64,000 bases of DNA from Pleurotus ostreatus/Saccharomyces cerevisiae fusant (taxonomy: Eukaryota > Opisthokonta): the NCBI GenBank assembly GCA_024196135.1, contig JAMQCK010000006.1:245264-309263 (forward strand). Direction: 5' to 3'. A model generated the notes under the pieces. It was not told the origin of the DNA. It did not search any database and was given only the letters and a program-made list of their open reading frames with translations. A program made the translations under genes and the position numbers. Below, one piece after another: positions 1-64,000 of this stretch (its first letter is position 1; the number at the start of each line of letters is the position of its first letter).

Positions 1-1790
1 TGTCGTGCACCTCGTTGAGCTCCTGGATGGACGAGTAGCGCAGCGGATTCGTGTCCGCGGACGTCGAGTAGGGGTGCGTGCGGATGCCGGCGGAGCTGCC
101 GGTGACCCAGCCGCCCATGGTGAAGTCGGTGATCTCCTCGCTGTCCCACTCGGTCCACTCGGCGAAGGCGTCCGACCAGCCCTCGCCCATGCCGCCGGCC
201 TCGGTGGTCTGGAGGCAGCGGCCGGTGCCACCGCCGGTCAGGCGGTTGGTGATGCCGTGGGTGCCCTCATGGACGGGGATGTCGTTCTCGACGTCACCGT
301 CGCGGTAGGTCTGAAAGGTCGTCAGCACGAGTGAGGAAGTGATTGTGAACGCTACTGACGCTGGTGTAGTCCCAGATGTACATGCGGCACTGGCCAGACT
401 GGCCATCGGGGGGAGTGGCAAAGTTGGCGTTGTCAGTACCGCTGGCGTCCTGCACGGACATGAGCTGGGAGGGCTGTCAGCAATGATAAGATGGCACTCG
501 AGGAAGAGACATACCACACGGTCACCGTCCTCGCCACCCTTGCCGAAGTTGTCGTTCTGGAAGTTGTACGCCTCCTCGGTGAAGCCGTAGCTGTAACATG
601 GTCAGACGATTACAAAAACTCATGCAAGCCATGCGTACACGTAGGCAATATCATGGAGGGTGTTCATGATGTAGAAGGCGTTCGTGGTGGCAGCCTCCAC
701 ATTCTTGCCCTCCGTCGGCGCCACGCTGGTGTCATACCCGTAGTCAAAGACCTGCCCATCGGCGCTCTGCTCCGTGGTACCCGAGCTCTGCGAGCCCTTG
801 TACGCGATCACGTTGTTGCCGCTCGTGTCGGTCGTGGTGCTGTCGCCGTCGCTGTGCCACCCGTTGGGCGACGCGGCCTCGCTCGCGGGGTCCTCGAGCG
901 TCTCGAGGCCCTCGGTCGGGTCCTGCTTGTTGATGGGGACGACGGTGTAGGACGCGTCGGCGACGAAGTCCGTGATGGAGACGAGCTCGCCCGAGTGCGC
1001 GTCGACCATCGCCTCGTACCACGCGTTGGTCTCCTCGTTGCGGATCTGCACGACGTGCACGAGCGCGACGCTGCCGTCCTGCTTCGCGAGGTACTCGAGC
1101 GACTTGTAGTCGTTGAACTTACCGTTCAGCTGCGACTCGATGTCGCCGATGAACGAGTCGATCTCGACCGTGGGCTTCGAGTCCGCGATCTTGTCTGAGT
1201 AACGGGGGAGATATTAGCAAACCACGGGGTAAAAGGTACACGTGGAAGAAGCGCACCCGTGGAAACGAAGGAGTGGCCGAAAGAAACAACCTTGTCGCCC
1301 TTGAATGCGACGTTGGCCACAGCGTTCGCGAAGGGGATGTTCTCCTGCGAGAAGATGAGAAGGTCGGGCTTTCCGGACGAAGATCATGACGTACGTGGCT
1401 CTGGCGGATGTACGCATAGTGGGCGGCGGGGCCTTGGTAGCCGGACCGGTAGCTAACAGCACTCTCGTCCACGCTGAGCTGCGACGCGACGAAGGAGGTC
1501 GACGCGGCCTCGATACCGTCGCGCTTGACGCGCGCAGCGTGAACATCGTCCAAACCCTTGCCGTAGGTCTGCGAAAGGGATGAGTATATTGCAATAAATC
1601 ACGTCAGACGCCAAAAGTTGCCTACCTTGTACGTCGTAGGGGGGTGGTACGACTCGACCTTGAGGCTGCCAATCTCGCGAGTGCGGTGGGTGCTGTACTT
1701 CACGGTCGGGCTGTACGGAGCAGCACTCGTCAAGGACGAGCACGCCAGAGCCAGCACAACGCTGTTGAGCATCTTGCCGAAGGAGAACAT
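1..1790 (-). CDS. Extracellular metalloprotease, fungalysin (M36) family, 3' end outside window
   Basis: Secreted zinc endopeptidase, expected to degrade extracellular protein. The start at 1790 gives a hydrophobic signal peptide ([18 protein letters not shown]). It is followed by an FTP-type inhibitory propeptide spread over several short exons down to about 1100, including a conserved stretch beginning [20 protein letters not shown]. The catalytic domain carries the zinc motif HEGTHG near 270-255, then a downstream glutamate in [11 protein letters not shown], the third zinc ligand expected for M36. The more usual motif is HEFTHG or HEYTHG, but the ligating residues are intact. At least five introns are visible. 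The C-terminus lies to the left of the window, so the gene is partial. The promoter region is shared with EXO70 on the other strand. Confidence 0.93.
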
Positions 1791-1895
1791 GATTGCTGGC
1801 TGATAGCGTACGAAGACCGAGGCTGGAGGACGTGTGCTAGGGGAGGCGAACCGGTGAAGGAGGCTTCCTGGAGAGTTAGGCCCACCTCTCGAAGG

Positions 1896-1903
1896 CTTAT
1901 ATA
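1896..1903 (-). promoter_or_regulatory. TATA box of the fungalysin gene
   Basis: On the minus strand the sequence reads TATATAAG, about 106 bp upstream of the fungalysin ATG. This is a good match to a TATA element at a plausible distance for a regulated secreted-enzyme gene. The assignment rests on sequence and position only. Confidence 0.55.
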
Positions 1904-3335
1904 CGCGCGGTAGAACGGGCAGTGACGGGCTAGCTCATGGTTCGCCATGCAGTCCGCCGGCAATGCATGCGACTCCTCGACGATGAGGAAGATAGAAGCA
2001 CGGCGCACGTTAGATGTGATCGCGTCAAGAATAATTGCCATGGACATGATGAAGCGCCGACAGATAAGGGGCAGAGCACACTCTGGGGTTGCGGGGACAT
2101 TGCGCCCAGAGAATGGCCGTCCGTGGGGCGCTAGAAGATATCGGGATAGCTTCCTGAAGACAGGATAAGCCAGGAGATATCGGGGCGTAACTCTGGCAAC
2201 AATGTCAGTACGGCAATTGTCGGTCGATTATGATGACTCGCCTGCAGCGATATTGCCGCGGGACGTAGAAGCTGAAGAAGACGATGGGTTGTAGACCCCA
2301 AAAGATATTTACATGTGCTCTGGAGTTGTCGTTGTAGGGGGTTTCCTGGTGGCCAACGACGAGACCCAGATGCAGCTCGCGTGGATGGCCGTCTTCCGAG
2401 CTTGCGCTTGGCATTCAACAGTATGCTTTCGGACAGTGGCCGCCGCAAGCACGCACTCGCCGCTAGGTCCAGCACCATCCGAGCTCTGAGTGGGTGAAGT
2501 TCTGCTTACGGCTGCACACGCTTGTTCGCGTGCTCGAGTATGAACCGGAAACGTACGGCGCGAGAGCACCTTCTGATAGATAAGACGAGGACACTGTTGG
2601 GCATTGAGTGACCGAAGAAGGAGTGGATGAGAAGCCTGGGATATTCGTCAATTGAGCCGGCTGACACGCCCTCGACGCAACAGCCGCGTGACATCTTCGA
2701 GCGGAATCAATGCAGCCGGGTTTCTTGATGAGGCAAGCACGAGGCTTCGCTGGGTGGATGCTGTAAAGCCACAGCAGAGCGTACGAGGGGAGCTGCGGCC
2801 TCCGGAACGGACTGGGTAGCATCCTGAGCCGCACAACGGGGATTTGGTCATGAAAGTTCAGGATAACGAACGTCGGCTATCTCCGGACGTTCAACTTCGG
2901 CTACTTCCGGTGGACGGCCCGGGCTTTGTGACCGCGTGGCGACCATCAGTGTCCACAACTTCAACCGCACCTTCATCATCCTTGGACTCAGTCGCGCGAA
3001 CAGCTCGACTGAGCATTTACGTGCGAAATGGATGATGAGAGCGCAGAGATTGAGCTGGTAAATATGATACAAGCTGAGCGATGGAGTCGAATCTTAGCCT
3101 GTTCTTGCAGCTGGAGCAGAACCTCAATAAGACGCGGCAGATATCCCATCGTATGACATGTAGGTCTTTCGAAAATATATTTGGCCCAAGCTCATGATAG
3201 TAGCGATACTGGATAGCTTCGACACACGATTAGCACGGTTGGAGAAGTCAATCCTGCCCTTGTACACGTCAACACAAATTCTGAACCGCCGCGCGAATAG
3301 TAAGTCTCCCCCGCTCAGCGCGTATCTATCAAGGC
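1904..3335. other. Intergenic region between the divergent fungalysin and EXO70 genes
   Basis: About 1.4 kb with short open frames on both strands, none showing a recognisable domain or consistent splicing. It presumably holds the rest of the fungalysin promoter and the EXO70 promoter. No RNA gene or repeat was recognised. Confidence 0.5.
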
Positions 3336-5405
3336 ATGAACCCTGCAGACATTGAGAAGGCGTTGTTGAAGATAGACGAGGTCGCAAGTAGTCATGAAGG
3401 CATAGAAGCCGAGTTCTCCTTGATCTCAAGAGGGTAAGCCTTGGCACAATCAGCTTTACTACACTCCTTTTGACCCTCTCTAGGCCTCAGCCAGGCCAGC
3501 TGAGCGCCTACACTGACGTTGTTGAGCGCCTGAATGCTTCTATCGCATTCAAGCAGTCGGACCAAGATACCTTGCAGACGGTTCGCAGTGCCTTCTATTG
3601 ACAAGGGTACGCGCGCTCACGGACGTCTATCAGGCTCACTTGGTAGAGACAGGGGCCAAGAAGCTCACCCAGCTCTACACGAAGCTCGTCGCGGAAGCCT
3701 CAACGGGCGTCTCCCCACCGCCAGGAACAGACGTGACGGCAAACCTGTTCCCAGAGGATATTCTAACATCGCTCAACCCGCTCGTCCGGTTCTTGCGCAC
3801 GCTGCCGCTACCTGCAACTCATCCGTCGCATCCGGCGGCGAAGACAATCATGTCGACGCTCAAGGAGGCGCAGAAGGGGTATGCGGAGATGCGCGGGGCG
3901 TGGGCAAGGAAGTGTCTTGAGAGCGAAGCGAAGCGCGTCCTGGACCGCGCAGACACCATCGATAGCCTGAACGCTGGCAAAGAGTTTGGCTACTGGGTAC
4001 AGTCGCTGCTAAGCGTCGCCGAGGTGCGTTCGCGGCGGCGCAAGCCGCGCCAATTGGGTGGCATTGCTAAACCCTTACTCCTTGCAGGAAGAGTACGGCT
4101 ATCTAGTGGACCTCGCACCGCTGACAGCGCCCGCCCTTATCGCGTCTGCCTACAACACCCTCCTGAACCCTGTTTTGGTGCTCTTCAGCACCACCGTGAC
4201 GTCGCTCATAGCCTTCATCAAGCGCTCCCTGCACAAACACACCTTCCTCGCGCTCTCGTCCTACGAGTCGCTCGCCGCCCTCCAGACGCGCTGGGACCGC
4301 CTCCTCTCCCGGCGCGGCGCGGAGAAGCGCAAGGACTCGAACGAGCTGAAGGACGGCCTGCACGCCCTGCGCGCGGTGTGCTTACGCAGTTTCCCCGAAT
4401 TTCTGGCTGATCTGCGGATGGCGTCGATGGGCAAGGGCGCGAACATGAGCACCGGACTCGCTGACTTCACCACTTCGGTGCGCGGGGCCCGGTCTATGGC
4501 GAAGCCTGCGCACGTATGCGGGTGCTGACGCGAGATGCCCATTACAGGTCGTGCAATACATGGATCGGCTGCCTGAGGTGCAAGCGGCGGTCGGCACTGC
4601 GCTGGTGACGTTGGGCGATGGGAATTGGAAGATGGGAGATGGGCTAAAGGTGACTGGCGGCAAGTCCGGTGAGGGGGACGAGCAGGTCCTGCTCCAACAT
4701 TATATCTGTGAGTGCCCCCTACTTCTGCGTCACATTACCGCTCTAACAACGACCAGTCGACGTCGTGATGACGACCGTAAAGAGCCTCACCGAGCTCTCC
4801 AAAACCCACAGCCGCCCCGCCCTCGGCGCCATCTTCCTCCTCAACAACATCTCCTACCTCCGGCAGAACATCATCCTCGAGCCGCGCCACGAATCCCTCC
4901 GCGACCTCCTCTCCCCGCCCACCACGAACATGCTCGACTCGAACTTCCGCACGGCGAAGGCCGGCTACTTCGACGCGAACTTCTCCCCGCTCATGCAGGC
5001 GCTCGCGGACGACCCGAAGGAGAAGGGCAAGACGGCGGCGAAGGAGAAGTTCACGCGGTTCTTCGACCTGCTGGAGGAGGTGCTAGAGCGGCACAAGTAT
5101 GCGCGGGTGCTGGAGGATGATCCGACGGCGAGGGAGAGTATTGGGGAGGACGTGATCAAGCTTGTGGTGCCGGCGCTACAGAAGTTCACGAACAAGCAGC
5201 GCGAGAAGGAGTTCAGCAAGAGTGCGTCCCCTCTTTCTTCACCGTTGTCGGGACTGACGTTGGATCACGTTTGTAGACCCTCAGAAATGTAAGAATTTTC
5301 TTTGACTCCCCCCATCTTCCTCTAACTTGACTTCAACTACGCACAGACATCAAGATGTCCCCGGATGCCGTCGAAAAGCAGCTCAAGTCGCTGTACTTCG
5401 GCTAG
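3336..5405 (+). CDS. EXO70: Exocyst complex subunit Exo70
   Basis: Subunit of the octameric exocyst, which tethers secretory vesicles to the plasma membrane at growth sites. Exo70 binds Rho GTPases and PI(4,5)P2 through its C-terminal helical bundles. The ATG at 3336 begins MNPADIEKALLKIDEVASSH, the typical fungal Exo70 N-terminus. Exons joined by short introns continue through the conserved core (GKEFGYWVQSLLSVAE; EEYGYLVDLAPLTAPALI) to the C-terminal Exo70 domain (ALGAIFLLNNISYLRQNI; FDLLEEVLERHKYARVL). The last exons give NPQKYIKMSPDAVEKQL and end with LKSLYFG and a TAG at 5403-5405. Length, about 600 residues, fits the family. It is convergent with TRL1, with about 210 bp between the stop codons. 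Confidence 0.93.
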
Positions 5406-5613
5406 TCTTCTGCAGCATCCTTCACTTACCTCCTCCTGATTACGACGGACGCTCAGCGACGACCACACTTATATACGAGTTTGCATGCAGTATTCTCCCA
5501 TTTCCTGAGTCTGATCATGAGCATCGTTGTGAGTGGTAAGAATACATGAGGTCCTCAATCTTGTTCTATGATACAGTCGTGCTGGTTCTCGCTGCTGCGC
5601 CTCAACCACCCAC

Positions 5614-8263
5614 TCATTGCATCAACCCCTTGATCCTTCCCTTCACCACCAGCGGTTCCTTCAACTCAATCGACGACACATCCTTCCTCTCCCCCTTCCT
5701 CCACTTCTCGACCATAGACTTCGCCTCCACCGGGTTCACATTCGCAGACCGCGTCCCCACCGTCACATGCAGCCGCTCCCTCGTCTCGTGGTTCAGCTTC
5801 GCCACAAACTCCGCGCCCTCCTGGCCCTGCCCAGTCTCCTCGTCCAGGGTGAGGTCCTCGACAGGCAACGCCATCACCCGCCCGTCCCACACGACGTGCG
5901 TGACCTTGAAGCGGAGCAAGGGCGGCACGTCGAGCTCGTGGAGGGCGCGGCAGCGCGCCCAGAGCTCGCCCTCCGCGGGGAGGCTCTTCGAGTGCACGAT
6001 GGTGACATGCGGCCTGGCGGTGATACGGGAGCCCTTGGTAAGCTCGCGCCAGAAGCCAGCGTGCTCGGGCTGCGCGTCGAACACCGCCTCGAGCGTCTTC
6101 TTCAGGTCGATCTCCGCAAGCAGGCCAAAGTAGCGGGGCGGTTTTGTGGATGCGGGCTTCTCGGTCGCCTTTCCCTGGTTCGACTCTTTCCCCTGATTGC
6201 CCTTCCCCTTTCCACCACCCTCCTTCCTCTCCTTCTCCGCCGCCTTCTGCTCCCCCTCCGTCTTCCTCAAATTTGGCTTGTACCCCAGCGCCGCCTGCAC
6301 GCCCTCCTTTATCTTCTCCTCCCCCGGCATCTCCAGCCCCAACACCCTCACCACGCCCTCCACCGCGCGCTTCACCGCGTCCTCCAGCGGGTCCGCCAGG
6401 TCCATGTCCACGACCGCGTCGACCTCGGTGTCGCTGAGCTCCTGCGTGTTGTTGATGAACATCCAGAGCACGTCCTCGTGCGACTTGGCCTTGTCCGCGC
6501 GCAGCGTCTGGTGGTTCTCGCCGCGTGCCATGATGCGGTCGCCGCAGATGCGGTGAATCGTCGCGTTTGGCTTGTCGAGGGCCCAATTCAAAGCGAGCAG
6601 CCGGACGGGCGGGGACATATCCTTGGTAGCGTCGCGGAGGGCCTGACGGTGTTGCTTCAGGTGGTTGTTCCTGGAGTGGGTTAGTCAGAATGTTGAATGC
6701 GAAAGAGAGAAATCTTACTTGTCCGCGATAACTACGTCGTGCTTTTCGAGCAGCTTTTTGACGTTCTTGACGAAGGTGACGGCGCCTTTCTTCCCTGGCG
6801 CGTCGTCGCTCTGCGTGTGACCGAAGCCGAAGATGCGCGCCAAAGCGACAGCGACCGCGGTCTTCCCGCACCCAGGAATCGCCACCGGCACGATAACGGT
6901 CTTGCCAAAGGCCTTCTTCCCAGCTACCTGCTCCCCCTTCGCCTCTGCCGGCCGCTCGGCCTTCTCCCGCGCCAGCGCCTCCTGCCCTTCCGGGGTCTTC
7001 AGCCACTCCAGGAACATATCCCGCGTCGCGATGATACCCCGATTATTCATATACTGCGCAAACGCCTCCGGATTGCGCTTGATCTCTGGTATGACCCAGG
7101 ACACATACACGCGCGTCTCCGCGCGGCGCATCTTCGACTTGGGCACGCCCTTCGCGGACATCTCGCCCTTCTTGTGCGCGGTGAGCAGGCCCTTGGTGAC
7201 CTCGCGCCAGTCGCGGTACATCATGTAGGGCTCGTCGAACTTGACTTTGAAGAAGAAGGAGGAGCCGGGTTCGTAGGGGGACACCGAGGGATCTGCTTTG
7301 CCTTTCGTTGGCGGCTCGGTGACGTGCGTGCGCACGACGAAGCCTTCGACGGGCTGGCCCTGCCAAACGCCGGTCTTGGAGACCTCGTCCGTGAAGGCGC
7401 GCACCTCGGGGATGGTTTTGACGGTGGTAGAAAGCGTGCGGATGAAGCCCCATTCCTCGGCGAACTTGTCGACCTCAGATTGGGAGAGCGTCTTGAAGTG
7501 CTTTGTGGCGACGTTGATACCGTGGAGGTGAAGGCCGGTGAGATCGGGAGGGATTCGGAGGACGTGCTCTTCGAAGCTATCGTCGCAGAGCTGGAAGTGA
7601 TGAGCAGGCGATCGAGAAGGGTAGCAGCGCGCGTACCTCGGCAACGGCTGTCCAGTTGTTGTCCCACAGGACCTTGGCTAGATCTGCTTCTGTACGTTCC
7701 TTTTCAGAGAGGTACTTGCGCAGCCACTGCTCGCCGACCTCCGCATGGCTTCGCGATTGCTCCTCCTCCCCTTCCTTCTTCTCTCGAATGGGTCCGACGG
7801 CGTGTTTGGACGTGACGAGTAGTTTGTCCTCGGTGAGCGCAGCGATGAAGATAATGCATCCATTTGATTTGAGCGAGAGGGTGTACGGCGCTGCTGTGTG
7901 CGCTTCTAGCGATTGCCACTGCGCGCCGATCAGTACGAAGAAGTAAGCGGATGCAAAGCCACGCACCGTCGTCCAAGGCACCTCTCCGATATTGAAGAAC
8001 TTGTCGTACCCGCGCGCCACAATCCTATGCTTCACACCGGACTCGGGAGGCATGTCCATGGTGAACAGGCCTCGAGCAAGCGTGGGGAACGGGGACGGGA
8101 TCTTGTAGTACTTAAACTCGTCCATCTTCCAGCTCCGGACCTTGATATTGGGATCTGCAGGGCATGGATGGACAGTGGACTTGACGAGCTTGCGGTTCTT
8201 CTTGGCCAACTGCTCGAGCTCCTCGATGAGGTCGGAATCCTCCTTTGAGTACTGGCGAGTCAT
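5614..8263 (-). CDS. TRL1: tRNA ligase Trl1 (ligase, polynucleotide kinase and cyclic phosphodiesterase)
   Basis: Joins tRNA halves after intron excision and, in yeast, also ligates HAC1 mRNA in the unfolded protein response. The ATG at 8263 starts MTRQYSKEDSDLIEELEQL. The N-terminal adenylyltransferase domain has the nucleotide-binding lysine motif KSNG (SLKSNGCIIFIAAL) and the later segments VEGFVVRTHVTEPP and SFFFKVKFDEPYMMYRDWRE. The central kinase has a P-loop IPGCGKTAVAVAL near 6880. The C-terminal 2H phosphodiesterase has both histidine motifs, RPHVTIVH and LHVTVGTRS. A lysine- and glutamate-rich linker separates the last two domains. All three catalytic modules are intact and the protein is roughly 830 residues, as expected. 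The promoter contains an unusual palindrome (8331-8356). An intron-containing tRNA gene, a substrate class of this enzyme, lies 19 kb away; this is probably coincidental. Confidence 0.95.
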
Positions 8264-8330
8264 TGTGGCGCGGTTTTTGGATGAGAAGTGGGCGGGCAGA
8301 TGAAGCTTGAATCCAAGAGATGAGAAGGGT

Positions 8331-8356
8331 TTTATACCCTGTCGACACGGTATAAA
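8331..8356. promoter_or_regulatory. 26-bp near-perfect palindrome with opposed TATA boxes, TRL1 promoter
   Basis: Arms TTTATACC (8331-8338) and GGTATAAA (8349-8356) flank a self-complementary core TGTCGACA (8340-8347). Only the symmetric pair 8339/8348 is mismatched (C opposite C). Each strand therefore carries TATAAA. The element lies 68-93 bp upstream of the TRL1 ATG, where a TATA box would sit. The plus-strand copy points into the 3' flank of LTN1. Confidence 0.6.
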
Positions 8357-8566
8357 GATAATGTTGGGAGTCAAAGGTGCATGCGACGTTTGAGAAGGTG
8401 ATGGACGGTTCCAAGCCCGCAGGCTCAATGACTTCGCTTGTGTCACTGTCCGAATCAGGTGACCGTGATCCTTGGGTCTACAGTCGAATAACCTGTTTAA
8501 AAAGCTACATTCGCTATTCCTGTGTACAAAGCCTATGATACAGTACTCGTGTTGTATAGTGTACAT

Positions 8567-11500
8567 TTAGAATATGTTGGACCTGCACAGAGGACAGCTT
8601 GAGGAGTGACTCGTATTGAACCACTGCGAGTCATTCGTGAGCAAGCACGACGCGGGATGAGGAAAGGTTACGGACCTTGTATAGGCACCCAGCGTGGAAG
8701 CGATTCTTGCACGTCTTGCACGGCTTCTTGGGCAGCGATCCGTCCATGACGCTGATGATGCTGAAAACGAACGTCAGCACACGCAGGAACAGCACTTTCA
8801 TGGTACTCACGAATAGCAGATTGCACACTCGACCTGCCCCTCGAAGTGCAATGTGACGTTCTTCTTGAACAGCGCAAGACCGTCTAGGATATGGCCGCTC
8901 TGCCATACTGTCAGCTCTGATTATCCGCCCCACAATCCTCACTCACCTGGAACCACAGCACCTGCTGCACCGCCAGCATCCACGACTTCCATCTTCTGTC
9001 ATCCACTCCCACCGTCTTCACATCCCTCATCTCAATCTTATGCAACGGCCAATCCGCCGGGATCTTCATCTTCATCTCCAGCTGGTGCTCGTCCACCGTA
9101 TACGCGGCCGTGACCTCATGCACCGCGGGCGCGACCTTCACCACGAAGTTCTCGTCTGCGAGGTCCGCGGCGGCGTCCGCGGTGCGCACGTGCGCGAGCT
9201 CTCGCGCGATGATGACGGGCGAGAAGTGCGTAGCGGTGAGCGTGCCGACGGTTGCGGAGAGTGAGCGGTCCTTGCAGTCCTGGATCCAGGAGGCAATCAG
9301 GGAGGGGATGGTGGAGAGGGCGCGGAAATAGATGTGCGCAGCGAAGGCTGGGAGGGCGAAGGTGGTGCCGGACTCGTATACTGTGAAAGTGGTCAGCAGG
9401 GACTCATCAGAAACTAGGCGGTCATCTTACGGGAGACGTAAAATTCGTCGATAGCCCACTGGTCCAGCTTGAAGGCTCTCGGCAGTCCTTGGTCGAGGCG
9501 CAACATATGGATGATGTTTGGCATCAGGTACGTGTCAACAACGCTGAGCGAGCGAAGCTGGTCGATGTACCCCATGCGAACTTTCATAGACTACCCGAAT
9601 GCGTCAGTATGTGGCATCGTTATATATTCTCTCATCACATACCGCGCCCTCGAACAGATCGAACGCAAGCATCCAAGCAAGAAGATGACCGAAGATACTC
9701 TGAAAAATGGTCAGTGCACTTATTTCCTTAACCCGAGAGTATAACGTACCTGCTCATCCTGCTCAGCATCCTCCGGATCAACCAGCCTCGACAACAGCTC
9801 CAGAAGCTCTGCCGGAAGCTCCGCCTTGAACTCATCCTCCGTGTCCACCGCGGACTCGATGACCAGGTGTTCGGTCCGCTTCGCTGCCGCGCCCTGCAGA
9901 ACTTGATACGCCATGCGCTGCACCGACTCCGCTGTGTCGGTGACGAGGTGACACATTTTCGACAGCGTATCGGGCTCGATGAGAGAAGGCGGCAGGTCCT
10001 GCACGACGGTGAGCAGGAGCTCGCGACACGCGGACCGCGGTGCCGAGATCTTGGTCGAGTCTGTCGGGACAAAGGTCAGAACCTGGCAATCCTTCCTACG
10101 TTTGCGAGCTGCGATACTCACCAACCCGCTTGCTCGCCATATCCCTCACGAGCGCCAGAATCCCCTTCTCGCGCTCCTGCCAATCCGCCCTCAACGATTT
10201 CGCCGTCGTCGCCAAGTCGCGCACGGCGATAATCAGCCGCAGCGTCCTCGCCAGCGCCGGCAGCGCCGCATCGTCCTCCAGCGACAGCGTCTCCATATTG
10301 TTCTCCATCACATCGAAGATGAGCCCCCAATGCGCGCCCGGAACGGTCTGCAGCACAGGCGCCAGATGCGTGAAGAGGAGCGGGAGAAGGGCTTCGAGGT
10401 CCTCCGCGGCGCCCTCGTCCTCCTCCTCTTCGTCCTCTTCCTCGTCGTCACCGGCGATCCATGCTTGACAGGCCTTCATGACGTTGACTGCACGCGGGCC
10501 GGGGAGGATGGGTACGCCGCTGTCGGCATTGGGGGCCATTGCGACGAGCTGGCGAACCATCGGGAGGGCACGCGCGGCAGAGGTGCCCTGCAGGTTAGCC
10601 GCGACTTCGTTGCGGTAGCGGTCCAGCCGCGGCGCGTCCGGCGCGGTGCGGGCGATGGCGGCCAGGATCGCCAACGACGTCTCCGGGGCGGTCTTCTGTG
10701 ATGTACGAACAAGCGCGACCCACCCATCGGCCTCCTCCTTCGAGATCTCCTCGAAGACGTGGTCCAGGAGAGCGGTGACGATACGCGCCTGGCGAACTGT
10801 ATCGTCCGTGAGGGCACGGCGAAGGGCGTCAACGACGAAGGCTTTGATGGGTGTGAGGTTGTGCGGCACCCGTCCGTCAACGAGGGCGCGCGCAGACTGC
10901 ACTCGCCAGGCCACATCGTCGTCCATCTCGGTGATGAGAGCGTAGGCGACGATGCCCTCGACCTTCTCCGCGGCAAGGACCAGACCACCGCCATCCAACG
11001 CACGCTCGTCGAACAAGGAGCTCGCACGAGTGGGCACTCCCATGAAGTCGCGCGCCTCGATGGACCATGCGATTAGATGCCGTAGGATCCACGGCTTTTG
11101 ACGAACAAGCGCGCGAAGCGTTGAGGACGGCAGCTCCGGGAGTAAGGCGACGATCCGAGCATATGAACTATAGCCATGAGCGTCGTATAGCGCTGTTATC
11201 GGCCGTGCGTCCTCGTATGTTGACGGAGGAGGTAAAGTATCCACCAACACCGCGAGACTGGGGTCGATCGGCTGGGGTGGCAAAGCATCCAGACGCCTAT
11301 CGAGCGTGTCGGATGGAGGGAACACGGCCATTACGTCCGCGAGCTCGTCGTCGCTTTGCGTGTTCGGCAGATCAGTGAGGACACTGAAGATGTCAGCAGG
11401 CCTGGACAGACGTCAGATATCATAGGCAGTATCTGCAAGCCACTCACCGAACCCAAACCAGCACATTCTCCAACAGCTCCGCCAGCCGTTCCGTAACCGC

Positions 11501-14364
11501 ACTATGCACTTCACTCTTCGACTCCCTCGACAAGCTCTTGTACAGATCCTTCGCGCTTGCGAATGTCGCTGTCTCCTGCTCACTTCCCGGGCCCCGAGGT
11601 ATCAGATGAGCCGCGAGCCACAGATTTCTGTTCAGGAGCTGTAGGTCCTCGACTGGAAGCGCATGGCGAATGTCGATGGTGATCGGGAGCAGCAGATCCG
11701 TGGAGAGCCGAAGTTCGTTGAGGTCGGGCTGAGATATGGTCTGCAGGAGGTTGTCGACGGAGACGGCGAGCTTGCGAGAAATTTCCCTGACAATGAAAGA
11801 GAACTTCGTAGGCGATATGAAGCACTCTATAGAAATGCCAGTCAGAATGCGAAAGTCGTCCTTGATTCGATGAACAACTCACCATGTAATCCCAAGATCC
11901 GGCCCAGAATCTCGCCACTCTCTTTGTCCGCCGTCGCGCTCTCGAGAAGCTCATCCACCGTCTCATTGAACCAATCGCCGATGGGCACTTTCTCAACTGC
12001 CGCCACAACACTCTGCTCCGCTATCCTGACCAACTCGCGCAGATCCCGCTTCGTCGGCAGCGGCGCGACCGCCTCCAGCAGCAATGGCCACGCCGCCTGC
12101 GCGCCGCGCAGCTTCATGTATGCAACCAGAAGAATGGATGCGTCGCGCAGAAGGGACGTGAGGTGCGAGAATATCAGCGCATCGACGCGTTGACCGATGG
12201 CGCCGTCATTGAGGGTGAAGAGCGTCGGACCAAACACGTCGAGCGTTACAGTGATCGCCGCGACGCTGCGAGACACGGCCTCGGGGTCGGATGACGCAGC
12301 GAAGGCGGCCTCCGCGTTGTCTACGAGAGTGCCAATGATCGAGGAAGCAAGATCGTGGGCGCGTGCTGCCCGTGCGCCGTCCGTGAGGTGATCGAGAAGC
12401 GCATTCAAGGTCGCGACGGCAAGTTTCGTCTGAGAGGCGAGTGCTTGCGTGATACGCTCGCTGAGCAGCGCAAAGGCAACGTCGAAGAACTGCCCTTGCA
12501 ACGCAGCCAGGCCTTCCTTGACGACAATATCCGCGAACATCGATTCCTTGACCGCAAGACTGCCGCTCGTCTGCTCGTCCCATGCGCGGCCAGCTTGTTC
12601 TCGAATGAGGTCCTCGAGCTTCCGCGCTTGCCCCTCGGCGTCTGCTTGATCTTCGAGGGAGGACCATCGCCGTACGCAGAAGGCAAGGCATTCGACGACG
12701 GATGTCAACAGATTCTGTTGCGCAAGCAATCGCTGCTGTGCCAATCCTTTGCTTGAGAGTGAAGGAAGCGCGGACCAGAAGGCCGTGAAGAGGTCGAACA
12801 GCGGCGATAGTGACTCGTCGGGGAACAGGATCTGCACAAGAAGGTCAGACGTGCCTTCAAGTTGTGACTTTACTCACGCACTGTTGAGGGTATAGTGGAA
12901 AGCATAAGCATCACTGTGGGATAACCCTGGACAGGCGAACCACCGCATGCCAGGCCGAGGAAGGTCAGAAGTAGTTGGAACGGGGAATCGTCAGTGCTAG
13001 ACTCTGGTGCCTTGCCCTCCTCCTCTTCAGCTTCGTCTTGCTCCGAGTCGTGGCCTGACGCTGTTGGCTCCCAAGTCTGGGGATATTCTTGGCACTTTAT
13101 GAGCAAATGTGTCGTTCAGCTGGACGTTAAGCATGCTCACCCTGCAAGAAGGATATGAAGGGTCCCCATAGCACGCTTTGAACGTTGCTATCCACTTCGA
13201 TCAAGCTGCTGCGCAGGATGAGGCGAAGGACATCCGGTTCTGATGTGAAAAGACCTGGTAACGACGTGAGGCATCGCACAGAACGGGCATGAAGCTGACA
13301 GACCCTTGCGTGCTTTCAAAGTCGCTTGCAGCAGAGTCCATCCCGCTCTTCGTACTGCAGGTTGATCCTGGCCAAAAGCGTCCTGGTCGGTGGAAAGGCA
13401 CGACCATAACTGGTTCGCATGCAGGAGATCAGACAACTCCTCGTTCTCGGACGGCAAGTGCTCTGGCTGCTCGTGAGTAAGGCAAACATGCAGCAGAATG
13501 CTGACACGCACCAATGATCCAACGAAGGCACCCCAAAGCTCCGACACGCAACCTTGCACGCATGTCTTCGACTGCTTCTGACTCAGACGGATCACTTGTG
13601 GTCAACGCTTGTTCGGCGCTGAACGCGCCGTCGGGGTCGAATATCGCGCGTCTCGGTAGAGGAAGAGTATTCGAGATGTCCACGGCCACGGCGGTGCTGT
13701 CCCATTCGCCACCTTCTACCAGAGCCTTCGTGTATGCCGCCCAGGTCCTAGTGCCCGCGATCGCGACTGACCGATCGACGTCGTGCGCAGCCATGCACCA
13801 GGCGCCCACTATGCGCTCGCGCTGCTCAGGCGTAGCGACTTCATTGATGTGCATGATTATCGTCTCGCGGATATCTTGAGGTTGCAGGAGGGCGGCGTGA
13901 AGCGAAATCGCGAGCATGCGTATTCGACGCGACGAGTGTAGCAGGAGGCCGGGGAGATGGTGTGTCCATACTGGTATGGAGGCAAGGATGGCTGCGTGTG
14001 CTTCTTCATCTTCACCGCACTTGTCGACCCAGTTCGTGCGCAAGTCTTCCAGCGCCTTGATCTTCGTCGGCCATGCCTTCTTGTTCAGGTTGCGAAGTAC
14101 GACGACAAGATGGGGAGGGAGGGTACCGAGCAGCCCACTCGTCTCTAGGGGGTCGCGCTGAGCGGGCTGCGGCTTTGTTGGGGGAATGTACTGCTTCTGG
14201 CGCGGCTGGGTCTTCAGCTCCTTGCGCTCCTTCTTCGTCAGCTTCGGACCTTGCTTGCTCGGCGGTGCTGGCGGCGGCGGAGCTGCTCCTCCTTTGCCCG
14301 CAGCCTTTCGCGCATTCTTCTTCCTCGTTCCTGACGATGCGGAGGATTTCGTGGGTTTTGGCAT
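8567..14364 (-). CDS. LTN1: E3 ubiquitin ligase listerin (Ltn1/Rkr1)
   Basis: E3 of the ribosome-associated quality-control complex. It ubiquitylates stalled nascent chains on 60S subunits together with Rqc2/NEMF. The ATG at 14362-14364 starts a basic, proline-rich N-terminus (MPKPTKSSASSGTRKKNARK) followed by the conserved segment SGLLGTLPPHLVVVLRNLNK and NKKAWPTKIKALEDL. A very long HEAT/ARM-like helical body spans about a dozen short introns. Near the 3' end is the RWD-like segment IPADWPLHKIEMRDVKTVGV. The C-terminal RING reads VECAICYS, then VMDGSLPKKPCKTCKNRFH, then WFNTSHSSSCPLCRSNIF and TAA at 8567-8569. Introns interrupt the RING twice. Size, about 1,700 residues, fits fungal Ltn1. 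It is divergent from the gene at 15230 and in tandem with TRL1. Confidence 0.94.
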
Positions 14365-15229
14365 CGCCGAACGCGATGGCGGGAGTCAAGATGAGTAGGC
14401 GCCACAAATATTATCGATGACGGAATAGGCGCGAAGGCCCGTGATCCGAGGCGTATCCGGAAAAGGAAGGCCTTGTTCTCTGCTCAATTAGCCCTCGGAA
14501 TGGTCGTATCATTTCGTCTTGCGGTGATGATAGAACAAATTGCTTGCTCGTACACACTTGCTATCCTGCAGACTATAAGACGATACATGAGCAAACACAA
14601 GGCATCCTCTTCCGCACGTCGACCTGAACTTTGCAGCAAGTAAGGGTATAGACACCAATCCGTTTCCTCGATCAAAAGCTCGAATTCTCAATGCAAGCTC
14701 TTGTTCCATTCTCTCAGGGGCAAAAGAACAACCAGGCTTTGCCGTCATTGACCCTCCACAAAGCCTCAACGGGTTGCAGCACAATTTCGTGTCGCGTCAC
14801 GCCGGCAATTGCTGCCTTCCTCATCGTTCGTGAAGGCTTATTTGTGCAGAAAAAGCGACCTCCATGGTGAAACAGTCAGCGCCATACGCACAGGATATGT
14901 TCTTTCCCCAAACTGGCGGGGCGCCTCGGCCGTCGCTCGCTAAATGCCGAGGCGCTCGAAGTTGAACATTGAAGAGGTAACGTGACCGCACGCGACTTTG
15001 TTTCTACCGTCATGTGCTCTGCCTTTGTTCCCAAAGGAGCATCGCCAAGCGGGCCCAGGCAGGCCCTCCCGTTCTTTCCCTTGTTCTCTCATCTCAGAGA
15101 TCGGTCTTGACGTGCGCTGTGTAATTTGCTGTGAGCACCTCTCTTTTTTACTCCTTTATTACACTTCACTAAACGAAATCACAACAAGGCTTACACTGGT
15201 AGCGAGGGACTTGAGATCTTGTATCGAAG
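14365..15229. other. Divergent promoter region between LTN1 and the 15230 gene, with a stem-loop
   Basis: No credible coding sequence. It contains a perfect 10-bp inverted repeat, GCGCCTCGGC (14921-14930) and GCCGAGGCGC (14946-14955), with a 15-nt loop. The rest presumably holds the two 5' ends. Confidence 0.5.
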
Positions 15230-17381
15230 ATGGCCGCTCCAATGCCAACAGAAGATGGGCCCGCACGCCCACGTGTGAGTACTGCTCTGCATTCAATCAT
15301 TCGTTGAGCTTACTCGAGGCGCCCTCTTTACTCTAGTTTGCGAAGATCAAGGTTGCGATGACCAGATGGGCCACACAATATAAGGAGGCAGAGACAGAAG
15401 CCGCGCGGGCCATAAGAAATTTTGAGAAAGCGTTCAGCAAGTACTACCAACAGACTAGAGGTAAGCCGCCCTCACAAATATTTTACTTTCGCCACTAAAT
15501 ATGGACACTACGTCTCCGTTGATGCTATTGATACGGTTCAACAGAGAGTAAAAAAGGAGGGCTTGACAAAGAGTCCAGAGCCACGATGCATCTGCGTGCC
15601 CCCAGTGTTCCTCTCAGATGGTTCGTCAAATATATCATAGGTGAGAGGCCCGCAACTATCTAGCAGACCGCTTAGCTTATCCTCCGGACTTCCTATTTCC
15701 CCCCTCCAGAGTGCGAATACGCACGGGCAATCCAGAAAGGGGTCTTCGTCACCCACGCGGCCACCACGGTGAAGCATATGTGCTTCTTACTCGACTACAT
15801 GTACCAGAATGGCCACCTTGCCGAAGACGAGCGCGAGAGCGCGCTGGAAGATGTGCTGTACGCGCAGCATCTTTTGCGGACCGTCCGGGCATACATGACG
15901 CTCTACACGCTCTTCAGGAGCGCTTTCGTCGATCCGAAAACCAATACCGTACGCTTGGGCCCGCGTAGATGGTACGTGCAGGTGCTTGTGCATGATGTAC
16001 GAGCAGACTGCCTAATCGTTGGGCGAACGGGGAACCCGGACGAGTATGATGATGGTAAGCGCGCTGGCTCCTTTCTCCAGACACGACTGATTAGCATCAC
16101 AGTAGTGGATGGTGAAGCCCTCCCGCGGGATCCGCTCAAGATATGCATCCCGAAGGCGGCCAGTATCCTCATCCAGCCCACGGATACGATCCGCGGTGAT
16201 CTATATCGCATCGACGACGACCACTTTGTCTTTGGAAACCTCACGTACGTATCGCGCTCTGCTTGTCTATCGCACCGGAGTGCTTGCATGTTATCCCCTG
16301 ATCCCTTCGACCTTTTTGTACCATCTTCAGTCCACTCATTTACTAATCCAGATCCATCGAGCCCTTCGATGTTGATCACAAGCCCCCCGCCTTCTACATC
16401 ATCGAAAGACCAACGCTCACCACCTTCGCCGCTCCTCTCTCCGATCCCTTGCGAGCGCGCACGCTCGACCCCGCATTCCTCGTCGGTCCCGATAGCAGGG
16501 CGTACACGGTACCGGAAAGCATCATTCCCACTCGTGACACCACCTCCGAAGTCATCTATATTGACGACCTCACGCATAATGGCCCCACCGGTGGCAGCCT
16601 AGCGCTCGCCCGTACCCCCTGGACACCCTCTGTGAACAGCCGTACAAGCCCGCCCACCCGCTTCGGCGACGGTACCACCTCCCGCGCGCCCTTCGCCACC
16701 AACTACGACGCCTACGAGATTCAGCTGGCCCCGGACGAAGTCCTCGACCATCACCCCGCCGCGCTCGCCCCGCGCTTCTACATCTACGGCCCCGACGGCC
16801 TCCCGCGGCACCACATGCGCCACGACAACGCGCCCAAGAACGACGAGTCTGGGTCAAAGAACGGCGAGGCCGACACCATCCTCCCGCACGCCGACGTGAC
16901 GTACCAGCGGCTGCGCGCGCGCCTGCTCGCGCTTGCGAGCCCGTTCGGCACGCCCGCGCGCATCGTGTACCCCAAGGGCGTCAGTATAAAGCTGCCAGGG
17001 CCAGACTACGACGTCGCGCGCGCGGCCGGGCTTATGGGCGAAGCGGGCTCGGAAGGGCACGACTTGCACGGGTGGGGAACCGGCACTGTATCTACCGAAC
17101 GCGCTGCCGCCTCATCTGGCATCCCGCCCAATGGGGCCCCCATCCCTCAAGACCACATCGCTCGCATCGTCTTCAACATGGCACCCTTCAACGAGGCCTG
17201 GTATAAGGCTCGGGAGTCCATCTTCGAAGACCGTCCTGAGGTGCGTACATGATGTCGTGTCAGCTAGTGCCCTCAATCGCGGGCAGGGACTAGCTTGTCC
17301 GCTCGAGAGCCAAGCCTCCGACCACTGTTCTTACTATCCGTCCAGAATTACGCCAAATTCGTGCAGCATTGGAGGACGTGA
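15230..17381 (+). CDS. Unrecognised multi-exon protein, conserved-looking
   Basis: I do not recognise a named family. The model starts MAAPMPTEDGPARPR (15230-15274). It continues through phase-compatible exons FAKIKVAMTRWATQY, RESKKGGLDKESRATMHL and ECEYARAIQKGVFVTHAATT. Then follow HMCFLLDYMYQNGHLAEDE and a beta-rich part (RWYVQVLVHDVRADCLIVG; IDDDHFVFGNLT; PPAFYIIERPTLTTFAAPL). A long last-but-one exon ends FNEAWYKARESIFEDRPE, and a terminal mini-exon NYAKFVQHWRT ends with TGA at 17379-17381. All junctions keep frame and use GT-AG, which argues for a real gene of about 550 residues. No signal peptide or membrane segment is visible. No function can be assigned. Confidence 0.75.
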
Positions 17382-17718
17382 GGTAGGGACCGAAGTCGAT
17401 TCTTGCGTGTGGGGGGAAAGGGGCTCGAGTACGGTCGATATTCAGAGCTAAGTTCGAGATAGATACAACATCTTTGTCATTGTAGCGACACCTTCGGTGA
17501 ATCCGAGGTAAACCTCGTAATACAGCTTGCCGTGAAAAAAGACTACTCGATCGCGAGACATATTGCTTTGCTAGATCGAACACAACGGCTACAGCCCTTG
17601 CCAAAATGCCTGCGCGTCCGTCGCTTGTCCGCGCCAACGGCCCGGGCTGGAATTAGTTGCACCTTGAGCCTCAGTGAATCGCCCCGCATTGCGGCTATCA
17701 AGATCTGACATTACAAGG
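17382..17718. other. Short region between convergent stop codons
   Basis: About 340 bp between the stops of the 15230 gene and F-box protein A. It holds a small perfect hairpin near 17500 (CGAGGT and ACCTCG arms, two-base loop). Nothing else was recognised. Confidence 0.4.
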
Positions 17719-19188
17719 TCAGTGATACGCAGGAAGAACACTCAGAAAAGCATACATATCCATCCAATCCGAGGGAAACTCCTGAAAGTGCTTCTCGACG
17801 GAGTGCGAACCCCTCCATTCGGACAAGGTCAGCGCACAGACATCATCCCCCAGCACGTCCTTCGCGACGCGCATGACGAAGTCTGGCACAGGTGTCTTAT
17901 GCGGTACGGACATCTCGACGGAGCGCAAGGAGCGATACCCCTGGTCCAGGAGGCACTTGGCAACGTGCAGTACGCGCCGATAATAGGCCACAGACCCGTC
18001 CTGGCCTGAGTAGGGCCACGGGACGATATGGAGAACAGCGAGCTGCGGGAGGATTTTCGAGGCGTCTTCTGCGAGGAGTGCAAATATATCCGTCGGAGGG
18101 GCCCCTTGGCATCGAAGCGCGAGGACGCGCAGCGCGGGGCATGAGAGAAGGATCTCATGCAGACGATGGTCCCCCATCTCATCGACACCACACTCCGTAC
18201 TGAGCGTCGTGAGCGTCGCGAGCCCGGAGCGCCTCACGTAGGCGAGGAGGTGATTATTGTCGTAAACGTTGATGCGCAGCTTCTCGAGCGCAGGCGCCTC
18301 AATGCTCTGCAGACATGAGCTCGTCAAGCCCCCATGTGACAAGACTCGTAGGTGGGACATCGGACAGACGGGTAATTGCCTACTCGTCCGAAGATTGTCT
18401 CCAGGGTGCTGGTCCGCCAGGACCTCGCAGATTTCAAGGTTGGGCATGTAAGACAAGAGGAATTGACCCCCATCGGCATACGCTGTACCTCGATAGCGGG
18501 TTATTTGCGACCATGGCAGGACATGCGCCAGCGCTCCCGTTACGGACGCGTCGAGCTCAAGATGACGGAGACCTGACGCACTCAGAACGGGCGCCAGGCA
18601 TAGTAGGTCGACGACGAAGGAATCAACACGAAAGCGCTTGAGGAGCGGCATCGGTACCTGGGATACCCCCAATGGCAGTGAGGCCCTAGCAGCCTCTGCC
18701 AACAGCTCGATTCCGCTAAAAGCAACATCGACATGCCTCCAGCGGGAGTGATGATCCCAGATCAGCTCTAGGACCGGTCGCCAACTTACTTTTTCGAAAT
18801 CTCCGATATATATGTCGAGCGGATGGTCGTGAGAGTTGTCCAAGTAGCGTCCGAGCACCGTGCAGGTCAGCGCTATGCGAGATTCTTCCAGATGTCCTTT
18901 TAGCACGGAATTGCTCAACGCGCTCGCCTTGATCCTGCACCAGAGAGATGACTGATCCTGCGCTACGTCGCGCCAGCGCTGGCACACATGAAGGAGTGTC
19001 CATATCGGATCGCTGGCCACCGGATCGAGGTGTCGATTGCCTCGATAGTAGATAAACACCATGCTGAGCAGCTCCGAGGGGAGGGAGCAGATGTGAGGGG
19101 CATGGACCGAGCCATGATGATCGTGTAGCTGGGAGATCTCTGGCAAGCTAATTGGCTGCTGATCTATCGTTCGATCGCGTGTCGACAT
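17719..19188 (-). CDS. F-box/LRR-type protein A
   Basis: Predicted substrate receptor of an SCF (Skp1-Cullin-F-box) ubiquitin ligase. It is a single open frame of 489 residues from an ATG at 19186-19188. The F-box lies near residues 30-80: ICSLPSELLSMVFIYYRG, then LLHVCQRWRDVAQDQSSLWC. The rest has leucine-rich repeat character with recurring PxLxxLxxx and CPALRVLALRCQG segments. It is clearly paralogous to the genes at 28500 and 30736, sharing DPIWTLLHVCQRWRD, DNSHDHPLDI, LLSYMPNLE and CPALRVL. The 5' leader appears to contain a short intron ending at CCTACAG just upstream of the ATG. The target is unknown. Confidence 0.88.
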   Translation of the reverse strand: MSTRDRTIDQQPISLPEISQLHDHHGSVHAPHICSLPSELLSMVFIYYRGNRHLDPVASDPIWTLLHVCQRWRDVAQDQSSLWCRIKASALSNSVLKGHLEESRIALTCTVLGRYLDNSHDHPLDIYIGDFEKVSWRPVLELIWDHHSRWRHVDVAFSGIELLAEAARASLPLGVSQVPMPLLKRFRVDSFVVDLLCLAPVLSASGLRHLELDASVTGALAHVLPWSQITRYRGTAYADGGQFLLSYMPNLEICEVLADQHPGDNLRTSRQLPVCPMSHLRVLSHGGLTSSCLQSIEAPALEKLRINVYDNNHLLAYVRRSGLATLTTLSTECGVDEMGDHRLHEILLSCPALRVLALRCQGAPPTDIFALLAEDASKILPQLAVLHIVPWPYSGQDGSVAYYRRVLHVAKCLLDQGYRSLRSVEMSVPHKTPVPDFVMRVAKDVLGDDVCALTLSEWRGSHSVEKHFQEFPSDWMDMYAFLSVLPAYH

Positions 19189-19888
19189 CCGATCCCTGTA
19201 GGCAGCTCATCGTCAGTCTTGGAGGCCATGCCATTCGACTGTTAACTCACCTCAGAAACTCGGGGTGGATCGGAAGATGGTGGGAGGAGGCGAGTTACGT
19301 TGGTCACTGATGGTTGCCATGTAACTGGGTTTTCCACGCTCATCGCAATTGAAGGAACCGCTTGAACACACGCGGAGTCCGTCATAGACAACGGACAATA
19401 TACTGAAGAATTCTAGCAGAGGTACCCACCTGTGGGCTAGCGCGTTCTACAGCAGCTTGGTCACATACCCTGTCAAGCTGAACCCCGCCTGCCCCTCGAA
19501 CTGTACAGCGGGACCAATTATCGTCGGCAATCGCCGGACAATGTTCGAATCAGCCGACTTTGATTCACTGCAGGCAGAGCCAGACCAGGAGTGTCCGTAG
19601 GCAAGCATAGAGGGTCTGCCACACAAGCTTGCGCATCACACCCCAATTGTATTGGGCTTCACAGCTGGTATCCGCGTCGTAGCAAAATTGAAACAGATGA
19701 GTAACAATGCTGGAACGATATCTACAGCACTAGTATGCACTACGAGAACTGCTCGCCTAGGTACAACAACTATTCGTACATGCGTCGGATGGGTCATACA
19801 ACAGCGAACGTCTATATCCTCATCCTCTTCATCCTCTTTTTTCGCTTCCCGCCATCACCTCCGTTGCAGCTGCCTAGTATATTGACGA
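19189..19888. other. Intergenic region upstream of F-box A and downstream of the aldehyde dehydrogenase
   Basis: Contains the probable spliced 5' leader of F-box A next to its start. Toward 19.9 kb it grades into the 3' flank of the aldehyde dehydrogenase. No coding sequence was recognised. Confidence 0.4.
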
Positions 19889-19978
19889 CCTGCTGTCCGT
19901 CTTCACAGCCGCCTGCTTCTCCGCGCTCGCAGCCGCCTGCTGCCCGCGTTCACAACCGCCTGCTGCCCGCGCTCACAA
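19889..19978. repeat. Minisatellite, 23-nt unit, 3' flank of aldehyde dehydrogenase
   Basis: About four tandem copies of a 23-nt unit resembling CCGCCTGCTGCCCGCG followed by YTCACAA; the last two differ at a single position. It lies just past the dehydrogenase stop codon, so it may be in its 3' UTR. Confidence 0.8.
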
Positions 19979-20036
19979 CCGCGCCCTGTCCTCAGTCAGC
20001 CTCGCCCCATCCGCACCTGCGACTACTCACCGACAC

Positions 20037-23000
20037 TCACTTGCCCACGAGCACCTTCTGGTGCACGCTCTTCGGGCGCGTCACCTGGTCGAAGCCTGGA
20101 AATGGGTGTCAGCGATGCCATTCGGACCGCCAACGGGGACGATAATCGGGACGCCGGTGGGGACGACAATCGGGACGCCAGCGGGGACGACAATCGGGAG
20201 GCCGGCGGGTGACGACAATCGGGACGCCACTCAACGAACACAAACAGAGGAATGAACTCTCACTCACCCAACTTGCTCAAACTAACCCCCCTTCCCGAGT
20301 CCTTCACGCCCACCCAGGCGAGCGCGGGGTCGAGGTAGTCGGCACTAAATGGAATCTTCGTCAGCACTCGGATCGTCACTTTGATTTGCTTTCTGGTCCT
20401 CCGCCTCCGCGCCACAGCCTGGTCCTCTGCCTCTGCGCAACAGAAAGTCTAGTACTCACCGATTCTGGAACACGGTCCCCGCCTCCACCTGCGGCTCGAG
20501 CGCGTCAAACGCCGCCGCGTCGTTCGTCCAGATGGACGCCGTGAGGCCGTAGCTGGAAAGATAGTCAGCGTGTGTTCTATCGACCTGCGCTGCGCCGCCT
20601 TGGAGTTATCGAAAACAGTGGCAGACGCCGAGAGGGCGACCGCCTCGCCGTGACCTCCAACGAGCGCATCGCCGTGTTTGACAACGAGCGCATCGCCGTG
20701 TTTGACAACGAGCGCATCGTCGTTTCCTCCAACGAGCGCATCGCCGTAACCTCCGACAAGCGCTTCCGTGACCGCCAACGAACTTCACTCACCGACTGTC
20801 ATTCATCGCCTTCACCGCCTCCGCGTCATCCGCGACCTTCAAGATGGGCACGACAGGGCCGAAGGTTTCTTCCTTCAAGGATCATCAGTACCGCCTCGCT
20901 GTCGTACCCGCGCCAGCCTCGCTATCGTACCCGCGCCAGCCTCGCTATCGTACCCGCGCCAGCCTCGCCCGAGGCGGGGGCGAAGACCGCGACAGCGACG
21001 AGGGCGAAGACGGCAACAGCAACGGAGGCGAACACCGCACCAGCGAGGGTCCCTGGCAAAAGATACAAGAAGGCACCTACCTTCACCACGTCCATCTCCG
21101 CATTGACATTGACCAGCACTTGCGGGGCGACATACGCGCCCTTGGGGTCCGCCGCAGCCGGGACGAGCTCGGAGGGGATGAGGGGGGTGGCGCCGGCGGA
21201 GACTAAAAGGTGCATTCAGTCGACGTATCTTCGCGCAAGATAGCCAGTTTTTTTTTGTGTCCCGTTGACAGCCAGGTCCCTCCTGCTAAGGTCAGGAACC
21301 GACGCTCCCGGCGTTGAGCGCCAACCCTCAGCTTGGTGGGCCGTGGACCCACACAACGAGATTCAAGAGGATGGAACTTCACTCACCCGCATCCGCAACC
21401 TGCTTCTCGATCCGCTTCTTCGCCGCGTTGCTGATGACGGGGCCGAGGTTGACTGGGAGGGCGTCAGCTTTTGCCCATACTCTCGATCATCCCAATCTCT
21501 ATTGTCCGTCGCATCATCGATCCATCCCTCCCCCAGTCGCAACATCGACCCATCCTCCCCCAGTCGTAACATCGACCCATCCCTGGCTTTTACCCCAGTC
21601 GCAACATCGACATCAAGTCGGAGAGCAAGGCCGTATGGAAAGAAGATGTCATGAATCGGAAATCCCACTCACCCCCCTCCGCCTTCGGATCCCCCAACTT
21701 GTACTCCTTCTTCACAAACTCGGCGAACTGCGCCACAAACGCGTCGTAGAGAGAGGCGTGCACGTAGATGCGCTGAGGGAGGGGTGAGCGTTCGTTGTAG
21801 GGATGGGGTTGGTATTCGATTTGGGGACGAGGTTAATATTTTCCTCTGTTCACGTAGGTGTTCGATGGTCGGATGAAACGAACGACGACGGTCGGATGAA
21901 ACGAACGACAACGGTCGAATAGAACGAACGACAACGGTCGGGTGAAACGAACGTCAAAGGCAGCCACGATGGGAAAATATCCGACATGAAACCCATCCAC
22001 TCACCTCCACCGCACAACAGCTCTGCCCCGAGTTGTAGATCGCCGCGTCGACGAGCTCGGGCACCACGAAGCTCAGATCGGCGTCCTCGCGCACATACGC
22101 CGGATCCTTCCCGCCGAGCTCGAGTCCGACGGACTTGAGGCCAACTTCGCCAGGGTCCTCCCCATACGCCGCCGCCACGCGCGCGACCTCGCGCCCGCCC
22201 GCGACGGAGCCGGTGAAGGAGATGTACCTGTGCGTTCGTCGTTAGCTTTCTCTTCCTGTGCGCTCATTATGAGCTTTCTCTTCCTGTCTCCTTTGAGCCT
22301 GCCTTGTCTCCTTCAAGCCTGCCGCAGAGCGACAGGACAGGGCCTTCGACGAAGACTGATGCGGGCAGGAATGGGAAGTGTGGAGGAAGAAAAACTTCTG
22401 GAACTCAACCACTCACCCGACCCCCGGATGCCTGACCGCCTTCGCGACGAGGCCCGGCGTGAGGTGCTGGACGGTGAATATGTCGGCTGGAGGAGGGGGT
22501 CAGCGTTCGATTCTACCCTGTCTCCCTTACATTTTGATCCTCAGTCGTTTAAGGTCCAGAGCAGAGGTGATGATAGGACTGAGATGCGGGCGAGCGGAAG
22601 AAGGCGTCCAAGGGAAGGGAAAGCAGGCGTCCAAGGAAAGAAAAAGCAAGTAACGATGAAAGATGAAAAGTACACAAAAAGAAAAAGTACACAAAAAGCA
22701 AGTAACGATAAAAAAAACGATAATCCCCACTCACCCAAATCCGGACTAGCCTTCGCCCAGAACTCCGCCAACCGCTCGCCCACAAGCGGCGTCTGCGGCG
22801 ACGGCTTGAGCACGACGGCGTTGCCCGCGAGCAGGGCCGGCACGAGCGCGTTCACGGTGGTGAGGTAGGGGTAGCTGGGGAGGGGTTGGTGAGTTGTGGT
22901 GGATTGTGAGTTAGAGGATGTGGAGGAGGGGTAAGTTTCGTGAAGTGCGCGGTGTTGTGGAGGAGGGAAGGGAGGCGGCCCGGAAGTAATGCAGTGGTGG

Positions 23001-23801
23001 GGGGATGGAAGGAAGGAATGTAGGAGGGATGAGGAAGTCGAACCAGCGAGAGGAGATGGTCGGCGGGAGGTGAGCCAGCAAGAGGGAGGTGAACCAGTAA
23101 GAGGGAGGTGAACCAGCAAGAGGGAGGCAATGCGGAGACTCGCACATTGCGAGCGCTCAGATTCAAATACTCACTTCCACGGCGCGATAATCAACACCAC
23201 GCCCACCGGCACGCGCTTGATCCTCCTCTTCAGTGTCGCCCCGTTCACGCTCTCCTCCGCGATGACGGTGTCCGCGAGCGCTTCTTGCGCGTTCGCGATG
23301 AGCCAGCGCGCGCGGCCGACGAAGCCGCGGAATTCGCCTGGGAGGGGGGGTTGAGGGGGTGAATAGGTGAGTAGGTTGAGGGGGAGAATAGGCGGTGATT
23401 GGGGAAAGACAGGCGGTGATAGGTGAAAGACAGAAACGCACCCGCGTTCTGCTTCAGTGGCCGCCCCATCTGCGCGGTGAGTTCGCGGGCGAGGGGGTTC
23501 TGGGTGATGTCTATGGAGGACAGAGTGAGTATCGGTATGAATCATAGCGCAAGCGCGCAGCAAGCTGTGGTCACGCACCTGCATTGGGATCCGTCAACCC
23601 CGCCTCCTTCTCAAACAGGTCCACGAATCGCGTCACGGCAGCGAGCCTCTGCCCGAGGGGCGCATTTGCCCAGCGCAAGCCAGCATTGGAGGCAGCATCG
23701 AGCGCGGTGGCGACGGCCTGCTGGGAGGGATAGTCGCGGACGCAGACGGACTGCTGGTCGACGGGGCTGATCGTGGTCTGGGTGGTGTCGCTGAAGGACA
23801 T
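20037..23801 (-). CDS. NAD(P)-dependent aldehyde dehydrogenase with repeat-expanded introns
   Basis: Oxidises an aldehyde to its carboxylic acid; the substrate cannot be read from sequence. The ATG at 23799-23801 starts MSFSDTTQTTISPVDQQ. Exons in order give ATALDAASNAGLRWANAPLG, a segment ending VGVVLIIAPWK, AGNAVVLKPSPQTPLVGERL, YISFTGSVAGGREVARVAA, the catalytic glutamate motif LELGGKDPAYV, the active-site cysteine in NSGQSCCAVE, EETFGPVVPILKVADDAEA, and the terminal FDQVTRPKSVHQKVLVGK. TGA is at 20037-20039. All catalytic residues are present and the coding part is about 490-500 residues, normal for the superfamily. The oddity is outside the exons: at least twelve introns, many containing their own tandem repeat, stretch the gene to 3.8 kb. 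Divergent from the DUF202 gene. Confidence 0.9.
20135..20231. repeat. Intronic minisatellite, 24-nt unit
   Basis: Four consecutive copies of a 24-nt unit built on GGGGACGACAATCGGGACG, inside the last aldehyde dehydrogenase intron. Copies diverge at only one to three positions. Confidence 0.85.
20636..20778. repeat. Intronic minisatellite, 24-nt unit
   Basis: Five to six copies of a 24-nt unit built on AACGAGCGCATCGCCGTG, within an aldehyde dehydrogenase intron. Two inner copies (20659-20706) are identical. The unit is unrelated in sequence to the neighbouring arrays. Confidence 0.87.
20895..20963. repeat. Intronic minisatellite, 23-nt unit
   Basis: Three copies of a 23-nt unit built on CTCGCTATCGTACCCGCGCC; copies two and three are identical. 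It is followed directly by a degenerate 24-25 nt GGCGAAGACxGCxACAGC array to about 21045. Confidence 0.85.
21509..21612. repeat. Intronic minisatellite, about 26-nt unit
   Basis: Three to four degenerate copies of CCCCAGTCGCAACATCGACC plus a few bases, in an aldehyde dehydrogenase intron. Confidence 0.75.
21867..21958. repeat. Intronic minisatellite, 23-nt unit
   Basis: Four copies of a 23-nt unit built on GGTCGGATGAAACGAACGAC, ending close to the exon encoding the active-site cysteine. Confidence 0.85.
22600..22715. repeat. Intronic purine-rich direct repeats
   Basis: Repeated AGCAAGTAACGAT and AAAGTACACAAAAAG blocks in an aldehyde dehydrogenase intron; irregular spacing, strongly purine-rich. 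Confidence 0.6.
23069..23125. repeat. Intronic minisatellite, 19-nt unit
   Basis: Three copies of GGTGAACCAGCAAGAGGGA with single-base differences, in an aldehyde dehydrogenase intron. A second degenerate G-rich array lies in the next intron at about 23340-23437. Confidence 0.8.
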
Positions 23802-24261
23802 GGTGGGTGATGTGGTTGGAATATTCACTAGACTGAGTTTGACCTGACGAGATGGAGGTGAAGAGTACAGCCAAGCAGTGGTCGTCCGAGTCAGAGTCTG
23901 CTCGCTATCGCGCACGATGCTGGATCGATGATAGGCAGCCGCGAAGCCTGGCCGCGGGCGGAGCGCTTCTTTGCGGTCCGGGTCTCCGAATGTGGCGTCA
24001 CAAGCCCCATTCGTATTGCGCGCTTCCATTTACGGCCCGGTCCGCGCTGGCCGCCTTGTGGCTGATCGAATTCCGTATTGTGGCTCGCATTCCGTATCGA
24101 AGGTTGTCACCAGCCTTTCTGACGCGACGACCGGCCTTTCTTCCACCGAGGAGCGGACCACTGCGACCGAGCAGCCTTTGCGTGCCCGGCGGGCTTGTCT
24201 GCGACCGACACCAACGCGTAGTCGCCCCTAGCGCCTCTTCAACCACCTACGGCCCCTCCCC
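23802..24261. other. Divergent promoter of aldehyde dehydrogenase and DUF202 gene
   Basis: 460 bp between two divergent start codons. No tandem array comparable to those in the flanking introns and no coding sequence was recognised; it must contain both promoters. Confidence 0.5.
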
Positions 24262-25640
24262 ATGTCCGCCCTCGCCCGCACCCTCTTTCAGCGCAACGGT
24301 CCCGCCCCGCGCGACTTTCCGCCCACCGACACCCCGCCTGGCACCCCCGGCAGCACGCAGCCGGTGACGCCGCGGAGTGAGGACGCAATGACGAGAGAGC
24401 CGTCTCAGGCGGCGTCCACCCCAGCAACACCTGCCCTTGCCTCAACCTCCCGAGACCCAGTAGACCCAAGACACATAGGCTCCCAACCCTTCCCAACAAA
24501 CAACCCCACCACCTCCACCTCCGACCCCCACGCCCTCGCCCGCGGTCTCTACTCCATGCGTCCGGGCCCACCGCGCTTTGTGGATGGCGCGCCTACGCAG
24601 GCATCTGCCGTACGTGCCTTTCCTTTCTCTTTATTTCCTACTCTTGTCTCCGCTTCCCCTCTCCACCTTCACCCTCGCTAACACCCCACTCCCCACCTCT
24701 AGCCCACCTCAACTTCCACCACACCCACCGCCGCCCCTGCGCCCTCACTCCCCTCAAGGCTATCCTCCCGCTTAAAGCGCGCATACACCCCTCTCAAGTC
24801 TACCGCTGATCGCATATCATCCGGCCTTCCCGATGTCACCCTCACCCTCGAAAACTCCGGCTCCGTCGCGCGCGACCACCTCGCCTCCGAGCGCACCTTT
24901 CTCGCATACACCCGGACGAGCCTCGTCATCGCGAGCACGGGCGTCGCGCTCGTGCAGCTGTTCACAATCTCGGCAGAGACGAGGGCAAGCGGTACGTGTT
25001 TATTTACTCGCGTCCAGACGCTTTGCTCGCGTTCAGACGTACGCAAGTGCGCATATATGCACCTCACATGCGCGCATACAAGCACCTCAAACGCGCGCAT
25101 ATAAGCACCACTCTGACGCTCTCCTTTTGCTCAGACTCCTCCTCATCCTCCGTCGCCTTCCAGCCTACCTCCCCCCGTCTCGCCCGCTGGGCACGACCTT
25201 TGGGCGCCGCGACGATCGCGTTCGGCATATTTGTGCTCGCCGTCGGTAAGTTCTTGCTCCCTTTTGTATCTCTCTTTCTCCCTTGCGTATCTCTCTTGCT
25301 CCCTTGTGTATTTCTATCATTTTTGTTTCTCTCCTCCTTCCTCCCCCTTCCCTGCCTCTTCCCTACCCTTCCTTACCCTTCCTTCCCCCCTCTCCTCTTC
25401 CCTACCCATTCTTCCCCGTCTTCCCGCTTCCAATCTCCATCCACTCGCCCTCTCCCCATCTACTCGCCCTCCTCGTACCCAAAACTCACCCCCCGCCCAG
25501 GCCTCGCCCGCTACCTCACCATCCAGTCCGCCCTCGTCCGCGGCACGTTTCCGGCCGCGCGCCTGGTCGTGGTCGCCATCAGCATAGGGCTATGTGTCCT
25601 CGTGGGCGTTGTGTTCGGTGGGGTGGTTGGTGGCGGCTAG
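24262..25640 (+). CDS. DUF202-domain membrane protein
   Basis: Small integral membrane protein; the molecular role of DUF202 proteins is unclear. The ATG at 24262 starts a long Pro/Ser/Thr-rich, probably cytosolic N-terminus (MSALARTLFQRNGPAPRDFP). The DUF202 signature follows in exon 2: RDHLASERTFLAYTRTSLVI. Three hydrophobic segments are seen: SLVIASTGVALVQLF, PLGAATIAFGIFVLAVG, and LVVVAISIGLCVLVGVVFGG. Four exons (about 24262-24609, 24704-24992, 25136-25243, 25501-25640) join in frame with GT-AG introns, and TAG ends the frame at 25640. Introns 2 and 3 contain short tandem repeats, like those of the neighbouring aldehyde dehydrogenase. Confidence 0.85.
25047..25116. repeat. Short tandem repeat in DUF202 intron 2
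   Basis: Three degenerate 22-23 nt copies of GCGCGCATAYAAGCACCTCA. Preceded by two copies of a CGCGTYCAGACG block. Confidence 0.65.
25256..25316. repeat. Short tandem repeat in DUF202 intron 3
   Basis: Three degenerate 20-21 nt copies of TTGCTCCCTTGTGTATCTCT, continuing into a pyrimidine-rich CCCTTCCTTA tract toward 25400. Confidence 0.65.
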
Positions 25641-26032
25641 GACAGCGACAAAGAGGGGCTGGTGGGGAATGAGCGCCAGCGGTTCTCTGCTAGGGTTGAG
25701 ATTTGGTGCGGAAGGGGGGGAGGAGGATGAAGGGGGTGGGAGAAGGGTTTGAGGGAGCGGGCAACAAGGGAAGGTGCGGAAGGAGACGGGGTAGAGGGAA
25801 GGGCAGAGGGCGTGGAAGGAGAAAGGGCGTGGAAGGAGCGGAGAGGGGATGGGCGGCAACATCGCATACACGGCATAGCCAGACGGCCGACACGCACGCA
25901 ATGGCCATGGCCTGCACTAAGCCGGAATTTTTCGCAGCAAACTCCTCCCCGCGCAAAGTCCTCCCCGCCCAGGGCGCAAGGTCCTGGCCGCCGGAGGCGC
26001 AAGCTCCTCCCCACCCAGGGCTCACGCAGCGT

Positions 26033-26130
26033 GCCCGACGAATGCGACCCATTGCCCGACGAATGCGACCTACCGCCCGACGGATGCGACCTATTGCCCG
26101 ACGGACGTACTATTGCCCGACGGACGTACC
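26033..26130. repeat. Intergenic minisatellite, 19-21 nt unit
   Basis: About five copies of GCCCGACGAATGCGACCTAT plus one base; first array of the intergenic mosaic. Confidence 0.8.
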
Positions 26131-26152
26131 ATGCCAGTCTACGGTCTCATCC

Positions 26153-26239
26153 CGGGGGTGCATTCGGAGAACGCCACTTCTCGGGGGTGCATTCGGAGAA
26201 CGCCACATCTCGGGGGTGCATTCGGAGAACGCCACGGCA
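26153..26239. repeat. Intergenic minisatellite, 29-nt unit
   Basis: Three copies of a 29-nt unit containing GGGGGTGCATTCGGAGAACG. The GCATTCGGAG core then recurs, widely spaced, to about 26590. Confidence 0.85.
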
Positions 26240-26327
26240 TATCTACGGGAGGGGCGTGTCGCGCATTCGGAGAGCGTCGCAGCTGCATTCGGAGTAACAT
26301 CTGGGCATCATCTGGAGGACGATTCGG

Positions 26328-26437
26328 AGGAGTGCGCCGCGCATACAGAGGAGTGCGCCGCGCATACAGAGGAGTGCGCCGCGCATACAGAGGAGTGCGC
26401 CGCGCATACAGAGGAGTGCGCCGCGCATACAGAGGAG
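26328..26437. repeat. Intergenic minisatellite, 21-nt unit
   Basis: Five perfect or near-perfect 21-nt copies; GCATACAGAG recurs at 26341, 26362, 26383, 26404 and 26425. This is the most homogeneous array in the window and therefore probably the youngest. Confidence 0.92.
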
Positions 26438-26699
26438 CACGGTTGCCCATTCGGATCTGCATATCCGGAGGACCGTGTTGTCATTCGGAGGAGGGCGTCT
26501 GCTCGTCACTCGGAGGAGAACGTCTGCTCGTCATCTGCAAGAGAGGCGCCTCGTCATCTGCAAGAGAGGCGCGCCGTCCATTCGGAGAACGGCGTGCTTC
26601 TTCTCCCGGTGCGTCCGATGCGAGGGACGCTCGTGCACGGTCCACAGGTCTTCGTCCGTACCTACTCCTTTCAACGTACGTCCTCCTCTCAAGACCTAA

Positions 26700-26848
26700 C
26701 GTCCACCGACAAGTCCTTACATCCACCGACAAGTCCTTACATCCACCGACATAGTCCTTACATCCTCCGATATAGCCCTTACATCCTCCGATATAGTCCT
26801 TACATCCTCCGACATAGTCCTTACATCCTCCGATATAGTCCGTACGCT
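26700..26848. repeat. Intergenic minisatellite, 20-21 nt unit
   Basis: Seven to eight copies of CATCCTCCGATATAGTCCTT plus one base, with early copies reading CCACCGACAAG instead. Confidence 0.88.
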
Positions 26849-26937
26849 ACTCACACACTCCGTACGCTGCTCACACAGGCCCGCGCGCCCCTTACATCAC
26901 GCCTCGGGCGACTCGCCACGATCTACGAATGCTCGGT

Positions 26938-27099
26938 GTCACGATATACCCTACGCGTTCATGATACACCTCATCCGTCCGTGATAAACCTTACGCGTCC
27001 GTGATACACCTTACGCGTTACGATACACCCTACGCGTTCACGATACACCTTACGCGTTCATGATACACCTTACGCGTTCATGATACACCTTATGCGTTA
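26938..27099. repeat. Intergenic minisatellite, 20-nt unit
   Basis: About eight copies of TACGCGTTCATGATACACCT, degenerate at the left end and nearly identical at the right. Confidence 0.88.
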
Positions 27100-27318
27100 A
27101 CGACCTACCTCGCGCTTTTCCCCCGTATACTCAACCCGCATACCTTACGATTCCGTCCATAAAATCCATACACGATAGTGCGGCTTCATATCCCCGTCGC
27201 GTCTTCACGTCTCCATCCGATCGAGCCTTCGTATTCGTCGCTCCTGCCCGGCCCATGACCTGCCTGTCGCTCGCACACTGCAGATCGTCGCAGTCGAAAT
27301 TCTTCGCTCTCCGTAATG

Positions 27319-27400
27319 TGCTCTCTTCTTCCAAACTGAGAAACTCTTCTTCCAAACTGAGAACCTCTCCTTCCAGATTCAGAACCTCTCCTTTCAAAGT
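27319..27400. repeat. Intergenic minisatellite, 21-nt unit
   Basis: Four copies of TCTTCTTCCAAACTGAGAAM plus one base, the last two diverged. Confidence 0.8.
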
Positions 27401-27416
27401 CGTCCAAGGCGCCGTC

Positions 27417-27484
27417 CACAAAAAAGGGCGTCACAAAAAAGGGCCACCCACAAAAAAGGGCCACCCACAAAAAGGGCCACCCGA
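27417..27484. repeat. Intergenic short tandem repeat, 15-17 nt unit
   Basis: Four copies of CACAAAAAAGGGCCACC. Confidence 0.8.
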
Positions 27485-27492
27485 AAAGTCAA

Positions 27493-27570
27493 ACCTGTCC
27501 GGTCAGCCGAAAAATTAAACCTGCCTGGTCAGCCGAAAAATTAAACCTGCCTGGTCAGCCGAAAAATTGA
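27493..27570. repeat. Intergenic minisatellite, 26-nt unit, supplying a Pol III terminator
   Basis: Three copies of a 26-nt unit containing CCTGCCTGGTCAGCCGAAAA followed by ATTAAA. Read on the minus strand each copy has a TTTTT run. The copy nearest the tRNA gene (27562-27566) sits where RNA polymerase III would terminate, about 27 nt past the tRNA 3' end. Confidence 0.8.
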
Positions 27571-27592
27571 ACTTTGTCTGAGAGACTTTCAT

Positions 27593-27727
27593 TGACGAGA
27601 GCGAGATTCGAACTCGCGCCCCGAAAGACTAGATGGAGAGGTGGGCCCTGGCGCCATTGTGTGCGCAATGGTGCCAAGGCCCACCAGGTCCTGATTCTAG
27701 CGCCTTAGACCGCTCGGCCATCTCGCC
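27593..27727 (-). tRNA. tRNA-Leu (anticodon CAG) with a 55-nt intron
   Basis: On the minus strand the 5' acceptor GGCGAGA pairs with TCTCGTC, discriminator A. The D-arm/A-box reads TGGCCGAGCGGTCTAAGGC, as in fungal tRNA-Leu. The anticodon stem CTAGA pairs with TCTAG. The loop carries anticodon CAG at 27691-27693. The T-arm is GCGAG TTCGAAT CTCGC (B box). A short class II variable arm, TCTTTCGGGGC, is present. The intron is inferred at about 27635-27689, one base 3' of the anticodon, the canonical position. It folds into a 20-bp hairpin. The mature tRNA is about 80 nt plus CCA. Confidence 0.93.
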
Positions 27728-28499
27728 ATGTCGGCTGACGAGCGTGCGAGGTAGTGACGGTGTGGATTTACGACGGCGTGTGGGTTCTGCAACGGGGTGT
27801 CGATATCGGTCGAGTGTGTAGATATCGGACTAAGCCAGTCTGCAGATGGCGGATCTTCAGCGAGCCGCCAAATCTGTCCGAACATCGTGCTTATAAAACA
27901 GATCGGACTGCAATGGGTCAGAAAGCACCACGCTAGGAGCACTCGCTCAAGAAAGGCCTTCGACACGTCTCGGGTAGAGAAGTATTACGGACTGATCTGA
28001 AAGGTGACGAGCATGTAGGGCACGTCGGCAGGCACATTCGAAAGAGGAAGAGGGGAAGAATGCATTCATACTCACGATGAGGACCAACGCCACTCAAGGC
28101 AAGGATGCGTACGGAGGTTGGATATATGGCCACCCTCAGCACCGACATGCTCTTTGAAGAGAGTAAGGGGGATGCGGCGAGCTCTTTTCTTGAACTTGCC
28201 CCAAAAGCCCGCCTACAGCCTGAGAGCACGCGGTCGGATTCGAACTGCTCGTCGGCAGTTGCCGTTCAGGATTGCTTCCGCTCAATGCTACGTGAAGCAG
28301 ACCGTACCATTCACCTCATCCTCGTCCTTGATGGGGTTAAGATGCAGCTGAAGCGAGGATGTGCGCCATGAGAAGTATGATGGCTCTTCCTCCCTCTGGA
28401 AAGAGCTAGTACCGCCTCTGATTACCTACAAACCCCCTCGGCACAAGATCGTAGTTGCTCGGCGCTGAGTGTGATCGAACCGTCTCGTCCAGCGCCGCG
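27728..28499. other. Intergenic region between tRNA-Leu and F-box gene B
   Basis: About 770 bp with short open frames on both strands (for example 28105-28371, +) that lack recognisable domains, splicing signals or paralogues in the window. A TTCGAA-containing stretch near 28230 resembles a tRNA T-loop but does not fold as a tRNA. Confidence 0.4.
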
Positions 28500-29975
28500 T
28501 CAGCGATGAAGGTCTATATCTGTCGCAACAGTACTCAGCATCACGAGCAAGATGGAAGAGAAGATGCGATAGCGTACATCCAGTTCCCGGTAATGCTCCT
28601 TTTCGTAGCCCCAATACGACTCGAAGTCGGTGCACACGGTCAGTACACTGCTATCAGCTCCCAGAACATCTCTCGAGATGCTCAGAGCTTGATCGTGCAC
28701 AGGACGCTCCTCATCGGTGTAGATCACAACGGATTGCAAGCGGCAGGTCTCGCGGGTCACAAGACGCTGAACGAACCGCATCACGCGCAGGACGAAGGCT
28801 TCGGACACGTCCGCGGTAGAGTCCACCCACGGCGAGTCCTCCCAAGGCTCGATCAAGAGGACAGCGAGCTGTGGGAGTACGTCCGCGGGCGCGTCCGCAA
28901 GAAGGGCAAATATATCCGTAGGAGAGTCCCCTGCGGCTCGGAGGGACAGAAAGCGCAGGGCGGGGCATAACCGGATAATTTGGAGAAGATGAATATCTCC
29001 CGTTTCTTGTGCACCATACGCCGTGCTGAGCGCCGCCAGGCTTGGTCGCCCAGAGCGCGTCAAAAAATCGAGGATAGCGCGATTGTCCCCGACATAGGAA
29101 CGCAGTTTCTCGAGCACAGGCGCCTCCAAATACGGCAAACACCAGTCCGACGAGTCAAGGCCCAGAGCCCGGAGGCGGAGAAGTTGACACCGTGCCGGGG
29201 AGAGACTGCCACTCGCACGGCTGTCGCCCTGCACGGCGCAGGTCTCGAGGTTGGGCATGTAGGACAGGAGGAACTCGTGACCTTCCTTGGAATATGACGC
29301 TCCCTGATAGCGCGTAATCTGCGCCCACGGCAGAGCGTGGGGCGGCGCGTGCGCGACGTCCGGGCATAGCTTGAGGATGGAAAGGCCCGGCGCCTGCATA
29401 ATTTGAGCCAGACAAGACAGATCCACGGCGCCCTGCGTGATCTTTCGAAAGCTTCGCAGGAGCGGTAGCGGTACTGCCTGCGACGATTCCACCGACAGCG
29501 AAGCCTTGGCAACTTTGACTAGTTGCTCAACCCCGCTATCACGGACGGTGACATCCCTCCAGCGTGCCTGATGCCTGCAGAGAAGCTCTACGACCGGACG
29601 CCACCAGGAATCTTGGCAAATCCAAAGGGAGTCGATGTCGAGCGGATGGTCGTGGGAGTTGATCAAGTAGCGTTCCAGCACCTTGCAGATCAGTGCTACG
29701 TGACGATCAGAAAGGGGGTGGACAGTAATCATGAGCCATTTTTGCATAACGGTGTTGATCCTGCACCAGAGGGATGACTGCGCCTGTGCCACGTCGCGCC
29801 ACCGCTGGCACACGTGGAGGAGCTTCCATACCGGATCGCTGGCCAGTGGATCGAGGTGTCGATCGCCTCGGAAGTGGATGAACACAAGTTGAAGCAGCTC
29901 CGTGGGTAAGGAGGAGATGTGAGAGGTGATGTGGGCCGCTTCGTGATCGTAGTATGGCTGTGTGGTAGCCTGCAT
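28500..29975 (-). CDS. F-box/LRR-type protein B
   Basis: Predicted SCF ubiquitin-ligase receptor, 491 residues in one open frame. The start was chosen at the ATG at 29973-29975 (MQATTQPYYDHEAAHITSHI). It aligns with the start of its head-to-head paralogue at 30736; the frame is open further upstream but has no ATG. The F-box reads ISSLPTELLQLVFIHFRGD, then KLLHVCQRWRDVAQAQSSLW. Leucine-rich repeats follow, including LLSYMPNLETC and LCPALRFLSLRAAG. The C-terminus ends FSSILLVMLSTVATDIDLHR. It differs from the paralogue throughout but keeps the same architecture, so both copies look functional. Target unknown. Confidence 0.88.
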   Translation of the reverse strand: MQATTQPYYDHEAAHITSHISSLPTELLQLVFIHFRGDRHLDPLASDPVWKLLHVCQRWRDVAQAQSSLWCRINTVMQKWLMITVHPLSDRHVALICKVLERYLINSHDHPLDIDSLWICQDSWWRPVVELLCRHQARWRDVTVRDSGVEQLVKVAKASLSVESSQAVPLPLLRSFRKITQGAVDLSCLAQIMQAPGLSILKLCPDVAHAPPHALPWAQITRYQGASYSKEGHEFLLSYMPNLETCAVQGDSRASGSLSPARCQLLRLRALGLDSSDWCLPYLEAPVLEKLRSYVGDNRAILDFLTRSGRPSLAALSTAYGAQETGDIHLLQIIRLCPALRFLSLRAAGDSPTDIFALLADAPADVLPQLAVLLIEPWEDSPWVDSTADVSEAFVLRVMRFVQRLVTRETCRLQSVVIYTDEERPVHDQALSISRDVLGADSSVLTVCTDFESYWGYEKEHYRELDVRYRIFSSILLVMLSTVATDIDLHR

Positions 29976-30735
29976 GCCGGTCGCGGCTTCGCTTGGATTG
30001 CGTTGAAACCCACACAAACCGCGACGCCAAAGTGCCTACAGGGAGAGCACGCCTCTATAATTGCCACGGCGTCTTTGAAGAGGAGGAAAGAACGAGATTC
30101 CGGCCTACGTTCGTGCCGAGATGTATTCAAAGATGGCGGAAGGAGACACGTTCATTTGGTCACACTGTGACGCTGAAACCCTGCCGATATTTACGTTCTC
30201 GCGCCGGTTCTTCGCGTCTACCATATCATTCCTACTTCAAATGCGGAACCACAGCCAAAGTCGGACAAGGATTTTGTGAGGTACGAGTACGTGGAAGATA
30301 TGTTAGGCTTTCCGTGTAAGCTTTATGTTCAACGTGTACGACTACTGTAAGTGGTTGTTGTACTTTGCTTGCTATGTCAGTGCACCTATAAGCTATTAGA
30401 CGCGATGGGGCTTCGGCTGCGCCTGGGAGGTCTCTTTAACATTAAAGAAAGCAACTCCGCGCAAAATGACTCTACACGGATTTGCAGTTGCTCTTCGGCA
30501 ATTGCCGACTGATATTGATGGACACGTGCATGACATGCGGCGTGTCCATAAACAACTTGCCTCCTCCCGTTATCTTGATATTTTATCTCGGCACGAGCGT
30601 AGCCCGGATTCCTGCTCCCTCCAAAAGCGGAAGCAGCATATATTGAAGCCATCGCTCTTCCCGTAGGTACTTTGGCGTCCCAATTTGGGCTTGGAGTTCA
30701 GGCTAACCCGAATGATATAGCAACAGCCGGACAGC
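29976..30735. other. Shared head-to-head promoter of F-box genes B and C, with inverted-repeat leaders
   Basis: Both ends carry the same 5' leader in opposite orientation. TCTCGGCACGAACGTAG (minus strand, about 30108-30124) matches TCTCGGCACGAGCGTAG (plus, about 30586-30602), and each is followed by CCGGAnTC. CTGTAGGCACTTTGGCGTC (minus, about 30023-30041) matches CCGTAGGTACTTTGGCGTC (plus, about 30660-30678). The homology therefore extends about 150 bp upstream of each start codon, as expected from an inverted duplication of gene plus leader. Confidence 0.7.
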
Positions 30736-32301
30736 ATGCAGGAGGCGTCACAACTACACTACGATTATGGACCGGCCCATCCCGTTTCTTATGTCTCCTC
30801 TTTACCCACGGAGCTGCTCAATCTCGTGTTCACGCACTATCGAGGCGATCGATCCATCCATCCATCGGCCAGCGATCCAATATGGACGCTCCTCCACGTA
30901 TGCCAGCGCTGGCGCGACATAGCGCAGGAGCAATCATCTCTCTGGTGCAGGATCAATACATTTTCGAGGTCATCGACGAGGCCTGATTTCCATTCTCTCT
31001 CGGACCGGCGCGTATCTCTGGTCTGCAATGTGCTGGAGCGCTACTTGGTCAACTCCCACGACCATCCGCTCGACATTGACTGCTTCTGGCTATGCAGAGA
31101 TGACTCGTGGCGTCCGGTTCAAGAGCTTCTTTGGAGGCACCACGCTCGCTGGAGGGATATTACTGTCCGTGGTAGCGGGGCTGAACAGCTGGCCGAAGTT
31201 GCCAGGGCTTCACTGTCAGTGGAGTCGACGCAGGTACCATTGCCGCGCCTGCGGAGCTTTCGGACTCTCGCGCCGGCCCCCGTGGACCTGTCTTGTCTGG
31301 CTCACATTCTGCAGGCGCCTGGCCTTTCTATCCTCAGTCTGCGCTCGATCGTGTTGGACGCACCGCCTGATGCCCTGCCGTGGGCGCAGATCACGCATTA
31401 TCGAGGAAGGTCACACACCCATGCGGAACACCACTTTCTCCTGTCCTACATGTTCAACCTCGAAAGCTGCGACGTGCTTGGCCCCAGCCTCGCGTTCGGC
31501 AGTTCAAATCCGGCACGACGTCGATATCCACGCCTCCGGGCACTGGGCCATGATAGATCGGACTTGTGCTTGCGGTACATGGAGGCGCCGATGCTCGAGA
31601 AGTTACGCTCCCGGGCACAGGACAACCGTCTTGTCCTCAATTTCCTGACGCACTCTGGGTTTCCAAACCTTACGACGCTCACTACGGCGTTCGGTGTTGA
31701 TGGAATGGGAGACGATCACCTTCATCAAATTATTCGATTATGCCCCGCCCTTCGCGTTCTGTCTCTAAGAGCCGAAGGCGACCATCTTCTGGATATATTC
31801 TTTCTCCTTGCAGACCCGCCCCCGGACGTACTTCCCGAGCTCGCTGTCCTTCTGATCGAGCCTTGGAAAAAATGTGCTGTGGACGCGTCCGAAGGTTTTG
31901 CCCGGCGCGCGATACGAGTCGTGCACCGCCTGCTGATGCGCGAGAGACGCCGCCTGCATTCGGTCGAGTTCTACAGCGAGGCGGGGTGTGTGATGCACAC
32001 TCAGATTTTAAGCATCTCGAGAGAAGTGCTGGGAGACGATAGCGGTGTACTGAGCGTGTGCACCGACTTCAACTGGCGTTCGCGAATTGACAACGAGCAT
32101 TTTCGAGAACTGGATGTACGCTTTTGTAATTTTTTCCTTTGCTTCCTCGATGCTGATATCTTTTCGATAGATTTAGCCCTTCAATGCCACCGACGTGGCG
32201 CTAGACGAGAAACGTCAAACATAGTTGGCGCAGAGCAGTTGAATCAATTTAGGATCTTGTACAGAGATTCGCTGGACGTAGGTAGCCGGACAAAAGCATA
32301 A
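30736..32301 (+). CDS. F-box/LRR-type protein C
   Basis: Paralogue of F-box proteins A and B; 521 residues from the ATG at 30736 (MQEASQLHYDYGPAHPVSYV). The F-box is VSSLPTELLNLVFTHYRGD followed by LLHVCQRWRDIAQEQSSLWC. Leucine-rich segments follow, including FLLSYMFNLESCDVLGPS and LCPALRVLSLRAEGD. Compared with protein B (ending IDLHR), the C-terminus runs about 40 residues further in the same frame after FLDADIFSIDLALQ. This may be a real extension, loss of the ancestral stop codon, or an unspliced last intron. It is convergent with KAR5, with only about 80 bp between the 3' ends. Confidence 0.86.
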   Translation: MQEASQLHYDYGPAHPVSYVSSLPTELLNLVFTHYRGDRSIHPSASDPIWTLLHVCQRWRDIAQEQSSLWCRINTFSRSSTRPDFHSLSDRRVSLVCNVLERYLVNSHDHPLDIDCFWLCRDDSWRPVQELLWRHHARWRDITVRGSGAEQLAEVARASLSVESTQVPLPRLRSFRTLAPAPVDLSCLAHILQAPGLSILSLRSIVLDAPPDALPWAQITHYRGRSHTHAEHHFLLSYMFNLESCDVLGPSLAFGSSNPARRRYPRLRALGHDRSDLCLRYMEAPMLEKLRSRAQDNRLVLNFLTHSGFPNLTTLTTAFGVDGMGDDHLHQIIRLCPALRVLSLRAEGDHLLDIFFLLADPPPDVLPELAVLLIEPWKKCAVDASEGFARRAIRVVHRLLMRERRRLHSVEFYSEAGCVMHTQILSISREVLGDDSGVLSVCTDFNWRSRIDNEHFRELDVRFCNFFLCFLDADIFSIDLALQCHRRGARRETSNIVGAEQLNQFRILYRDSLDVGSRTKA

Positions 32302-32380
32302 CAGTTGCATACATAGACACGAGATCTCAAGCAGAGACCGTCGCAGCATGAAAGTAACAAAGTCGCCAAGTAGCTGAACA

Positions 32381-35136
32381 TCACAGCCCACCAGGACAAC
32401 ACAACCGATCCGAAATCCTCGACCGTCGCAAGCCAGTCATTGGCGGAAGTCCAGAGCCCCGAGGCAGGAGCGCGCAGCGAGGGGCGTACGAAAGCGGCGG
32501 TCGTGAGGTATATAGTAGTGTAGGTGGTCTTGAGGCGTATAGCGAGTTTGACGCTTCGACGAGTTTAGTGAGTTGCTCTTGGGTGGATTGCGAGGACGGT
32601 GCTTGGGCGAAATGCAGGGAAGGAATTTGAGGAGACTGCGGCTGGGAGGCATACGATGGTGGCGGCAGAGAAGCATGCTGAATCGTAGGCGGATGGCTTC
32701 GGTGTTGATTCGAGTGATGCGAGTGCGAGAGCGAGGACGGCAGAATATCTTGCAGCGAAAGCGGTACACGACGATCGTCTAGTTGCGGAGAGTAATGCGA
32801 CGCAGTCGTGAGAGGTAACTCAGATCGACGATAATTATCGTAGCTTCGAGCAGCATCGTATGTCGCAAATTCGCCATAGTTCATGTCAGAGCGCGAGTGT
32901 TGAGGTAGCGAGTGCGCTTGTTGAGGTTTCGAGTCCAGGCGAGGTGCAGAGCGCCGCAAAAGCTTCGAAGTCACCTGCATGAGCCAGGCGCAGGCAAAGG
33001 GCGCGTCGAGCAGCAAGCCCTGTCCACCGCTAGTGAGCTCAATAACATTGATTCAACGAATGGCGCCTACCAGAAGCGCCCGGCTGCAGGAGATTGCGAA
33101 CGATAGCACAAGCAAACCCGCCGGGTGGAAGAGGCATCGCAGTAACAAGCGTGCGAGGTAGCCAACGGCTGGAAGGCGCAGAACGTCAGTGCTGTGTACA
33201 CTGCGTTAACAAGACATACACTCACCGCTCACATCGCCGAAAGCCCCATTACCCGTCAATGTCTTCCCCCACCCCGCCGCTCCCCACTCCCCAGTCAGCC
33301 CAAACCACCCCCACCCCGTCGGCGCCCTCCCAACCGCCTCTCTCACCTCGCTCGCCGTCGCATTGATGCGCACCATCTCTCCCCTCGCCTTCTCGCCCAG
33401 CTCCCCGATGACTTGCTCCAAATTCACTACCGCGGCGCGAGTACCCTCTTGCAGAACCAGCAAGTCCTCCTGACCGGCATGCGCTTCTGCAACGGAGGTC
33501 GCGGCTGATATCGCAGTACCGTGAAGGCGTGACACGACTGTATGCGCCGCGCCGAGCTCGGTGGCTAGTGCGAGCCATGTTCGATAGGTGTCCGCCTGAG
33601 AGGCCAATCGACTCCTCAGCAAACTGGCAACGCAGAATTAAGCCTCGCACTGACCGCTAGCTCGCTGCCAGCCTTATCCCTTTCTTCGACACGTAACGCA
33701 AGGCCATCAACCGCTTCCTCCGCGTCCACCATCAAGCCTTTGACGAGGCTGGCCAGCGCATTCCCATGCTGCTTCTCATCAGCATAGGCGATTCAAGTCG
33801 TCTCAAGACCCATACCGAGCTAGAGACCGTCTCCAGGACCGCGTCCATCTGGTCATGCGTCAACTCTCGCTGGAAGAAAGGCAACTCAATTCGTACTTGT
33901 ACTACCCATTCAGTGAGACGCGCATCTTGGCGCTGCTGCATGACATCCAGACCTTGCTGCAAGTCTTGGAAGGCCTTCGTAGATCGCGATGCCGTCAGCA
34001 ATCGCTCGGGCTACGCTCAAATGGCTACTCACATGCTCCATCTGTCGCTCCCATATTCGAGGGAGTTGCTGCAAGCCATCGGCTAGCATAGCGAGATCGT
34101 CCATGGCAGAACGCATGCCCTGCGATTCGGCGTGAGTCAAGCCCAGACTTCGAGTACGACGAGAATCGAGACCGTACCTCTAGTTGCCCGTCGAATGCTG
34201 CCAATGTCTGCGCCTGCTGCGTCCCCCGCGCGTCCATCTTCTCTAGGACTTCAAGCTCCCGAAGCGTCGCGTTGCGGTATATCTCCTTCGCGGTGTCTGA
34301 AGGCGTCGGGTGAGCAACAAAGACGGATTCAAAGGTAAGAAAGCATGGGCTTACCAATATCATGCCACCGGCGGTAAGCAAAGCAGAGCTGCGCTGCATG
34401 AAACTTGCATTAGCTTCAGAATGTATACGAGCAGGCGGACAGCTCACGAATCTCGCGCAGATATCCGGAGTAGCTTGACCAGTATTGTGCGCTGCGGGAC
34501 AGGGCACTGATAGACCTGGTCAGAGTATGCGCCGATGTGCCGACAGCGAACGCACTTCACGCATTCACCCGCTGCTGCATCTGACGAGCGGCCGTTCACT
34601 CCAGGAGCAAAAGGCGCACATTCAAGCGGCGGAGTATGATGCTTCGCAGTAGCCAGTTCGCAGAGCGTCATGGAAATTGCGGCTGATGTGATGTCAACAC
34701 CTCTTTCCTTTGTCGGAAAGATATTGTACGCACCCCTCACGCGCTCATCCTCTCTCGAGTCCAGCTCTTCGCAGCGCGCGCTAATGAGGGCGGCCGAGTC
34801 CTTGAAGCAGTCGGGGCGTCGCGCGTATGCATCGAGAGCTCCTTGAATGGGGTAAGAGGTCAGCTGCGGACACGATAGAGCGCATATATGCAGCTAAAGC
34901 GGCCGTGCACACCTTGATATGTGCCTACGAGCGCGATCTCCGCATCGGAGGCGCCTGTATGCGCGCTCGACGGCACTTGAAGGACCAGATTAGATCTAAA
35001 ATCGCATGATATGTATGAATTGCAGGTCACCCTGTTGTCCCTGGGTATCGACGCGTCGTCCAGGCCAGAACCGCGCGTCGACGATGAAGGGAAGAACGAG
35101 GGCGACGACGACGGAAGAGCGCATGGCTCCCCTCAT
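32381..35136 (-). CDS. KAR5: Nuclear fusion protein Kar5 (Tht1/brambleberry/GEX1 family)
   Basis: Nuclear-envelope glycoprotein required for membrane fusion in karyogamy. The ATG at 35134-35136 opens a signal peptide, MRGAMRSSVVVALVLPFIVD. Very short exons join in frame to give the cysteine-rich family domain: GALDAYARRPDCFKDSAALI, SARCEELDSREDERVR, AAISMTLCELATAKHHTPPL, NALSRSAQYWSSYSGYLREI, PQLCFAYRRWHDI, then TAKEIYRNATLRELEVLEKM. This matches the conserved Kar5 pattern of cysteines and the YWSSYSGYLREI and CFAYRRWHDIDTAKEIYRN blocks. Long helical, coiled-coil-like segments follow (VVNLEQVIGELGEKARGEMV), then a Ser/Pro/Gln-rich tail. Membrane segments and the exact 3' end (about 32381) are not resolved. 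In a dikaryotic fungus karyogamy is restricted to the basidium, so expression is probably stage-specific (inference). Confidence 0.82.
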
Positions 35137-35399
35137 GATGATGGTGCGGGAAAAGAGGCGGAAAGAAGGACGCGCGTCCACGTCCAAGCTGGCGTCGTGA
35201 CGTGCAGGATGAGGGCATGGAACGTGTCGTGACGCCGCCCGCGCCAACCGCGAAGCATACTTCGCGATCACGTGCTTTCTGGAAGGCGGCATCTGCCGGC
35301 GCGCTCCCTAAGAGCTCTCGGAGGTAGGTGTAGCTTGACCTATAGCATACGCACGATCCCTACAAGTACAGGAGCCAAGTGAGTACAGATACACCGCTT

Positions 35400-37041
35400 T
35401 CAGGACACAGCTTCAACAACATATCGCCTCACCACCCCGTCGTCTCCTCCGGCCCACAATTCATTCCCTCTCCGGCTCAAGCATCGCACCGCATCGCAGT
35501 CCGCCCCAATGAGCTCGCGCTCGACAATCGGCTCACTCCCATCAGCGTCCGTCGTATTGACGATGAACGGCAGCCCGTCCGCCGTGGCCACCGCCAGCCT
35601 CGAGATGTCCAGGAAAGTCAGCGCTCCCACCGCCGCACCCTCGCCTTCGTTTCGCACGAACTCGGAAAGCACGACGTCCGGACGCCGACGGTCATGTACA
35701 GCAACCACTCCGCGCGACGAGCCAATCGCAAACGTGTTGTCAACCGCGTCGATAGCGCTCCCCGCGCCAAACGCTGTCGGTCGGGAAGTGATGAACCCGC
35801 CTTGCCCATGCTCGGCGCGCAAGTCTACCAGCTGCGCGCGTCCATCCGCAAGCGCAACGAGCGCCTCTGATGGACGAGTCCTCGTGATTTCGCCCGCAAG
35901 TGCCGCTACACCCGTCGCAGCAATATGCATCCCAACCTGCTCGCCCTCCTCCACGTCCCACTGCCTAACGGTCCCATCTACGCTGACCGACACCGCACCC
36001 GTTGCGCCGATTGGGTGTGCGCCCGTGACGGTGCGCGAGTGCCCCTTGAGCGTGCGCGTAGGTGTCAGGCGCCCGAGTTCGGTGGGGACTGGGGAGGGGT
36101 GGACCTGGAGAGTAAAGTCGATGCCGCCGGAGAGGATGGCGCGGGAGGAGGCGAAGTAAGAGAGGGTGGTGACAGTGTTAAGGTGGGCGCGGGATATTGA
36201 TTTGGCGGGAACGGTCTTCAGACCTTCAGCGTAGGGCTTGAAAGGGGGTTCGGTAAGGGGTCGGTTCAGGCTGAGGAGTACACGTCAGGTAGGTCGTAGT
36301 ATGATGGACGGTAACGCGTACCCTTCGTTGATGGTAGGGTAAAGGTGGATAGACCCATCTAGGAAGCCGGAAGCAAAGGTACTTCCGTCTGGTGCGACAG
36401 CAAGAGCAGTTATTCGGTGCGGCTACGGGAACCATGTCAGCCAGGAGTACCCTGTTACAAACGAGCAAGCATACCTTCTGCGAATCAGCGCGCTCCGGAT
36501 CCACATACTCTTGACTTGCAAGGGTCAAAGTCGTAGAAGGGATATCTAGCGACGGACAGCCCGCCACATATGCCTGAAAGACGATTATTCCGTCAGCATG
36601 GTTGCCCCTAGGCCTTGATCCATCTACTCACCCCGTTCGGACCCTTCTCCAACTTCACATCCCCCTCCACCGTACTGAACAACACCAGATTCCTATCCTT
36701 CGCATCCAGCGTCACGTCGATCTTCGCATGCACCGACGTCGGCTTGTTCGCGGCACCATTCGAGTCAGGCAGTGTGCGCCTGTTGGCTTCAAGAGTCAGC
36801 GCCTTCGGTCAAGAGAAAATGGATCGCACGAGGAGATGGGGGTTCTACGAGAGTACAAGCGTACTACGGACTGGACTGTAGTGTACTATGCTCTGAACTG
36901 GATTGTTACGCACCTATAACACGACACCCATATCTGCTCGCTCGGAATAATCCCATCGTCCACCTCGCGCGCGACTTCGGGAAAGGAGGGCTGTGCTGTA
37001 ACGATGGGGAGTATTACGCGGGAAGAGGAGGAGGAGGCCAT
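35400..37041 (-). CDS. RPN14: WD40 proteasome-assembly chaperone, PAAF1/Rpn14-like
   Basis: Probable chaperone that binds Rpt ATPases during assembly of the 19S proteasome base. The ATG at 37039-37041 starts MASSSSSRVILPIVTAQPSF, followed by EVDDGIIPSEQIWVSCYR. This matches the PAAF1 N-terminal pattern of LPI...Q..W...EAWVSC. Later exons give HRITALAVAPDGTSFASGF, LDGSIHLYPTINEG, AHLNTVTTLSYFASSRAILS with GGIDFTLQVHP, and TRTLKGHSRTVTGAHPIG. WD repeats end DGTVRQWDVEEGEQVG. The C-terminal blade includes GNELWAGGDDGVVRRYVVEA, with TGA at 35400-35402. Introns are short. A generic WD40 role cannot be excluded, but the N-terminal match is specific. Confidence 0.8.
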
Positions 37042-37542
37042 CGTGCAAGGAGTTGACGCGTCGTCATTGCCGCGATGTGATCGATGGGTGGTGGCGGGCC
37101 GGGATGCCGAAGGCGAGCGGATCGGTACACCGGCGTCCGGCGCCGTTGCTTGCTTCCTGCCCTCATCTCGCCCTTGACGGTATCAGCTTGGAGTGTCCCC
37201 TCTTTCCTGGGTATCTGAACGCTATCTCTCCGAATATTGGTGACGCTCAGGTGTGACGAGCTTCACTGGCGCCTCAAACATCGGATGGAGTGGCCTGGCT
37301 CATTTGACGAACACCGTCAACCTCGAACACGCGCCCTGCCAGGCTACACCGCTTTTTGATGTCGCTTGTCTACTTTGTTCTCTCCGAAAAGCCATACATG
37401 AAGTCTGAACTATCTGACTCCCATGCAACACCGACGAACTGCGTCTGCTTCGCATTCGAGAACGCCTCCTAAAGTCACTTTCAGCGCTGATAGCATTTCT
37501 CGACGGTCCTCCCAACAGGAGTTAGTTATAGCACTCGACTAT
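37042..37542. other. Intergenic region upstream of the WD40 gene
   Basis: About 500 bp; presumably contains the promoter of the WD40 gene. No convincing coding sequence. Confidence 0.35.
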
Positions 37543-38274
37543 ATGAATCCCCGACTTTACCAGATTGACTTCCACGGTTTAAGAGTCCTTACCATCCACA
37601 CTCCAAGTGTGCGTTTCTTCCTTGCACCCCTCGTTCTTGCTATGCCGCTCGCCGTCGTCGTAAGTGTAGTCCCATCTCTTTGACCACGGTTTTCCCTTTA
37701 ACACCTCGCTCATGTCTTCCCCTTCATTCTTCTGCACAATTGCTTACCTAGTTTCTTCAGGAGCCCGCCAACGCCGTCACCGCCTCATGCTCGCCTACAG
37801 CCAGCGTGTACATGTTCACGTTTACTAACTCCCACCCGGTCGGTGATGACCTTAACGGAATCGTGAGTCTATCTTTTGCGTCCTTTGACTTTCTCTTCGA
37901 CCGTCTATTCCGACGCCTTTGCCTTGTTGCTGTATGGACTCGCGCTGCTTCCCTGGAAATAAACGTGCCTGTCTGACGCAATTTATATCCTCGACGGAGC
38001 CTGCTCCTCCGTAAAATCACGCGTCTCCTTCACCTAGCCCTGAACCTGGTTCTCCTTGAAAAGCCCTCCGATTATACTCCAATCATTGTCCGTACCATCG
38101 CGTCAACCATACCATCCACGCGCGCGGAAGGTCCCTTCCTCCGACCTTCTGGCAGGAACTGCCGCGCGTCCTATACTGTTCCTTGTCATCCTACACGCGA
38201 AGAAGAGGCGAGGCTTATGTGCCAGTTCCCAGCTCATGCTCTAGACATGTTCTTTTGGACCTGCGATGTCACAG
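37543..38274 (+). CDS. Candidate small secreted or membrane-anchored protein 1 (weak)
   Basis: A hydrophobic stretch, VRFFLAPLVLAMPLAVV, is preceded by an in-frame ATG at 37543. It ends exactly at a GTAAGT donor and is followed after a CAG acceptor by an in-phase exon EPANAVTASCSPTASVYMF. That exon ends DDLNGI at a GTGAGT donor. A further open segment (about 38040-38274) contains YTVPCHPTREEEARLMC and MFFWTCDVT at another GTAAGC donor. I could not join this last segment in phase, so the structure is unresolved. No family was recognised. It may be a short secreted cysteine-containing protein or a degenerate gene. Confidence 0.3.
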
Positions 38275-38322
38275 GTAAGCCCGTCATTGTATGCCACTCT
38301 GCCCCCTTGCGCTGATGAGACC

Positions 38323-38392
38323 GCCTCAGCGCGCTTACAAGGCCGCCTCGGTGCACTTACGAGGACGCCTCAGCACGCTGATGACGCCGCTG
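38323..38392. repeat. Short tandem repeat, about 22-nt unit
   Basis: Three degenerate copies of CCGCCTCAGCGCGCTTACAA, similar in style to the arrays at 20-27 kb but unrelated in sequence. Confidence 0.6.
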
Positions 38393-38863
38393 CTGTCAGT
38401 CTCGTGGACGCCGCCAACATCAAACCTGCGTGTTGATAGCCCGCTCCGCGTGTTGGCAGGCCGCGGTGCGGTTGCACGAGATCCGCCCTCGCCAGCAGAC
38501 GTGGGTGATGGACTGGATGGGATCAGGGACGGAGCGTGATACAACAGGGACTTGGCCGAACATGACGGTGACTTCGAAGTACACATCGGCCACTTCGGAG
38601 CACACCTCAACGACCGCCACGGGAGACGAGGTACATCTGCCCTCGCAGGCGACCTCGATACGGGGGTTAACAGTTCCGCCGTAGCAAGTCAGCCATTCTG
38701 TTGTATTAAGCAGGAAGCAGTGTCCGCCCAAGCAGGAAGCCAGTGCCCACCCGAGTCCGTCACGTCAGGTCCTGGGAGCAGTCTTCGTTGGGGTATAAAG
38801 GCAGGAGACGCAGAGCCAAGCGCGGACGTTGCAGACTTAACCCCCGTACATTGATCAGTAGGA

Positions 38864-39355
38864 ATGCAGCTCCTCGTCGTCCTCCTCGCCTTCGTTGGCT
38901 TGACCGTCGCTGTGAGTAGTTCTCTCGTTCTCTTCGCCGCGGAATATATTCGAAACCTCATTTCGCCAAGGTGCCCACTCCCTCGAGCAACCCCGACGTC
39001 GAGGCGAGTAAGGCTCCCTGCCACCCGACGCCTGTCGGCACGTACACCGCAACCCGTCTGATTCACACCTTGGTGCCTACGCCACCGTACTTGATCGAGC
39101 AGACGACGCTGGTGGAGTGGAGGCAGTCGTGAGTTCATTTGCCCGCTCCTTGCGGTTTACTCGTAGCACGTTTATTTGATCGTGCAAGCCAATCAGTCCG
39201 TCGACGCGTGTTTCTATTCATTATGGCCGCGCGATGATCTGCCAGTTCGTCATGGCCTGCGCGCCGCTCTGTACCCGTACCATATTATCCAGAGTCTCAG
39301 TGGTTGTTCTGCGGCGTTTTATGACCTGCAGTAGTCGGCGTGCCCAGCGCTAACC
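38864..39355 (+). CDS. Candidate small secreted protein 2 (weak)
   Basis: The ATG at 38864 encodes a textbook signal peptide, MQLLVVLLAFVGLTVA, ending at a GTGAGT donor. A phase-compatible exon follows: VPTPSSNPDVEASKAPCHPT, then PVGTYTATRLIHTLVPTPPY and LIEQTTLVEWRQ at another GTGAGT donor. A third open segment near 39198-39335 has a good-looking frame ending SLSGCSAAFYDLQ and TAG, but it is out of phase with exon 2. The gene may be mis-spliced in my model or broken. The exon layout (signal peptide, short Cys/Pro/Thr exon, terminal exon) resembles candidate 1. Confidence 0.35.
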
Positions 39356-39885
39356 ACCCTCATAGAAGCGTCTGCACACGCTAGACACAGTTCAGCGAGA
39401 ACCCTTCGACCTGACCATCATTACTACTATTGCGGATGTTACTCGCGATCCTCATGTCATCGTGACTCTCTTAGTGGAATTTCAACGTGCATTGTTTTTT
39501 GAGAAGATAATGAGCCTCGGGAAGCTGGTTTCGGCGATCCAATGGACCTTCGCCGGGGCTTCGAGAGCGGCACAAACAGCGCCAGAAGTTGAACTTGAGT
39601 CAGACTGACGCCCTTTAGCGCTTCTCGGAGTTTGCCGCCGATTAGATAAGCGTGTGCCCGTGATTGTGATGATGCAACGTGGGAATCCGAACCGTGGGCT
39701 CGAGGCTTCATGTTCGCTCTCGCCATCAGGTACTAGGATCGCAGCTCTGCTCTCACCACCACGCTCCGGCGCTTCAGTCTGTTCTCTGTCGACCTCTGAG
39801 GCTTACTCACTATCTGCTGGGCTATACTCGAGACTCCCAGCTTGCCACCCCTTCACGCTGCACGCCACATTTGTGCCGCCGCAGC

Positions 39886-42800
39886 ATGTCCGCAACAGCA
39901 CCGGGACTACGCGGCAACGCGAATCCTCGCCACGAGCAGGGGTCCCTGCAGGTGATTACCTTTTGCGCTGGGCTCGTGGAACGTAGGGCGCTAATTGAGA
40001 CCAGATTCCGCCACAGCTGGCAAGACCGTTGCCACAGCGGCCTGTGTCAGCGAGCGCCAGCTCATCATACCAACACCAGCATGTTGTAGCGTCCGCCCAT
40101 GGACCCCAACCTGTATGTATCGAAATGCTCATACCATGCGAGGCGGGCGCGGCAGGCTTGAGGCGTGCTGCTTTCCTCGTCGACGCCACTCTCAGAGAAT
40201 ATCATGGTTATGCCCGTGCACTATGACGCCTCATTTGGTTAGGTCGTGTGGCCCTTGACAAACACTCATCAATGACAGGTTCTCATATCCCTAGGGAAGT
40301 ATCCCCGACCACCCGACCATCTTGACGAACAGACTCCCACTGAAAGGACATTTTGTCCATGGAAACCTACCGGAGAAAGATATCCCACCCAACCTGGCGC
40401 GCACCGGATGTGCAACAGCTTCATAGTGCGCAAGTGTGACTTTGGTAGAAATTGTCGGCGCGTCCATTACTCCAAAGTCGACGCAGAGTGTCAACATTTC
40501 CTGCGCGGCGAATGTGGCTATGGAGAATATTGTCGACTGACTCATACGCTCACCGAAGAACGTCCGACGGAGGGTCCCCTGAACGTGTGTTTACATCCGA
40601 CCAATCTCGCCGTCGCACTCACGCCCATCTTCCAGGAACGATTAATCTGCAAACCTTTCCTCGTAGGACGATGTTCATATGGCGACCATTGTAGCCGTAT
40701 ACACCCAAGACCGGCAGCGCCTATACCTTCTTGTCCTTGTGAAAGAGAGGTGAGCCCACAGCGGTTTGCGCGCCTTCCTGCGATCTGATCAACTACCAGA
40801 CTCACCCTGCGCCGAGCGTCGGGGCCGTACCAGTCGTGCGCGCAGAAGTCGTCCCAGTGCCGACCACCACCCTATGTAGTTTTCCAGAGCCTCAGGTCCG
40901 CTTGCCGAAGCCAATTCCGAGCGCCGAGCCTATCACGCCGCAACATCCTCTGGTTGTTTCTTCCGTCTCTTCGAGTCCGTCTAGTGCCCTATCGTCTCTG
41001 GAGGGCCATCCCTATGCACGACCACCGGAAGACGGTAGCGACACATCGTGGTTCGATACCGGACAGTCGTCCGACGGTAATGACTCGGTCAGTACACCAC
41101 CGTGCAAGAATATCAAGGGTATTAATGTGCTTGACAGTACTTCTCTGCTCACTCTCAGGCGTTATCCAGCGCCTCATCGCTTGCCCTCGACGAGAGTGAG
41201 GAATTACGCCCTTCGGGTTCGAATACGACGGCATCGCATCTTGGCGAAATCAATGTGGGCGATAAACCTTCGCAAAAGTCTCGTGGGAGAGGACGGTCGC
41301 AATCGAATCCGCGAATCTCGGATGCCGGGAGTTCTGCTGCCTGCGATACCCCGAAGCCGACAACGAAGCCAAAGACCGAGATATGCCGTTTGTGGCTCCG
41401 AGGGAGGTGCTTTTACGGTGCCAGATGCAAATATCGTCACGAAGTTCCGGACGGTGCTTCAGGACAGGATACGGAAGCCGCCGAGGCCCCAGCGCCGAAA
41501 CCTGAAGCAGCCGAGCAGCAGGACCTTCTCCCTGTCAGCACTTCTCTATGTAGGAGATTGCCGCCTACTGATAACTCTCAGACCTCCCAGACGCGCATAC
41601 CGCCGCGCATAGTCCTGCATTTCGAGACCAATCCGCGTCTGGATGACCCCGATGTCGAGCTACCTCCAAACCCTGCGCTTGCAACAGGCGTGGGCGCGAC
41701 CGTTGTTCAACCTGTGAGGTTGAAGTCGTGTATTCAAGGACCATAACTGACCCTTCCTGATTGATAGCCCTCGTCTCACATCCCATCCGTAACCTGCACC
41801 GTTGAGGAGTACATCACCGTCAAGTTCCTTCCCGGTTTCCAGATCGAGGAGATCATCACGGGGTTTGAATCGCCTACCATTCTCATCGACAACCTCCCCA
41901 CCACCATTCCTTTGAAGAATCTGTCCCACGTACTCAACACGTACGGACGCGTCGCAGACATGGAAAGACGGGCCAGAGGTACCATTTTCGTGCGATATGC
42001 ACGTGCGGGCGACGCCACGGCCGCGAGCGCCGCTCTGGACGGCAAGGACATCTTCGGCACCAAAGCTCATGTTCGAACGCTAATACAAAAGGGCGACACG
42101 AACAGGATGAGGGTCAACGATTCGACGGTTCGCGTTGACTTCGAGCTTCCAACGCGGGTCATCTACGCCGGGTATGACTCCTTGGTGCAGGCAGAGATAG
42201 GCATATCTTGTGCCGCACAGACTATTCGCGGTCATCTACCATCCGCCGAGCACCACAAATCGGTCCCTGCAGTCGGTAACAACACCGTCAAGTTCGTCGG
42301 TCTACCTCACAACGTGAAGGCCGACGAAGTTCACACGCTGGGATCGGTGGTGGACTACATGTACGAGCGCCCCAACTACAAGTCCTCTCTGGATGAGGTC
42401 ACTTCGGGCCTCGAGCAGTACTTTGCTCGCAGCGGCGGGCTCGTCAGGTTTGCGTTGCAGCCCCCGCCCTACTGCAATGGGATGGCCACCGCTTGGGTGA
42501 CGTACTCGTCTAGTGCCGAAGCAAAGGCGGCCTGCGTTGCCTACGATGGCAGGAAACCCGCATCTACCGGCCACACGCGCATACGTGCACGACAGACGTT
42601 CAGTGTCTTGTACGACGTTGACACGGCAATGTACGACAAGAAGCACTACCCTATTCACAGGCTGGCCTCCCTCGCGCGTGACCGCGGAATGGATATGGCC
42701 TTTGCTCGCAAGGACGGCGGGCGTACCACGCAGATTCGCATGAAGGCGGATCAGCTTCAAGCTGTCGTCGACCTACGAACGGAGCTGGAGCGCATTCTAC

Positions 42801-43867
42801 GAGGCCAGGTCCTACGCGATCACGACAAGGTCATCTGGCATCCCTTTTTCACCTTCCCCCAAGGACGCGCATTCATTCGCGAAGTCGAAGCTCAGTTTCC
42901 GTATGTCAGCGTCGTGACTGACGCCGGTCGACATGAAATCCGCGTGTCCGCACCTCAGCCGCAGCGACGAGAGGTCTTTGCTATGCTTAGGGCGAAGATA
43001 CGGTGGTTGACGAGTCAACAATTCCGCGCTATACTATTAGCAGGCGACGCCATCGGTCTATATCTTGACCCCGACATCGTTGAGCTGCGGACCCGCTTTG
43101 GCGACGGCAGCGTAATGCTGGACATGGAAAAGCGCGCGTTGGTCGTCCGAGGCAGCGAGACGGTGTACAACGAGGCTCTCATGGCCGTCCGTCGCGCAAA
43201 GCAGCGGCGCTATACATCGGTGTCCTCTGACCCTCGTGTGTGCCCCGTGTGCTTCGTCGAGGCGACGAACCCCGTCACGTTGCGCTGCGGGCACAATTAT
43301 TGTCGCGAGTGCATGCACGGCTTCCTCATGTCGTCCGCAGAGAACAAGCTCTTCCCGCTCTCCTGCCTAGGCGACGGCGGGCGCTGCACCGAGTGCATCA
43401 CGCACTACAACGCTCGCGCCGTCCTCAACCAATTCGAGCTCGACCGGCTCGTCCAGGCCGCCTTCACCGCGCACGTTAACGCGCGCCCCGACGAGTTTCA
43501 CTACTGCCCAACGCCGGACTGCAAGCAGGTCTACCGCACCGTCGGCAAGGGCACCGCGCTCCAGTGCCCGGCGTGCTTGCTGCGCATCTGCTCGAGCTGC
43601 CACTCGGAGTACCACGGCGGCCTGCGGTGCAACGCGGACGACGGCGCGGCCGAGTTCGACGAGTGGATGAAGGCGCACGGGGTGAAGCGCTGCCCGGGGT
43701 GCAAGGTGCCGATCGAGCGCGACGAGGGGTGTTTCCACGTTACCTGCACGCAGTGCCAGACGCACATCTGCTGGCAGTGCATGGAGACGTTCCCTGGTGG
43801 AGACGGGATTTATGGGCATATGCGCACGGAGCATGGAACCTTCGGGCTGGGCCCTATCGAGGACTAG
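39886..43867 (+). CDS. CCCH zinc finger, RRM and RBR-type E3 ubiquitin ligase
   Basis: Predicted RNA-binding ubiquitin ligase of roughly 1,150 residues. The ATG at 39886 (MSATAPGLRGNANPRHEQGS) and two following exons join in phase into the zinc-finger region. Three CCCH fingers come first: CNSFIVRKCDFGRNCRRVH, CQHFLRGECGYGEYCRLTH, CKPFLVGRCSYGDHCSRIH. After a Ser/Pro-rich linker comes a fourth, CRLWLRGRCFYGARCKYRH. An RRM-like domain follows (PTILIDNLPTTIPLKNLSHV; RGTIFVRYARAGDATAASAA), then further alpha-beta segments. The C-terminal RBR module has RING1 (CPVCFVEATNPVTLRCGHNY), IBR (CPTPDCKQVYRTV; CPACLLRICSSCHSEYH) and RING2 (CPGCKVPIERDEGCFHVTC; ICWQCMETF). The cysteine in DEGCFHV is at the catalytic position. 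TAG is at 43865-43867. Substrate and RNA target are unknown. Confidence 0.88.
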
Positions 43868-45385
43868 CTGGTCGTCTGGTCTTTTTATACACGTTATGGA
43901 TTCATGGTATAGGCTCGTAAGTAAAGAGCCGTATGCGTCTATTATGGCTAACCTATCTCTATGTCCTCATTCTTCTCGTCGTACTTGTATGCCTAATGTA
44001 CTATATCGAGCCCTTTGTACTACTCGCCCTACCGTAGACGCTGTGCAGATTCCTGACCTGGTCTTTGATTCTGTCATACTTACTCGTTCGGTTGTAAAGA
44101 TTTCCCTTATTCCAAAGTATCCCTTCCGCTGAATATCGTCTGTTTTTGTCCTGAACCGAGTGAGTGAACCATTTGGCAGCCAGTCTCTGGGTTGAACCCG
44201 AAATTTGATGGCAAGGTTGTTCGGAAGCGAAAGTCACGTGGCAATGTTGAACTTCGGGAATTGCCGCTCCTACGTTTCCGTTTCTGTGAGGACGTGTTCA
44301 TGATCCCAAGCGCTTAGGCAGGCCAAGAAATGCCTAAGTGGGTCTAGATGTACGATGGAGGGTGGTGAATGGGGTCTATCTCAAATGAGATGACATGTAA
44401 GACAGCCAGAGAGCTCGCCGAGTCTCAGTGAGGACTGGGCAGTCGGCTGCAATGGAACTTCCAGTCAAGGACGCGAAAATCATCTGCGAATCCATTGATG
44501 AAGTCTCATGGACTATCCTAGCTCAGGTCAGCATGAGGCTACAAGTCGTTGAAACCCCCAACATGGCCTTCGGTGACTGCAGGTAGACGTACTACTCAAT
44601 CCCTCTCCAGTGGGTATGTATACATCTGCAAAGCCGTGCAACCCGATCCTCCTGCTCTGGAACCTCCAGCGCCACAGGACACGATGTCGTGGAATCTTCC
44701 GCCGCTGACGCCGGATCGCGGAGGACGATCATATCGATGGCATCTCGAGGAGTTTTTCCGTCCGGACTGTCGGGATAACCACTCAGAACTTTCCACGTTG
44801 CCTGGATAGTGGGCGGACGATGGTGGGAGGCACCGGCGCTTGTTCCAAGTTGGCCGATTTGTAGGCCATCGACTAGCAGATATCGATCTTGCGGCGGCGG
44901 ACCCGGCATTATTGGCACCATTACCGGAGCACTTTGGAGCAATAAACTGCATTCAGTAGCTGTCCTGGACTCCGATCGCTGCGTGGCTATCCCCGGGACA
45001 GAAGAATGGACAGGGGGTGAGAATGTCAGTCGAAGAATCAACAAACGTGCTCGGAACGGTTCCTCCTTCTCCGTGGGGCAGCGATTTGATCTGCGCGCTC
45101 GGCCTCGAGCAGCGGACGATGTCATCGTCAAGTGCCTAGCGTGCCATGCGCAGCGGCACTTTATCAAAGACATGATGCGGTTGCAAACCGCGAGGCGGCG
45201 CGTTGCCCGTGGCGTTGCCTTTCACTTCGGTTCTTCATTTTCCGGGCGCGGATTTCGCATTTGACGTCGCACTTCGCGCTGCTTCTTACGACCTATCATA
45301 TCGCCCGGCTTGTCCTCGACCGCCACCACACGACTTCCTCGACGCTTCTCGTGCACGCGACGACAGGTCTCCCTCACGCTTGTTC
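43868..45385. other. Intergenic region with a stem-loop
   Basis: About 1.5 kb between the RBR ligase and the G-alpha gene. It contains an inverted repeat with perfect 8-bp arms CTTAGGCA (44313-44320) and TGCCTAAG (44331-44338), extended by CCCA (44305-44308) and TGGG (44339-44342) with a 4-nt bulge. No convincing gene; a 193-codon minus-strand frame (44592-45173) has no recognisable features. Confidence 0.45.
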
Positions 45386-47289
45386 ATGCCCGGCGTCAGA
45401 CGAAACACGAACGCGGTATGGCCCCCGCCCACCGTCCCGCCCAACGAGACGGAGGGCGAGCGATTGGCGCGCCTCGAGCAGGAGGAAGAGGCCAAGCGCA
45501 CTAGCGATGCAATCGACTCGCAGCTGCGCGCCGAACGCGATGCTCGAAAGAAGTCTTCTGTGAAGATCCTGCTTCTAGGTGCGTGCCCTGCATCGCAGCT
45601 CGACCTCACCGCTGACAATATCCCAGGGCAGGCGGAATCGGGCAAGTCGACGATGCTCAAGAACTTCCAGTTGCACTTCGCGCCTAACGCGTTCACTGCT
45701 GAGGTGCGTGACCCCTTCATATCGCTGTGGCGCGCATACCCATAATCATCCGTAGTCCGAGGCCTGGCGCCCTATCATCCACCTGAACCTCGTTCGTCAC
45801 GTCAACTTCGCCGTAGGCATCGTCAGCTCGGACGAGTCCCTGCGGCCGTCGTCCAGTGGGTCCAAGGAATCCGGCTCCAGCAACGACGAGGTCCGCCGAT
45901 TGTGCATCAAGCTCAGCCCCCTTAAGCGCGTCGAGGAGAGCTGGACGAAGTACATCAGCGGGCCCGACCACGCCGCCATCGCGTCGCACGCCGAGGATGG
46001 CACGGTGAACAGCGGTTCATTAGCACCACCACGCGCGCCCGAGGTCTACGTGCGCTCTGGGCAGGGCTGGCGCGGTCTCATGCGCTTCCGGCGGCAGTCC
46101 GAAAGCGCGCCACGCCCGCCCGAGGTCGTCGAGGACGAGCAGAATCGGCATATCCTCGCGGCCTGTGCCTCGGATATCATCGCGTTTTGGCAACACCCCA
46201 AGGTGCAGCGCATCATGGAGGATAGGAAAATAGGACTCCGTGGGGAGCCTGGCTTGTGCGTGCCCATCCAGTCGCTTGTATGTTTCCCGCTGATCTCGTA
46301 CTTCTTCAGCTTCCTCGACGATGTCGAACGAATAGCTGCAGCTGACTATAGACCAACGCCCGGTGCGGATTCTCGGAGTTCGCGTTTCGCGCTAGTACCT
46401 TACACAGACCACAGATGATGTCGTCCGGGCGCGCGTACACACCGTCGGGCCTGAGGAGCATCATATCGTCCTGGAGACCGGTCAGTCCCACTGTATGCCA
46501 TCCGACGCCACCACTGACGCCTGTATAGCCTTCGAGAACGGCAAGGTCTGGACGATATACGATGTCGGGGGCAGCAGAAGTCAGCGGGCTGTCTGGGCGC
46601 AATACTTTGACGATGGTAACGTTCATTGACCGACATAGTGGAACATCAACTGACGACGCGCGCAGTCCACGTCGTGACCTTTATGGCCCCGATATCGGCT
46701 TTCGATCAGTTCCTTGTGGAGGACAGCAGCGTCAACCGACTGGTCAGTTGCTACAAATACCGATTTGCGCTCTCAGAGGATCTCACGCCCTACAGGCGGA
46801 TACGCTCGAGCTATGGCGCCAATTGTGTAGCAACCGACTGCTCGAGAACGTCGAGTTCATACTATTCCTCAACAAGCTGGACATCTTGGAGAACAAGATC
46901 AAGGCCGGCGTCAAGTTCGTAGATTTCGTGACTTCGTATAGGCAGCGGCCAAACGAGGCCAAACATATTGCAAAGTGTACGTATTCGTGTCATCTGTGTT
47001 GAAGCCTCGGCACTGATTCCCACCCAGATCTTCTCGAGGTGTTCAAGGGTCTGCATGTACAACATTCTCCCAAGAAACGCGTCGTCCACCCCCATCTCAT
47101 CTGCGCTATCGTGAGTCTTTTGAATCTTTCCAAGCGCCCGTGCTGACTTTCCTCAGGATACGCGTGCGACGGCCGCAATAATTACGCAAAGTAAGTCGTT
47201 TGCTCGTAGTTGAAGTCATGAGCTTACGCGGCTGTCCAGTCCAAGAGGTTATCCTACTTAAGGCCCTAAGCTCTACGAATATAATATAA
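45386..47289 (+). CDS. Atypical heterotrimeric G-protein alpha subunit
   Basis: Membrane-associated GTP-binding signalling subunit. The ATG at 45386 starts MPGVRRNTNAVWPPP. Exons join to show G1 LLLGQAESGKSTMLKNFQL, an enlarged helical domain with a Ser/Gly-rich insert (SSDESLRPSSSGSKESGS), switch I DVVRARVHTVGPEEH (catalytic Arg and Thr present), and G3 IYDVGGSRSQRAVWAQYFDD. Then follow G4 LFLNKLDILENK, a weak G5 region HPHLICAIDTRATAAIITQ and the C-terminal helix IQEVILLKALSSTNII, TAA 47287-47289. Odd points: there is no glycine at position 2 for myristoylation; the catalytic glutamine after DVGG is serine; G5 lacks the usual TCAT; and the C-terminus has no pertussis-toxin-type cysteine. 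It belongs to the expanded divergent G-alpha class of agaricomycetes rather than to the four canonical fungal groups (inference). Confidence 0.9.
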
Positions 47290-47862
47290 GGCCTCCACAA
47301 GCATCCCACTAAGGGAGCGGACGCTCTTCCACGTCTTTGCGCTGGTCGCACGACGCACGGATATTTATCTACACTATTTCGCTCTCTCCTTCCTCTATTC
47401 GCTCCTCCCGCTGCATAGCCTAAGAGCTCTCTTCCCGTTCCGGCACTCGCGCACTGCATCTATCGCTCTCGGCTATCCCTTGTGCTACATCTGCCGCACC
47501 CACTTTGTGAGCTCGTACATACTGTTGTATATCAGCTGTGTCATATAGACCAGTCCGACCCCGCATCGCTATCATTTACTTATTTTACTTTATCTTTATT
47601 TTCTTTGCACTTCGCGCCTCGAAGTACATACTAGTATGGATCGTACAATGCACTATACACTCCCCACTGGTATCTCAGGATCTTTCTTGCTTTCTTACTA
47701 CAGTAATAGGGTACCTAGAGGAAGGAATGACAGTGCACCGTGCAACCGCTCTCTTCGTCTTTGTGTGTCCAGTCCATTTTCACCCTAATGGGGCAAGCTC
47801 GTAAGTTGATGGCCAAGATCGATCCTCGATCGGGCTCCATTGTACTTTCCACCAGGATAATC
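47290..47862. other. Intergenic region between G-alpha and NCL1
   Basis: AT-richer spacer with pyrimidine tracts; expected to hold the G-alpha 3' UTR and the NCL1 promoter. No coding sequence recognised. Confidence 0.4.
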
Positions 47863-50950
<3,088 letters not shown>

Positions 50951-51487
50951 AAGCCTCCCTCATCACACGAGTGTAGTCTGGGCCGAACATGTCTTCAACG
51001 ACGTCCATCACTTCGGTTCTTGCCCCTGCCCGCGGGCCCCATACAAACACCTATTAGCCGCGACTCGAATATACTTGTACGAGATATGTATGTGTAGACC
51101 TGCTGTACGAGCCCCAATGCGGACGAGAAATGCTCTGTACGTATAGTATGATGCAGAGAAGAGAGATGAAGAAGCAGTGAAATGAGAATATGAGCAGTGG
51201 AAAAAAGGTGAACTATGAACATCGAAGTGGATATGGCTATGGCTATGGAACAGGACGAAATACTTTTCGTGAGTAAGTTGGGTGAGAGGAAGATGAGAAA
51301 GTCAGTGGAGAGAGAATACAAGACAGTGAGGGATGAGTACACGGAGCTATAAGCAGGGGCAAAAAAATGAAGTGATGGATTTCGCGGTGATAGTAAATGT
51401 TGACCAAGAAGGTGCAGCTCGTAGAGCGCAAGAAAACATCGCATATGCGATGATAGGGTGGTGCGCCGCAGGGCCTATGAGGAACGT
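50951..51487. other. 3' intergenic region between convergent NCL1 and LARP genes
   Basis: About 540 bp, purine-rich on the plus strand, with a short GGCTAT hexamer repeat near 51233-51249. No coding sequence recognised. Confidence 0.4.
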
Positions 51488-54400
51488 TCAAGCGGCAGCC
51501 GGCGTAAAGCTCGACTCATTCCCAAGAACGAACTCGACGTCCTCCTCTTCCTCTTCGTCATTGGCCTCCGGCGACGACTGGGCTTCCACTGAAGCGGCTT
51601 TCGGCTCCTGCGCGGCCACTGGTGCGGTGGTAGCACTTTCCACGGTGGGCTGCACGAGGGGAGGCGCCTGCTGCGTCTCCGTCGGAGGTGGTTGTGTGGG
51701 CAGCACAAATTGCTGCCAGCTCAACGGGCGAACCCACTCGTCCTGCGCCTGCGCGATCCGCGACAACGCGAGCACCTCCTTTACGACTTGCAGGTCGGTC
51801 GTCAGTTGCCGCACCCGCTTGAAGGACGCCAGCAAGGGGATGTGTATCCATCCTTGCGGATTCATCTGTTCGCCGTCCGTTGTCAGTGTTCTGTGGCGAT
51901 ACCGAGTCGATCAAACAACTTACCCTCTGCCGCAAGAAAAAGTCCGTCGCCAGGTTCTGCGGACTGAGGTAGTACTCGAGCTGCCCTAGCAGCCACCACC
52001 TCGTCGGGTCCAGCGGGAATGACACCAGCGTAATTGGCGACGGGAACGGTATGCCGCCCTGCGACGTCTGCGCTACAATGGGCGGCACCGCGTGCGCAGG
52101 TGGCGGCGCGGGTGGTGGCGGCCCATAGGGCGACTCAAAGCCCGCAACGAAGGGCGGCGGGTATGGCACCCCGCCCGGCGGCGGCGCCTCGCCCATCATC
52201 AAAGGCTGGAACGGCGGCAGCGGCGACACGTTATATGGTGACGGCGGCTGCCGCGGTATCGGGCCGCCTCCCCGCTCGTAGCGCGCGCCTCGGTAGCCGC
52301 GCCCACCACGCCCCCGCGGACGGAAGGGACGGTCGACGAAGCCGCCCCTGCGTCCACGACCAGGGAACTCAGGCCCCGGACCTCCTCCGCGCCCCTCACT
52401 GAACTCCCTCTCCCTCCTCTCGTAGTGGAAGCGCTCAAGCTCGTACTGCCGCTCCTGCTCGCGCCGCCTGAGGCCCTCCCGGGACATATGCACCGCATGC
52501 CCCGTACCGCTATGGTCCCCAAAGCCGTAGCCAAAGTCCTTCACCTCCAAGTCCGTGTCCGTGCTCTCGCTCGTGGACGCCTTCTGGACGTGACCCGCCG
52601 CCGGAGGGTGCTCTCCATCGGTCGCGCCATTCGCACCCTGCGCACCCTCCCCCTCCGTCGAACCAAAGCGCCACTTCGGTGCATTCGCGGCAGGCTCCTG
52701 GCCTGTCAGATCGATGATTTCCCGCTCCCCCGCCACGGGCAGGTTCTCCTTCTCCACCCCATTGGCCTTCGCCCGCGCCTCCCCAGGCTTCACGCCGATC
52801 GTAAACCTCGTGAAAGCCTTCTCCGTCTCCTGCACCGACGGTGACGTCGCGCCGCCCGTCTGCTGTGGGCTTAGCGGCCCGCTCAGCTGCGTCCCATCCG
52901 GCGCGATGCTCCCAAAGACAACCGCGGGCTTCACCTCCTTCTCCGTAATGCTTCGGTAGCCGCCAACAGCGGCCGACTCCTCTGGTGCAGGCGGCTTTGT
53001 CTGGGCGCCTGGTGGCTGAGTATTTGGCGCTTCACTAGCCTGCGGTCCATCTTCCGCGCGCGGCGTATGCGAGACGAGAATCTCGCTCTCGATGGACGTA
53101 TGCGGCACGTGCGCCGCCACTGGCGGCGCCCCATAGGGATACGGCGCATACGGGCCGTTCGGCGGCATCGGCTGCCCTCCAAAGAACGGCAGCGGCGGTG
53201 GATACGATGGCATGCCGTTAGGCGGTAACGCGTGCGGCGGATACGAGAACGCCGGAGATGCACCATGCGCGGAGTAGGATGGCGAGTGGGTATGCGATGG
53301 GTAACCCAGCTGGATAGGCGGGTAGGGGCTGGGGGCGTGCGACGAGTACGGGGACTCATTTTGCGAGGATGGGTCGCTTGTGGGGTAGAAGGGGTGAGCG
53401 TTGAGGGAGAGGTGGTAGCCGTGGGCGGGGACAGGTTGCCCGTATCCGTGCACTGGTTCGAAGGACCGTGGTGGGCCTTCGTAGGGATATGGACGCGGAG
53501 GGTTCTCGACTGAGGGACGACCGGACCCGAAAGCAGCGTTTGGGTTGATAGAGCCCTTGCCAGCCGTCCCGTTGGCGTCAACGGACGCATCGCCCTGTTG
53601 ACTACGCGCCTCCCCTTCCGGAAGCGGCTTGATGGCAACAAAGGGACTCGTTTGCACGCTGCCGGCGCGGCTCTGATGTCGCGAGTTGGCCACGGATTGT
53701 GCCCTGCTGTGAGGGACGGAAGAGATGCGTGAAGCTGGGACTGAAGGGCCTCTGGAGTTAATAGAGGACGGGCCTGCATTGTGAGGACCTGATGATCGGA
53801 AGTTGCTGCGTGCTTGGGGATTGCGGCCTTGACGTCTCATGTTTGCGTCTGCGGCTGCTTGCAATTCTTCGGCTGGGATTGGTATCCACTTAGGTTTCTC
53901 GCCTGAGAATGGAGTCAGTGAAAGGGTTTGGAGTGAAAGGGAGAACGGAAAGATGAGATGAATGTACGTATGTGGCGATGCGATCAAGTAAGCGAAAGCG
54001 CACCCTTTCTGGTCGAGCTACTAGCTCGTGTACTGTCTTCGTCTCGTGTTCCCTGAGATGCCTCGCTGACAGAGGCCCTCGTCCCTCCCTTCACAGTCGC
54101 ACTCGGCGGCGTGACCGTCTTCCCAATCTCTGGCCAGCTCTCTTTGTCCTCTACAGCCGGTGGTACCGCAGGGCGGCTCCATTGCGCATTCCAGTGATGC
54201 GGTCTGTGTTTCACGACGAAAGGATCGTCTTCGTCATTTTGCGTGCTCGTGGGAACCGTGCTGACGGCGGGGGAGGCGGTGGATGACAAGGAAGGGGAGG
54301 AGCCCGCGGCCGCGGATTGGGTGCCGGACGTAGCGCCGGACTGGTTCGCGGCCATCTGCTCCTTCCGTATCGCCCAGACGTTGACGGTAGGGGACTTCTG

Positions 54401-54763
54401 CGGCGACAGCGCCGATGCAGCGCGCGCGGGTGAATTTTGCGCGTCCCCGTTCAGCGCCTTCGGCTGCGACGCGGGGGACGAGGGCCGGGTCGTGGCCACG
54501 ACGGAGGATGCGGGGGTGTGCACATCGGAGGGGGAGGATACGGATGTAGGGGACTTGAGGGAGGAGACGAGGGTGCTGCCGGCGCTGGACGTAGAGATCG
54601 TGCTCGCGGCGGATGATCGGTAGTTCGCAGCTGCGATACCCGCCGAGGGGACTGTCGGCGGTGTCGTCGAGGGGGGCTTGCTGGTCGCCTGCGCCTTCTT
54701 CGCGCGCTGTGCCCAGGTGAGCTTCGCTTGGGTAGCCGAGGGTGTCGTCGCTGGCTCAGCCAT
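51488..54763 (-). CDS. La-motif RNA-binding protein (LARP1/Sro9-like)
   Basis: Predicted cytoplasmic mRNA-binding translation factor. The ATG at 54761-54763 starts MAEPATTPSATQAKLTWAQR. The protein is mostly disordered: a Ser/Thr/Pro-rich N-terminus with WPEIGKTVTPPSAT, then EKPKWIPIPAEELQAAADAN, a long Pro/Tyr/Gly-rich region, and an RGG-type box (GRGRRGGFVDRPFRPRGRGG). The La motif is near the C-terminus: WWLLGQLEYYLSPQNLATDF, FFLRQ, then MNPQGWIHIPLLASFKRVRQ and LTTDLQVVKEVLALS. An acidic tail (EANDEEEEEDVEFVLGNESS) ends with TGA at 51488-51490. About 1,000 residues. There is no DM15 region after the La motif, so it is nearer to fungal Sro9/Slf1 than to animal LARP1. Confidence 0.88.
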
Positions 54764-56119
54764 GGTGGCGGGATGAGAGTCGGGACAGATGGGCTCTGAT
54801 CTGCCCGGTTGAAAATGGAGCGCCAGACGGAGTACCCGGTTATAAGGCAAAAAGTAGAGCTGATGAGCAGCGTGGGGGGCCCGCGCTGGTCAGCTTCAGC
54901 AGAAGGAGTCGATGAGTGTTCGAGTGCAATTGATATACAAGCGCACTCCGCGCCTTCGCTACTATTATGCATTGTTGACCATCACCATTATTGCAGCGGT
55001 ACCCGGTGGCGTTCCGGAACTCAGAGTCACTGGTCAGAACCTCTTCACGGCCTCAGGGGACACCCCGAAGCACCGCGCTGGCGCGCGGTGTCGCCCCGAA
55101 TCGCATAGACTGACAGTCTGTACGCTGGAGTTCCGTGGTAATCGTCCTGAATCGGCAAAAATGATCGGACGTTGGACTCAAGCGTTTGGGCAGCGCAGAA
55201 CTCCCTGACGGTCCTATCCGACCCCCTTCGCCGCCCAGTATTATAGATAGGCTCAAACAAGTGCCTTGCCATCCTTACGGCTTTTCTACTGGGCTCCCTC
55301 AATATTGCAGGGATCCGTCACAGTGACATGAACCGTCACGCTTCGGTAGTCAACTCGCTGACCGACATCGAAAGATTGCGATTACTGGCTGTCACCAGTT
55401 TCCCTGCAGAGGTGCCCTTTCTATTGCTACCCAATTAGTTGGCGGCTATCGATCATGAAGATTGGGATTCGAGCTCAGCGCTGGTTGGGCAGCAGCACCA
55501 TCTTCGTCATAACCCAGTTTCAGCGAACTCTTGACGAAGCGTTGAGGACTGCGATACTCAGGCAATAAGATAGTGTCATGACTGTCTGCTCTAGTCTCAA
55601 TGAGCGCACTGCATGTGTAGGTCTGATGTCCTTGCGCCACGGTGCGTGGTGGTACGTAGCCTAGACTTATCCACTTACCTCGAAGCTCGCCCTTTCATTA
55701 TAGATCCCCCTCAGGAATGGTTGACACCACCTCTATAGAGTATTACTACACTAAACACTTCTCGTTGATGTCTTCTGCCAAAGCACAATGCTGCCATGAT
55801 CGTTGATTCTCACTCAAATTCTACATACACGTCCTTGCAGTGACAACCTGGATTACTGCCTACTTGGCACGATTGCTCCTTCTCAAAATTCTCTATGTCC
55901 TTCACGAGCCCTGCGCCATCCCTTGCGACCAATTGCTAAATCAACCAGCTCAATCATCCATTCTTCGACGCCCAAGATCTGTACCGCGTTCCTTCTGCTT
56001 GTTCGCGCGTGTTCCTCACGTGACGGTTCGACTTCTGCACGCCTCGCCGACGTCAGCGCCATCCACCATGGCTTCAGCGTTGGTAATCCTGACCCCCTTG
56101 TTACACGGCTATGTAGTCA
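54764..56119. other. Intergenic region upstream of the La-motif gene
   Basis: About 1.35 kb. Several 60-130 codon frames occur on both strands without domains, paralogy or coherent splicing. It presumably contains the promoter of the La-motif gene. Confidence 0.4.
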
Positions 56120-58060
56120 GCCGTGAGCTACATTGTGGACCGCGCTTACCAGGAACCACTGGAAAGGTTTGTATGCAGACCTATGTTTTTTTTGTTTCCC
56201 TCACCCACTGCAATGCACGCTGATGCGCTCGAGGACTGCCATCGTGCGTGGGACTTCACCTGCCTCCCAGTGCACATCACCCAGAGTGAGACGCTGCAGA
56301 CCGTCCATCTGCTCAAGGCAGAGGATGAGCGCGTCGAAAGGCCTGTACATGACGTCTTGCAGCTCGAACGAACGGACAGGGGGCCTTCAGCGCCGGACGA
56401 GGTCGAGAAGCGGTTCCGTCGGATCCCCCTAGAGATGCTTGTCACTGTATGGAAGGACGGCGTCCAGCGCAGGCGCTGTGATATGTGCGAGGAGCCCGTG
56501 CGTATACATGAGCAGCCCGACGCTACGCAGGGCGGGCGTCTCCGAGTTGTGGATGGCTATCGGCCCCTTCTCTGGCTAGATGACCGCCTCGTTGGAGTAC
56601 ATTTCGATGTGACGGAACGAAGATGTGCATTTGGCGAGCAGGGGGGCGATCACGCAAATGGGAATGTCGTTGGAGATATCCAAGCACAAGAACGCGAGGC
56701 AGAGGAAGTCAGGCATGCGAGAAAAGAAAGTTCGTTGGCGACTAACTATGCTCGTCATTTGAGGACTAGCGGGATGGACCCGTGCCGAATTTCTCGAGTG
56801 AAGGCGAGCGTCTATTGCATAGATATCCGATGCACGTCTGGCGCCGTGGCCAAGCAATCCGGTTGCTGGACAGTAGGTACGTCTTCGTTGTTGGTCGAGA
56901 GGTACCTGCGTCTAGAGCAAGCGAGTCGAGCTATGGCTCGTCCCTCGTCCTCTCCTCGTCCTTTCGGCTCTCCGCTCATCTATGTACGGCCTCTAGGACC
57001 TTTTCATTATCAGTGTCTTCCTATCCTTTTGCCAAGGTTTACACGCTCCAGTTTCCTCGCCATCGATACTCCGTTTTCCTCCCCCTTACATCGTTCTTCG
57101 GTGGCGCGCGCCTCATGTAAACCCATTATCCTCCTCCCTGCTGGATTCAGCATAGCTTCACGCCATTACAGTGCCTCTCAAGCTGATTTTCCGATAGAAA
57201 TGAGATCTCATCGAGTGACTGCGTCGCGCACAGTCGGCCTTGACTGCACGCTCAGGGTATGGAGAACGTGACTTCGAGGTAGGTGGCGTTCGCCAACGCG
57301 CGCTCGCTATCTGCACGGAACCCATACAGCTGCGCGTGACGCGCCGACTGAAAGGAGAAGGGCACGCGGGTTCCCCGAGTCCGATCCAGAAAGGTGTAGC
57401 TCGAGTGTCGTCCAATGGTGAGGTTTAGAGGTTTTGTCAAAGCGGATCACCCATTCAGTAAAAGTCCCTTCTTCCCTATTGAAGGGATCACGGGTAGTCG
57501 AACGAGAGATCTAGCCGGCGCAAAGCAGAATCTTTACCCAGAAAGAAGTCTAGCGCGTCGGATGTATAGTCGTGGAGGATGGCCACAACGGCGGTTGTCA
57601 GGGATGAGAAATCGCGTGTACGCATGGTGGCGAGGAAGTAGCTGTGCCATTCCAGTTCCAACTCCTCCACATAAAGGAAGACTACGTCGGACATTCCCTC
57701 TAGTGCCTTCCATCGAGCAGGGTCAGCATAGAGGCTCTCCCGGAGGCCGTGTCTCGCGAGCGGGTGGTTTCGCGAGAGCTGCAACTGGAGGTCTAAGAGC
57801 GGGTCGTGAGCATCGTTGAGATAGTCTATCGCGATGCGCGCCCAAAGTGTCGGCATCCCACCAGCGACGACACGCCAGAACCTGCATATTCCGCAGAGGA
57901 CGCGAACGACGAAATGAAGGGATTGGCCATCGCCGAATTCCCTAAGGCGCTACTGCATGGATAAAAATCTCTGAAAGCAGCTCGAGAGGTAGTTTAAGAA
58001 CAGAACAGGGCATCGGTATCACGCCGTCGGGAGCTTTATCGTCGTCAGGGTTTGGATGGG
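56120..58060 (-). pseudogene. Decayed F-box/LRR gene
   Basis: Reading leftward from about 58060, an F-box opens in frame (VIPMPCSVLKLPLELLSEIF with IHAVAP) and then hits a stop. Homology resumes one frame over as HFVVRVLCGICRFWRVVAGG, then MPTLWARIAIDYLNDAHDP and LLDLQLQLSRNHPLA, ending LRRLDLSFDYP and a stop at 57488. Further LRR-like pieces lie downstream in various frames (HAQLYGFRADSERALA at about 57330; DALILCLEQMDGLQRLTLGD near 56330, which resembles the intact neighbour's LETLIQCFERMEGLRELILE). At least one frameshift and several stops must be assumed, so I call it a pseudogene. An intron-rich but functional gene is less likely because the F-box itself is interrupted. Confidence 0.6.
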
Positions 58061-58345
58061 ATGGCGCCCGTATTCTTCGCCTCGTAGGTCCTCACTGGTC
58101 GACAGCGAGTTAGACCCTCCCTCCGACGAAGCGTTGAATTGGAGATATGTCGCTGGGGATTTATAATGAGACCTATGGCTTTGATAGCGCTCTCCGCGAT
58201 CCGCGCGCTGATGTAGGACGAAGCAGAAGAGCGTCGTGACTCGTGAACGAAGCCAGCGACGGCAAAAATGAGATCCGGAGAATGCCGAACGCATTCCCAC
58301 GCTAATAGAGCTACCTGGTTTCTACTCTTACTTCCAACATCGACC

Positions 58346-59590
58346 ATGGACGGTCTCATTCCACGTCCAGCAGCTCTCCCCAGCATTGAGCTCCAGCGCG
58401 GCGGCTACTTACCCTCGTCTGAGCAGACTCGAGCGATCGAGGAATACTCCACGCAGTTGCGGTCTGCGCAAGAACGCCTCGACGCGGAGATCGCGCGTCT
58501 CTCCGCTAGGCGCTGCGATATCGGGCGCGAATTAGAGATCAATCGCTCTCTTCTTGCGCCTGTGCACAGATTGCCTCCAGAGCTCCTCTCGGAAGTCTTC
58601 ACGCATGCAGCTCGGAACCTACGCTGGCCACAGACGCCATCGCTCTTCGCATTGACTCTGTGCTCCGTCTGCGCGACGTGGCGCGTGACGGCTCGTAGCA
58701 CGCCGCTGCTATGGCGGGATATTTATCTCAATCGCTGCATGGCAGGAAACGCTGGGAACCCATTTCTCCGCCTGCACATGCAGCTCTCGCGCCAGCGTCC
58801 GCTATGCATCTCCAGTGTGCGTTGCGAAGTTGCGCTTGTAGAATTCTTGAGCACGCTGCCGGAACCGGATGCTGCGCGCCTACAAGAGCTGGTACTCTCA
58901 GAGAACGGCAACACACTTTCGAAAATACAGGCTCGTCCACTCCCCGCCCTTTCTCGAGCAGTGATCACGATCCACGATACCTGCCCACCGGACGCATTCA
59001 ATGTTCTAGTGAATGCAAATTCCCTCAAAGACCTTACCATCACATACTACGCCGAGTGCACGGACGAAGAGCTCGAGAATGGCCTTGCTTTCCCCCGGCT
59101 CAACAACACCTCCGAATTTGCCTGCCTTACTCGAGTAAACCTTTTGCTCTTGGGCGACCTACCCATCCGGGCACTATTCCCTACATTTGCGAAGTTTGCG
59201 CCTACGCTGCGTGAGCTCGAGATAGGGGTCAATAGTTTCACAGATCTCGAAGATACGGCGCCTCACACCATAAACGACATGCCTCGCTTGCGCCACGCCA
59301 GCCTCGGGTACCACGCGCACGCATTCCTAGCGCACATCAACGCTCCAGAGCTTGACACGTTCAGATTGAGCAATACTTTCCATTCGGAATCATCAATAGC
59401 TTTCTCCCTCCCGGACTTCCTGCGGCGATCGGGATGCCCCATGCGTTCCTTCGGGATGAAGGGCCCACTGGATGAGACGGAACTGGAGACGCTCATCCAG
59501 TGCTTCGAGCGTATGGAGGGTCTCCGAGAGCTGATCCTGGAGGACGACCATACCCCTCAGGATAGCGTCCTTGCATGGTGGCGGTTCTGA
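58346..59590 (+). CDS. F-box/LRR-type protein D, possible C-terminal frameshift
   Basis: Predicted SCF substrate receptor from a different F-box subfamily than proteins A-C. The start was chosen at ATG 58346 (MDGLIPRPAALPSIELQRGG, good context CGACCATGG); an upstream in-frame ATG exists at 58268. A coiled-coil segment (TRAIEEYSTQLRSAQERLDA, ARLSARRCDIGRELEI) precedes the F-box VHRLPPELLSEVFTHAARN with LCSVCATWRVTARSTPLLW. LRRs follow (LQELVLSENGNTLSKI; LRELEIGVNSFTDLEDTA; LRELILEDDHTPQDS). The frame ends VLAWWRF with TGA at 59588-59590. Immediately afterwards another frame (59575-59817) continues with LTRLVCAEDEPPLLPRLSSL and SLKFLGNEGPL, which reads like the missing C-terminus, so a small indel near 59575 is likely. 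Confidence 0.8.
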   Translation: MDGLIPRPAALPSIELQRGGYLPSSEQTRAIEEYSTQLRSAQERLDAEIARLSARRCDIGRELEINRSLLAPVHRLPPELLSEVFTHAARNLRWPQTPSLFALTLCSVCATWRVTARSTPLLWRDIYLNRCMAGNAGNPFLRLHMQLSRQRPLCISSVRCEVALVEFLSTLPEPDAARLQELVLSENGNTLSKIQARPLPALSRAVITIHDTCPPDAFNVLVNANSLKDLTITYYAECTDEELENGLAFPRLNNTSEFACLTRVNLLLLGDLPIRALFPTFAKFAPTLRELEIGVNSFTDLEDTAPHTINDMPRLRHASLGYHAHAFLAHINAPELDTFRLSNTFHSESSIAFSLPDFLRRSGCPMRSFGMKGPLDETELETLIQCFERMEGLRELILEDDHTPQDSVLAWWRF

Positions 59591-60033
59591 CTCGCCTTGT
59601 ATGCGCTGAGGACGAGCCGCCGCTCCTGCCGCGTCTCTCATCGCTCTCGCTGAAGTTCTTGGGCAATGAGGGACCCCTTCCCACCTCTATCGTTACTCCT
59701 GTGGGTCTCATGCGATGGTCGCGCAGGGAGCCTCGAATATGCGCTGGACGTGCTGTGGCGGCTTTAGAGGAATTTTCGACCAATGCGGTCATTTCTGCAG
59801 ATACGACGGGCATGTAGATTGATTTTCGGCATCATAACATAGACTCGGACGAAATTACGATGATTTTGACGAGGCATGTAGCAACCTGGTCAATGGCGAA
59901 CAAGTGCACGGTAGATTATATATTGCTGTCTTATGTCTTCTTCACTTTTACGGCATAACAGGTAAGACGACGACCTTGAGAAATGCGGCGAAATTCGTCG
60001 AGTGCAATATGGCATATCGAGGGGACAGACTTT

Positions 60034-62400
60034 TCAATAAATTGTACCCTCCGTCGACTTGATCAGGTCGACCGCCTCTGCGCTCCGAGGAACAAAGCGG
60101 CACTTGTACTGCATCGGTTGTCTGTACCGGGAGGGAAACAGAATTAGTCCAACCTGCAATCCCCAAGCTTCGTCAAGCATACTCACAGCAAAATCCCGGA
60201 TCGCCACTCCCGCCTCGGCTCGATGAGACTGCCGTCCGGACGCTTTGCCTGGGTTCGAACATGAGCATCGGAACGGGGTCGGTGAGTCGTGGTACCCACC
60301 TTCTCGATGTTGTAGACGCGCAGGATAGAGGCGACCGTAAGCCAAGTTTCGTCGTAGGCGAAGTGGCGCCCAAGGCAGTTGCGGCGGCCAAACTACACGC
60401 GCAAATTGGCCTTCAGGTAAAAGAGGCGAATGACGAGGTTGCAGACGCACCCCGAATGCCAGCTCCGCCGGATTGCGTACGCTGGAGTCGAGCGTGCCTT
60501 CGGGAGTCAGGAACCGCTCAGGCTTGAAGTTGTATGGATCGGGGTACATGCGCTCGTCGTGGCACATAGACCTGTGAAAGAAGAGTAAAAGTACCCAACT
60601 TGTATGAAGACGCCTGGAGCCTGGAGCCGAAAGGACGCTCACCACACATTGGAGATTACCAGAGAGCGAGGTGGGATGGCGTATCCTTTGTAGATGTCAG
60701 GCTCTTCGCCGGTATAGGCGTGGGGGATACTCTACAAGGCGGTGGTCAGTAGTCATACGGTTACGCCGCATGCCTGAATATACCAGGCAAAGACGACAAG
60801 ACTCACAATTGCTAGCGCCGGCATCCATCGCAGGCTCTCACGCACAATAGCGGTGATGAAAGGTAGACGAGGTTCGTCAGCGTGAACAGGAAGCTGACCC
60901 GGCGCTCCATCTGATGTCTTCAGGGGCCCAAGGACGGCGTCCAGCTCGGCTTGCGCGCGACGCTGAGCGGTAGGGTTATGGAGCATTCCGAGGACGAAGT
61001 CAACGAGCGTGATAACCGTCTGAAGGATGTATGAGCACGTGAATAGGTGGTGTGCGACGGCCTTGTCGCTTTCGGGATTCTGTGCCAGCAGGAATGGCCT
61101 GTAGCCAGATCATCGTACTCACGGTGTCAGTGCCCGCGGTGTGCATTGTAGCAGCCGCATCGACAATAACGGCATCGTCAATGCCTTTCTCAATCGCCGC
61201 CGAGATGAAGGAGGGGGTGACGGTTTCTCCTTTTTCCTGCGACGACATGTTAATGAGCGGCTAGAAACGAGTATCTGTACACAACTCACCATATTACGTT
61301 TGACGTCGTAGAACGGACGATATATGATCTTCCGTGCTTTCTCTCGCCACTCGCGGGCTGTCCGCTTGAAGCCAGCGCCTGATAGAAGATTTCAGAAACA
61401 ACCCGCACGTCGTGTCACGACGAATACTGACCCGGCACCCACTCTGGGACGTACTTTAGAGCCGGGACCAAGTTGACCAAAAACGAGCTCGGCAGCAAAG
61501 CGAGGGACTGTATCCGCACGACCTCCTCCGATTCCTTGATGTATGGATCGTCCTTTTCGGCAACGTTGATCCCGTAAGCAACGTCCATGATGACCATGCC
61601 GGCCATGCTGAAGTTGCATATGAAGCAACGAAGGAAATTAGTAGACTAATTGGGAACGCACCGCCGCAGCTCCCTTTCAACGTCGTCTTCTCCCGCATTC
61701 ATCATTGCTCGGAGGAAAGCATGCGTTGCTCTGAGCTCTTGAGCGTGGTACTTCCCAACGGCTGTCGGATGCATCGCCCCATGCATGAGGCGGCGACGGT
61801 CGCGCCTGTGTTCTCATAAGTGAAGGACGGAAGTCTTCATATTGGGCTTACCCACCATTCCTGACCTGCACACGGGAGGTGTCTACGTCAGAAAATCAGC
61901 TACCGGCCGCGCACTTACCATACGGCTTAAATGCGAAGTTAAAATCGAGCTCCATGAGATCGACCGCCATGGGGAAATTCGGGCTGCGATGACAAGAAAT
62001 AAGGCTATCCCATAAGTGAGTGGCCGCAGTGAGCAAAGTTACGAACCGCCCAGAATAAGTTCTGGAGCGCTTCTCCAAGAGTTCGACAGCGGCTTCGTAG
62101 GTGTCGAGCACGATGATCGAGGTTCCCGGTACCTCGAGGTGCAGGATGTCGGTGTCTAGGTGGAAGGTATCAGCCTGTTAAGTTATTTTCTGACATGGAT
62201 AACGCACTAAAGTCTCGAGCCCATTGCATGAACGTCTCCCATTCACAGGATGGCGGCATATCGAGTAAGTTCCCGATTATTGGCAGCTTTCTGGGACCTG
62301 GAGGTAGAGGAATAGACCCTTTGCGGCCGTGGCTGTAGCGATAGAGCACAGCGCCAGTTACGGCGACCGCCACGACGAGAGAGAGGATATCAGAGATCAT
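60034..62400 (-). CDS. Cytochrome P450 monooxygenase, microsomal
   Basis: Haem-thiolate monooxygenase anchored in the ER. The ATG at 62398-62400 starts MISDILSLVVAVAVTGAVLY, an N-terminal membrane anchor, followed by the proline hinge LPPGPRKLPIIGNLLDMP. Downstream exons show RRLMHGAMHPTAVGKYHAQE (helix C region), TMHTAGTDTVS (I-helix oxygen-binding AGTDT), the ExxR motif in VRESLRWMPAL, the PERF region NFKPERFLTPEGTL and, across an intron, the haem-binding loop AFGFGRRNCLGRHFAYDETW. The end reads KCRFVPRSAEAVDLIKS, with the stop at 60034-60036. All key residues are present. About 510 residues in many short exons. It resembles the agaricomycete P450 group often annotated as O-methylsterigmatocystin oxidoreductase-like; substrate unknown. 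Confidence 0.92.
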
Positions 62401-62448
62401 GGTAGGTCGAAGAGCAAGGCACTTGGTCCAAGGAGCGGCGCTCAGGGC

Positions 62449-62455
62449 CTTTATA
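62449..62455 (-). promoter_or_regulatory. TATA box of the cytochrome P450 gene
   Basis: The minus strand reads TATAAAG about 50 bp upstream of the P450 ATG. Sequence and spacing fit a core promoter element. Confidence 0.5.
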
Positions 62456-63180
62456 CGACGTCCGTGTATCGCATGCCAAGAAGTAACGATTGTATATGCG
62501 TCACTTGAGGAGCCTCCCACTCAGTTCCAGATATACTTAAACCCACGAAGAGACTCCTGCGTGTCCGCTGACACAAGAGAGAACCTGAGAAGGTCGGAGC
62601 GGCTGGCATTGCGCGAGAATACAAAGACGTACTGTGGCATTGTAGCGGAGAGCCTGTCAGCCAACATTGACAGAGAACGTAGTACCTGACGTCGCGTGAG
62701 AGAGGGGAGGGACGAGCAATCGTAAATGGGTGGGAAGCGGCGTCCCCTCTTGACCCACGAAGTCCTTCTTGTGCCGTACAGACGAAGAAATCGGACGTGT
62801 ACGGATCACGCAGCCCTATCTCGCTGATCAGCGCAGGAATGTCGAGTGCATTTTCCTGCTGTTATTTCTTTGTTCATTTCGGGAAAATCAGAGGAGACAG
62901 AGGTTTTTTCATGCCGCTGTGATGGTTGTGATCAAGTTTATTTGCGGAAGGAATTGACACATGGAATTGTTCAATTCGGCCGGACCCGGCCGGTCAAACG
63001 GAACCGAATTCAAGTCAGTTCGTTTTCGCCTTTCACCGTCAAAATCGCCTGCAGGTAAACATGTGGACATAGCACGCATCGGACACACATATTTTGACAC
63101 GTACTTCTTCTCTTTCACCACCACCACCACCACCAGCATCTCCTCTCACACGGCCCCTCAAGTAACTCTTGACCAGCGTT
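62456..63180. other. Divergent promoter region of P450 and dioxygenase genes
   Basis: About 725 bp with no recognisable gene. It includes a short dyad (GGCCGG ... CCGGCC) near 62980-62996 and a CAC trinucleotide microsatellite at about 63116-63134, in the probable 5' leader of the dioxygenase gene. Confidence 0.4.
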
Positions 63181-64000
63181 ATGCCTCGCCGATCTCCCAT
63201 TCCTCCTTCCCCCATCCCGGCCGCGATAGCGAACGAGCTTGCTGCGTTTCGGGAGGTATTCTGGTCAAAACCGCCTTTTGTGAGCGGCGTCTACCCGATT
63301 GATCAGTCTAGCTACCAGCTGTACTACGGAGGCACGCAATATCCTAGGTATGTCCTCTCACAGTGGTCCATCGAACACGCTTTTGGGACTGATCGTCGCA
63401 CCTCGCCCAGGTGTATCGATCTGTTGAATGCATCCGAAGCCGACCTCCAAGCTCTCTCGGAGGCCTGTCAGCCCGCCTCGTTTGGTATGAACGACACGAA
63501 TGTGTACGACGAAAGCTATCGCAAGGCCAGGAAGATGGACGCGAGCGACTTTGCCGCCAAGTTCGACCCCGAGGCGTCGGGTTTGCTGGAATCGATTTGG
63601 CCCGATTTCCTCTCCGATGGCGGTGACACCAACAAGCGCGTCATCTGCGAGCTGTACAAGCTCAATGTCTATGGTGCGTCGACGACTTTTTGCGCGACAG
63701 TCTTCGCGTGTCCTGACGCAGAATACAACCAGGCCAAGACTCTTTCTTCAAGGCGCACAAGGACACTCCGCGCAGCGACACCATGTTTGGGTCGCTTGTC
63801 GTCGTTTTCCCCACGCCCCACGAGGGCGGCGCCCTCATCCTCCGCGAGAACGGCAAGGAGTGGACCTTCGACTCCGCCGCCGAAGTCCTCGCGGGCGACG
63901 CGCCCAAGATCGGCTACGTCGCCTTCTTCTCCGACGTCGAGCACGAGGTGACGAGGGTGACCTCCGGCTACCGCGTCACCCTCACCTACAACCTCTACTT
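63181..64000 (+). CDS. 2-oxoglutarate/Fe(II)-dependent dioxygenase, prolyl 4-hydroxylase type, 3' end outside window
   Basis: Predicted Fe(II)/2-oxoglutarate oxygenase. The ATG at 63181 starts MPRRSPIPPSPIPAAIANEL. Exons joined by short introns give VFWSKPPFVSGVYPIDQSSY, CIDLLNASEADLQALSEACQ, KARKMDASDFAAKFDPEAS and VICELYKLNVYG. After an intron comes DSFFKAHKDTPRSDTMFGSL, then VVVFPTPHEGGALILRENG, EWTFDSAAEVL and KIGYVAFFSDVEHEVTRVTS. The HxD iron motif is HKD. The H of DVEHEVTRV is in position for the distal iron ligand, and the R of SGYRVTL may bind 2-oxoglutarate. The frame is open at the right edge, so the protein is truncated only by the window. Substrate unknown. Confidence 0.85.

What the first reader, a model, noticed from the sequence alone, without database searches (positions are those of the whole stretch)
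19889..27570. A 7.7-kb minisatellite hot zone with many unrelated arrays of similar unit size
Roughly eighteen tandem arrays lie one after another across a 3' flank, aldehyde dehydrogenase introns, two introns of the next gene and an intergenic stretch. Their sequences are unrelated, yet nearly all units fall between 19 and 29 nt, many being 21, 23 or 24. Outside this zone introns are short and repeat-free apart from a small array at 38.3 kb. Independent birth of many same-sized repeats in one place suggests a local mechanism that duplicates about 20-25 nt segments (for example polymerase slippage at stalled forks, or repair of staggered nicks) rather than spread of one element. The exons between the arrays are intact.
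Basis: seen in the sequence. Interest (0 to 1): 0.82.

Follow-up and report, generated by a model that had tools for sequence, protein, structure and literature searches.

The report
Cluster of independent short tandem repeats
In a 7.7-kb stretch of a mushroom genome (very close to the split-gill Schizophyllum commune) about thirty mostly unrelated short tandem repeats of nearly one unit length fill introns and gene flanks while the exons stay clean; repeats of the same kind turn up elsewhere in this genome, so this looks like an unusually hot spot of a widespread mutational habit.

Summary
TRF (score 50) gives 31 non-overlapping arrays in 19889-27572 (4.0 per kb) against 3 in the other 56.3 kb. 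A lag test with one score limit for every lag finds 85 self-matches in the zone, 0 in each of five dinucleotide shuffles, 6 in the rest of the window. Units run from 17 to 29 nt and are unrelated, with local exceptions. 12 of 15 introns of an intact aldehyde dehydrogenase gene and a DUF202 gene carry arrays; arrays cover 0 of 2373 exon bases. The ALDH is 97% identical to a Schizophyllum commune protein.

That the mechanism is local is only partly supported. 37 non-coding arrays outside the zone show no significant difference in unit size (median 21 against 22; KS p = 0.11), and in 18 sampled stretches 13 of 22 lie within 500 bp of another (2.3 expected). At other loci haplotypes differ by about one unit. 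A tRNA link is not supported, on a small sample. Best reading: tandem duplications of 15-29 nt are born from local sequence, perhaps by fill-in of staggered breaks, then grow and decay. The enzyme step is inferred, and why this zone is so dense stays open.

The parts
19889..27572 (.). dense zone of 31 short tandem arrays
   Evidence: TRF; lag test
20037..23801 (-). aldehyde dehydrogenase gene, 13 exons, 12 introns, 494 aa, intact
   Evidence: gene model; Pfam Aldedh; 97% identical S. commune protein
24262..25640 (+). DUF202 protein gene, 4 exons, 3 introns, 295 aa, intact
   Evidence: Pfam DUF202
19889..19982 (+). array, 23-24 nt (dimer 47), 3' flank of ALDH
20128..20229 (+). array, 24 nt (dimer 48), ALDH intron 12
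20393..20443 (+). array, 26 nt x2.0, ALDH intron 11
20637..20781 (+). array, 24 nt x6.1, ALDH intron 10
20893..20968 (+). array, 23 nt x3.3, 98% matches, ALDH intron 9
20978..21046 (+). array, 24 nt x2.9, ALDH intron 9
21508..21584 (+). array, 27 nt x2.8, ALDH intron 7
21867..21957 (+). array, 23 nt x4.0, ALDH intron 6
22285..22323 (+). array, 20 nt x2.0, ALDH intron 5
22598..22648 (+). array, 23 nt x2.2, ALDH intron 4
22666..22698 (+). array, 17 nt x1.9, ALDH intron 4
23065..23127 (+). array, 19 nt x3.3, ALDH intron 3
23390..23433 (+). array, 21 nt x2.1, ALDH intron 2
25003..25039 (+). array, 19 nt x1.9, DUF202 gene intron 2
25049..25109 (+). array, 23 nt x2.7, DUF202 gene intron 2
25252..25315 (+). 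array, 21 nt x3.0, DUF202 gene intron 3
25336..25431 (+). pyrimidine-rich 10-nt / 21-nt array, DUF202 gene intron 3
25797..25837 (+). array, 17 nt x2.4, downstream of DUF202 gene
25951..26021 (+). array, 23 nt x3.1
26032..26129 (+). array, 21 nt x4.4, overlapped by a derived 19-nt array (26091-26129)
26148..26235 (+). array, 29 nt x3.0
26327..26437 (+). array, 21 nt x5.3, 100% matches
26480..26578 (+). overlapping 25-nt and 23-nt arrays
26657..26692 (+). array, 18 nt x2.0
26695..26845 (+). array, 21 nt x7.3
26839..26877 (+). array, 20 nt x2.0
26939..27099 (+). array, 20 nt x8.1 with a 79-nt higher-order period
27323..27398 (+). array, 21 nt x3.6
27416..27487 (+). array, 15-17 nt x4
27481..27572 (+). 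array, 26 nt x3.5
27593..27727 (-). tRNA gene with a long insert, border of the zone
   Evidence: link to arrays tested

Best explanation
The zone is a hot spot of a genome-wide mutational habit. Short segments of local non-coding DNA, about 15-29 nt (median 21-22), are duplicated in tandem one event at a time. The route I think most likely is a double-strand break with overhangs of about 20 nt, made by two nearby nicks on opposite strands, filled in on both sides and joined. Once two copies exist, gain and loss of units by slippage or unequal exchange makes arrays of 3-8 copies and higher-order periods; point mutation then erases them, and new duplications arise inside or beside old ones. Exons, and here the stretch between the two divergent genes, stay clean, so introns swell. 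Shown here: the arrays, their size window, mostly unrelated units, a spread of copy identity, clean exons, similar sizes elsewhere, and length differences of about one unit between haplotypes at other loci. Inferred: the break-and-fill-in step, removal from exons by selection, and why this 7.7 kb is so much denser than its surroundings.
For: Size window with one score limit and zero in shuffles. Unrelated units and no close copies found elsewhere in the assembly. Copy identity from 72% (68% for the pyrimidine row) to 100%, so births are spread over time. A 19-nt array inside a 21-nt one and periods 47, 48, 79. Arrays cover 0 of 2373 exon bases and 0 of 460 bases between the two start codons, against 1056 of 2771 intron and 1135 of 1940 downstream bases (score 50). 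In 6 of 12 array-bearing introns, length minus array is 45-95 nt, near the 68 and 93 nt of two array-free introns. Unit sizes of 37 non-coding arrays outside the zone do not differ significantly and arrays cluster there too. Three haplotype pairs: of 10 internal indels of 16 nt or more, two change an array by one unit (20 nt at L020:1613; 23 nt in a 24-nt array at L024:5086), one of 20 nt beside a 20-nt array is 65% similar to the neighbouring unit, and one of 27 nt beside a 28-nt array is only 48% similar. A homologous non-coding segment on another contig has a 21-nt insertion in a 21-nt array. Exact-match runs in five recent two-copy duplications exceed the unit by -1 to 1 nt (22666: -1; 26527: 0; 26091: 1; L012:4192: 0; L026:791: 1), but only 22666 and L026:791 stand outside longer or overlapping arrays. 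Small tandem duplications by fill-in at breaks with 3' overhangs are shown in mouse ES cells (PMC8355091, passages seen).
Against: With mismatches allowed the extra match is 6 at 26527 and 2 at 22666. Over 31 two-copy arrays 35% extend 5 nt or more and 42% extend 1 nt or less; simulated blunt duplication gives 6-10% and 65-78%, a 5-nt flanking repeat 60-100% and 0-13%. Neither pure model fits, and some arrays may once have had more copies. The other 6 array-bearing introns still measure 138-237 nt without their arrays and one array-free intron is 184 nt, so arrays do not account for all of the intron growth. At L020:1613 the one-unit allele is a hybrid of both copies of the other, so it can be a loss and not a birth. 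The zone has no second allele in the assembly, so turnover here was not seen. The cause of the local density is unknown.
Confidence: 0.5

Rival explanations
1. Classical minisatellite birth by replication slippage between short direct repeats that flank a segment of about 20 nt, followed by expansion (model recalled, no source read).
For: 11 of 32 two-copy arrays have 5 or more extra matching bases, above the simulated blunt model; the young arrays at 20893 and 26327 end in partial units (3.3 and 5.3 copies).
Against: Exact-match runs of five recent duplications exceed the unit by at most 1 nt. Slippage gives no obvious reason for limits near 15 and 29 nt.
Confidence: 0.28
2. Birth rate is uniform over non-coding DNA and the zone only reflects weak constraint in long introns and a 1.9-kb intergenic gap.
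For: Arrays avoid exons and the stretch between the start codons; arrays of similar size occur elsewhere.
Against: In 18 sampled stretches non-coding arrays cluster beyond uniform placement (13 of 22 with a neighbour within 500 bp; mean 2.3, maximum 10 in 5000 simulations; the simulation did not model where non-coding DNA lies). The rest of the window has 3 arrays in 56.3 kb.
Confidence: 0.13
3. A stalled-fork site, for example the tRNA gene that borders the zone, drives local duplication.
For: The zone ends about 20 bp from a tRNA gene; of 15 other stretches scanned, the one with a tRNA gene was the one with most arrays. Without that stretch the comparison rate falls to 0.153 arrays per kb, below the 0.275 per kb at tRNA genes.
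Against: 10 of 13 stretches centred on other tRNA genes have no array; 3 of 13 against 20 of 90 2-kb bins (16 of 85 without L018) have any, and 5 of the 7 arrays lie in one stretch. Most arrays of the tRNA-bearing stretch are coding repeats. Only about 1 kb on each side was read.
Confidence: 0.05
4. One mobile or amplifying element spread through the zone.
For: CATTCGGAG recurs in and between neighbouring arrays at 26.16-26.59 kb.
Against: Units otherwise unrelated; no close copies found elsewhere in the assembly.
Confidence: 0.02
5. Assembly artefact.
For: The assembly has 1277 contigs and contig pairs that look like split haplotypes.
Against: Arrays are at most about 160 bp and in most the copies differ; flanking exons are intact and match a protein of another record; at another locus two haplotype contigs carry matching arrays. 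No reads were available.
Confidence: 0.02

Closest known systems
Minisatellites (variable-number tandem repeats)
   Same: Unit 10-100 nt, tandem, imperfect copies, length differences of about one unit between haplotypes (seen at other loci), higher-order periods
   Different: About 31 mostly unrelated arrays of a narrow unit-size range packed in 7.7 kb, many with only 2-4 copies, in most introns of one gene
Small tandem duplications made at double-strand breaks with 3' overhangs (CST and Pol alpha-primase fill-in, PMC8355091; passages seen)
   Same: Short direct tandem duplications; little or no microhomology in exact cases
   Different: That work is in mouse ES cells with induced breaks; nothing was tested in a fungus here and the enzymes were not looked for
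Short insertions clustered at germline regulatory sites in humans (PMC8559717; passages seen)
   Same: Locally raised rate of short insertions, often duplications
   Different: Those studied are 5-20 bp at transcription-factor sites; here arrays fill introns and 3' flanks and are missing between the two start codons

Membership tests
minisatellite | head-to-tail copies of a unit of 10-100 nt, more than chance | tested here: met
minisatellite | copy number varies between individuals or haplotypes | tested here: inconclusive
   seen at other loci of the genome; the zone has no second allele in the assembly
break-induced small tandem duplication | no required microhomology at the junction | tested here: inconclusive
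   exact runs of five recent duplications -1 to 1 nt beyond the unit, two of them free-standing; diverged arrays mixed
break-induced small tandem duplication | depends on end joining and fill-in synthesis | not testable with these tools
   needs mutants
dispersed or mobile repeat | related copies at other places in the genome | tested here: not met
   itself and one 69% match to the pyrimidine-rich intron 3 of the DUF202 gene; the search skips simple repeats and very common words
fork barrier at tRNA genes | arrays enriched near tRNA genes | tested here: inconclusive
   3 of 13 tRNA stretches against 20 of 90 bins; 0.275 against 0.250 per kb, or 0.153 without L018

The most novel reading that the evidence does not exclude
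This fungus makes tandem duplications with a built-in ruler of about 21 nt (two helical turns), in bursts that stay near earlier bursts, so that whole gene neighbourhoods grow unrelated minisatellites of one size and their introns lengthen several-fold while exons are kept clean. The ruler would be the spacing of paired nicks on opposite strands.
Probability: 0.25. Interest if true: 0.65.

Novelty: new member of a known kind. Interest (0 to 1): 0.42.

Why it matters
Minisatellite births are hard to study because most arrays are old. A fungus with two strongly differing haplotypes and clusters of young, size-restricted duplications would let births be read directly by comparing strains. It also suggests a simple way for introns to lengthen without harm to the protein.

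Tried and rejected
tRNA or fork-barrier cause: looked promising, not supported (small sample). One spreading element: rejected. Second dense stretch (L018, contig C1100): of its 19 arrays 14, at 6778-9281, have periods that are multiples of three inside a 3-kb open frame reading as a repetitive, glutamine-rich protein, so it is no parallel; the other 5 (four at 3140-4120, one at 9854) counted as non-coding. Microhomology test: mixed. Segment lengths are inflated where neighbouring arrays have equal period (e.g. L002:1437, L012:3882), and one search used 31 of the 32 values (window:38708, value -11, dropped because its match was shorter than a unit). The comparison of L002 with L039 was only locally informative (57% identity overall). 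Papers: searches for intronic minisatellites or tandem repeats in fungi or in this fungus listed 17 of 17, 20 of 84, 20 of 31, 8 of 8 and 8 of 8 papers; by titles and starts of abstracts none describes such a zone. Only the held open-access library was searched. In PMC7403608 the passages and section 4 seen report 11 indels among 300 de novo mutations, with no sizes in what I saw.
Full report
What was checked. The window is the last 64 kb of a 309-kb contig in a 40.05-Mb assembly of 1277 contigs. The ALDH protein encoded in the zone is 97% identical over its whole length to a Schizophyllum commune protein, next best 77% to S. fasciatum, so the organism is S. commune or very close; the assembly itself is unnamed.

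Arrays. TRF at score 50 finds 31 non-overlapping arrays in 19889-27572 and 3 in the rest of the window (list with more rows). Because TRF favours some unit sizes, I also counted ungapped self-matches at every lag from 3 to 120 with one score limit: 85 in the zone, 0 in each of five dinucleotide-shuffled copies, 6 in the other 56.3 kb. Of the 85, 41 are at lags up to 29: one at 10, 40 at 15-29, of which 28 at 19-25. The other 44 are at longer lags, many near multiples of the short ones (by eye). Copy identity runs from 72% to 100%, 68% for one pyrimidine-rich row, so the arrays differ in age.

Gene context. The ALDH gene has 13 exons and 12 introns that begin with GT and end with AG, and its product has the same length as the annotated protein P0001. 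The neighbour is a DUF202 gene with 3 introns. 10 of 12 ALDH introns and 2 of 3 DUF202-gene introns carry arrays. At score 50 arrays cover 0 of 2373 exon bases, 0 of 460 bases between the two start codons, 1056 of 2771 intron bases and 1135 of 1940 bases downstream of the DUF202 gene; at score 30 they touch 32 exon bases. Introns without arrays are 68, 93 and 184 nt, those with arrays 104-300 nt. Without their arrays 6 of the 12 measure 45-95 nt and 6 measure 138-237 nt, so arrays explain only part of the growth.

Are units related? Of 992 pair-by-strand comparisons one exceeds the maximum of the shuffled units, and it is a duplicate row of the same array. CATTCGGAG occurs 7 times from 26161 to 26587, so some neighbours there share an ancestor. 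The zone as a DNA query matches itself and one 69% stretch on contig C657.

Is the zone unique? I read 18 stretches of 10 kb (16 of them are the first 10 kb of a contig, three lie on the window's own contig, so they are not a random sample), 6 stretches from three haplotype pairs and 13 short stretches around tRNA genes, about 266 kb. For the unit-size test I used one haplotype per pair (about 236 kb) plus the window outside the zone. Calling an array coding when its period is a multiple of three inside an open frame of 900 nt or more, 37 of 64 arrays outside the zone are non-coding. Their unit sizes have median 21, the zone's 22; the difference is not significant (KS p = 0.11). In the 18 stretches 13 of 22 non-coding arrays have a neighbour within 500 bp; uniform placement gives 2.3 on average and at most 10 in 5000 simulations. 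So similar sizes and clustering are found beyond the zone. Clusters under 1 kb elsewhere are as dense (four arrays in about 0.4 kb in L012, five in about 0.8 kb in L002), but no sampled stretch keeps such a density of non-coding arrays over several kb (4.0 per kb here, 0.12 per kb in the 18 stretches).

Turnover. Three contig pairs align at 89-94% identity and are best read as two haplotypes of one dikaryon. Leaving out the last 370 or so bases of one pair, where homology ends, there are 10 indels of 16 nt or more, two of which (17 and 17 nt) look like one alignment slip. Two change an array by one unit (20 nt; 23 nt in a 24-nt array), one of 20 nt lies beside a 20-nt array and is 65% similar to its neighbour, and one of 27 nt lies beside a 28-nt array with 48% similarity. 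A homologous non-coding segment (L002 against L039) has a 21-nt insertion in a 21-nt array.

Mechanism. Exact-match runs of five recent duplications exceed the unit by -1 to 1 nt, which needs no earlier flanking repeat; only two of them, 22666 and L026:791, stand outside longer or overlapping arrays, and with mismatches allowed 26527 extends 6 nt. Diverged two-copy arrays are mixed: 35% of 31 extend 5 nt or more, between the 6-10% simulated for blunt duplication and the 60-100% for a 5-nt flanking repeat. Fill-in at staggered breaks with end joining is a shown source of small tandem duplications in mouse cells (PMC8355091, passages seen). I hold it the most likely source here, with slippage as the main rival. 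A link to tRNA genes was tested on 13 stretches: 3 of 13 carry arrays against 20 of 90 2-kb bins of the 18 stretches; the rates are 0.275 against 0.250 per kb, or 0.153 without L018, the stretch that itself holds a tRNA gene. That does not support the link but does not close it.

Verdict. A real and striking cluster, best read as an extreme case of a process that acts across this genome. Why this neighbourhood is so much denser than the next stays open.

Noticed in passing
window 27593-27727 (-): tRNA gene with a long insert that by eye holds an inverted repeat; ARAGORN missed it, Rfam found it. Ten of the 63 scored tRNA matches in the genome have a similar length of 120-137 nt.
   Followed up: partly
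G000 contig pairs C720/C721, C386/C362, C516/C475: The assembly holds both haplotypes of some regions as separate contigs, 89-94% identical: a ready set for reading indel births.
   Followed up: partly
L018 6609-9611 (-): Open frame of 1000 aa reading as a glutamine-rich protein built of many short in-frame repeats.
   Followed up: no
window 17719-19206, 28500-30035, 30721-32301 and, more weakly, 58247-59590: Large open frames that share an N-terminal motif like LPTELL..VF..YRGDR; they resemble F-box-type fungal families from memory only.
   Followed up: no
L002 630-2320 and L039, L040: Diverged homologous non-coding segments on three contigs, 70-87% identical in blocks, each with tandem arrays.
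   Followed up: partly
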